A stretch of 37,117 nt of DNA from positions 1 to 37,117 of IMG/VR virus record IMGVR_UViG_3300046723_000207. One strand, 5' to 3'. This DNA is from a virus. Within the stretch, counting starts at the first letter, position 1. Each line of letters starts with the position of its first letter. Under the pieces are notes generated by a model. That model was not told where the DNA came from, did no database searches, and saw nothing but the letters and a program-made list of their open reading frames with translations. The translations under genes and the position numbers were made by a program. This document shows positions 1 through 37,117 of the stretch, piece by piece.

Positions 1-552
1 GACGTCCCCCACTTCCTCGAAGTCTTCGAGCCGCTCCAAGGCGTCACCTTCGAGCCCGACCCGCGCAATGGCGACCACCAAGACTATGGCATTGCAACGA
101 ACGCCCCCGAGGACTGGCGCAAAGGATACGCCGAGCTCAGGCCCATTCCGCCCATCCTCGAACGGGTCGCCGCGTTCCAGAGCACCCTCGGCACGTACAT
201 CGCGATCCACGTACGGCGCACGGACATGACGCCCCTGGCCATACGGATCGGGTGCCCGCCGCCGAGTGATGAGGACTACCTGACGTGGTGCACCGAGCGG
301 CATGGTCCTGTCTGGGTCGCCACGGACAACGGCGAGACGCAGCGCAAATACCAGCAGCACCTCGGTGACCGCTTCCGCAGCGGCTGCGTGCTCGGCGGCT
401 ACGAGGTGCACACGGAGCACGACCACACGATCCACGGCAACATGGTGGACTCGATCGTGGACATGTGGATGTGCGTTGGGGCGGCGGAATGCTTCACGCA
501 GAGGTTCGGTACGTTCTCGGGGACCATTGCCATACTCAGGGGGTTGCGGTGA
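1..552 (+). CDS. Fucosyltransferase-like glycosyltransferase, 5' truncated by window edge
   Basis: The reading frame is open from base 1 to a TGA at 550-552, giving the C-terminal 183 residues. A segment reading IAIHVRRTDM matches the HxRRxD signature of the GT11/GT23/O-fucosyltransferase superfamily, which binds GDP-fucose. Further on, VWVATDN and a C-terminal VDMWMCVGAAECF...FGTFSG region resemble the nucleotide-binding half of that fold. By family, the role is transfer of fucose or a related GDP-sugar to a glycan. The sugar epimerase two genes downstream supports a glycan role. The true start lies outside the window. The acceptor is unknown. Confidence 0.7.
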   Translation, partial: DVPHFLEVFEPLQGVTFEPDPRNGDHQDYGIATNAPEDWRKGYAELRPIPPILERVAAFQSTLGTYIAIHVRRTDMTPLAIRIGCPPPSDEDYLTWCTERHGPVWVATDNGETQRKYQQHLGDRFRSGCVLGGYEVHTEHDHTIHGNMVDSIVDMWMCVGAAECFTQRFGTFSGTIAILRGLR

Positions 553-767
553 AGAAGCCAGAGGCAGTGGATCACCCGGCGCATTACAACGCCCACCCAA
601 GCGGCATCGAGTGCATCGATGTGGTCGAGCACATGACGTTCAACCTCGGAAACGCGGTCAAGTATGTTTGGCGGGCGGGGCTGAAGCCGGGGAGCTATGT
701 GGAGGATCTGAAGAAGCCTCGATGGTACCTGGATCGCGAGATCCATCGATTGGGCGGTGGCGAGTGA
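549..767 (+). CDS. DUF3310 family small protein
   Basis: 72 residues from a GTG start that overlaps the previous stop (GTGA). The segments VDHPAHYN, SGIECIDVVEHM, GNAVKYVWRAG and a closing DLKKPRWYLDREI are the hallmark of DUF3310, a common phage family often annotated as nucleotide-kinase-like (T7 gp1.7-related). Almost the whole protein is the domain, so the GTG start is preferred over the more upstream in-frame ATG at 465. Its function here is unproven. It is probably a host-takeover or nucleotide-metabolism accessory and not part of the glycan chemistry around it. Confidence 0.85.
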   Translation: MKKPEAVDHPAHYNAHPSGIECIDVVEHMTFNLGNAVKYVWRAGLKPGSYVEDLKKPRWYLDREIHRLGGGE

Positions 768-1678
768 CCATCCTAGTAACCGGACACACCGGCTTTCTCG
801 GCTCCCGCGTCTGCAAGTTCCTAGACCTCCGAGGCCTCCCCTACGTGGGCGCGAGCAAGAGCACCGGCTCGGACCTGCGCAAGCCGGACGTCGTGCATGA
901 CCTGTTCCTCGACCACCGCCCCACGAACGTCATCCACTGCGCCAGCTACGGGGGAGGCATCCAGGTCAACTACGACAACCCGGTCCAGATATTCCGCGAC
1001 AACATGGCCATGACAATGAACGTGCTGGACATGGCGACGCGCGCGTGCGGTGGCCGGGTGGTCCAGCCCATCGCAAACTGCGCGTACCCGGCGGCGGCGA
1101 GCGTCTTCCGGGAGGCCGAGTTCTGGGACGGGCCTATGCACGAGAGCGTCATGGTGACGGGCTTCACGCGCAAAGCGGCGGTCGTGGGGGCGTGGGCGTA
1201 CAAGCGGCAGCACGGGCTAGACGTGGTGAGCCTTTGCCTCCCGAATGCGTACGGGATTGGGGACCACTTGGACCCGGTGCGCTCCCACGCGCTCGGGGCT
1301 CTTGTAGTCAAAGCTCTGCAGGCCCAGAAGGAAGGCAAGGAGTACCTCACCGTGTGGGGCACCGGCACGCCAGTGCGCGAGTGGATCTATTGCGACGACG
1401 CGGCAGAGGCCCTTGTGAGGGCGCTCGACTGCGCGCCGCATGAGGGCATCGTCAACGTGGGCGTGGAGAAGGGCATCAGCGTGCGCGGTCTGGCGGAGCT
1501 CATCGCGCGGGAGGCTGGGTTCACTGGGCGGCTCATGTTCGATGCGAGCAAGCCGGACGGGGCGGCGCACAAGACCATCGACGGGACGATGGGCCGCAAG
1601 CTGCTCGGGTGGGCGCCGCAAGTGGGGCTGACGGAGGGGATACGAAGGACGGTGTCTTGGTGTCGGGGGCGGGTATGA
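764..1678 (+). CDS. NAD(P)-dependent sugar epimerase/reductase, GDP-L-fucose-synthase-like
   Basis: 304 residues from a GTG overlapping the DUF3310 stop. It is an extended SDR enzyme: the Rossmann motif GHTGFLG is at residues 7-13, a CAYP segment at 106-109 corresponds to the SCIYP of GDP-fucose synthases, and WGTGTPVREWIY with a following DDAAEA is the typical C-terminal substrate region. Family members convert a GDP-4-keto-6-deoxy sugar to GDP-L-fucose or a related epimer in the cytoplasm. The usual catalytic YxxxK is not intact: the aligned stretch is VTGFTRK (residues 131-137), which keeps Lys but has no Tyr. It may use altered chemistry or be a divergent subfamily. Neighbours suggest activated-sugar synthesis. 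Confidence 0.82.
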   Translation: MTILVTGHTGFLGSRVCKFLDLRGLPYVGASKSTGSDLRKPDVVHDLFLDHRPTNVIHCASYGGGIQVNYDNPVQIFRDNMAMTMNVLDMATRACGGRVVQPIANCAYPAAASVFREAEFWDGPMHESVMVTGFTRKAAVVGAWAYKRQHGLDVVSLCLPNAYGIGDHLDPVRSHALGALVVKALQAQKEGKEYLTVWGTGTPVREWIYCDDAAEALVRALDCAPHEGIVNVGVEKGISVRGLAELIAREAGFTGRLMFDASKPDGAAHKTIDGTMGRKLLGWAPQVGLTEGIRRTVSWCRGRV

Positions 1679-1920
1679 CCATGCTGTCCAGGTTCCGAGC
1701 CAACCCGCGCAAGGTCAGGGTGGCCATCCGTCGCGATGGTGATGGGTGGCTCGCTACGGTCTCGGCAATGCACGCAGGCCTCATACGATTCGAGGGCCGA
1801 GCCAACGGGCCACGCAAGGCGCTCGCCAAGGCTCTGCGCACGGCCGAGTCATTCGGTCTGGACGGCTTGGACCTGTCGATGTCTTGGGCGTACGACCACC
1901 CGCAGAGGGCCGAGCCATGA
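1675..1920 (+). CDS. Small basic protein of unknown function (weakly HicB-like)
   Basis: 81 residues; the ATG at 1675 overlaps the epimerase stop (ATGA), and a second ATG follows at 1681. It opens with a basic stretch, then VRVAIRRDGDGWLATVSAM and a helix NGPRKALAKALRTAESFG. A strand-strand-helix pattern with DGDGW is reminiscent of HicB-type antitoxin folds, but the match is weak and there is no HicA toxin next to it. I treat it as a hypothetical protein co-translated with its neighbours. Confidence 0.6.
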   Translation: MTMLSRFRANPRKVRVAIRRDGDGWLATVSAMHAGLIRFEGRANGPRKALAKALRTAESFGLDGLDLSMSWAYDHPQRAEP

Positions 1921-2060
1921 GACGCCTCCTCTACCGCGCCCACTGGTACCTATGCCTCCGCGTCTACATGAGCGGGCGCGTCACGTGGCTGGACCTCGCC
2001 ACCGTGCGCGTCGTCAACTGGGCGCTGGACCGAATCGAGACTGGGCGGTGGGTGTCGTGA
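1917..2060 (+). CDS. Very small hypothetical protein
   Basis: 47 residues; the ATG at 1917 overlaps the previous stop by 4 bases, and its own stop overlaps the next GTG. The sequence is rich in Arg, Trp, Leu and Val (for example ...LLYRAHWYLCLRVYM...), perhaps one amphipathic or membrane-leaning helix. The support is the unbroken chain of 4-base overlaps in this operon, not homology. Function unknown. Confidence 0.5.
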   Translation: MRRLLYRAHWYLCLRVYMSGRVTWLDLATVRVVNWALDRIETGRWVS

Positions 2061-2254
2061 CGTTCACATGCGATGGGTGCGGCCTAAGGTTTAGCCAGTG
2101 CGAGGTCCCGCACCACCACGAGTGCCGCGGCAGGTCGGGGCACACCATCCAGTGCCAGATCGAACGGGACCGGTTCCGCGTTCCTGGCCGCGGTGATCCT
2201 CAGCTAACATTGGCCCGCTGCGATTGCGGTCTGGCACAACGACAGGGCGCATAG
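2057..2254 (+). CDS. Small Cys/His-rich putative zinc-ribbon protein
   Basis: 65 residues from a GTG overlapping the previous stop. It has FTCDGCG near the N-terminus, then CEVPHHHEC, a single Cys in the middle, and RCDCG near the end. That is enough Cys and His to bind one or two zinc ions. It is one of many such mini-proteins between the enzymes of this region. The partner is unknown; protein or nucleic-acid binding is possible. Confidence 0.6.
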   Translation: MTFTCDGCGLRFSQCEVPHHHECRGRSGHTIQCQIERDRFRVPGRGDPQLTLARCDCGLAQRQGA

Positions 2255-2262
2255 CACACACC

Positions 2263-3396
2263 ATGGATCGCCAAGTCGCAGAATGGTTCGAGCAGAAGGA
2301 GGCGTACGGCCAGCCTCCGCGCATCCCCCAGCACGAGCCCCTGTTCGGTCACGAGGAGGCCGACGCGGTGCGCGCCTACGTCATGGGCGGCGGCTGGCTC
2401 ACCGAGCACACCAAGACGCGCGAGCTCGAGGCGGCGCTGGCCTCGTACACCGGAGCCGCCCATTGCATCATGCTCCCGAACGGCACGCTGTCGCTCACGG
2501 TGGCTGCGCTCGCGCTGGGCCTCACGCCTGGCACCGAGGTTATCGTCCCGTGCTACTCGATGATCGCCTCGGCCAATGCGTTCAAGATGCTGGCCATCAC
2601 GCCCATCTTCGTGGACGTGGAGCCGGATACGCTCTGCCTCGACATCGACAAGGTGGAGCGGGCGCTGACGTTCCGCACGCGGGCGGTTGTGCTGGTGACG
2701 GCGAACGGGCGCGAGCCGGCCGCTGGTATCGAGGCGTGGGAGCGCTTCTGCAAGGGCAAGGGGCTCTGCCTCATCGAGGACGCGGCGCAATCGCTCGGCG
2801 CCCGCTTCCGCGACGGGCGGCACTGCGGGCGGGCGGGTGTCGTGGGGTCCTTCTCATTCAGTGCCCCGAAGATCATCAGCACCGGCCAGGGCGGCGCGCT
2901 CATCACCGATGACGATGGCGTGGCCCACAAGATCCGGCTCCTCAAAGACTTCGGGCGTGCAGCGGGCGGGACGGACCTGCACCCTACGCTCGGGTACAAC
3001 ATGAAGTTCACCGACCTGCAGGCCGTGGTGGGGATCGAGCAGGCGAAGAAGCTGCCGGCGCGCGTCGAGCGCAAGCTGGCCATCGGCGCGCGGTACCGTG
3101 CGGGCCTCGCGGGCATCGAGCAGGTTCGCATGTTCCAGCAGACGAGCGTGCCGTGGTTCATCGACGTGCTGGTGGACCGGCGCGACGAGCTGCGGGCGCA
3201 CCTGGCGGCGCACGGCATCGGCACGCGGGTTATGTACCCGCCCATCCAGGCGCAGCGGTGCTACGCTCGCGGCGGCAGCTTCCCGGTGGCGGAGATGGTG
3301 GGGACGCACGGGCTTTGGCTGCCCAGCTCGGTGCAGCTGACGGATGAGGAGGTGGATCGGGTGTGCGGGGAGGTCAGGAGCTTCTATGGGCATTGA
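2263..3396 (+). CDS. DegT/DnrJ/EryC1/StrS family PLP-dependent sugar aminotransferase
   Basis: 377 residues, close to the family's usual 370-390. The ATG at 2263 fits the domain start; an in-frame TTG further upstream is less likely. Visible elements are NGTLSLTVAALALGL followed by PCYS (PLP and phosphate contacts), the PLP-binding IEDAAQS with Asp173, and the Schiff-base lysine Lys203 in FSAPKIISTGQGG. The family transfers an amino group, usually from glutamate, to a keto nucleotide sugar such as GDP-4-keto-6-deoxymannose (perosamine synthesis) or a dTDP-keto sugar. Together with the upstream epimerase and the downstream acetyltransferase it suggests an N-acylated amino-deoxy sugar. The exact substrate cannot be told from sequence. 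Confidence 0.9.
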   Translation: MDRQVAEWFEQKEAYGQPPRIPQHEPLFGHEEADAVRAYVMGGGWLTEHTKTRELEAALASYTGAAHCIMLPNGTLSLTVAALALGLTPGTEVIVPCYSMIASANAFKMLAITPIFVDVEPDTLCLDIDKVERALTFRTRAVVLVTANGREPAAGIEAWERFCKGKGLCLIEDAAQSLGARFRDGRHCGRAGVVGSFSFSAPKIISTGQGGALITDDDGVAHKIRLLKDFGRAAGGTDLHPTLGYNMKFTDLQAVVGIEQAKKLPARVERKLAIGARYRAGLAGIEQVRMFQQTSVPWFIDVLVDRRDELRAHLAAHGIGTRVMYPPIQAQRCYARGGSFPVAEMVGTHGLWLPSSVQLTDEEVDRVCGEVRSFYGH

Positions 3397-3553
3397 GTGG
3401 GAGCTGGACGCGGAAATGAGGCGCACCGGTCGGTGGCGACGGCGGCAGTACTACGCCAGCGCGAACGATCGGCGCATACCGAGCGAGCGGACGCCGTGTG
3501 AGTGGAGACCGAACAGTCTCGTGCTGTTCACGTGGAAGGCGGATCCAAGGTGA
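3386..3553 (+). CDS. Small basic hypothetical protein
   Basis: 55 residues starting at ATG 3386, overlapping the aminotransferase by 11 bases. It is Arg- and Trp-rich (RRTGRWRRRQYYASA) and highly charged. Its stop overlaps the next gene's GTG, which supports it being translated. There is no recognisable domain; nucleic-acid or anionic surface binding is possible from charge alone. Confidence 0.5.
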   Translation: MGIEWELDAEMRRTGRWRRRQYYASANDRRIPSERTPCEWRPNSLVLFTWKADPR

Positions 3554-3747
3554 ATACGGAGCTTTTCGGTACGCAGTTCAAACCGAACGCGCGATGGGTG
3601 TGCGGTGGGTGCAAGTCGCGCAACGTGACGAACCTCGCGCCTCCACTGCGTGAGGTGGAGCGGGTCTACTGCAAACGGTGTCACCGCATGACACGGATCA
3701 CCATCGATCTTCCGAAGGCGCCGCGTGCATGGGGCGGTGGAGCATGA
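3550..3747 (+). CDS. Small zinc-ribbon protein
   Basis: 65 residues from a GTG (GTGA overlap). WVCGGCKSRNVTNL and, 26 residues later, VYCKRCHRMTR form two CxxC knuckles of a classical four-Cys zinc ribbon. The spacing is like that of ribbons in transcription or ribosomal proteins, but nothing else is present, so it is a stand-alone ribbon. Its role is unknown. It sits between the aminotransferase and acetyltransferase genes in a translationally coupled chain. Confidence 0.65.
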   Translation: MNTELFGTQFKPNARWVCGGCKSRNVTNLAPPLREVERVYCKRCHRMTRITIDLPKAPRAWGGGA

Positions 3748-3974
3748 CCTGCCCCCACTGCGGCCGAGACGACTGCTACGAGGGGTGGCAGTGCGAAAAG
3801 GCGCCGAAGCCGAGGGCCGGCTACAACACGTGCATGGCCGTCCACGCGCGGGACGGCACCGAGCGGGCCATTGCCATCTGCGAGGACGACGGCGCCGAGG
3901 AGATTGGCCTGCGCGTGATTGAGGCGATCAACGGTACGCGCGGGTTCCAGCTGAGTACGCGGGTGAACCGATGA
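3744..3974 (+). CDS. Small Cys-rich hypothetical protein
   Basis: 76 residues. I chose ATG 3744 (ATGA overlap) over ATG 3729 because the coupling pattern of the operon is exact and the protein then begins MTCPHCGRDDCYEGWQC, a zinc-knuckle-like start. The rest (AVHARDGTERAIAICEDDGAEEIGLRVIEAIN) looks like a small alpha/beta unit. No function is assigned. Its stop overlaps the acetyltransferase ATG. Confidence 0.6.
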   Translation: MTCPHCGRDDCYEGWQCEKAPKPRAGYNTCMAVHARDGTERAIAICEDDGAEEIGLRVIEAINGTRGFQLSTRVNR

Positions 3975-4540
3975 GCGCCTCCGACGCCGCACTCTGCCTT
4001 GGCAACATGGGCGCCACCATCGGGGACGGATCCTTCGTGGACTGGACCGTCACCATCCGACGCCCCCACCTCGCCCGCGTCGGCAAGCACTCGAACATCG
4101 ACCACGGATTCTATTGTACCACCGCCCTGCACGTGGGCGACTACTGCCACATCGCGGCGGGCGTCATCGTCATCGGGGGCGAGAAGGGCCTGCTCGAGAT
4201 GGGCCACTTCAGCACGCTGGGCGCCGGCAGCCGCGTGGTGTGCGCGAACGACGCGGGCGACGAGGGGCTGACGGGGCCGACCATCCCGGCCGAGGTGCAC
4301 GCGCCAGTGGACGCACGGCCGGTGCGGCTCGAGCCGATGGCGATCGTGACTACGGCGGTGACCATAATGCCGGGGGTCACGCTGGGGATGGGGTGCATGG
4401 TTGGGGCGGGCGCCGTTGTCACCCATGACGTGGACCCGTGGGCAGTGATGGTGGGCGTCCCTGCGCGCAAGGTCCGCGTGAGGCCGAGAGAAAAGCTGCT
4501 CGAGTGCGCAAGGCGCCTTGGGTACGAGTTTGGGTCTTGA
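3971..4540 (+). CDS. Left-handed beta-helix acetyltransferase (WbbJ/LacA-like)
   Basis: 189 residues from an ATG overlapping the previous stop. Imperfect hexapeptide turns run along the protein (for example IGDGSFVDWTV, VGKHSNIDHG, VGDYCHIAAGVIV, IMPGVTLGMGCMVGAGAVVT), ending with the typical GVPARKV. This is the trimeric LbH acyltransferase fold using acetyl-CoA, commonly O- or N-acetylating a sugar. In context it could acetylate the amino sugar made by the aminotransferase or decorate a glycan. The protein ends in FGS, and its TGA stop is embedded in a 19-bp promoter-like repeat. Confidence 0.85.
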   Translation: MSASDAALCLGNMGATIGDGSFVDWTVTIRRPHLARVGKHSNIDHGFYCTTALHVGDYCHIAAGVIVIGGEKGLLEMGHFSTLGAGSRVVCANDAGDEGLTGPTIPAEVHAPVDARPVRLEPMAIVTTAVTIMPGVTLGMGCMVGAGAVVTHDVDPWAVMVGVPARKVRVRPREKLLECARRLGYEFGS

Positions 4541-4546
4541 CGCCGC
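4528..4546 (+). repeat. 19-bp direct repeat, copy 1
   Basis: GTTTGGGTCTTGACGCCGC is identical to 10225-10243. Both copies span the last codons and stop of an upstream gene ending in FGS and supply the TTGACG -35 element ahead of an RHH regulator gene. Confidence 0.85.
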
Positions 4547-4565
4547 CAGCATGACGCCGTAATGA
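4537..4565 (+). promoter_or_regulatory. Putative promoter of the first RHH gene, leaderless type
   Basis: TTGACG (4537-4542) is followed after 17 bases by TAATGA (4560-4565), and the GTG start codon lies 6 bases further on at 4572. The -35 box thus begins 35 bases before the start codon, placing transcription start at about the start codon itself. The -10 match is weak. GACGCCG occurs twice (4539-4545 and 4553-4559), a possible RHH operator. Confidence 0.5.
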
Positions 4566-4571
4566 CAGTAC

Positions 4572-4739
4572 GTGGCCGCGCGACGCTCCGTTCCATTCCA
4601 GCTCCGGTTGACGCCGGCTGAGAACCGCGAGCTGCGGCGGCGGGCCAAGGTGGCTGGGACGGACGTGAGCGCCTACGTGCGGTGGCGCGTGTTCGGGTTC
4701 GTGCCAGTGAAGGCAGAGTCAGAGGAGACGCAGCGATGA
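4572..4739 (+). CDS. Ribbon-helix-helix (Arc/CopG-like) DNA-binding protein
   Basis: 55 residues from GTG 4572; the stop overlaps the next ATG. The sequence has a strand VPFQLRLTPAE, a helix NRELRRRAKVAGT, and a second helix DVSAYVRWRV, the standard RHH layout. It is clearly paralogous to the protein at 10269-10445 (shared LRRRA[KR]xAGxxVxAYVR). No Shine-Dalgarno is seen, consistent with a leaderless transcript from the adjacent promoter. A probable dimeric transcription regulator, perhaps acting on its own promoter. Confidence 0.75.
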   Translation: MAARRSVPFQLRLTPAENRELRRRAKVAGTDVSAYVRWRVFGFVPVKAESEETQR

Positions 4740-4963
4740 GCAAGCTGGACAAGCTATACGACCGGTACCACCACGATCCGGTGTTCGCGCGGTACGTCGA
4801 CATGATGCGCATGGCGATCGTGGAGCTGCACCTTGGCCCTGGCGAGATCCGTGACTGCGCCATGCTCGCGTCGTACATCGAAGTCGAGCGCAGGCCACCG
4901 GAGCCCATCCCGTACGACCCTGGCACCGGCATCCCGTCGGACCTCGGCAGGTACCAGCGATGA
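4736..4963 (+). CDS. Hypothetical protein
   Basis: 75 residues, ATG overlapping the RHH stop. A helical first half (KLDKLYDRYHHDPVFARYVDMMRMAIVELHLGPGEIRDCAMLASYIEVER) is followed by a Pro-rich tail. No known domain recognised. It is co-transcribed with the RHH gene. Confidence 0.6.
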   Translation: MSKLDKLYDRYHHDPVFARYVDMMRMAIVELHLGPGEIRDCAMLASYIEVERRPPEPIPYDPGTGIPSDLGRYQR

Positions 4964-5316
4964 GCGTACGGAAAGCACCGAACGACATTGGGGGCCGCGA
5001 CTGCGATTGCCCGGACATCGTGGTGTGGGGCGTGCTGACGTGGCTGCCGAAGAGCTGGGCGAACTACAGGTACGATCCGAACATGCACATCGGCGACATC
5101 TACACTAGCGAGGCAGCAGCGCATGGGAGCATCCCAGCGAGAGCCGGAGGACGACAGGTGCACGCCATCGACGCCCGCACGTACGAGTCAGGCGGCTGGA
5201 GGTACCGCGTGGTCGATATCAAGCCTAGGTGCGGGCACGAGCCGACCTTGCGCAACGTAAGGGAGATCGGACAGGCCGAGGTTGAGGTGGAGCTGAGCGA
5301 GGAGAAGCGGTCATGA
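4960..5316 (+). CDS. Hypothetical protein with few Cys pairs
   Basis: 118 residues, ATG overlapping the previous stop. It contains CDCPD near residue 15 and RCGHEP near residue 90, with WGVLTWLPKSWANYRYDPNMHIGD between. The C-terminus is acidic (EVEVELSEEKRS). No domain recognised. Metal binding is possible but weakly supported. Confidence 0.6.
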   Translation: MSVRKAPNDIGGRDCDCPDIVVWGVLTWLPKSWANYRYDPNMHIGDIYTSEAAAHGSIPARAGGRQVHAIDARTYESGGWRYRVVDIKPRCGHEPTLRNVREIGQAEVEVELSEEKRS

Positions 5317-5618
5317 TCAATGGCGAAGTGGCTAACGTGACGAAAGCTGTTCTTGCTAGCTTGCCCAGGATGCGACGAGAAAGTGCGGATCGCGCCGTGT
5401 CGCTCGCGAACGCGCTGGCTGCTTTCCTGGAAGCCAACGGTAATGGTGATGCCGCAGCCAGGGTCATATCGTCCGCGTGTGGCGTCCGCAACACGTACGC
5501 TGCAGCCTGCGAGGCGATGGCTCTTCTCGAGTGCGACCTGGGCCGGCTCATTCCCAATCAGATCAAGAGAGTCATCGGCGACAATGGTGACGAGGATTGC
5601 GACCGGAGCGAGCGATGA
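5313..5618 (+). CDS. Helical hypothetical protein
   Basis: 101 residues, ATG overlapping the previous stop. It is rich in Ala, Leu, Arg and Glu and looks entirely alpha-helical (AVSLANALAAFLEANGNGDAA...), with an acidic end (DNGDEDCDRSER). No family recognised. Confidence 0.6.
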   Translation: MINGEVANVTKAVLASLPRMRRESADRAVSLANALAAFLEANGNGDAAARVISSACGVRNTYAAACEAMALLECDLGRLIPNQIKRVIGDNGDEDCDRSER

Positions 5619-6244
5619 CGCCCGCCGAGTCCACCGCATGGCACTCCGCTCACCCCGGCGGCTCGTACGACCTGCTCCCATTCTTCGCCGACATCGCCCT
5701 CCCGCTCGTCCCGCACGGAGGCACCTACCTCGAGATCGGCAGCTTCTTCGGACGCAGCATCTCGTTCGTGGGCCTCGCTCGCCCCGACCTCAACCTCATC
5801 GCGATCGACCCGTGGACCAACGAGTGGGACGACGCGGGCGAGCGCCTCCCTGTCGGACCGGACCGCGTGCTGCGGGACAAGTACGGCGGGATGTTCGAGG
5901 CCTGGGCCGCCTGCTTGGATCTCTACGCTCCCGGGGTGCGCGAGCGCGTGCGGGTGATCCGTGCGCCGAGCTCTGAGGGGATGGCGCTGCTCGAGGGTGG
6001 CAGCGTGGACCTAGTGCTCGTTGACGGCGACCATTCGTTCGAGGGAGTTCGCGCGGACTGCGTTGAAGCGGTGCGCGTGTGCAAGCCCGGCGGGATCGTA
6101 TCGGCGCATGACTGCGGATGGTCGGGTCCGTGCTGGAAGGCAGTGATCGAGACAATGCCGGATGCTCGCTTTGCGCCGTGGCCGGAGCTGCGCGAGGGGT
6201 GGGAGCCTGGGTGCAGCAGCGTTATGTGGTGGAGGAAACCGTGA
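5615..6244 (+). CDS. Class I SAM-dependent methyltransferase (Methyltransf_24/CmcI-like)
   Basis: 209 residues, ATG 5615 in a 4-base overlap. Motif I is YLEIGSFFGRS (residues 38-48), the acidic loop is AIDPW (63-67), and VDLVLVDGDHSFEGVRAD (131-148) with CKPGGIVSAHDC is the typical post-II/III region. These enzymes methylate small molecules or sugars, often in glycan and antibiotic clusters. It shares E-x-G-x-x-FGRS and D-x-DH with the protein at 7587-8186, so the two are probably paralogues on either side of a glycosyltransferase gene. The acceptor is unknown. Confidence 0.85.
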   Translation: MTPAESTAWHSAHPGGSYDLLPFFADIALPLVPHGGTYLEIGSFFGRSISFVGLARPDLNLIAIDPWTNEWDDAGERLPVGPDRVLRDKYGGMFEAWAACLDLYAPGVRERVRVIRAPSSEGMALLEGGSVDLVLVDGDHSFEGVRADCVEAVRVCKPGGIVSAHDCGWSGPCWKAVIETMPDARFAPWPELREGWEPGCSSVMWWRKP

Positions 6245-6459
6245 GGCGCTTTCGTCTGGACATCTGCCTCGATGCGGCCACGATGCGATGCCCATGTGGC
6301 TCGTACCATGGGACCGACGACGACGGGTATGACGAGTGGAAGGTGACGCACGCCTCGCACACGGACGACGACGGCGCGTCTCGACTCGAAGTGAACGATC
6401 CGACGTCGTGGAGCAAGTGCTTTGCGGGACCGTGCCCGGAACCGACGGTGAAACCATGA
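6241..6459 (+). CDS. Small Cys-containing hypothetical protein
   Basis: 72 residues from GTG (GTGA overlap). MRCPCGSYHG near residue 15 and KCFAGPC near the end could form a zinc site. The middle is acidic (TDDDGYDEW, TDDDGAS). No known family; one of the interleaved mini-proteins. Confidence 0.5.
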   Translation: MRRFRLDICLDAATMRCPCGSYHGTDDDGYDEWKVTHASHTDDDGASRLEVNDPTSWSKCFAGPCPEPTVKP

Positions 6460-6680
6460 TCGGCAAGGCCGCACTCGACGCACTTGTGGCTCGACGTAAT
6501 CGCAACACTGACGAGACGCCCGAGGAAGCGCTCTCCGCGATCCTCGAAGTCCTCGGCCTAGTGGACTCCGGCAAGCTGGTGCTCGATGTCGTAGACGAAG
6601 CTGGAGTGCACATCGGACAGCGCGACAAGGACGGATACCACCCGAACGCCCACGACCCTAGCCGACGGGGGAAGGCGTGA
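6456..6680 (+). CDS. Hypothetical protein
   Basis: 74 residues, ATG overlapping the previous stop. A helix-rich start (ALDALVARRNRNTDETPEEALSAILEVLGLVDSGK) is followed by a short strand and a polar tail. Not recognised. It is retained because it fits the unbroken overlapping chain. Confidence 0.55.
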   Translation: MIGKAALDALVARRNRNTDETPEEALSAILEVLGLVDSGKLVLDVVDEAGVHIGQRDKDGYHPNAHDPSRRGKA

Positions 6681-6928
6681 GCCAAGTCGCCCTCATCCAT
6701 ACATGCGACAGCGGAGACGTGTGCCCGTGCACCGACAGCGCGGATTGCGAGTGCGTTTGGAACGAGCACGGTCGATGCGCCAAGTGCGGCACGCAGGAGT
6801 TCCTGATCCACCCGGAGACGGGGAAGCGATACACGCCGAGCAAAGCAATGCTCGATGCGAGGAGGGCGCCACCGCGAGACATGCCGCTGGATGGCTTCGT
6901 GTACCACGACGAGAAAGTGACCGAGTGA
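6677..6928 (+). CDS. Cys-rich putative zinc-binding small protein
   Basis: 83 residues from GTG 6677 (overlap). Within the first 45 residues there are eight Cys (CDSGDVCPCTDSADCECVWN then RCAKCG), enough for a double zinc ribbon. The remainder (LIHPETGKRYTPSKAMLDARR...) is polar. Function unknown. It immediately precedes a glycosyltransferase. Confidence 0.6.
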   Translation: MSQVALIHTCDSGDVCPCTDSADCECVWNEHGRCAKCGTQEFLIHPETGKRYTPSKAMLDARRAPPRDMPLDGFVYHDEKVTE

Positions 6929-7590
6929 ACCTCCTCGTCCTCTCCACCGGCTGGCGCTCCGACTCCGCCCTGCTCTGCAAGGCGAGCGTGGTACGCCAGA
7001 CCGGCCTCGACGCGATGGGCGTGACGTGGTCGCACACGTACATCGAAGCGAGCGAGCAGCACCCGGCGCGCACGAAGCTCGAGAACCTGGCCGATGCGAT
7101 TGCGCCGCTTGCGCCGGAGACGGTCGTGGCCCTTGTCGACGGTGACGATCATCTCGCGCACCGAGGCGCGCTGGCCCGTGTAATGCGCGAGCACGCGATG
7201 GGCTACTGGGTGACCTATGGGAGCTTCGTGCAGAGCGATAGCAAGCTCGGGTTCGCCGCGCCGTACGAGGCCCACGAGAGCTACCGGGCGACGGCCTGGA
7301 GATTGACCCACCTCAAGACATTCCGAGCTGGCCTCTTCAACAGGATCAAGCGCGAGGACCTGCAGTATGGCGGCGGGTGGATCGACCGCGGCGACGACCC
7401 TGCGTTCATGTGGCCGGTGGCCGAGATGGCCGGCAGGGACCGTGTCAAGTACCTGGAGGATGTGCTTTACGTTTACGACCACGCGGGCAGCTGGGAACAG
7501 AGCGTGAGCCGGGCCGAGCGCCAGCGCGAACTCGACATCGTGCAGCATGTGCGCGGGCTGCCGGCGTATCAGAGACTGGAGGCGCTATGA
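6925..7590 (+). CDS. GT-A fold glycosyltransferase (GT2-like)
   Basis: 221 residues from GTG 6925 (GTGA overlap). It starts with a strand NLLVLSTGW and has the metal/nucleotide-sugar site VALVDGDDHLAHRGAL (DGDD at 72-75), then THLKTFRAGLFNRI and DRGDDPAFMWPVAEMAG, the pattern of GT2-type acceptor loops, and ends with a typical VYDHAGSWEQS. It should transfer a sugar from a nucleotide donor to an unknown acceptor. It is shorter than many GT2 enzymes but covers the catalytic core. It is flanked by two paralogous methyltransferases. Confidence 0.8.
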   Translation: MNLLVLSTGWRSDSALLCKASVVRQTGLDAMGVTWSHTYIEASEQHPARTKLENLADAIAPLAPETVVALVDGDDHLAHRGALARVMREHAMGYWVTYGSFVQSDSKLGFAAPYEAHESYRATAWRLTHLKTFRAGLFNRIKREDLQYGGGWIDRGDDPAFMWPVAEMAGRDRVKYLEDVLYVYDHAGSWEQSVSRAERQRELDIVQHVRGLPAYQRLEAL

Positions 7591-8186
7591 CCGTCGTTTT
7601 GGACTCGGCAATCGTGGGCGCTGGCTGGCAGAACATCCCGGGCTTCTCCGACGATATCCTGCCGTTTTACCAGCAGCTGGCGCGGGACCTGCCGCAAGGC
7701 GCGCGCGTCGTCGAGGTCGGCGTGCTCTTCGGGCGCAGTATCGCGTGCATCGGCACATTGCGGCCAGACCTGGACTTGTGGGCGGTCGACACGTGGGAGC
7801 ACGGCGACCGTGAGGGCGAGATGGCGGCATACCAGGCGGCCTACGGCACGACGTGGGAGGCGTTCATCTGCGGCATGCGGGACAACGCGCCGTCCGTGTT
7901 CGACCGCCTGCACGTGGTGAGGGCGCTCAGTACGAGCGTGGTGCTGCCCATGGCGGACGTGGTGTTCCTCGATGCAGACCACGAGTACGATGGCATCAAG
8001 GCCGACATCGCGCACTGGGGGCCGATGGTGAAGCGCGGCGGCATCCTGGCAGGGCATGACTACCTCCTTCCCAATCACCCCGGTGTCGTCCAGGCGGTTG
8101 ACGAGGCGTTCGGGCCGCCGCCGCACACGATGGGGCCGGGCGACTGGACGAGCGTTTGGGTGGTACGTAACTGGTCGCTCCGATGA
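7587..8186 (+). CDS. Class I SAM-dependent methyltransferase
   Basis: 199 residues, ATG in a 4-base overlap with the glycosyltransferase. SAM motif VVEVGVLFGRS is at residues 41-51, AVDTW at 66-70, and VVFLDADHEYDGIKAD at 125-140, then GGILAGHDYL. It is similar in layout and motifs to the protein at 5615-6244 and probably methylates a sugar hydroxyl or a related small acceptor. Its position directly after the glycosyltransferase suggests successive action on one glycan. Confidence 0.85.
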   Translation: MTVVLDSAIVGAGWQNIPGFSDDILPFYQQLARDLPQGARVVEVGVLFGRSIACIGTLRPDLDLWAVDTWEHGDREGEMAAYQAAYGTTWEAFICGMRDNAPSVFDRLHVVRALSTSVVLPMADVVFLDADHEYDGIKADIAHWGPMVKRGGILAGHDYLLPNHPGVVQAVDEAFGPPPHTMGPGDWTSVWVVRNWSLR

Positions 8187-8446
8187 AGGTCGTCAAGGTG
8201 GAGGTCACGCGCGAGGACGGGACGGTGATGCGCCTCACCGGCAAAGAGGCCGTGCGTTGGGGAGAATTGATAGCTGGTCAAGCATCGTTCTGCTCCAATC
8301 ACGGCGTCCCGTTCCCATCGTTGGACTGGCAGATTACGCCGCCGCCCGCCTACGTCCCCGTCGCGTGGTGCGCCTACTGCGCCCCCGGTGGCCCGCACGT
8401 GCTGGGCGTGACGCCGTGCCCAATCTGCGCGAGGACGGAGCCGTGA
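8183..8446 (+). CDS. Small putative zinc-ribbon protein
   Basis: 87 residues, ATG overlapping the previous stop. The N-terminal half is beta/alpha (VKVEVTREDGTVMRLTGKEAVRWGELIA), and the C-terminal half has CAYC then CPIC about 20 residues later, a four-Cys zinc ribbon. Function unknown. Confidence 0.6.
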   Translation: MKVVKVEVTREDGTVMRLTGKEAVRWGELIAGQASFCSNHGVPFPSLDWQITPPPAYVPVAWCAYCAPGGPHVLGVTPCPICARTEP

Positions 8447-9177
8447 CTGGCCTCTGGCACACCCACGCCGCGAGTATCGACCCAGACCGCTTCCGCGCGG
8501 ACGGCATGTACCTCGGCTGCCAGACTGACTATCCGTATGCGGACATGGTGCGCTACTGCCGGCGCGAGCACCCGCGCCTGCTCGATGCGTTCACCGAGGA
8601 CGGCGCCCTTGGGTGCACCGTTGCGGTTGCGGCCGAGGGCAAGACCGTATCGCGTGACCTGCTCGACTCTGTGGTGGAGATTGGCTTCCTAGAGCGGCAC
8701 CTGGTGGGCCTGAGCTGCGCGCGCGTGCTGGACATTGGCGCCGGCTATGGGCGGTTCGCGCACCGGCTAACGGCATCGCACCCGGGGGCGTTCGTGTACT
8801 GCACGGACCGGTTCGCGGTGAGCCTGACGTGCTGCGAGCGGTACATGGCGCACCGGGGCGTCACGCGGGCCATGGTGGTGAGGCCGCAGCAGGTGGCGAG
8901 CATCACCGAGCGCATCGATGTGGCGGTGAACATCCACTCGTGGAGCGAGTGCACGCCCGAGGAGATCGAGCCGTGGCTGGAGACGCTGGACCAGCTCAAT
9001 GTGCCGTATTTGATGGTGGTGCCGCACACGCCGGACTTCGCATCGTGGACGGCCAACGGCGCGGCGGGGCCGAGCTTCCTGCCAGCCATCCACGCGCACG
9101 GCTATGTGCTCATCCGGCACTGGCGCGGGCCGGACTGCTGGCCGCGGGACTTCTGCTTGTTTGAGAGGGCTGCGTGA
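8443..9177 (+). CDS. SAM-dependent methyltransferase, putative sugar O-methyltransferase
   Basis: 244 residues from GTG 8443 (overlap); longer in-frame starts would run through the neighbouring gene. Motif I is VLDIGAGYGRF (95-105), then a CTDRF acidic strand and IDVAVNIHSWSECTPEEIEPWLE, as in putative sugar O-methyltransferases, and VLIRHWRGPDCWPRDFCLFER at the end. An N-terminal extension of about 90 residues is part of that family's architecture. Probably capping or modifying a glycan residue. Confidence 0.75.
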   Translation: MTGLWHTHAASIDPDRFRADGMYLGCQTDYPYADMVRYCRREHPRLLDAFTEDGALGCTVAVAAEGKTVSRDLLDSVVEIGFLERHLVGLSCARVLDIGAGYGRFAHRLTASHPGAFVYCTDRFAVSLTCCERYMAHRGVTRAMVVRPQQVASITERIDVAVNIHSWSECTPEEIEPWLETLDQLNVPYLMVVPHTPDFASWTANGAAGPSFLPAIHAHGYVLIRHWRGPDCWPRDFCLFERAA

Positions 9178-10007
9178 GGCCCGTAGTTGCTGTGGCTCAC
9201 GCGTCTTGGGCTGACGGACGCGCGGAAGGCTTGGCGCGCCTGCTGGCCCAGCTCGAGCCACAAGGCGTGAATCCGCACGTGCAGGTCAGCACCGAGCGCG
9301 AGCACGCGCAGGTGTGGGCGCTGCGTCTCTGGCGCTGGGCGGCAGAGCAAGATGCGCCGGCCATCCTGCTCAACGACGACGTGAGCGTCAGCCCCGAGCT
9401 CGTGGCCGCCGTGGACCGCATGACAGATGCGCTGCCTGACGAGCTCATCTCGCTTCACTGCCAGCTCCCCATCGCGAAGTCTCTGGCCGAGGCGGGCGTC
9501 CCGTACCTGCGCTGCTTCTGGCTATCCGGCCCCGGCTACGTCCTCGGGCGCGGCTGCGCGGCGAAGCTGGTGCGGTACTTCGAGACCATCCCGCAGCGCC
9601 TCAAGGACCTCTACAACGAGGATGGCTTTTCCCAGATGTGGGCGTGGTCCGTGCGCCGCCCGATCGTCCACTGCATCCCCGCACTGGTCCAGCACCACAC
9701 GGACATCCCAAGCACGCTCGGCTATGACAATCACACGCTGCGCGTGGCCACGGCCGACTGGACGCAGTACCCGGTGCCGGCGGACGCCACGGTGCGCGAG
9801 CCCATGCCGTTCTACGACAACCCGTGGATGGGGCGGCAAAACCTGCTCACGCTCGAGGCGGAGCGCGACTACTCGCAGGACCCCGTGCCCCCGCGGCGGT
9901 GCTGGTGGTGTCAGCAGCGGCCGGTGAAGTTCACGAGCGCGGCGACCGGGGCCGGCATGTGCGGCGAGTGCGTTACGGTCTGCGTGCAGGCGGCGATGCG
10001 GTCATGA
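9174..10007 (+). CDS. Glycosyltransferase with C-terminal zinc-ribbon extension
   Basis: 277 residues from GTG 9174. AILLNDDVSVSPELVAAVDRM (NDD at 67-69) is a DxD-like metal site, followed by LSGPGYVLGRGCA and YNEDGFSQMWAW, resembling phage GT-A enzymes of the GT2/GT25 type. From about residue 243 the protein adds CWWCQQRP...MCGECVTVC, a compact four-Cys ribbon not usual for these enzymes. This suggests fusion of one of the local zinc-ribbon mini-proteins to an enzyme. Donor and acceptor unknown. Confidence 0.7.
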   Translation: MRPVVAVAHASWADGRAEGLARLLAQLEPQGVNPHVQVSTEREHAQVWALRLWRWAAEQDAPAILLNDDVSVSPELVAAVDRMTDALPDELISLHCQLPIAKSLAEAGVPYLRCFWLSGPGYVLGRGCAAKLVRYFETIPQRLKDLYNEDGFSQMWAWSVRRPIVHCIPALVQHHTDIPSTLGYDNHTLRVATADWTQYPVPADATVREPMPFYDNPWMGRQNLLTLEAERDYSQDPVPPRRCWWCQQRPVKFTSAATGAGMCGECVTVCVQAAMRS

Positions 10008-10237
10008 GCGTCACACGGATCACCCACTACGGCACCGATGCCGACCCTTTCGTACGCGTGGTCGACGACTTGCGCGAGGAAGGCGACACGCTCGTAATCG
10101 ATCGCAAAGTCTTCGCGCGCGGGTACGCCAAGGACTTCCAGGTGTCTGTCGAGTTCATGAGCCAGTGGGAGCGGCTCGCGCGGGAGCACATCGTGTACGC
10201 CGTGCTGGACGGCGTGGCGGCGGTGTTTGGGTCTTGA
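10004..10237 (+). CDS. Hypothetical protein
   Basis: 77 residues, ATG overlapping the previous stop. Mixed alpha/beta (RITHYGTDADPFVRVVDDLREEGDTLVIDRKVF...QVSVEFMSQWERLAREH), ending in AVFGS. The last codons and stop lie in the second copy of the 19-bp promoter repeat, as for the acetyltransferase gene. No family recognised. Confidence 0.6.
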   Translation: MSVTRITHYGTDADPFVRVVDDLREEGDTLVIDRKVFARGYAKDFQVSVEFMSQWERLAREHIVYAVLDGVAAVFGS

Positions 10238-10243
10238 CGCCGC
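10225..10243 (+). repeat. 19-bp direct repeat, copy 2
   Basis: Identical to 4528-4546, again spanning an FGS-stop gene end and supplying TTGACG ahead of an RHH gene. Confidence 0.85.
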
Positions 10244-10261
10244 AAGTGCAAGCGCTATACG
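10234..10261 (+). promoter_or_regulatory. Putative promoter of the second RHH gene, leaderless type
   Basis: TTGACG (10234-10239), 16-base spacer, TATACG (10256-10261), then 7 bases to the GTG at 10269. The -35 box starts 35 bases before the start codon, exactly as in the first copy, so the transcript would begin at about the start codon. No Shine-Dalgarno is positioned for this gene. Confidence 0.6.
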
Positions 10262-10268
10262 TAAAGGC

Positions 10269-10445
10269 GTGACCAAGAAGGGCCGCCCGTTCACCGTTCC
10301 CGGTGGCCTCACGGTCAACGTCAATGTGCGGCTGCCCGCCAAGCTCGCCCGCGACCTGCGCCGCCGTGCGCGCTTCGCCGGCAAGAGCGTGGCCGCGTAC
10401 GTGCGCGCGGTGCTGGAGAACTGCAAGGACATGGGTCCATGGTAG
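10269..10445 (+). CDS. Ribbon-helix-helix (Arc/CopG-like) DNA-binding protein, paralogue
   Basis: 58 residues from GTG 10269. The strand LTVNVNVRLPAK and helices ARDLRRRARFAG and SVAAYVRAVLEN give the RHH fold. It aligns with the 4572-4739 protein over its whole core. The basic N-terminus (TKKGRPF) could contact DNA. A probable dimeric repressor or activator; the shared promoter repeat suggests auto- or cross-regulation of the two copies. Confidence 0.8.
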   Translation: MTKKGRPFTVPGGLTVNVNVRLPAKLARDLRRRARFAGKSVAAYVRAVLENCKDMGPW

Positions 10446-10447
10446 GC

Positions 10448-10551
10448 CTTTGGAGCGGATGCCAGTCCGGGCCGGTGTACGTCGGATCGCAGACGAGCCG
10501 CGCCATGCTCCCGCCCGGCGGAGGCTCCAAAGAGCCGGGTGTTTCTTTGGA
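10448..10551 (+). other. Intergenic RNA with competing inverted repeats
   Basis: The 121-base gap between the RHH gene and the next gene holds CTTTGGAGC (10448-10456), whose exact complement GCTCCAAAG is at 10524-10532. Overlapping that, TCCAAAGA (10526-10533) can instead pair with TCTTTGGA (10544-10551). A short hairpin GGCTC-CAAA-GAGCC (10523-10536) followed by GGGTGTTTCTTT also uses the same bases. These are mutually exclusive structures, as in attenuators, but the stems are short. Confidence 0.35.
10523..10548 (+). terminator. Possible weak intrinsic terminator after the RHH gene
   Basis: A 5-bp stem GGCTC/GAGCC with loop CAAA (10523-10536) is followed by a moderately T-rich GGGTGTTTCTTT. 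The stem is short and the tail is interrupted, so it would be leaky at best. Confidence 0.3.
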
Positions 10552-10566
10552 CCACGGAGTAGACAG

Positions 10567-10776
10567 ATGACCGAGTGGCTTAGCATCACCGACCCACGCA
10601 ACTGGGAGCGAACGCACCCGTGCATCTTTTGCGGCGTGCACCTTGGATGCTCGCAGCGGAAGAACGCCGATGGCAGCATCGAGACCACGTTTGAAGGTGG
10701 CGTATGTGACACGTGTTATGACGCCACCTACCCTACACCGGAGACGAGCGCGAAGGCTCTGAGGAGTGCCACATGA
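10567..10776 (+). CDS. Small zinc-ribbon protein
   Basis: 69 residues from ATG 10567 with GGAG (10556-10559) as Shine-Dalgarno 7 bases upstream, one of the few clear ones in this region. HPCIFCGVHLGC and VCDTCYDATYP form a four-Cys ribbon around residues 19-55. Function unknown. It heads a new coupled group after the intergenic RNA. Confidence 0.7.
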   Translation: MTEWLSITDPRNWERTHPCIFCGVHLGCSQRKNADGSIETTFEGGVCDTCYDATYPTPETSAKALRSAT

Positions 10777-10958
10777 CCGAGACCACCAACGAGTATGTGG
10801 ATGAGGCCATCCTCTCCAAGATCAAGGAGTGCCGTCACGTCAAGTTCGTCTCTCTGAGGTTCATCGCCGACTATCGGCAGGTAGACCGTCGTCTTCAGGC
10901 CCTACGCAGGGCCGGCAAGATCCGGTTTGACACCAAACTTGGATGGATGTTGCCATGA
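10773..10958 (+). CDS. Small helical protein, possibly winged-helix-like
   Basis: 61 residues, ATG overlapping the previous stop. DEAILSKIKE, VSLRFIADYRQVDRRLQALRRAGKIRFDTKLGWML looks like a helix-turn-helix followed by a short beta-hairpin, the pattern of small winged-helix domains. Weak evidence; it could be another regulator. Confidence 0.55.
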   Translation: MTETTNEYVDEAILSKIKECRHVKFVSLRFIADYRQVDRRLQALRRAGKIRFDTKLGWMLP

Positions 10959-11398
10959 CCGAGATCATCAACGGGCAGCGCGAGGCCCCGCTCTCCGGCT
11001 GGGTGCTGGCGCAGTGTCACGGTGTGCTGCTGGTGGGGAAGCGAGCCGGCAAGAAAGTCACGGAACTCGGCGCCATCACGTTTGGGCCAGACGTTGTGAC
11101 CGGGAACGACGACGCGCGGCAGGTGCTCTCCCCCGTCTTCGAGCTCAAGGCCAGCCTCGTCCCGCAAGGCAACGCGATGGGCACGGTTCACATGTGCTTC
11201 CCCTTGTGGCTCTTCACCATCACCGAGGTGGAGCTGCCGGCGGGCGCGATCGTGGTGACGTGTGACTCGCTGTCGCTCAGCGAGCAGACTGGGCTGCGGC
11301 GGGCTATCGGCGCGGCCGAGGAGCTGCTGACGCAGATGAAGGCAGCGGCGTCTGGTGTGACGCTGGCGCGCGAGATGCCGAAAGAGAGGCGGGGATAA
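10955..11398 (+). CDS. Hypothetical protein
   Basis: 147 residues, ATG 10955 in overlap with the previous stop. Beta-rich (HGVLLVGKRAGKKVTELGAITFGPDVV, FELKASLVPQG, WLFTITEVELPAGAIVVTC), ending in a helical charged segment (LRRAIGAAEELLTQMKAA). No recognisable family. Confidence 0.6.
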   Translation: MTEIINGQREAPLSGWVLAQCHGVLLVGKRAGKKVTELGAITFGPDVVTGNDDARQVLSPVFELKASLVPQGNAMGTVHMCFPLWLFTITEVELPAGAIVVTCDSLSLSEQTGLRRAIGAAEELLTQMKAAASGVTLAREMPKERRG

Positions 11399-11589
11399 TG
11401 GGCGCCTACGAGTATCTGCAGAGCCTTGACGACGAAGCGAAGCGAGACTGGGATCGCAGGTTCGCCTCGTGGGTGCACGAGCGTCGGCCGGACCTGGAGT
11501 TGAAGCCGGTCGCTAGGTCCGGAGCCTCACGATCCATGCTAATCTATGGGTGCAGCACCACTCAGACTCCGCTGAGGATCGGGCAATGA
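11398..11589 (+). CDS. Small hypothetical protein
   Basis: 63 residues; its ATG shares a base with the preceding TAA (TAATG). The N-terminus YEYLQSLDDEAKRDWDRRFASWVHERRPDL is a charged helix and the rest is unremarkable. The last third covers a possible promoter for the next gene. Confidence 0.5.
   Translation: MGAYEYLQSLDDEAKRDWDRRFASWVHERRPDLELKPVARSGASRSMLIYGCSTTQTPLRIGQ
11537..11545 (+). promoter_or_regulatory. Possible extended -10 element
   Basis: TGCTAATCT (11537-11545) matches TGn-TAnnnT with no good -35 box at the right distance. It could add transcription for the lipoprotein gene at 11586. Confidence 0.25.
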
Positions 11590-11840
11590 GATACGCCTGC
11601 CTGCTCTTCCTCTGCGCCTGCACCGTGCAGCCCCCGCCTCCGCCCGCCCCCGTAGCGGCACCCTCGCCCATCGCAGCCACATCGCCATCCGCCACCGTGC
11701 TCCTCATCCCCGAGGTGGTGGTCATGGGCGAGCGGCCGAAGCCGAAGCGGCACGAGGCCGAGCTCGAGACGGTGCACGAGCGCGTGTTCTGCGACCGGTG
11801 GCCGAGCGGCAGCGTCATCTGCGACAGCTACGAGTATTGA
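11586..11840 (+). CDS. Small Pro-rich lipoprotein
   Basis: 84 residues, ATG overlapping the previous stop, with GAGG 9 to 12 bases upstream. MRYACLLFLCAC has a very short lipoprotein signal with lipobox LCAC (Cys12). A Pro/Ala-rich linker (TVQPPPPPAPVAAPSP) follows, then a charged C-terminal domain with a Cys pair (VFCDRW...VICDSY). It should be lipidated and exported. The shape is like Rz1-type outer spanins or small myxobacterial lipoproteins. No holin, endolysin or inner spanin is next to it, so a lysis role is uncertain. Confidence 0.6.
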   Translation: MRYACLLFLCACTVQPPPPPAPVAAPSPIAATSPSATVLLIPEVVVMGERPKPKRHEAELETVHERVFCDRWPSGSVICDSYEY

Positions 11841-11843
11841 GCC

Positions 11844-12005
11844 ATGAGGCACACCAACACCCTCGGCCCCTACCTCGCGTCGCTGCTCACGTACTGGGTA
11901 CAGCCCGTCGTGGGCCTGCCCATGGTGGCCGGCGACGGCCCGGACGATCGGCACCCGAGGCGCAACCTGTTCGCCCAAGCCATACCGACGCTGGTGCTGC
12001 AATGA
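11844..12005 (+). CDS. Very small hypothetical protein
   Basis: 53 residues from ATG 11844, ending at TGA 12003-12005 and overlapping the next ATG. The sequence begins MRHTNTLGPYLASLLTYWVQPVVGLPMVAG and then turns charged. There may be one hydrophobic helix. Supported mainly by tight packing between its neighbours. Confidence 0.5.
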   Translation: MRHTNTLGPYLASLLTYWVQPVVGLPMVAGDGPDDRHPRRNLFAQAIPTLVLQ

Positions 12006-12397
12006 CCGAGACCGACTACGCCCCCTATGGCACGGCCGGAACGACCACCACGGACCTGCTCGCCCACGTCCGCTGGCTACGGGGCCGCTGCCTGCTGCGC
12101 CGCGACGACAGCGAGGTCCGCGAGCACGTGCGCCCGAGCGGCATCATCGTGCCCGACCGCGGCCTGTTCAACGAGCACGCCGAGCGCGGCGTCACCATCC
12201 ACCGCGGCAAGGTGCTGGCCTTCGGGCCGCCCGCGCGCATGGGCGACCTCGGCCCGCTCGTGCCGTGGGACATCAATGTGGGCGACGTCGTGATCTACAC
12301 GTACGGGGTGGCCATGCAGAAGACGAGGACGTTTGGGGTGGAGGGGGCGGAGCTGGTCGTGGTGGCTCAGGAGGAACTCGTGGCCGTCTATGAGTGA
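12002..12397 (+). CDS. GroES-like co-chaperonin (Cpn10)
   Basis: 131 residues, ATG 12002 in a 4-base overlap. After a 27-residue N-terminal extension, GRCLLRRDD, SGIIVPDRG (mobile-loop region with hydrophobic IIV), RGKVLAFGPPAR, INVGDVVIYTYG and ELVVVAQEELVAVYE follow the order of GroES. GroES heptamers cap GroEL and set the folding chamber; phages such as T4 (gp31) carry their own to fold capsid protein. No GroEL is seen, so it would work with the host chaperonin. It is longer than the usual 95-100 residues. Confidence 0.8.
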   Translation: MTETDYAPYGTAGTTTTDLLAHVRWLRGRCLLRRDDSEVREHVRPSGIIVPDRGLFNEHAERGVTIHRGKVLAFGPPARMGDLGPLVPWDINVGDVVIYTYGVAMQKTRTFGVEGAELVVVAQEELVAVYE

Positions 12398-12590
12398 CCT
12401 CGTCACCCATCACATTTGGTACTGCGACGCCGGCCACGAGTTGACCGTCAGCGACGACGGCGACCCGGAGGCGGTCGGGATCACATGGTTCATTGCAGAG
12501 CGCAAAAGCGTCACCACGTGCGACGCGATCATGGGCGGAGTGCGGTGCGGACACCCGATCATGTACAAGACAAGGGTTGGTGCGGCATGA
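12390..12590 (+). CDS. Small Cys/His protein, possible zinc-binding
   Basis: 66 residues from ATG 12390, overlapping the GroES gene by 8 bases. IWYCDAGHELTV, TTCDAIMGGVRCGHPI carry three Cys and two His that could bind one zinc. Function unknown. Its stop overlaps the next glycosyltransferase start. Confidence 0.55.
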   Translation: MSDLVTHHIWYCDAGHELTVSDDGDPEAVGITWFIAERKSVTTCDAIMGGVRCGHPIMYKTRVGAA

Positions 12591-13342
12591 CCGAGACCAA
12601 GCACAAGGTAGCCATCGGCATGCCCCTTGAGGGAGACGCCGAGACCGCGCGATGCTGCTACGCCGCGCAGATCGAGCTGCGGAAACTCAAGGGCGGCGAC
12701 GTGCTGTTTCTCGATGAGTTGGCCGGCATCATCAACCCGAACGTCGACGTGAGCCGCGCACGGGACCGTCTGATGCGCCTGTTTCTTTGGGAGACGGACT
12801 GCACCCACCTTCTCAGCTGGGATGAGGACGTTGTGCCGACGACGCTCCAGAGCATCCGCAACATGCTCAACAGCGGCTACGACTGCGTGGGCGCCCCCTA
12901 CCGCCGCAAGAAAGAGCCGGAGGACTACCCGTACCGCCTGCACGGCGTGGACGGCCAGAAGCGCAAGCTCGAGGTGGTCAACGGCTGCATTGAGGTGGAG
13001 TGGATGGCCTTCGGCTTCATGCTCACGAGCCGCGCGTGCCTGCAAACGATGTGGGACGCGTACAAGGACTCGCGCTGGTACTTCGACCTCGAAAAGAAGC
13101 CGGAAGGCAAGCAAGTGCACCACCTTACCGTGGGCGCGTTCGATCTCGTGTACACCGACGAGGAACCGGGGCCGGACGGAACGCCATGGCGGGTGAAGCT
13201 CAGCGAGGACTACTCGTTCTGCAAGAGCTACCGGGACATCGGCGGCAAGGTCCACATGTACGTGGGCGACGGATCACCGGTCGGTCACATTGGCAGCAAG
13301 CTGTACACTGGGACGCGGGAAGGGTTGGTGCATAGCGCATGA
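12587..13342 (+). CDS. GT-A-type glycosyltransferase (phage family)
   Basis: 251 residues, ATG in overlap. VAIGMPLEGDAE starts the nucleotide-binding half; HLLSWDEDVVPTTLQSI (DED at 79-81) is the metal site; CVGAPYRRKK, VEWMAFGFMLTSRACL and LSEDYSFCKSYRDIGGKVHMYVGDGSPVGHIGSKLYTG follow the pattern of phage-encoded Anp1/GT2-like transferases. It should add a sugar to an unknown acceptor (host glycan, virion protein or DNA). Last of the glycan enzymes before the virion module. Confidence 0.75.
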   Translation: MTETKHKVAIGMPLEGDAETARCCYAAQIELRKLKGGDVLFLDELAGIINPNVDVSRARDRLMRLFLWETDCTHLLSWDEDVVPTTLQSIRNMLNSGYDCVGAPYRRKKEPEDYPYRLHGVDGQKRKLEVVNGCIEVEWMAFGFMLTSRACLQTMWDAYKDSRWYFDLEKKPEGKQVHHLTVGAFDLVYTDEEPGPDGTPWRVKLSEDYSFCKSYRDIGGKVHMYVGDGSPVGHIGSKLYTGTREGLVHSA

Positions 13343-13590
13343 GCGAGCTCCTAATGTCCTACATGGCGCCGCACGGGTCGGTGGAGATCCGCATCTGCCA
13401 GGCGCCGCCGAACACGCACCAGTGGCGCTACATGTGGGCGGTGGTCTCGGTGGAGCCGTCGGGCGCCACGCGCATCCTCACCGGCACGGGGCAGCACGGC
13501 AACCCTGGGAGCCCCACTCTAGCCTCGGCGCTCAGCGAGGCCGGTAAGGCTTACGCCCAGTTCGAGCCCATGGCGGTCGATCGCACCTAG
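13339..13590 (+). CDS. Hypothetical protein
   Basis: 83 residues, ATG overlapping the previous stop. Beta-rich (SVEIRICQAPPNTHQWRYMWAVVSVEPSGATRILTGTG), with a short C-terminal helix. Its TAG stop coincides with a promoter-like TAGACG. No family recognised. Confidence 0.55.
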   Translation: MSELLMSYMAPHGSVEIRICQAPPNTHQWRYMWAVVSVEPSGATRILTGTGQHGNPGSPTLASALSEAGKAYAQFEPMAVDRT

Positions 13591-13618
13591 ACGCCGCCGT
13601 CAAAGAGTGTGCTAGGCT
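13588..13618 (+). promoter_or_regulatory. Putative promoter of the virion-surface module
   Basis: TAGACGCCGCC at 13588 shares GACGCCGC with the two RHH promoters. An extended -10, TGCTAGGCT, lies at 13610-13618, with a 19-base spacer from TAGACG. Transcription would start about 6 bases before the ATG at 13631, where no clear Shine-Dalgarno exists. This marks the first break in the overlapping gene chain before structural genes. Confidence 0.45.
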
Positions 13619-13630
13619 TGCGGCAGAGCG

Positions 13631-14053
13631 ATGCCCGCAAGCACGATCTACGACTCGTTCACGGACGACCTCGTAAGGGGCAACATTGTCCCGCTGACCG
13701 ACACGTACTTCGTGCTCCTGGTCAACGGCTACACGCCGAACAAGGCCACGGACGCCAAGCGGTCGAACATCACCAACGAGGCGACGGGCGCCGGGTACAC
13801 CTCTGGCGGTTCCGCCACCACATGCACCCTTGGTGAGAACACGGGGCCAAACACGGAAACGCTCACGTTTTCGCAGGTCACGTGGACCATCACCGGGTCG
13901 CTCACGGCCACCGGGTGCGTCATCTACAAGTCGCGCGGCGGGGCCTCGAGCGCGGACAACCTCGTGGCTTACGTGGACTTCGGTGGGGCATTCACGAGCA
14001 CCAACGCAACTTTCACGGCGCAGTTCTCTACGCCGCTGACGTTCCAGAACTGA
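13631..14053 (+). CDS. Phage virion-associated protein (common tailed-phage family)
   Basis: 140 residues from ATG 13631. IYDSFTDDLVRGNIVPLTDTYFVLLVNGYTPNKATDAKRSNITNEATGAGYTSGG is typical of a widespread small phage protein found near tail or head genes, with beta-rich repeats of Thr and Gly after it (ATTCTLGENTG...WTITGSLTATGCVIYKS). It is probably a virion surface or minor structural component; the exact location is unknown. Confidence 0.65.
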   Translation: MPASTIYDSFTDDLVRGNIVPLTDTYFVLLVNGYTPNKATDAKRSNITNEATGAGYTSGGSATTCTLGENTGPNTETLTFSQVTWTITGSLTATGCVIYKSRGGASSADNLVAYVDFGGAFTSTNATFTAQFSTPLTFQN

Positions 14054-14075
14054 ACCCCAACCCGGACGCACCCCC

Positions 14076-14639
14076 ATGATCCAGACCTGGCAGCAGACGC
14101 TCATCAGCGCGCAGATTTCGGGCAACTCGCTCACCAACAGCACGGTAGCCACGAGCATTCTGCCCGCGGCGGCCAAGTGCACCCTCCCCAACAACTTCCT
14201 GTCGATTGGCTCCGTGCTGCGCATCAAAGGCGTGGCCGCGCTCTCCAACGTGGTCACGACGCCTGGCACGCTGACGCTCGACATCCGCTTCGGCGCCGTC
14301 GTCGTGTTCACGAGCGGCGCGATGCAGATGAGCACCACGGCACACACCACCGTGCCGCTCTGGTACGAGATCCTGCTGACGTGCCGGGCCATCGGCGCCA
14401 GCACGACAGCGAACATGATGGGCCAGGGCATCGCGACTTCGCAGGGCCTGTCTCTGACGGCGGTGGCGGACTCCACGACCACGCCGGCCACGCTGCTTAT
14501 GCCCAACACGAACCCGGCCGTGGGCACGGGCTTCGACTCGACCACGACCGAGCAGATCGACCACTTCGCCACGTTCAGCGTGACCACGGCGACGACGACG
14601 ATCACCCTCGCGATGTTCACCGTGGAGTCATTGAACTGA
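14076..14639 (+). CDS. Phage virion structural protein (beta-rich)
   Basis: 187 residues from ATG 14076. LRIKGVAALSNVVTTPGTLTLDIRFGAVVVF, LWYEILLTCRAIGAS and PAVGTGFDSTTTEQIDHFATFSV match a recurring family of phage proteins with a jelly-roll-like beta pattern, usually encoded near capsid genes. Likely decorates the virion. A 36-base Cys-poor N-terminal part is followed by the beta core. No Shine-Dalgarno is obvious. Confidence 0.6.
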   Translation: MIQTWQQTLISAQISGNSLTNSTVATSILPAAAKCTLPNNFLSIGSVLRIKGVAALSNVVTTPGTLTLDIRFGAVVVFTSGAMQMSTTAHTTVPLWYEILLTCRAIGASTTANMMGQGIATSQGLSLTAVADSTTTPATLLMPNTNPAVGTGFDSTTTEQIDHFATFSVTTATTTITLAMFTVESLN

Positions 14640-14644
14640 CCGCG

Positions 14645-14700
14645 CCTCGGCGCGCGGCGCGCACGCACTAACGGTCGCGCGCTGAGGGGCGGGAGGCCCC
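14645..14700 (+). promoter_or_regulatory. Stem-loops in front of the repeat-protein gene, Shine-Dalgarno in a hairpin loop
   Basis: CCTCGGCGCGC (14645-14655) can pair with GCGCGCTGAGG (14677-14687; one G-U pair), giving an 11-bp stem. Overlapping it, GGGGC (14686-14690) and GCCCC (14696-14700) form a 5-bp hairpin whose loop GGGAG plus the next G is the Shine-Dalgarno, directly before ATG 14701. The two structures compete for 14686-14687. Translation control is possible. Confidence 0.35.
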
Positions 14701-17049
14701 ATGGCTGGCGGCCCCTTCTACCTTTTCAACACGTCGGCCCCCGGTGGGACTGCCGGCCTGTTGCAGGATGGGGGAGCCGCGCCCAGCGCTCTTACGACTG
14801 GCACCGGGTGGACCGTAGGCACCACGGCCGCGGGGCCTGACTACTCAGACATCGTCTTCGCCACCAAGCGGCTGGCGTCCACGTTCACCACCACCGCGGC
14901 GCCCACGGGGCCGCCGCTCGGTACGAACTCGCTACGCACTCAGAACCCGCTAACCGGCACGTTCCCGTCGGGCAACTGGTCGCTGGCCTTCGCCTTCGTC
15001 TCTGTCTCGAACGCGATGAGCGGGACGGGGCACCTGCGCGTCAGCGTGTGGGCTGGGGCTAACCCCACTGGCACCGGCGCAAGGCAGATCGCTGCCGCTC
15101 TCGACTTCTCGAACTTCGCTGCGTCCTCGGTTGGCACGCCGCAAAACACCACGCTCACGTGGGCTGCGCCTGCCATTGCGCTCAACAGCGAGTACTTGTT
15201 CTTCAGGGCCGCGTGGGAGATCACGGTAGCGAGCGGCAACGCAAACGCGGATGCGCTGTTCAGGCAGGACGGTGCGCACTCCGTCATCACGCCCACCCAG
15301 TTCACTCCGACAGCGACCGCGGCGTACCCAAGGATCCCTTCGCCATTCGGTGGCCCAGGCCGGAGCGCAGGACCGTTCCGACACTGGCAGTCTCCGCCGA
15401 CGCCGCTGAGCGGCAGCTTCGCCATTGCGTCCGGGAGCGTGCCGACCATCACGCTGACGGCACCGACGGGCGCTGCCCTCATTGGTACAACCGTCAGTGC
15501 CCTCGGCACGTCGTTCGCTCCCAACCCGATCCGAGGCCCCAACGTAGCCGGGCCAGACCGCTACTTCCTGACGCGCGCACCGCCGCCGCTGGGGCAGCAG
15601 GTCATCGCCCAAGGCTCTCCGGGGACCATCGTGGTCACCCCGCCCGTGGCGCAGGCAATCGCCTTGCTGGGGCTCACCTCCGCGCTGGGCCCATCGCCAT
15701 TCGGTGGCTCCGGGCGGACTGCGGGACCCATCCGCCACTGGGCGGCCCCACCGGTGCAGCTGGGAGGCAATGCGGCACGGGTTAGCGGCAGCCTGCCGAG
15801 CATCACCCTCACCGCGCCACTCGGCGGCGCCGTAGCTACGTCTGGGACGGCCACACCCTACCCGTGGCGCGGGCCCATCACCCAGGGGCCGCAGCGCACA
15901 TTTGTGCCGCAGCAGGCCCCGCAAGGACAGCAGATCGTTGTCGCTGGCGACCTAGCAGGCGACCCCATCACGCTAACGCCGCCCGCTGGCGTTGCCATCG
16001 CCTCACTGGGTCTGACGAGCGCACTCGGCCCCGCACCGTTCCCAGCCCCCGGCGCTCGAGGCCCGTGGCGCTCACTGTTCGAGCCTCCGACTCCGCCGCT
16101 CGGGGTGGGGGCCATCGGCACCGGATCGATCGGCACGATCACCATAACCGTGCCCAGCGGCGGCGCCGTTGCGGGGGTGTCGGCCCCCACGTTGTTCCCG
16201 TGGCGAGGCCCCAACACGCAGGGCCCAAAGCGCACGTTCCCGAAGCCCAAAGCAGAGGGCATCACGATCGTAGCTACGGGCTCGATTCCGAGCATCACGC
16301 TGACGCCGCCTGTCAGCTTCGCGCTTGCGTACCTCGGCAAGGCTGACCCGTTCCCGTTCCGGGGCCCCGCAACGCTCGGCCCACGGCGCGAATTCGTCCC
16401 GCACGGGCAATCTTTCGCCTTCGCCGTCACCGCGAGCGGGGCCATCGGAACTGTCACCCTCACGGCGCCATCCGGGAATGCAGCAGCGTTTGCCGGTGTC
16501 GCGGACCGCCTGCCATGGCGCGGCCCGCGCACGCAGGGCCCGGCTCGGACGTTCCACGGCACGCCTGCCTACACGTTCGTCGGTAGCGGCCCCGTCAGCG
16601 CCTCCGGCTCGCTGCCGACCATCACGCTTACGGCCGGTACCGGCGGCGCGGTCGCCACGAGCGGGACGGCTACGGTGCTCCCGTGGCGTGGGCCCACAAC
16701 GCAGGGACCGCAGCGCAGGTTCACGGCGCCGCCCACCTTCGCGCACTCAGTCACGTCGGCTGGCGCGATCGGTACGGTCACGGTCACCGCCCCGGCCGGC
16801 GCAGCGTACGCCACCAGCGGGACGGCTGCGCCGCTGCCCTTCCGTGGTCCCACCACGCTTGGGCCAGTCCGCCGGTTCGTTGCACCAAGGCCATCACGAT
16901 TCGCCGGGACATCCGTCGCTGGGGCCATCGGCACAGTAACGCTGACGCCGCCCGTGGGACATGCCGTGGCTGCGCACGTGGTTGTGGTCGCGCTGTCGGA
17001 TAGCTTCCTCGGGATGTTCTTGGAACCGTGGAAAAACAAGTTTGATTAG
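14701..17049 (+). CDS. Large tandem-repeat protein, probable virion surface protein
   Basis: 782 residues. The first 210 form a Thr/Ala/Gly-rich beta domain (WSLAFAFVSVSN..., HLRVSVWAG...). From about residue 213 to 765 there are about ten repeats of roughly 50-58 residues. Each begins near an aromatic and RGP motif (for example PWRGPTTQGPQRRF), continues through a variable Pro-rich linker, and ends in a strand pair of the form G-x-I-G-T-[IV]-T-L-T-A-P-x-G-x-A. The protein ends in FLGMFLEPWKNKFD. No catalytic motif. I infer a fibre, decoration or adhesion role from its position between virion genes; the family is not one I can name. Confidence 0.6.
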   Translation: MAGGPFYLFNTSAPGGTAGLLQDGGAAPSALTTGTGWTVGTTAAGPDYSDIVFATKRLASTFTTTAAPTGPPLGTNSLRTQNPLTGTFPSGNWSLAFAFVSVSNAMSGTGHLRVSVWAGANPTGTGARQIAAALDFSNFAASSVGTPQNTTLTWAAPAIALNSEYLFFRAAWEITVASGNANADALFRQDGAHSVITPTQFTPTATAAYPRIPSPFGGPGRSAGPFRHWQSPPTPLSGSFAIASGSVPTITLTAPTGAALIGTTVSALGTSFAPNPIRGPNVAGPDRYFLTRAPPPLGQQVIAQGSPGTIVVTPPVAQAIALLGLTSALGPSPFGGSGRTAGPIRHWAAPPVQLGGNAARVSGSLPSITLTAPLGGAVATSGTATPYPWRGPITQGPQRTFVPQQAPQGQQIVVAGDLAGDPITLTPPAGVAIASLGLTSALGPAPFPAPGARGPWRSLFEPPTPPLGVGAIGTGSIGTITITVPSGGAVAGVSAPTLFPWRGPNTQGPKRTFPKPKAEGITIVATGSIPSITLTPPVSFALAYLGKADPFPFRGPATLGPRREFVPHGQSFAFAVTASGAIGTVTLTAPSGNAAAFAGVADRLPWRGPRTQGPARTFHGTPAYTFVGSGPVSASGSLPTITLTAGTGGAVATSGTATVLPWRGPTTQGPQRRFTAPPTFAHSVTSAGAIGTVTVTAPAGAAYATSGTAAPLPFRGPTTLGPVRRFVAPRPSRFAGTSVAGAIGTVTLTPPVGHAVAAHVVVVALSDSFLGMFLEPWKNKFD

Positions 17050-17050
17050 C

Positions 17051-17254
17051 GTGCTACCGTGTGTGCCGGTGACGCCGTTCGAGGAAGCCATCGCCGCCGA
17101 GGTGGCGAAGATGCTGACAGGCAGGGCCAAACCGCGGATTCGCGTGCTGCTGAGTGTCGGCCCGGACGGGGTCATAGGCAATGTGCACGTGAGCATCGAG
17201 ATGCACCCTAGGCCAGCCGGCGAACCGTGCGAGGTGGTGGCCCTGCTGCCATAG
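17051..17254 (+). CDS. Small hypothetical protein
   Basis: 67 residues from GTG 17051, one base after the previous stop region; GTG codons at 17063 and 17069 are alternative starts. TPFEEAIAAEVAKMLTGRAKPRIRVLLSVGPDGVIGNVHVSIEMHPRPAGE looks like helix, strand, strand. No family recognised. Confidence 0.5.
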   Translation: MLPCVPVTPFEEAIAAEVAKMLTGRAKPRIRVLLSVGPDGVIGNVHVSIEMHPRPAGEPCEVVALLP

Positions 17255-17281
17255 GGTGGGTCACTTCTGCCTGGGGTGTTC

Positions 17282-17311
17282 TTGACACCATACCTATAGA
17301 TGGGCCAAACT
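17282..17311 (+). promoter_or_regulatory. Putative promoter of the head module
   Basis: TTGACA (17282-17287) is a perfect -35 hexamer, 36 bases upstream of ATG 17318. CAAACT (17306-17311) after an 18-base spacer keeps the key A2 and T6 positions of a -10, and would again give a leaderless message. A TATAGAT at 17295-17301 is an alternative -10 but has no -35 at proper spacing. Confidence 0.4.
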
Positions 17312-17317
17312 GCGGGC

Positions 17318-17893
17318 ATGGGCGACATCCGCATGACCGAGGAGCAGCTGCAGGCGCTCCTTGCCGCGAACTCGGAAGCGACGATCAAGACGGTCATGGC
17401 GGCGATGCCGCAGGGCCAGGTGCCGGCGCACATCGCTGACCTGCTCCCCAAGCAGCAGAGCGAGGAGGAGGCCTTCGCCGCAGCGATGCGTCGGCCCGTC
17501 GCGGACCGCGTGCCCGCCAAGCAGGACCTCATCCCCTGCCGCACCGGCAAAAACGCCACCTTCCTGGCAGTCGTGAGCCACCCGCTTGGCGAGGACGGCA
17601 AGCCGCACGTGCTCTGGCCGCACGGCCGCGTCTCGGAGCTGCGCAACTACGAGGAGCCGGAGTTCGTCACCGAGGGCAAGGCCGACTCGCTCAACGGGGA
17701 CGGCACCTACTGCGTGCCCAAGGGCATGCCGATGGTGAACACCGGCAGCGGCAAGGGCGCTGGGCAGGTGACGGTGCAGTTCAAGAATTGGCGATGGCAC
17801 GAGTTCTTCCAGAAGGACCTCGCCATGTACGTCGGCGTCGAGCCTCGCATGCTTCCCCGCGACACGCAGACGGCCGACAAGGCCGCCGAGTAA
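17318..17893 (+). CDS. Hypothetical protein upstream of the portal
   Basis: 191 residues from ATG 17318 (ATG 17300 is an in-frame alternative; I prefer 17318 because it sits 36 bases from TTGACA). The helical N-terminus EEQLQALLAANSEATIKTVMAAM is followed by VPAHIADLLPKQQSEEEAFAAAMRRP and a beta-rich middle (KNATFLAVVSHPLGEDGKPHVLWPHGRVSELRNYEEPEFVTEGK). Its position before the portal suggests a head or packaging accessory, but no named family is recognisable. Confidence 0.6.
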   Translation: MGDIRMTEEQLQALLAANSEATIKTVMAAMPQGQVPAHIADLLPKQQSEEEAFAAAMRRPVADRVPAKQDLIPCRTGKNATFLAVVSHPLGEDGKPHVLWPHGRVSELRNYEEPEFVTEGKADSLNGDGTYCVPKGMPMVNTGSGKGAGQVTVQFKNWRWHEFFQKDLAMYVGVEPRMLPRDTQTADKAAE

Positions 17894-17908
17894 GGCCGGG
17901 CCCGCCAC

Positions 17909-19492
17909 ATGGCGGAGAGCGGACAGCGTGGCGACGGGCGCACTGAAGGCCCCCCCGCGGGCTCTCCGTGGGACAGCCGCTGGGTAGGCTCGCCCATCCA
18001 GATCCCTGACAAGGACCAGCCGCTCGCGCCGGGGCAGATCCGGCCCGAGATCGAGAAGCGCGTCGGCGTGGGTACGCCCACCCTCGATGACCCGGCGTTC
18101 CAGAACCCACACGACCCGCTCAAGGACGCCGGCACGAGGCGGCGTGCTGGGCAAGGCGGATACCGGGACGTCCCGCTCGTCACCATCCAGAACGCTTGGA
18201 CCGTGCCCGACGTACGTGGTGCGCTCTGGTCGCACATGGTCGGCATCTTCGAGGTCTCGGGCCAGCTCATGGACTCGATGCTCGGCGATGACCGGGTACA
18301 GAGCACTCTTGGCTCAAGGCTCTCGGGCCTATTCAGCCGCGAGATCCGCAGCGAGCCAGCGAACGACAGCTCGGCGGCGCGCGAGGTCCACGACGCCTGG
18401 ATGGCTCACTTCCCGGAGATGCTCGCGAGCTACGCCATCCCAGAGACGATGGTCTACTCGATCTTCATGGGCTTCGGCCCAGGGCAGATCCTCTGGGACA
18501 CGACCGGCAAGCTCTGGAAGCCGTACCCGCGCCCGTGGCATCCCCGCTACACGTTCTACGAGTGGGTCACGCGCAAGTACGTGGCCATCAGCCAGGACGG
18601 CAACATCCCTATCTTCCCAGGAGACGGCAAGTGGTACATGCACACGCCGTACGGCAGCTACCGCGGCTTCGTGCGCGGCGCAGTGCGGGCCGTGGCCGAG
18701 CCGTGGATCATCCGGCATTTCGCCATCCGTGACTGGGCCCGGTTCAGCGAGGTCCACGGGCTGCCCACGCGCGTGGGGTACACGCCGGCAGTGGCAGACC
18801 CGGCGGAGCGCTCGCTGTTTGAGCAGAACCTGGCGACACTCGGCAGCGAGCCCACGCTGCTCGTACCTCGAGGCGTCGACAAGGAAAGCAAGGACACTGG
18901 CTACGGCTACGAGCTCGTGGAGGCCACTAGTACAGCGTGGGAGGCGTTCCCGGGGCTGCGCGACCACTGCGACATGGCCATCGTCCTCGCGCTGCTCTTC
19001 CAGAACCTAACCACCGAGGTCAAGGGCGGCAGCTTCGCGGCGACCAAGGCGCACATGGATGTGCGGCAGCAGGCCATCGCGCAGGACAACGCGAGCTGGA
19101 AGACCACCTTTCACCGAGACTTTGCGCGCCCGTTCTCGTTCCTGAACTTCGGCGACGCCGACCTTGCTCCGTGGGTGTGGTTCGACACGACTCCGCGCGA
19201 GGATTACGAAGCCAACGCCAAGCAGTTCTCCGAGTTCGGAAAGGCCATCCAGCTGCTTCGACACGCAGGGATCGAGTTCACTGACGCCGAGCAGGTCCGC
19301 GACTTCGCCCGCAAGCGCTTCAACCTGGCCGAGCTCCCCGACTTCAAGTTCGTGGCGCCCGTTGGGCCAGGGTCAGGCCCCGGTGGCGGCGCGGGTGGAC
19401 CGCCCGAGGGCGGTGGCGACGAAACCGACGACGCCGACAAGGAGCTGCCTACTGGTGGCGCGGACGACGGGAAGGACGGGACGCGCAAATGA
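17909..19492 (+). CDS. Portal protein, Mu gp29-like (DUF935)
   Basis: 527 residues from ATG 17909. FGPGQILWDTTGKLWKPYPRPWHPRYTF and, later, RHFAIRDWARFSEVHGLPTRVG match the conserved core of Mu-type portals, with DHCDMAIVLALLFQNLTTEVKGGSFAATKAH before the C-terminal crown. The dodecameric portal sits at the capsid vertex through which DNA enters. The last 50 residues are a Gly/Pro/Asp-rich flexible tail. The length matches the family (about 500). Its stop overlaps the protease-scaffold gene. Confidence 0.88.
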   Translation: MAESGQRGDGRTEGPPAGSPWDSRWVGSPIQIPDKDQPLAPGQIRPEIEKRVGVGTPTLDDPAFQNPHDPLKDAGTRRRAGQGGYRDVPLVTIQNAWTVPDVRGALWSHMVGIFEVSGQLMDSMLGDDRVQSTLGSRLSGLFSREIRSEPANDSSAAREVHDAWMAHFPEMLASYAIPETMVYSIFMGFGPGQILWDTTGKLWKPYPRPWHPRYTFYEWVTRKYVAISQDGNIPIFPGDGKWYMHTPYGSYRGFVRGAVRAVAEPWIIRHFAIRDWARFSEVHGLPTRVGYTPAVADPAERSLFEQNLATLGSEPTLLVPRGVDKESKDTGYGYELVEATSTAWEAFPGLRDHCDMAIVLALLFQNLTTEVKGGSFAATKAHMDVRQQAIAQDNASWKTTFHRDFARPFSFLNFGDADLAPWVWFDTTPREDYEANAKQFSEFGKAIQLLRHAGIEFTDAEQVRDFARKRFNLAELPDFKFVAPVGPGSGPGGGAGGPPEGGGDETDDADKELPTGGADDGKDGTRK

Positions 19493-21261
19493 AACGCCAC
19501 GCAATCAGGGCCGGCGAGTACCTGGCGATCGACCCGTCCGTCATCAATCACGACGCGGATGGGTTCTACATCGTCATCGGCGGAGACCCGCCGGAGAATG
19601 AACGCCGCGGGACCGTGTGCGTTGTGCACGTGCGCGGCGCCCTCATGCACTACGACGGCGAAGGCGGCGACTCCTACGAGTCCATCGTCTGCCGGGTCAA
19701 GTGCGCCCTCGAGTACGACCCGAAGCCCACGGCCATCGTGTTCCGCATTGAGTCCCCTGGCGGCGTGGTAGCGGGCCTCAACGAGACGGTGCTCAAGCTT
19801 CAGCGCATGAGCAAGGAGTCAGGCGTCAAGTTCTACGCCTACGTGGACGAGATGGCAGCGAGCGCGGCGTACGCCATCTGCTGCGCCTGCAGCGAGGTCA
19901 TTGCCCCGCCGAGCGCCATCATCGGGAGTGTGGGTGTAATCAGCACACTCGTATCCCAGGCCAAGCGGGACGTGGCCGATGGGCTGGACTTCCGCATCAT
20001 CACCAGCGGTAAGCGCAAGGCCGATGGGCACCTGCATGCGCCCATCTCGGACGACGCGGTCAAGGCGGAAGTGGCGCGAAACGCCGAGCTCGCGGCCCAG
20101 TTCTTCGCCCTCGCTGGCAAGGCGCGCGGGCTCGCACCGGCGAAGCTGCAGGGGCTCGAGGCGGCCATCTTCCTTGGGAAGCCAGCCAAAAAGGCCGGCC
20201 TCGTGGACGAAGTCATGTGCCTCGATGACGTGCTCTACGGCCTTGATGCGACCGAGGTGCTTAGCCACGAGGAGGTCGCCCCCAATCACGGGAACGAGAC
20301 CGACAGGCGGGCGGACGACAATGAGGCACTTGACTCTTCTGCTACACCTGAGTCAAAGTCTACTCAGGCAGGGTCAGAATCACCCCACCCCACCAAAGGG
20401 CACGCCGATATGCTGAAACTCGACGTTCTGATCAAGAAGACGGAGGCGGCCATCGCCACGGAGCAGGACGCCAAGAAGCTGCGCGCCCTCAGAGCCAATC
20501 TCGCCACGTATGCCGCGACTCGCGCCGACATGGATGGCGATGACGACGGCGACGAGGACGACAAGAAGGAAGACGACGACGAGGACGACGAGGACGAGAG
20601 CAAGGCCAAGAAGGCAGCCGCCGCGGCGAAGTACGCGAAGAAGGCAGCCGAGGCGGCCAAGCACCGTGCCAAGGCGGCCGACCACAAGCAGAAGGCGGCC
20701 GAGTACGAGGAGGCCGCGAAGAAGGCCGAAGAGGACGAGGACGACGAGGAGGAGAGCGAGGAAGAGGCTGCGGCTCGCATCGAGAGCTACGCCCCGTCCG
20801 ATGCCGTCTCTCCGAGGACGTCTTCGAACCTGAGCCCGGGTGCAGCCGCGGCCATTGCCTCCGAAGCTCAGCTGGGCCGGGACGCACTGGCCCGCCTGAC
20901 GAAGCTCGAGAAGAGCGCGGAGAAGCGAGAGCACGCGGCCCTCATCACCGAGGCGCGCGCGGCTCGCCGGATCACCGGACCCGAAGCGAAGAGTCTCGCC
21001 AGCAAGTCGATCGGCTTCGTGCGCGACTTCCTCGACATGCGCCCCAAGGCGCTGGTGGCCACCGAGGAGGACGACCTCGTGGCGCCCAAGGGTGGCGACA
21101 GCGATGGCGGCCCGGTGCTCACCTCCGAGCAGATGGTCGACATCGATGCGGCCGTCCGAGCGACCGGAGCAAAAGGCGATGCGGCCTCGAAGCTCAAGGC
21201 CGACATGGTGACCAACGCCCGCAAGGAGCTCTCGTCCTTGAACGGGGCAGGGAGGTACTAA
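19489..21261 (+). CDS. Head maturation protease-scaffold fusion (S49/SppA-type)
   Basis: 590 residues, ATG overlapping the portal stop. Residues about 40-260 are an S49 serine protease: IESPGGVVAG (88-96), catalytic Ser125 in DEMAASAAYAI, SAIIGSVGV, and catalytic Lys175 in TSGKRKADG. From about residue 308 a scaffold-like region follows, with a very acidic and Lys/Ala-rich coiled segment (about 345-430) and a helical C-terminus. The enzyme processes capsid precursors and is packed inside the procapsid. A Lambda C/Nu3-like arrangement is likely, with an internal start at 20410. Confidence 0.88.
   Translation: MKRHAIRAGEYLAIDPSVINHDADGFYIVIGGDPPENERRGTVCVVHVRGALMHYDGEGGDSYESIVCRVKCALEYDPKPTAIVFRIESPGGVVAGLNETVLKLQRMSKESGVKFYAYVDEMAASAAYAICCACSEVIAPPSAIIGSVGVISTLVSQAKRDVADGLDFRIITSGKRKADGHLHAPISDDAVKAEVARNAELAAQFFALAGKARGLAPAKLQGLEAAIFLGKPAKKAGLVDEVMCLDDVLYGLDATEVLSHEEVAPNHGNETDRRADDNEALDSSATPESKSTQAGSESPHPTKGHADMLKLDVLIKKTEAAIATEQDAKKLRALRANLATYAATRADMDGDDDGDEDDKKEDDDEDDEDESKAKKAAAAAKYAKKAAEAAKHRAKAADHKQKAAEYEEAAKKAEEDEDDEEESEEEAAARIESYAPSDAVSPRTSSNLSPGAAAAIASEAQLGRDALARLTKLEKSAEKREHAALITEARAARRITGPEAKSLASKSIGFVRDFLDMRPKALVATEEDDLVAPKGGDSDGGPVLTSEQMVDIDAAVRATGAKGDAASKLKADMVTNARKELSSLNGAGRY
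20410..21261 (+). CDS. Probable scaffold protein from internal in-frame start
   Basis: ATG 20410 lies in frame inside the protease gene at codon 308, with AAAGGG (20395-20400) 9 bases upstream. The product would be 283 residues starting MLKLDVLIKKTEAA, lacking the protease domain but keeping the acidic coiled region. Nested protease/scaffold genes are known in lambda. The translational start is inferred from sequence only. Confidence 0.55.
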   Translation: MLKLDVLIKKTEAAIATEQDAKKLRALRANLATYAATRADMDGDDDGDEDDKKEDDDEDDEDESKAKKAAAAAKYAKKAAEAAKHRAKAADHKQKAAEYEEAAKKAEEDEDDEEESEEEAAARIESYAPSDAVSPRTSSNLSPGAAAAIASEAQLGRDALARLTKLEKSAEKREHAALITEARAARRITGPEAKSLASKSIGFVRDFLDMRPKALVATEEDDLVAPKGGDSDGGPVLTSEQMVDIDAAVRATGAKGDAASKLKADMVTNARKELSSLNGAGRY

Positions 21262-21262
21262 A

Positions 21263-21757
21263 ATGGCGCTCACCGCCGACGTCAAGATCATCCGGTACGG
21301 AACACCGGGCAACGCTTCCCAGCCCGTCAACATCCCGGTCACTGCCAGTGCGCAGCTGTACCGCGGGGCCATCGCGGCCACGCGCAGCGGTTACGCGGTG
21401 GAGATGACCTCTCCGCAGAGCACGGACATCGTCTGGGGCCTGTACGAGGGCGGAGGCCCCGGCAGTGCCGAAGCAGGACCTGGCGTCCTCGGCGGCACCA
21501 CCAACGGCGCGGTCACTGTCGAGGTGGCCACCGGCAGCTTCTTCCTGAGCAACGGCACTGGCTCGGACAAGCTCGCCCAGAGCGACCTCGGGGCCACGGT
21601 CTACGTCATCAACGAGACCACGGTAGGCAAGACCAACGGCAGCGGCACCCGGCCTGCAGCCGGCATCCTCGAGTGCTTCAGCGACCCGCTGAACGTCCTC
21701 GCGGGCCTCGTGGCCATCAAGATGGGCAGCGCACAGAGCACAGGAGGCCCGCAATAG
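21263..21757 (+). CDS. Capsid decoration protein (DUF2190-like)
   Basis: 164 residues from ATG 21263, with a strong Shine-Dalgarno GGGAGG (21250-21255). Beta-rich throughout (VKIIRYGTPGNASQPVNIPVTASAQLYRGAIAATRSGYAV) and placed between protease-scaffold and major capsid genes, the classic place for a head-stabilising decoration protein. Family assignment rests on position and pattern. Confidence 0.7.
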   Translation: MALTADVKIIRYGTPGNASQPVNIPVTASAQLYRGAIAATRSGYAVEMTSPQSTDIVWGLYEGGGPGSAEAGPGVLGGTTNGAVTVEVATGSFFLSNGTGSDKLAQSDLGATVYVINETTVGKTNGSGTRPAAGILECFSDPLNVLAGLVAIKMGSAQSTGGPQ

Positions 21758-21758
21758 T

Positions 21759-22772
21759 ATGCAGCCCACACCGACCAACTTCCGCGTCTTCATCACGAAC
21801 ATCAACACCTCGTTCGGGGCGGTCTACGCGGACACGACCGACTCGGTCTGGCCGCAGTACGCCAGCGAGGTGCCAGTCAGCGGCAAGATCTTCACCGCCG
21901 GCTGGACTGGGATGATGCCGAAGATGCGCGTGTGGTACGGACCGCGCGTGACGCACCAGCCGGCCGCGCAGACGTACTCTGCGGTCCCGCTGCCGTACGA
22001 GATCACGTACGACATCGACCGGTTCGACCTCGACGACGACCTGTTCGGCATCTACTACCGGATGGTCCCGGACATGGCGCGCCAGGCGAAGCGGTGGCCC
22101 AACTACGAGCTCCGTGACCTGCTCGAGAACTCCGGTGCCTACACGGGTGCCGCGCAGCTCGGGTTCGACGGGCTCACGTACTTCAGCACCGCGCACCCGA
22201 TCGACATCTACAACGCGGGGCTCGGCACGTACATCAACGACTTCTCCGCCGGGGGCCAGACGGTCACCTACCCGAACGTGAACACTGGCGGCACGCGGTC
22301 GGTCGCAGTCGGCGGGGCCATGGGGCCCACTGCCTTCGCCACGCTCTACGAGTACATGTCGACGCTCAAGGGCGAAGACGGGGAGCGCCTGGGCGTGCAG
22401 CCGAGCTTCCTCATGCACCCTGTGCAGCTCAAGACCGAGGTGGAGCTGGTGCTCAAGAGCATGTTCTTCGCGCCGCCAGCATGGGGCACGGTCACTGGCC
22501 AGGTCGGTGCCGCAGACAACCCGCTCCGGCGCTTCGGCGTCATGCCGGTGGAGAACATCTTCCTGACCGACTCGGGCATGTGGTACCTCGGCGACGGTAC
22601 CAAGGCGTACCGCGGCGTCACGTGGGCTCTGCGCGAGCAGGTCCGCATCGTACCGCGCATGAACGAGAACGACCCGGTGGTGTTCGACGAACACAAGTAC
22701 CTCATCGGAGGCTGGGGCCGCGCAACCGCTGCGTGGGGCTTCTCCTGGCTCATGGCCCGGAGCGGACCGTAA
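21759..22772 (+). CDS. Major capsid protein, Mu gpT-like
   Basis: 337 residues from ATG 21759, with a perfect AGGAGG (21742-21747) upstream, consistent with very high expression. VWPQYASEVPVSGKI, MMPKMRVWYGPRVTH, LPYEITYDIDRFDLDDDLFGIYYRMVPDMARQAKRWPNY and FDGLTYFSTAHP follow the Mu gpT-type major head subunit (HK97 fold). The order with portal and protease upstream is the standard one for Mu-like heads. Confidence 0.88.
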   Translation: MQPTPTNFRVFITNINTSFGAVYADTTDSVWPQYASEVPVSGKIFTAGWTGMMPKMRVWYGPRVTHQPAAQTYSAVPLPYEITYDIDRFDLDDDLFGIYYRMVPDMARQAKRWPNYELRDLLENSGAYTGAAQLGFDGLTYFSTAHPIDIYNAGLGTYINDFSAGGQTVTYPNVNTGGTRSVAVGGAMGPTAFATLYEYMSTLKGEDGERLGVQPSFLMHPVQLKTEVELVLKSMFFAPPAWGTVTGQVGAADNPLRRFGVMPVENIFLTDSGMWYLGDGTKAYRGVTWALREQVRIVPRMNENDPVVFDEHKYLIGGWGRATAAWGFSWLMARSGP

Positions 22773-22790
22773 CGCAAGGGAAGGTGGGGC

Positions 22791-23252
22791 ATGCCTGTCG
22801 CGCCGCTCGGATCGCAGTACTGTGCGCCGCTCGACCTGCTGACCACGGGCGTCAACCCGTTCGCGCTGCAGGACGTGAGCTCGGCGCAGCAGCTCATCGC
22901 CTGCCAGCAGGCGAACGCGATGGCGGACGACTACATCTCGAGCCGGTGGACGATGCCGCTCATCCAGTGGCCCGTGTCCTTCGTTTTCTACTCGGCGTGC
23001 TTCGGCGTGTGGCTTTGCCTCAAGACGCGCGGCATGAACCCGGAGGCTGGCGCGGACGAGTACTGGAAGGTCGAGTACGACGCGGCCCACGAGTACTTCC
23101 GGAACATCCAGCGCACCAACCTCACGCCCTACGGGCTCATCCCCGGCGCGGCGTCCCCTGGCGACCCGACGCACGACTTGCCCCAGGTCATCTCGCAGCC
23201 GCAGCGTGGGTGGTCGACGTTCAGCCTGCGCGGCCGGCCGAGTGTGTGGTGA
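22791..23252 (+). CDS. Mu gp36-like head-tail connector (DUF1320)
   Basis: 153 residues from ATG 22791 with GGGAAGG upstream. SSAQQLIACQQANAMADDYISSRWTMPLIQWP and a helical VEYDAAHEYFRNIQ are typical of small connector proteins that bind beneath the portal. Position directly after the major capsid gene matches gp36 of Mu-like phages. Confidence 0.7.
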   Translation: MPVAPLGSQYCAPLDLLTTGVNPFALQDVSSAQQLIACQQANAMADDYISSRWTMPLIQWPVSFVFYSACFGVWLCLKTRGMNPEAGADEYWKVEYDAAHEYFRNIQRTNLTPYGLIPGAASPGDPTHDLPQVISQPQRGWSTFSLRGRPSVW

Positions 23253-23255
23253 GCC

Positions 23256-23528
23256 ATGAGCGACATCGGCGCCATCACCTACCAGAACGGCATCCCGGTC
23301 ACGCTGAGCGACACGGCGCCTTCGCCGAAGGTCATCTACGCGGCCTTCTACGTGGGCGTGACGGGCGACGTGAAGATCACGGATGCGAACGGGTCCTCGT
23401 ACGTCCTGAAGAACTGCCAGCAGGGCACGATCTACCCCATCGCGGCGACGCAGTACTGGGCCACGCTCACAACGGCCACCAACCTCGTGGCGCTCAGCGC
23501 GCGCCCCTACTCGGTGCTCGGCGTATGA
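23256..23528 (+). CDS. Small beta-rich structural protein
   Basis: 90 residues from ATG 23256. An all-beta pattern (AITYQNGIPVTLSDTAPSPKVIYAAFYVGVTGDVKITDANGSSYVLKN) with no named family. It lies between the connector and tail-completion genes, so a virion role is likely. Confidence 0.6.
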   Translation: MSDIGAITYQNGIPVTLSDTAPSPKVIYAAFYVGVTGDVKITDANGSSYVLKNCQQGTIYPIAATQYWATLTTATNLVALSARPYSVLGV

Positions 23529-23971
23529 GCAGCGCAGCCCAAGCCATCGCCGCCCTCGGGCGCATCCGGCGCGTGGTCGACGAACTCGGCCAGCTGCCGC
23601 GCAAGCTCGCGGTGGCGGTGGCCCCGGACATCACCACCCTGCTTCACCAGCAGTTCGTGGACGGCAAAGACCCCTACGGTCGCGCGTGGAAGCCTCTGGC
23701 AAAGAGCACCATCGCCAAGGGCCGCCGCAACCCGCCGCTCTACGGGCCGACCAGGAAGCTCGCGGACGGCACCATGGCCAAGCCCATGACGGGCGGGCGC
23801 ATCGGCCTCACGCTCATCGTGGGCGCCCCGTACGGCATCTACCACCAGCAGGGCCGAGGCCGCCCGCCCCGGAGGGAGATCCTGCCAACGCGTGGCATGC
23901 CGGCAGCGTGGCGGCGTGCGCTCGACAGCCAGGCCAAGCTACTCGCGCGGCGCGCGGCGGGGGCACCGTGA
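23525..23971 (+). CDS. Tail completion/virion morphogenesis protein, Mu gpG-like
   Basis: 148 residues, ATG 23525 overlapping the previous stop. QQFVDGKDPYGRAWKPLAKSTIAKGRR, PMTGGRIGLTLIVGAPYGIYHQQGRG and LPTRGMPAAW are the signature of phage virion morphogenesis proteins (gpG/gpS type) that complete the tail or head-tail joint. Length matches the family. Confidence 0.85.
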   Translation: MSSAAQAIAALGRIRRVVDELGQLPRKLAVAVAPDITTLLHQQFVDGKDPYGRAWKPLAKSTIAKGRRNPPLYGPTRKLADGTMAKPMTGGRIGLTLIVGAPYGIYHQQGRGRPPRREILPTRGMPAAWRRALDSQAKLLARRAAGAP

Positions 23972-24649
23972 ATGGTCGCACCGCTCACGTACGACCCGAA
24001 CTTGGCCGCAGGGCCGATGCTCGATGTGGTCGCGCAGATCTCTGCGGTGGCCCTCGATATCCAGAGCGTGCGCCACTCGCGCGGGCTGCGTCCGCTGGTG
24101 TGCCCGCCGGGCTACCAGACGGCTCCCATACTCATGGGGCAGGAGTGGCTACGGCGGGAGCACGCGCCGCCGCGCATCGTGCTGGTGCCCACGCACCTCC
24201 GCAACTCTGGGGGCTCGGCCCTCGGCATCCAGCCCATGGCGGGCTTGATTTCGGAGCGCCCGCTCAAGGTCTTCTGGCGCGCGATCATCGGGTTCGACGC
24301 TCACCTCTGGGGCGACTCGGACGTGACGGCCATCAACTCGCTGGTCGATTTCAACACGACGATCGAGCTGTACCGGGAGCTCCTCGGGGCGATGGTCAGG
24401 GTGCAGGGTGGCATCCCGAACGTTTCGATCGGCGAAGCGCGCTGGGATCAGCCGACCGACGACAGGCGCGCGGGCCGGCTGCTCGTGGTGCCGATCGGCT
24501 TCTATGCGGACATCACGGACGAGCCCTACGTGGTGGTGCCGTGGGCCACGCAGAGCACCAGCGGCCTGCAGGCCAGCATCACCGTTACCGAGACCGTGCC
24601 GGATGGCTCGAGCAGCACATCGAGCGGTTTCATCATCGCCCCACCATGA
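23972..24649 (+). CDS. Probable tail terminator or Mu gp37-like protein
   Basis: 225 residues; the ATG directly follows the previous TGA. Mixed alpha/beta with LRNSGGSALGIQPMAGLISERPLKVFWRAIIGFDAHLWG and VDFNTTIELYRELLGAMVRVQGG. It sits between the morphogenesis protein and the sheath, as gp37 does in Mu-like phages. The family match is positional. Confidence 0.55.
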   Translation: MVAPLTYDPNLAAGPMLDVVAQISAVALDIQSVRHSRGLRPLVCPPGYQTAPILMGQEWLRREHAPPRIVLVPTHLRNSGGSALGIQPMAGLISERPLKVFWRAIIGFDAHLWGDSDVTAINSLVDFNTTIELYRELLGAMVRVQGGIPNVSIGEARWDQPTDDRRAGRLLVVPIGFYADITDEPYVVVPWATQSTSGLQASITVTETVPDGSSSTSSGFIIAPP

Positions 24650-24662
24650 GAGGCACTGACCA

Positions 24663-26186
24663 ATGACAGCCCAGGGCGTGAACTTGTTCGTGAACGACGG
24701 CGGCCTCGGTCAGAGCCCGCCCGGTCAGGGGAATACCGAGTACGTCATCGGCATCGGCTCCACGGGCCCGTTCTACCAGATCATCCAGAGCACGAACCCG
24801 ACCGACTTCCAGGCGAACGGCACCGGACCGGGCGTGGAGCTCGCCGGATTCATCACCAACTCGACCGGCAACCCCGTGGCCTTCGTGGCGGTGCCGGCGA
24901 ACGCGAACGGCACCAACAGCGGCATCAAGGGCAGCACCCCTGGCGGATCCACGTCCACCGTCACGCTGACAGGCACGCCGGTAGACACGTACTACGGGCT
25001 GCTCACCTGCCTCGTGGGCGGCACCATTGGCGTGGCCGGCATCCAGCTCGGCATCTCGCTCGACGCGGGGCGCACCACGTACCTCACGGTGAACCTGGGC
25101 ACGGCGAACACGGTGCTGATCCAGATCCCGGGCCAGCCGAGCACTGGCATCACGCTCAACTTCGCCGCCGGCACCATGGTGGCGAACGACACGTGGGGCT
25201 GGCTGTCGACGGAGCCGACGTGGTCCGACGCGCAGATCCAGAGCGCCATCAACCTGATGGTCACCATCCCGAGCCTCATCCCCGAGGACATCATCATCGC
25301 GGGCGGCTCGGTGGCGCGCAACGGCGGCGGCACGGTGGGCGCAGCTGCGGCGGACGTGACGGCCTTCGACGGCTACATGACCACGCTGTTCAACAAGAAG
25401 CGCTTCAACCGCCTGCTCTGCGCGGCTGGCGACGCCATGTGGGGCGGCGCATCGACCGAGACCGAGACCGCGTGGCTCACAAGCCTCGAGACGTCCTTCG
25501 TCAACTCGAGCAGTCTGCGCGTTGGCGTGACCGGAGGCCACTACAACGCCATCAGCCCCTACTCCCAGGCTCAGTTCCGCCGCCCGCTGCTCTGGCAGGC
25601 CGCCGCCCGTGACAGCGCCGTGGCCATCCAAGTGGACCTCGGCAGGGTCAAGGACGGCTCGCTGGCGAACATGCCGCTGCCGACCAAGCCGGACGGCTAC
25701 ATCTACCACGACGAGAGCGTGAACCCGGGCCTCGATGCCGCGCGGTTTATGAGCGCATGGAGCATCCTCAACCGCCCCGGGCTCTTCATCAAGAACGGCA
25801 ACTTGATGTCCCCACCGGGCTCGGACTTCAACTGGCTGCAGCACGGCCACGTGATGGATGCCGCCTGCCTCATCGCCTACGACTTCTTCGTCGAGGAGCT
25901 GAGCGACTCGGTCCGCGTCTCGAGCACCACCGGATTCATCCTTCCGCAGGACCGCGCGACGCTGCAGAACGGGTGTAACGCGGCGCTGGCCAACGGCCTC
26001 ACCAACGCAAGCGCGGTCAGCTCCGCCACTTGTGTGGTCAGCCCGTCCGACAACATCCTGAGCACGGCGACGCTGACGGTCACGGTCAGCATCGTGCCCC
26101 TCGGATACATCAAGGCCGTGAACGTGACCCTGACCTTCGTGAACCCGGCCGTCGTACAGGTCCAGAGCTCTGCGGGTGGTCCGTGA
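24663..26186 (+). CDS. Contractile tail sheath protein (DUF2586-like)
   Basis: 507 residues from ATG 24663 with GAGGC upstream. The beginning EYVIGIGSTGPFYQIIQ and later AFDGYMTTLFNKKRFNRLLCAAGDAM and FRRPLLWQAAARDSAVAIQVDLGR, GYIYHDESVNPGLDAARFMSAWSILNRPGLFIKNGNLMSP follow sheath proteins of the DUF2586 type, with a C-terminal beta domain of tube-facing strands. The sheath contracts to drive the tube into the host. Presence of a sheath defines this as a myovirus. Confidence 0.8.
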   Translation: MTAQGVNLFVNDGGLGQSPPGQGNTEYVIGIGSTGPFYQIIQSTNPTDFQANGTGPGVELAGFITNSTGNPVAFVAVPANANGTNSGIKGSTPGGSTSTVTLTGTPVDTYYGLLTCLVGGTIGVAGIQLGISLDAGRTTYLTVNLGTANTVLIQIPGQPSTGITLNFAAGTMVANDTWGWLSTEPTWSDAQIQSAINLMVTIPSLIPEDIIIAGGSVARNGGGTVGAAAADVTAFDGYMTTLFNKKRFNRLLCAAGDAMWGGASTETETAWLTSLETSFVNSSSLRVGVTGGHYNAISPYSQAQFRRPLLWQAAARDSAVAIQVDLGRVKDGSLANMPLPTKPDGYIYHDESVNPGLDAARFMSAWSILNRPGLFIKNGNLMSPPGSDFNWLQHGHVMDAACLIAYDFFVEELSDSVRVSSTTGFILPQDRATLQNGCNAALANGLTNASAVSSATCVVSPSDNILSTATLTVTVSIVPLGYIKAVNVTLTFVNPAVVQVQSSAGGP

Positions 26187-26223
26187 TGTCTAGGGGCGGC
26201 ATGTCAGAAAGGGCGGCGTAGTC

Positions 26224-26697
26224 ATGGGTCTCACCTCACCGTTGATCAACGGCTTCTACTACGCCATGGCGGACGTCGAGCTGCAGGCGAATGGCCTGCT
26301 CTTCGCTGGCGTGGCCGCGATCGACTACGATGACAACCTTGCGCGCGCGAAGGTGTACGGCACTGCCTCGACCCCGCTCGGCCTGACGAAGGGCAAGTAC
26401 GAGGCGAACGGCTCGATCGAGTTCTACATCGGGGCCGCGCAGATACTGCAGCTCTCGCTCGTGGCGTGGCGGCAAGTGCCACTCGTCATCACCATCAGCT
26501 ACGTGCCAAGCGGGCTCGCGCCTCTGGTGCCGATCTTCGACTCGATCCCTGGCTGCTACATCGGCAAGGCGACGCAGGCGAACAAGATCGGAGACGACGC
26601 GCTGACGCGCAAGTTCGAGCTGCACATCCCCGGTCAGATCCTCTGGAACGGCGTCCAGAGCTTCTTCGAGACCTCGACCATCGGGGCGGTCGCGTAA
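26224..26697 (+). CDS. Tail tube protein
   Basis: 157 residues from ATG 26224 with AGAAAGGG upstream. A beta-sandwich pattern (VELQANGLLFAGVAAIDYDD..., KGKYEANGSIEFYIGAAQILQLSLV, ALTRKFELHIPGQILWNG) of the kind seen in tail tubes, located between sheath and chaperone genes. Assignment rests on position, size and pattern. Confidence 0.75.
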   Translation: MGLTSPLINGFYYAMADVELQANGLLFAGVAAIDYDDNLARAKVYGTASTPLGLTKGKYEANGSIEFYIGAAQILQLSLVAWRQVPLVITISYVPSGLAPLVPIFDSIPGCYIGKATQANKIGDDALTRKFELHIPGQILWNGVQSFFETSTIGAVA

Positions 26698-26749
26698 GGA
26701 AAGTCACGGACGGAGGTGGCCTCCGTGGAAACGCAAAGGTGGGCACAAC

Positions 26750-27085
26750 ATGGATCAGTCAGACATCGACAAGGTGATGGCGGAGCTGCGCGCGAAGTAC
26801 CCGGCTCCGGACTTCGAGCTCGTTCCGCTCGACTTGCGCATGGGGCTATTCGTCCTGCGCAACCCGTCGCATGCGGAGCACATGATGGTCAAGAAGATGG
26901 CCATGGACGAGGCGCAGCAGCACCTCGCTGCGGGCAACTCGTTCGCCATGACATGCGTGTACCCGGACAAGGCCGAGGTCGCGCGGGCGGTGCAGCGGTG
27001 GCCCGGCATGGTCAGCCAGCCGAGGGTGCAGCGGGCGCTCGCGTACCTGAGCGGCGCCACCGACGAGCTCGAGGGGAAAAGCTAG
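26750..27085 (+). CDS. Tail assembly chaperone, short form
   Basis: 111 residues from ATG 26750 with AAAGGTGG upstream. Helical (VMAELRAKYPAPDFELVPLDLRMGLFVLRNPSHAEHMMVKKMAMDEAQQHL) and located just before the tape measure, as expected for the gpG-like chaperone that wraps the tape measure during tail assembly. It ends in LEGKS at a stop directly after GGGGAAAAG, where a frameshift would extend it. Confidence 0.75.
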   Translation: MDQSDIDKVMAELRAKYPAPDFELVPLDLRMGLFVLRNPSHAEHMMVKKMAMDEAQQHLAAGNSFAMTCVYPDKAEVARAVQRWPGMVSQPRVQRALAYLSGATDELEGKS

Positions 27086-27282
27086 GCCGCGCGCTCCGGC
27101 TGCATTCGAGCCGCCTTGGCAGCGAGCGCCAGCAGGCTGCGAGGCACTACATCTCCCTGTTCGCGGGGGAGGACTGCGTGGAGTCCGACGCTGCGGCCAT
27201 GCGGATTGCGCACTTCGTCGAGAGCGGGATCAGGCTGATCGATGCGCTGAGCCAGAAGCGGAACGGGGGCGGACGTGGCTGA
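26750..27282 (+). CDS. Tail assembly chaperone, -1 frameshifted long form
   Basis: If ribosomes slip back one base in the run GGGGAAAAG (27073-27081), translation enters a frame open to 27282, adding about 68 residues (KLGRALRLHSSRLGSERQQAARHYISLFAGEDC...RIAHFVESGIRLIDALSQKRN). The extension is plausibly helical and reaches into the tape-measure start at 27275. It is the gpGT-like product common to long-tailed phages. The slip sequence is not a perfect XXXYYYZ heptamer. Confidence 0.6.
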
Positions 27283-28963
27283 GGGCTCCTTCTCCTACGA
27301 GACGGCCATCACCGATGGCATGAGCGCCCCCGCGCGCGCGGAGGGGGATGCGCTCAAGCGACTGCAGGGCGAGATCAAGAGCACCGAGACGGCCATCCGC
27401 GCACTGCAGACGGAGCAACTCAATTACCAGCGCGGCGGGTTCAAGGGTGCCGCTGCGGACATCGGCCTCGAGATCCGCAAGCTGCGCCTGCCACTAGGGG
27501 ACCTCAAGGGCCAGTTTCGCGACCTCAAGGATGAGCAGAAGGAAAAGGCCGAGGGCGGGTTTTTCAGCCAGCTGACGGGCTCTCTCATCCCGCAGATCGC
27601 GCTTGGGGAGCTGGCGGCGGAGGGCGTGAAGAAGATCGCCGAGACGTTCTACGAGGTGGCCAAGGGCATTGGCGAGGCCACGGTCGAAGCGGGCAAGTTC
27701 GCCGTGGAGATGGCCGAGGCGCGCGAGAACTCGATCGGCGCGTACGAGGCGGTTCTTGAGAGCAAGCAGGCTGCCGAGCTTGCGTTCGACGCCTTCGAGA
27801 CCGTGGGTAAGGCGGCGCACCTCCCCGTCGACCGGGCGCAGGCCATCGCTCAGGACCTGATGCTCCAGGGCGAAGAGCATGTGGACATCATTGCCGGGGT
27901 GCTCACGGCTTCCGCGGACTTGACGCGAGTTGGCTTGGCTGCCGGCGCCGAGAAGTTCAAGAGCATCGTGGAGCGGTCCTTGACTGCCGGCGCATTCGTG
28001 CTCCCCAAGAAGCTCGCCGGCCTCGGGGTGCAGCTGCCGGACCTGTACGCCGACCTTGCGGCGAGGCTGCACACGAGCGTGGGGAACGTCAAGGCGCAGC
28101 TCAAGGCGGGCAAGATCGACGCGGAGGTGGGTATTCAGGCACTGACCGACGCCATCACTTCGGGCAAGGTTGGTGAGGCGGCGACCAGCAAGCTGACGTT
28201 CGGCGACATCGTTACGGACTTCAAGAACGACCTCGTGCAGCTCGTGGAGGGCGTGAACTTCCAGCCGCTGCTCACCGCGTTCTCGGACATCACGTACCTG
28301 GTGGAGGGTGCCGACGGGGACACCGGGGACCTCAAGACCACCATCCAGGGCGCATTCAACGCGGCCATCAACCTGACGGGTGAGGCGGTGGACGCGGTCA
28401 TTGGGTTCGGGCTTGAGGTGGAGATCCTTGGGCTCAAGGCGGAACTCTTCTGGAAGAAACACCGCAAGGGCGTGGACGACCTCATCGAGGGAGTGAAGGA
28501 CCTTGGGATCACGATCGAGCACTTGCTCGGCGTCGGCACGGGCGAGTTTGACTTCGAGAAGAAAGGGCGCGAGGCCATCCAGAACTTCGGCCGTTCCGCC
28601 CTCGACAGTGCCAAGGGCTTCCTAGGCGTCGGCGGCGAGACCCCGACGCAAGCCCCCGCGCACGCAGCTGGCGGCATGGTCGCTGAGCCAGCAGCCGGCG
28701 AGTATTTCGCATCGGTCAAGCCGGGCGAGCGCATAGTGCCGGCAGGGCGTGCCACCGATGACGTTGCGGGCTTGAGCCTGCCGGACTTCTCGCACGTGGC
28801 GTCGATGGGTGGCGGTGGCGGCAATCACGTGCACCCTGGCGCTATTCACGTCGAGATCCACGTCCCGGGCGGCACCACTGCCACGGCCAACGAGATGCAG
28901 GAGATCACGGAGCACGCGATGTACGACGTGCTTGAGCGCATCGTGGCGGAGCTGGGCGGGTAG
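27275..28963 (+). CDS. Tape measure protein
   Basis: 562 residues from GTG 27275 with GGGGGCGGA upstream. The helical N-terminus DALKRLQGEIKSTETAIRALQTEQLNYQ is followed by the hydrophobic membrane-active middle (LTGSLIPQIALGELAAEGVKKIAETFYEVAKGIGEATVEAGKFAVEMAEA) and a Gly-rich end. Its length sets tail length. It is short for this role, which predicts a short contractile tail (about 80 nm by the usual ~1.5 Angstrom per residue). Position and chaperone neighbour support the call. Confidence 0.82.
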   Translation: MAEGSFSYETAITDGMSAPARAEGDALKRLQGEIKSTETAIRALQTEQLNYQRGGFKGAAADIGLEIRKLRLPLGDLKGQFRDLKDEQKEKAEGGFFSQLTGSLIPQIALGELAAEGVKKIAETFYEVAKGIGEATVEAGKFAVEMAEARENSIGAYEAVLESKQAAELAFDAFETVGKAAHLPVDRAQAIAQDLMLQGEEHVDIIAGVLTASADLTRVGLAAGAEKFKSIVERSLTAGAFVLPKKLAGLGVQLPDLYADLAARLHTSVGNVKAQLKAGKIDAEVGIQALTDAITSGKVGEAATSKLTFGDIVTDFKNDLVQLVEGVNFQPLLTAFSDITYLVEGADGDTGDLKTTIQGAFNAAINLTGEAVDAVIGFGLEVEILGLKAELFWKKHRKGVDDLIEGVKDLGITIEHLLGVGTGEFDFEKKGREAIQNFGRSALDSAKGFLGVGGETPTQAPAHAAGGMVAEPAAGEYFASVKPGERIVPAGRATDDVAGLSLPDFSHVASMGGGGGNHVHPGAIHVEIHVPGGTTATANEMQEITEHAMYDVLERIVAELGG

Positions 28964-28965
28964 CC

Positions 28966-29598
28966 ATGGTGCAGCCCATCCTAAGCCCGTTCCTTTCCCC
29001 GCAGTCGTGGGACAGCATCACGGTGGGCGGCCTCACGTGGGGGGCGCCCACGGTGCCCATCTCGGGCCCATCCGTCACGCTCGATGGCTTCGCCACGCAG
29101 GGGGGCTCTATCGAGATAGAGGGGGCGGAGCGCTACTACTCGTGGGACCCGAAGCACGGCAAGGGACAGGAAGGGCACACGCCCACGTTCCAGGGCAACA
29201 AGCCCAAGCCGTTCCGACTCGTCTTCAAGATGTGGACGGACGCGCAATTCTTTGCGTGGCAGGTCTACCAGCTGGCCTTCCAGTACGACGGGACCAAGCT
29301 CGGCGTACCGCCCGTCCCAGTGTCGATCCAGCACCCCGCGCTGGCCATGCTCGGTATCAGCGCCATCTATTGCAACAGCATCGGCGAGGTGCGGAAGGCC
29401 AGCGACCAGCTGATGTTCACGAGCACCGTGACGGTCACCCAGTACCTTCCCCCTCCGCCACTCAACGTGGCCAGCACCCCAGTGGGCGCCATCACGATCC
29501 AGCCCATCAACATCTCCGGCAAGGCTCCCAATCCAGCGCTGACCGCCCTCGTGCAGCAGCGCGACGCCCTCGCGGCCCGAGTCGCGCAAGGTGGATGA
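28966..29598 (+). CDS. Probable baseplate/tail protein
   Basis: 210 residues from ATG 28966, two bases after the previous stop. Beta-rich with GFATQGGSIEIEGAERYYSWDPKHGKGQEG, FKMWTDAQFFAWQVYQLAFQYDG and ALAMLGISAIYCNSIGEVRKASDQLMFTSTVTVTQYLPPPPLNV. Located between tape measure and hub genes. The family is uncertain; gp53- or LysM-like baseplate components occupy this place in Mu-like phages. Confidence 0.6.
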   Translation: MVQPILSPFLSPQSWDSITVGGLTWGAPTVPISGPSVTLDGFATQGGSIEIEGAERYYSWDPKHGKGQEGHTPTFQGNKPKPFRLVFKMWTDAQFFAWQVYQLAFQYDGTKLGVPPVPVSIQHPALAMLGISAIYCNSIGEVRKASDQLMFTSTVTVTQYLPPPPLNVASTPVGAITIQPINISGKAPNPALTALVQQRDALAARVAQGG

Positions 29599-30260
29599 TG
29601 GGCCTCTACTACGCCGACTTGACCGGGGTGCCGATCTTCACGGCGGCCCTCACCATCCCCGCGGTGGGCATCTGGCACGCGGATGTGGTGTGCGATACGG
29701 CCATCGAGATCGTCGGCCCGCAAGTCTTGAACCTCGCAGGGAGCGCATGGGTATGCACGCCCATCCGCGACATCACATTCGCCGGCCGCCGTGAGGTACG
29801 CCTCGTGGGCGGTCAGGCTGGCTGGCGCAAGCTGGTACCCTTCAAGCAGTACCAAGCGCCGGGCGGTGTGCCGCTGGCGATGGTGCTCGGGGATGCCGCC
29901 GCCTTCGTGCAAGAGACCCCGCCTGTCGTCGACCCGAGTCTTTCGCCCACCGTTGGGCTTGGGTATGTGCGACAGGCGGGACTTGCTTCGCTCGTGCTCC
30001 AAGGACTTCTCGGTGACTCGTGGTACATGAGCGCTACGGGAGTTGTGCAAACTGTGCCTCGCTTGCCAACGCCCGTCGCCACGCCGTTCACGATGATGGA
30101 TGTCCACGGCGCTAGCGGTACGTACATCGTCGCCACGGAGTTCCCCGCTGACTGGGCGCCCGGGGCGGTGTTCGTCGCGCCCACGGCTGCAGGCACCGTC
30201 AACCGAGTGCGGCACGTGCTGCGTGAGAGCGACCTACGTACGGAGGTGCTTGTCGCATGA
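29595..30260 (+). CDS. Probable baseplate hub-region protein
   Basis: 221 residues; ATG 29595 (ATGA overlap) with a second ATG directly after. A beta-rich protein (YYADLTGVPIFTAALTIPAVGIWHADVVCDTAIEIVGPQV, RREVRLVGGQAGWRKLVPFKQYQAPGGVPLAMVLGDAAAFVQ). It precedes the spike-like gene, so a hub role is the positional inference; the sequence itself is not diagnostic. Confidence 0.5.
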   Translation: MMGLYYADLTGVPIFTAALTIPAVGIWHADVVCDTAIEIVGPQVLNLAGSAWVCTPIRDITFAGRREVRLVGGQAGWRKLVPFKQYQAPGGVPLAMVLGDAAAFVQETPPVVDPSLSPTVGLGYVRQAGLASLVLQGLLGDSWYMSATGVVQTVPRLPTPVATPFTMMDVHGASGTYIVATEFPADWAPGAVFVAPTAAGTVNRVRHVLRESDLRTEVLVA

Positions 30261-30844
30261 CCGCCACCGTCACCACCGATCCGGACCGCGCCAAGGCCAT
30301 CCTCGAGCGCCTGTTCGACCTCATGCTGCCCACGCTGGCCGCATATGTCACCTGGGAATACCAGGTCATCGACGCCACGCCGGGGCCGCCCGTGGTGCTG
30401 GACCTATTGCCCACCGGCACCACCAACCCTTTCGGCCCCCTCTCGCGGCTCACGCTCTGGCCGGGTCCTGACGGCGGTGTTGCGGTGCCCACGCCAGGCA
30501 AGTTGGTGCGGGTGCGGTTCGCCAACGGTGACCCGAGCAAGCCGGAGGTGTGCGGGCTGGACCCGACCGACACGCCGAGCATCGTGTACCAGTACGGGCT
30601 CCAAGTGAACGTGGGCAGCGCTGCGGCGACACCTCTTGCGCTCGCGATACCGGTGACCACTGCGTTCGCTGACATCGAGACATTCATTGCGGCACTGCAA
30701 ACGGTGCTGGCGCAGATGGTGGCCGGCTACGTCTCGCTGACCGCTCCGCAGATTGCGGCGTGGACAGCTGCAGCGAGCGCTCTCACTGCGGCTCTTGCGG
30801 CGCAAGCTCTAGCCACTCCTACCGTCATCGTGAAGGGGACGTGA
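30257..30844 (+). CDS. Probable baseplate spike/assembly protein (gp45/gpV-like)
   Basis: 195 residues, ATG overlapping the previous stop. TWEYQVIDATPGPPVVLDLLPTG, RLTLWPGPDGGVAVPTPGKLVRVRFANGDPSKPEVCGL has the look of the OB-fold that starts tail spikes, followed by a helical Ala-rich end. Mu-like phages encode the spike here. No clear needle motif is visible. Confidence 0.6.
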   Translation: MTATVTTDPDRAKAILERLFDLMLPTLAAYVTWEYQVIDATPGPPVVLDLLPTGTTNPFGPLSRLTLWPGPDGGVAVPTPGKLVRVRFANGDPSKPEVCGLDPTDTPSIVYQYGLQVNVGSAAATPLALAIPVTTAFADIETFIAALQTVLAQMVAGYVSLTAPQIAAWTAAASALTAALAAQALATPTVIVKGT

Positions 30845-31287
30845 TGAGCAACAACTTCCCTCAGAGCTCGCCCTTCGGAACAGACTTCTGGATCGGGGGC
30901 AACCCAAAAGGCATCCTCGATGGCGACCCTGGTATGCGTATGCAAACCGGCCGCGCCATGCTTGCCCAGCGCCTCCTCTGCTGCCTCTCCACCCCGCGAG
31001 GCAGCGTCATCGATTGCCCGAACGACTGCATTGACCTCCGCGACTCGCTCTCTGACGGCATGACGACGCAGCAGATCGCGGCTCTCGGGTCGGTCGTGCA
31101 GCAGGAGTGCCTCAAGGATCAGCAGGTGACCGCGTGCAACGTAACGGGTACCTTTAGCTTCACTACCAGCGTGCTGACGATGACGATCATGGTGACTAGC
31201 GGGGCGGGACCGTTCACCATGGTTTTGGCCGTTTCGCAAGTCACCGTCCAGCTACTCAACGCGAACCTGTCCACCCCAATCCAATGA
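30844..31287 (+). CDS. Baseplate wedge protein (gp25/gp46-like)
   Basis: 147 residues; ATG 30844 shares a base with the previous TGA. FWIGGNPKGILDGDPGMRMQTGRAMLAQRLLCCLSTPRGSVIDCPNDCIDLRD is the start of the gp25/lysozyme-like wedge family, whose products form the ring around the spike. The rest is beta-rich. Position between spike and baseplate J supports the call. Confidence 0.7.
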   Translation: MSNNFPQSSPFGTDFWIGGNPKGILDGDPGMRMQTGRAMLAQRLLCCLSTPRGSVIDCPNDCIDLRDSLSDGMTTQQIAALGSVVQQECLKDQQVTACNVTGTFSFTTSVLTMTIMVTSGAGPFTMVLAVSQVTVQLLNANLSTPIQ

Positions 31288-32558
31288 CCGTTCCCGTCCC
31301 CCTCTCGCAGCTCGTAGCGCCGGCCACTCCTGACGAGGTGCTTAGCCTCGAGCTGGCCATTGCCACGGCGCTTGGCCTGAGCGTGACCTCGTGGGAGCCG
31401 CTCGACCCGAGCCGCACGATCTACCAGGGGCAGGCGCAGATCATCTCGCTGTACGCCGGCACGGTGAACCTGATCGCGCAGGGCGGGTACGCCAACTACG
31501 CGGCGCAGATGGTGGATGGCAATGGCGCGCCCATCACCACGTGGATGGATCTGCTTACGCCGAACCTCTACAACACTCTGCGTTTCCAGGCGTCCTTCGC
31601 TGCGGGCCCAGTGCCGTTCACGAACGGGAACGCTACCACGTACAGCTACACGCCCAATAACCCGCTGCACTTCCAGTACCCGACGAGCGGCGGGGCTACG
31701 TACACGAGCGTGGGCAGCGGCAGCCTCCCTGGCAACAGCAGCGGCACGGTCAACGTGGTGGCGGATGCGGGCTTCTCCGGGAGCGCCGGCAACGCGGCGA
31801 CCGGCACCATCCTGCAGCTCATCACGCCGTTGGCTGGCGTCACCATCCAGGCACTCACACTGCCGCTCGTGGGTGCGCCGCTCGAGACGAATCAAGCGCT
31901 GCTACTCCGCTCACTCAACATGCTCGGCTCGCTCAGCGGGCAGCTCCTCCAAGTGCAGCAGGGCACTACGCCCGTGCCGCCCAACCCGGCGGCGCCCACC
32001 ACGGCGTACGACTACGTGGCCACGAGCATTCCAACGCAGACGAGCGGCCTGAGCTCGGCGGTGTGGCCGTACTACGTCACGGCGAAGATCACCAAGAGCC
32101 AGACCGTGGGCAACACCATCACGGGCGTGGTCAACGTGTACCTGGCCAACGCGGCGGGCGCACCCACCGCTGGGGATGTGGCCGTAGCGGCTGCGGCCAT
32201 CTCGGCGCTCGTGTCTGGCCAGTGTATCACCACCATCGTGCAGGCGGCTGGCACCGTCACCGTGACCGTGGCGTACACCATCTACTACCGGCGCAGCAGC
32301 GGGTACACGGCCACGCAGGCCCAGGCCGCGATCCTGCTCGCCCTCACCGGCTACTTCTCAGCCTTCCCCATCGGCGGCATCACCACCACCACGAGCGGCA
32401 TCATGCCGTACACCGAGGTAGAAGACGTGATCTTCGATGCGCTCCCGGGCGCAGTGGACCTCGTGCTGACGCTCAACGGCGGCAAGGCGAACATCGCGAT
32501 CGGCAGCGGCAATGTGGCCGTGCTCGGAGTCGTCACCCCAGGCGTGGTGTTCGTCTGA
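31284..32558 (+). CDS. Baseplate J-like protein
   Basis: 424 residues, ATG overlapping the previous stop. LVAPATPDEVLSLELAIATALGLSVTSWEPLDPSRTIYQGQAQIISLYAGTVNLIAQGGY is the typical N-terminus, followed by strand-rich repeats (SVGSGSLPGNSSGTVNVVADAGFSGSAGN) and a C-terminal domain ending in VLGVVTPGVVFV. It forms the outer baseplate wedge. Length and order match. Confidence 0.85.
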   Translation: MTVPVPLSQLVAPATPDEVLSLELAIATALGLSVTSWEPLDPSRTIYQGQAQIISLYAGTVNLIAQGGYANYAAQMVDGNGAPITTWMDLLTPNLYNTLRFQASFAAGPVPFTNGNATTYSYTPNNPLHFQYPTSGGATYTSVGSGSLPGNSSGTVNVVADAGFSGSAGNAATGTILQLITPLAGVTIQALTLPLVGAPLETNQALLLRSLNMLGSLSGQLLQVQQGTTPVPPNPAAPTTAYDYVATSIPTQTSGLSSAVWPYYVTAKITKSQTVGNTITGVVNVYLANAAGAPTAGDVAVAAAAISALVSGQCITTIVQAAGTVTVTVAYTIYYRRSSGYTATQAQAAILLALTGYFSAFPIGGITTTTSGIMPYTEVEDVIFDALPGAVDLVLTLNGGKANIAIGSGNVAVLGVVTPGVVFV

Positions 32559-33685
32559 TGTCCGGCGCCGGCCCGGTCATCACGCCCACTCCGCTCACGG
32601 AGTTCGTGGACGCGTGCGACGCCATCAGCCCCACGTACCTCAACGGGCCGGTGTTCGCGAAGTACCGCATGGCGATGAACGTGCCGGTGGACGCGCTTGC
32701 CGACGGGGCGCTCTACGCGGTCGAGTCACGCTTCCCCAGCCTTGCCCCCTCCGACGCGTTCATCTGGCTGTCGCTCGACCGGACCATCTCGCAGGGCTTT
32801 CAGGAAGGGCAGGCCAGCTACATCTCGCGCCTGCAGCAGTGGCTCGCGGTGCTGCCGTACGAGGGGCACCCCACGGGCATGCTGCTCGGGATGCTCGCGT
32901 ACGTGCTCCCCACGTCGGTCATGGTCCGAACGGTGGACAACGCGGGCAACTGGTACACGTACGCCGCTGGGGCGAACCCCATCCCGCTGCCGAAGCCCAG
33001 CACGGACCCGACCACCTACCCGGCCGGGTATCCAACGGGCTTCGTGAACGTTCCGGCGCCCACGCCAAGCCTCGCGCAGGGTAACTGGCGGTGGGACTCG
33101 GCGGGGCAGCCGTTCTGGTACGTGCGGCCGGCGTGGTGGCGGCTATGGCCCATCCTGTACTCCCAGGCCGGCCCATTCACCGCCCCCACCGCCACGTGGG
33201 CGCCTCACACCGGGACCATCACCGTGGGCGTCACGGGAGCGTCCGGAGGGCACCCGAGCTTCTACAGCGGTACTGGCGGGGCAGGGAGCGCCGGCACCGA
33301 GTTCGCCTGGGACGACGGCACGTGCTGGGACTGGGCCGGTACGAGCAAGGCCCTCTCAGCGGGTCAGGCCACCGCCATCACGTCGATCGCCAAGCAGTGG
33401 AAGGGGGCGAATGTGTGGGTTGTCTACATGATCGTCTCGTACGACGCGACCATGTTTGACCCGGCGCAGGCGTTCGGGTCGGCCAAGCTCCCGGACGGGA
33501 CGTGGGGCACGTGGGCGAAGGTGACGGCAGCCACGGCCACGGTGCCGTCGTACTACTCGGCGTCGCGTCCCGGGTCGAACGTCTGCAGCTTCCTGCCGGG
33601 CAGCGGCGAGGCCGGGGTGGGCGGTCAGTGGGCTGGCAACGGACGCGTCTACTCGTCGCTCACAACCGCGCTAAACGTGTCATAG
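32558..33685 (+). CDS. Tail protein I / DUF2313-like baseplate protein with extra domain
   Basis: 375 residues; the ATG shares a base with the previous TGA. After a short start it has LDRTISQGFQEGQASYISRLQQWLAVLPYEGHPTGMLLGMLAYVLPTSVMVRTVDNAGNWYTY, then a domain with WRLWPILYSQAGPFTAPTATWAP and a C-terminal WAGNGRVYSSLT. Position after J fits the baseplate protein that attaches fibres; the family match is moderate. Confidence 0.6.
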   Translation: MSGAGPVITPTPLTEFVDACDAISPTYLNGPVFAKYRMAMNVPVDALADGALYAVESRFPSLAPSDAFIWLSLDRTISQGFQEGQASYISRLQQWLAVLPYEGHPTGMLLGMLAYVLPTSVMVRTVDNAGNWYTYAAGANPIPLPKPSTDPTTYPAGYPTGFVNVPAPTPSLAQGNWRWDSAGQPFWYVRPAWWRLWPILYSQAGPFTAPTATWAPHTGTITVGVTGASGGHPSFYSGTGGAGSAGTEFAWDDGTCWDWAGTSKALSAGQATAITSIAKQWKGANVWVVYMIVSYDATMFDPAQAFGSAKLPDGTWGTWAKVTAATATVPSYYSASRPGSNVCSFLPGSGEAGVGGQWAGNGRVYSSLTTALNVS

Positions 33686-33697
33686 TGAGGGTGGCGC

Positions 33698-34870
33698 ATG
33701 GCTGAGATCATCCAAGGGAACGCCACCACGCAATCGCCGACTACCGGCGCCAAGACGCGCGTGGCCATCTCGGCGACCTCGAACGCCACGCCGGTGCAGG
33801 TCACGACGAAGACGGTGCACGGTTTCTTCACCGGCGATTCGGTGGAGATCGAGGGAACCGGCATCGTGACGGTGGACGGGCTATTTATCGTAACCGTCAT
33901 CGACACGCTAAACTTCACGCTGAACGGGTCGACGGCGCCCGGATCCACGTCATCGAGCGGGTACTGCGTCGACTACGCCGTGCAACCGGCGCTTCAGATT
34001 CCGGACCCTGGCGACACGGCCAGCATGGTCACGATGGGGCCCATCATCCAGGGGCTCCTCGACAACACGCCGTCAGCGTACCGGCGGGCGGGCAAGTACC
34101 GGCTGTACAACTACCTCGCTGGGCTCTTGCCGGCGTCGCCCGCCACCGGCGCGGACCCTTACTCTGCTTCCTGGTCCGCCACCGCGGTCTTCTCGGCAGG
34201 CGACAACTTCCTCAACCTGTCAGGCGTGTCCCTCGACTTCCTGGCCAACGGCTTTCCGGGCAGCGCCGGTGGACCCGTGGTGGTGAATGGCACTGACGTG
34301 CTTGAGGTGAGCTACGAGTTTTCCGTCCAGCTCGTGTCCAGCGTAGCGGTGAACACGACGTTTCACCTTGTGGCGTTCCCAGGGAAGCAAGCGGACTTTC
34401 ACCAGGTCACGCTCACGTCGGCCACCACCCCGGTGCAGGTCACTACGTCCACCGCGCACGGGCTGTCCACGAACGACTTCGCAGGGATCTTCAACTGCGG
34501 GTCCAACTCGCTAGACAACCTCTGGAAGATCACTCGGATCGACAACTTCAACTACACGTTGAACGGGTCGACATCTCCGGGCGTGACCACTGCTGGTGCC
34601 ACGGCCGTCTCGATCCCGTCAGCCAACAGAGCCAACCTGCGGCCGTCCAACTGGCCGCTGATCGGAGTACCCACGGCAGGAATCTACACGCCGATGGTAG
34701 TGCGCGGGATCCTGGGCAGCCCACTCATTCCGCTCAGCAACGCGCCCTTCTCGCCGTCCGCTCTCTACTGGTTTGGGCTCTACACCACGCCCGATGACAA
34801 CACGCACCTGAGCCAAGCTAACCTCATAGGACCGGCCATGTGCACCGTGCGACACTTCAGGGTGAACTGA
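33698..34870 (+). CDS. Tail fibre/receptor-binding-type protein with duplicated domain
   Basis: 390 residues from ATG 33698 with GAGGGTGG upstream. Two copies of a beta module, with TPVQVTT-TxHG and YTLNGST-type ends (residues about 27-85 and 247-308), resemble the FCCH-like phage module that reads V-TT-x-HGL and F-L-x-GS. Between them is a Gly/Thr-rich beta domain. Suggests a structural or receptor-binding protein. Its end is convergent with the minus-strand lipoprotein gene. Confidence 0.6.
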   Translation: MAEIIQGNATTQSPTTGAKTRVAISATSNATPVQVTTKTVHGFFTGDSVEIEGTGIVTVDGLFIVTVIDTLNFTLNGSTAPGSTSSSGYCVDYAVQPALQIPDPGDTASMVTMGPIIQGLLDNTPSAYRRAGKYRLYNYLAGLLPASPATGADPYSASWSATAVFSAGDNFLNLSGVSLDFLANGFPGSAGGPVVVNGTDVLEVSYEFSVQLVSSVAVNTTFHLVAFPGKQADFHQVTLTSATTPVQVTTSTAHGLSTNDFAGIFNCGSNSLDNLWKITRIDNFNYTLNGSTSPGVTTAGATAVSIPSANRANLRPSNWPLIGVPTAGIYTPMVVRGILGSPLIPLSNAPFSPSALYWFGLYTTPDDNTHLSQANLIGPAMCTVRHFRVN

Positions 34871-34872
34871 TG

Positions 34873-35292
34873 CTAGTGACACACTCCGCCGGGCATGCAG
34901 GTCTGCGACCCGTAGCATGGGGCGCAAATGGCGCCGCCGGTGCCGCAAGCATCGGACGTATCCCCGGACCTGCACAAGCCCGCCAGCGTGCAGCATCCGG
35001 AGTTGCAGGCCGCCATGCAAAGCTCGAGCGTCGTCGGAGGCTCTGCAACGGCATCAAAGCTGGCTTCGTGCTGGCCCGAGTCAGGAACGGCCTCGATGCC
35101 GGCCTCGTGCTGAACGGTCACCACGTGCGCGACCTCGGCCCCTGCATCGACCGCAGCGTCCTCGCCAGGCGCGTCCACGGCAGCCTCCACCACGATGCCA
35201 GGGTCCGCCACCACGGCCCCCTCCACCGCCGCCCCCTCAGTGAACGGAACGCCCCCGCATCCAGACAGCAGCACCACAACGATCGCTCTCAT
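34873..35292 (-). CDS. Cys-rich lipoprotein, probable phage moron (host-type gene)
   Basis: 139 residues on the minus strand, the only clear gene on it. MRAIVVVLLSGCGG is a short lipoprotein signal with lipobox LSGC (Cys12). An acidic, Ala/Val/Asp-rich linker follows, then a Cys-rich module CMAACNSGCCTLAGLCRSG...ACGTGGAICAPCYGSQTCMPGGVC with ten Cys. This pattern is characteristic of many Myxococcota exported lipoproteins. The start is at 35292, 7 bases after a TATACT box. It likely coats the host surface after lysogeny or infection (superinfection exclusion or other fitness role is a guess). Confidence 0.72.
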   Translation of the reverse strand: MRAIVVVLLSGCGGVPFTEGAAVEGAVVADPGIVVEAAVDAPGEDAAVDAGAEVAHVVTVQHEAGIEAVPDSGQHEASFDAVAEPPTTLELCMAACNSGCCTLAGLCRSGDTSDACGTGGAICAPCYGSQTCMPGGVCH

Positions 35293-35299
35293 GGCATAC

Positions 35300-35328
35300 A
35301 GTATATGTCATCGTATGCGGTGGCGCAA
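35300..35328 (-). promoter_or_regulatory. Minus-strand promoter of the lipoprotein gene
   Basis: Read on the minus strand: TTGCGC (35328-35323), 17-base spacer, TATACT (35305-35300), then 7 bases to the ATG beginning at 35292. The -35 starts 36 bases before the start codon, so the message should be leaderless. This is the best -10 in the window and overlaps the next fibre gene's start (ATG 35328). Confidence 0.6.
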
Positions 35329-37034
35329 TGAGCTTCCTAGGGGTCCTGCTCGTCAAGAACTGCTTCGACCAGAACGGCGCCATTATGCCGGCCCGGCCGG
35401 CCTTCCAGATCACGGGAAGCGGCGTGGTGGCCTCGGACAGCTCGTCACTGGGCGGGACTGGGGCGACGATCTACACGATTACGTCGTCGGCGGTGACGTG
35501 GCAGAACGACCTCGTCAATAGCAGCGGCACCCACCAGTACGTTTCGGCGCTGTCGTTCTCGAACTCGGCAGCGGGCGGGGCCATCGCCATCAACGGGACC
35601 GGCACGTCGCTAGCGTGGGCGAGCAACAACGCGGCCCCGCTGATCTTCCAGTCGGCCGCCTCTGGCAACGGCGCCCCGACCCTCATCGCGGCGCAGTCGT
35701 CGAACGGCGCGAATGGCAACGGCGGCATTCTGCGGCTGGCTGGCGGTGACCTCAACGGCTCGGGCCGGCGCGGTTCGGTGCAGCTTTGCCTCGGCTTCGC
35801 GTCGTCGGTGCAGATGGTAGAGGTGGCCGAGCCGGTTGCGGGGCAGCGCGTTGTTGCGCTTTGCAGAGCATCAGCCATCACCAGCACGCAGCTGCCTGCC
35901 AACTCCGGAGACGGCGTGGTGTACCTGGCCGTAGCGGCATCGGTCCCAACGGTCGCACCGGTGAGCGGAATCACGATCTACAACGCCGGAGGCCGTCTCG
36001 GGATGTGGTCTACCGGTGTCACCTTCAATGCAGGCGTAGCCGCCGTCCTCATCAGCCACTCCTCCACTGCTTCGGCAACAGGCGGCAACTTCACCATCGC
36101 CGCCCAGAGCGGCGCGACCAATGGCGGCAACCTGCTGCTCCAGCCTGGGGCCGGGAACGCAGCATCTACCGGCGGCTACGTGCGGATGGTGTCCGGTGAT
36201 CTGTCGTCCGTCACGCTGCAGCTAGGGGGCCTGTCGTCCGATCAGATCATTCTCGGCGACCAAACCGCGTCAGTCTACTTGGAGGCCACCTCCAGCGTGA
36301 TCGCGTGGGGCAAGAGCGTCTCTGCTCCGCAGATCTCGCAGAACATCCAGGACGCTGGCAGCAACCCGCAGAGCATCACGGTCGCTCCTCAGGCACCAAA
36401 TGCCGGGGCGGGTAGCATGGCGACGGGGACGCCAGGTTCTTTCATCATAAACGTAGCGGCGCCGGTGAGCACTGGGGCGGAATCTGGCCTCACTGTTCAG
36501 AGGGCAGGCGTGTTCCAGGCACAGCTAATGGTAGGCGCCACCGTGTTCCTCTACATGGGGAACGCGCTCGCACCGGACGGCACCAATTACGCTCTGGCAA
36601 ACTTCAGCACCAGCACATTCGTGAACGCGAAGGCCACGATAGTCCTAGGTGTCAACGGCAGCGCCGCGAGCGGAGTGATCAACGCAAGCGGGTGGACCAT
36701 AGGATCCGGCACCGCGATCAATGGCGGAGGTACCGGAGTCATCGGTATCGCGAACGCTTCTGTTGCCCCCACCACAAACCCGACCAGTTCGGGTGTTCTC
36801 TACGCATCTGGTGGCGCCGGGAAGTGGCGCGGCTCTAGCGGCACGGTAACGACATTCGCAGCGGCGGACCTCGACGGCTTCATGGCTACTGCAGGCAAAG
36901 GACACTGCCCTTGCTGCGGCACCGACTTCGCGCATGAGTGGGCGAACGAGAAGTACGGGTCGCTCACGGTGTGCATGCGGTGCCTCACTGACGAACTCGG
37001 CGATCGTGAGTGGATCGTCAGGAAGGCTGCGTAG
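35328..37034 (+). CDS. Tail fibre protein with C-terminal zinc ribbon
   Basis: 568 residues from ATG 35328. Thr/Ala/Gly/Ser-rich repeating beta structure (LIFQSAASGNGAPTLIAAQSSNGANGNGGILRLAGGDL, FTIAAQSGATNGGNLLLQPGAGNAASTGGYVRMVSGDL) is typical of trimeric fibres or spikes. The last ~45 residues, from about 525, are quite different: HCPCCGTDFAHEW...LTVCMRCLTDELG, a four- to five-Cys zinc ribbon. The ribbon could hold the fibre tip or bind a partner. Function inferred from composition and position. Confidence 0.6.
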   Translation: MSFLGVLLVKNCFDQNGAIMPARPAFQITGSGVVASDSSSLGGTGATIYTITSSAVTWQNDLVNSSGTHQYVSALSFSNSAAGGAIAINGTGTSLAWASNNAAPLIFQSAASGNGAPTLIAAQSSNGANGNGGILRLAGGDLNGSGRRGSVQLCLGFASSVQMVEVAEPVAGQRVVALCRASAITSTQLPANSGDGVVYLAVAASVPTVAPVSGITIYNAGGRLGMWSTGVTFNAGVAAVLISHSSTASATGGNFTIAAQSGATNGGNLLLQPGAGNAASTGGYVRMVSGDLSSVTLQLGGLSSDQIILGDQTASVYLEATSSVIAWGKSVSAPQISQNIQDAGSNPQSITVAPQAPNAGAGSMATGTPGSFIINVAAPVSTGAESGLTVQRAGVFQAQLMVGATVFLYMGNALAPDGTNYALANFSTSTFVNAKATIVLGVNGSAASGVINASGWTIGSGTAINGGGTGVIGIANASVAPTTNPTSSGVLYASGGAGKWRGSSGTVTTFAAADLDGFMATAGKGHCPCCGTDFAHEWANEKYGSLTVCMRCLTDELGDREWIVRKAA

Positions 37035-37037
37035 CCA

Positions 37038-37117
37038 GTGGGCCAGTCATCACTCACCACGGATCGCGTGGTCACCTACTCGACCGTTGCCTCTGGCGGC
37101 GGCACGCTCACGGTCCA
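37038..37117 (+). CDS. Partial coding region at window end
   Basis: GTG 37038 opens a frame that stays open to the window edge (26 codons, VGQSSLTTDRVVTYSTVASGGGTLTV). It starts 3 bases after the fibre stop. Too short to name; beta-rich like the fibre genes before it. Confidence 0.45.
   Translation, partial: MGQSSLTTDRVVTYSTVASGGGTLTV

Follow-up and report, generated by a model that had tools for sequence, protein, structure and literature searches.

A reversed gene for a predicted lipoprotein with a Myxococcota-type cysteine-rich module between two tail-fibre genes of an uncultured phage

What is a single minus-strand gene doing between two tail-fibre genes in a stretch of phage DNA that is otherwise read from the plus strand? 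The question is raised by the record IMGVR_UViG_3300046723_000207, analysed here as one window of 37,117 bp, which is linear according to the IMG/VR classification and is probably a fragment. Codon-model gene calling placed all genes of the window on the plus strand except one at 34873–35292 (minus strand; ATG 35290–35292, TAG 34873–34875), in agreement with the first-pass annotation, which had described it as the sole opposed gene in a co-oriented 37-kb block. Its product is a predicted lipoprotein of 139 aa. The gene lies 2 bp from that of a tail-fibre or baseplate-associated protein (33698–34870, plus strand; weak short-tail-fibre match) and 35 bp from the start of a tail-fibre-like gene (35328–37034, plus strand), with which it is arranged head-to-head; the interval 34873–35328 comprises the lipoprotein gene, the gap between the two diverging genes and the initial base of the next gene's ATG. 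The downstream fibre has a Cys-rich, zinc-ribbon-like C-terminus (36890–37034, HCPCCGTDF...CMRC), which is odd for a tail fibre. Elsewhere in the window, positions 764–10007 (plus strand) hold a sugar/surface-modification block encoding an NAD epimerase, a DegT aminotransferase, several methyltransferases and a glycosyltransferase-like protein; this block is mostly kept in a related phage genome (G001, see below).

The length of the minus-strand ORF proves nothing, since the GC-rich window contains 149 ORFs of at least 100 aa, mostly shadow ORFs, and the phage codon model gave the gene a weak score. Rather, we judge the gene to be real because its Cys-rich module matches a profile HMM trained on 130 bacterial modules, with the window sequence left out (35.7 bits, E=2.3e-10). 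The runner-up frame of the window scored 7.1 bits with the same HMM, and the top score among 100 random controls of the same dinucleotide make-up was 14.5 bits. Similarly, the Cys/Gly pattern CC-x3-G-x-C-x8-CG-x-GG-x2-C-x2-C, written as an 81-base degenerate DNA pattern for scanning, returned one exact match in the window and none in 100 shuffles. The empty corresponding site in G001 further backs the reality of the gene. A competing reading takes the plus-strand ORF at 34870–35331 as the true gene, coupled to both neighbours, as it exactly overlaps the upstream stop and downstream start codons. However, the product of that ORF has the Arg/His-rich composition of a shadow frame and no match in relatives (its GC3 is 0.70, versus 0.79 in the lipoprotein frame), whereas the minus-strand ORF fits a bacterial family; we regard the plus-strand reading as close to refuted.

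The predicted protein has three parts. A signal peptide of 11 residues (MRAIVVVLLSG, 35260–35292, minus strand, from the translation) leads into the lipobox LSGC, in which Cys12 (codon 35257–35259, minus strand) is the predicted lipidated residue, giving the mature N-terminus CGGVPFT. This is followed by an acidic linker of 76 residues rich in Ala, Val, Gly and Pro (35029–35256, minus strand), which, counted over residues 13–90, lacks Lys and Arg and abounds in Asp and Glu, and, at the C-terminus, by a module in which 10 of the 51 residues are Cys (34876–35028, minus strand), with the frame C-x3-C-x2-GCC-x3-G-x-C-x8-CGTGG-x2-C-x2-C-x5-C-x5-C. The lipobox claimed by the first-pass annotation is borne out as a prediction from sequence, as MRAIVVVLLSGC conforms to the rule [LVI][ASTVI][GAS]C with a preceding positive charge, supplied by one Arg in the n-region. 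The signal is short: the Cys of a lipoprotein signal usually falls at about residue 15–35 (PROSITE rule), whereas here it is residue 12, and the gene has no standard in-frame start codon upstream. A Cys at residue 12 is also seen in further lipoprotein candidates from this group of phages (window 11586 and G001rc 33421), the former being a second possible small lipoprotein of the window (11586–11840, plus strand; MRYACLLFLCAC, Pro-rich, 84 aa).

In Myxococcus xanthus, a Lys at position +2 of the mature lipoprotein directs it to the inner membrane, and an Ala at +7 to the extracellular matrix (PMC3222651). The mature sequence CGGVPFT has neither, suggesting under these rules that the outer membrane would be the default destination. 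Lipidation and disulfide formation are likewise predicted from the residues present. An AlphaFold2 model of the module, built with 22 bacterial relatives, reached a mean pLDDT of 84 and folds into a small structure with little regular secondary structure, as would be expected for a disulfide-rich domain. Foldseek searches with this model returned nothing in BFVD and only chance matches in the PDB (E about 6), which, for a model of 51 residues, is weak evidence for a new fold.

Searches of the protein and the module against Pfam, NCBIfam, PHROGs, PADLOC and PDB sequences identified no known family. A pattern scan of approximately 85,000 species genomes, in contrast to these databases, returned at least 119 loci, and among the matches listed 99 carried the titles of Myxococcota taxa (Myxococcaceae, Archangium, Archangiaceae, Cystobacterineae, Polyangiaceae and Myxococcales), 15 were from 'Deltaproteobacteria' MAGs and 5 were from other sources; 'Deltaproteobacteria' is the former taxonomic home of the myxobacteria. 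Sampling genomes by phylum with the module HMM at a cut-off of E<=1e-9 found the module in 21/146 genomes of an Archangium MAG group (Myxococcota), some with more than 20 matches, in 10/141 genomes of a 'Deltaproteobacteria' MAG group, with few copies each, and in 1/151 genomes of a Chloroflexota control, whose sole positive is the MAG that served as its centre. That MAG, a Thermomicrobiales assembly labelled Chloroflexota (L093), encodes typical module proteins that are found in none of the 150 other genomes of the phylum, possibly reflecting a contaminating contig or transfer. At the other extreme, one Archangium MAG (L118, genome G009) yielded 108 module matches at E<=0.001. Sequence searches point to a large, unnamed and uncharacterised family that has neither a Pfam nor an NCBIfam model and appears almost confined to myxobacteria.

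The resemblance of the C-terminal module to Myxococcota lipoproteins, proposed on first reading of the sequence, is supported by the HMM match and by this taxon distribution. In the phage protein and the Myxococcota proteins, Cys and Gly follow one common frame, whose spacing agrees over the initial two thirds of the module, at 35–54 % identity, and the Myxococcota proteins are also mostly lipoproteins: by a single regular expression, a lipobox is present in 63 of the 110 N-terminally complete bacterial module proteins among the matches listed, against 4.6 % of all ORFs at these loci. The bacterial proteins differ in that they are mostly longer, with the module often near the N-terminus or repeated, whereas the phage protein has one C-terminal copy behind a long linker. 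Neither the whole lipoprotein nor the downstream fibre returned relatives in viral contigs, and the module was not found in Myxococcus phage Mx4. A short Cys pattern picked out 67 loci in viral contigs as candidate copies, which we rejected as their frames lack the full Cys frame and the best profile score was 21 bits. Among phages, the window gene is the only convincing carrier that we found of this large and uncharacterised module family of myxobacterial lipoproteins.

By portal protein, the nearest isolated phage is Mx4 (33 %, E=1e-60), which shares the window's gene order for portal, capsid, sheath and baseplate at identities of 23–34 % to the window proteins; the sheath protein matches Thermus/Meiothermus phages as well as Mx4. 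A much closer relative is the record IMGVR_UViG_3300044796_000261 (G001), which is 59,962 bp long with a 127-bp terminal repeat, is collinear with the window and shares 77 % identity in the portal and 85 % in the major capsid protein. G001, whose genome looks complete, also encodes a transposase of the ISXO2/IS1595 type and a protein resembling TnpB/OrfB (Cas12f-like) (L008:18280-19110 and L008:15417-16535), possibly representing mobile elements within the phage genome. A search of 195 Myxococcota-group genomes for a related prophage returned nothing beyond one weak portal match. As the module is of Myxococcota type and, separately, Mx4 is the nearest isolate, the host is likely to be a myxobacterium. 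These two independent lines tie an uncultured lineage of contractile-tailed phages to myxobacterial hosts, and the suggestion that the gene is a clue to the host has held up, its best matches lying in Myxococcota rather than in unrelated phyla.

Comparison of the relatives suggests how the gene came to lie where it does. The upstream fibre has an ortholog in G001 (G001rc 27876–28850; 34 % over 257 aa, E=1e-30) with a common C-terminus, while the downstream fibre matches its counterpart (G001rc 28852–31392) only over the N-terminal ~55 aa (38 % over 58 aa, E=2e-5). These orthologs adjoin in G001, 1 bp apart, and the junction that is a single base there corresponds to a segment of 457 bp in the window (34871–35327), which we therefore interpret as an insertion, i.e. 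a moron, a term used here for an inserted extra gene and nothing more. A more distant relative (L200) also lacks a lipoprotein gene after its ortholog of the upstream fibre gene. With one phage carrying the gene and two without it, these sequences suggest a gain in the lineage of the window, although its loss in the lineages of the relatives may be an alternative history. A host is the probable source of the gene, and we are highly confident that it is a Myxococcota-type lipoprotein moron.

Turning to expression, the first-pass annotation had pointed to a near-consensus −10 element 7 bases before the ATG, and such an element is indeed present: TATACT (35300–35305, minus strand) lies within CATATACTGTATG (35295–35307), which contains the palindrome ATACTGTAT. 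This hexamer occurs once in the whole window, in which sequences matching TATAAT at five or more of six positions number 11 on both strands together, and the chance of such a match at any of five leaderless spacings is about 0.0007 in window DNA. The possible −35 element, TTGCGC (35323–35328, minus strand; spacer of 17), matches at 3/6 positions, falls below the scanner threshold and overlaps both the RBS region GGTGGCGCA and the first base of the plus-strand fibre gene; GGTGGCGCA also precedes the gene at 33698. Together, the −35/−10 pair scores 8/12, and a stricter scan (at least 9/12) detected no promoter for the lipoprotein gene. A promoter is plausible given TATACT at a leaderless spacing, but the −35 match is poor and the strict scan was negative; a leaderless transcript from TATACT is suggested by the consensus match only. 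A scan for terminators of the T-run type, to which the method is confined, found none between 33000 and 35600.

The gene had been described at the outset as a classic moron expressed in lysogens. The insertion bears out the first half of that description; expression in lysogens is not supported, in view of the weak promoter, the missing terminator and the result of searches for an integrase, which was found neither among the scanned genes of the window (weak evidence, given that the window is a probable fragment) nor among the tested genes of G001. Were the phage temperate, a prophage-made lipoprotein might alter the host surface and thereby affect adhesion or social and predatory behaviour, or exclude other phages. 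Genes expressed by lysogens usually stand in reverse orientation and have a promoter region of their own, the Ltp lipoprotein of Streptococcus thermophilus is made from a prophage (PMC3952083), and a weak repressor-like HTH protein of 65 aa is encoded among the tested genes of G001. Nevertheless, no clear repressor was seen among the same scanned and tested genes, the Myxococcota-group genomes yielded only the one weak portal match and wild-type Mx4 is considered virulent (PMC6070905), so that we find lysogenic conversion doubtful. By analogy, a lytic-cycle function of the T5 Llp kind would suit the layout better, and we consider lytic exclusion at least as likely as expression in the lysogen.

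Alternatively, the gene may be a passenger, a host lipoprotein gene recently acquired by recombination that is expressed or not and has no selected role in the phage. Its absence from both relatives examined would fit, as would its weak fit to phage codon use and the availability of myxobacterial genomes with up to about 100 module copies as a source. Decay is argued against by the compact fit of the gene between its neighbours, its open frame, the intact set of module Cys and a −10 element exactly placed for the start codon, and overall we consider a passenger unlikely. Small phage lipoproteins are often o-spanins, and with its lipobox the protein might instead be an o-spanin-like outer-membrane component of lysis, or else a virion-associated factor. 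However, downstream of its tail genes, where lysis functions would be expected, G001 has an overlapping pair of small lipoprotein genes of its own (G001rc 33008–33424 and 33421–33666; L007-L009), making a spanin role unlikely, and the gene in the window runs against late transcription; any lytic envelope role of this kind seems very improbable.

Our best explanation, held tentatively and by analogy, is that the lipoprotein acts in superinfection exclusion or receptor masking. Starting from what can be read from the sequence (that the gene exists and is inserted, that its module belongs to a family distributed in Myxococcota, and that the layout is divergent and head-to-head), we propose that a myxobacterial phage with a contractile tail, related to Mx4, carries a host-type lipoprotein gene in reverse between two tail-fibre genes, and that a promoter in the 35-bp divergent gap, whose activity is predicted from its sequence, would drive a possibly leaderless mRNA. 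The product would be exported, lipidated at Cys12 and set in the outer membrane, where the acidic linker would keep the disulfide-rich module off the membrane. The module could then bind or mask the surface structure recognised by the neighbouring fibre, so that infected cells, and the debris that they leave on lysis, would no longer capture phages, and linkage to the fibre gene would keep blocker and receptor-binding protein together. Against masking, the module itself does not point to receptor binding, as no function is known for its bacterial relatives; the poor −35 element, the lack of a detected terminator and the short signal peptide also count against it. A broader reading, which we consider improbable, is that the phage uses a myxobacteria-specific, disulfide-rich surface module as a weapon or disguise, its added copy changing how the infected cell is recognised in phage adsorption or kin contact. 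If true, this would provide a first handle on the function of a large host module family with ~100 copies in some hosts.

Among known systems, Ltp of S. thermophilus phage TP-J34 is also a phage moron for an exported lipoprotein. What distinguishes Ltp, as far as the sequence of the window shows, is its place within a lysogeny module, its production from the prophage and its target, the tape measure protein of an incoming phage (PMC3952083). Receptor masking is favoured because the positions of the lipoprotein start (35292) and the fibre start (35328) match the layout of the lytic phage T5, in which llp, the gene for the exclusion lipoprotein, and oad, the receptor-binding gene, diverge head-to-head from promoters that lie between them; linkage of blocker and receptor-binding protein would likewise be that of llp and oad. 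In the window, the receptor role of the fibre encoded from 35328 is assumed. T5 Llp acts from the periplasmic side to block FhuA (PMC9586334), has one disulfide where the window protein has 10 Cys, and is encoded by a gene of 234 bp, the window protein being larger at 139 aa. No similarity to known exclusion lipoproteins or phage families was detected in PHROGs, PADLOC, Pfam, NCBIfam or phage records, and by sequence the window protein does not belong to the Llp family. Exclusion lipoproteins need not be homologous, however, since Llp of phage BF23, which is unrelated to T5 Llp, has the same gene place and the same role, directed at BtuB (PMC4728585); Rtp45 has the same role toward LptDE (PMC12685063). 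Like the window protein, all three are small phage lipoproteins, and if a T5-like layout means a T5-like role, the function of the module would be testable by a simple adsorption assay.
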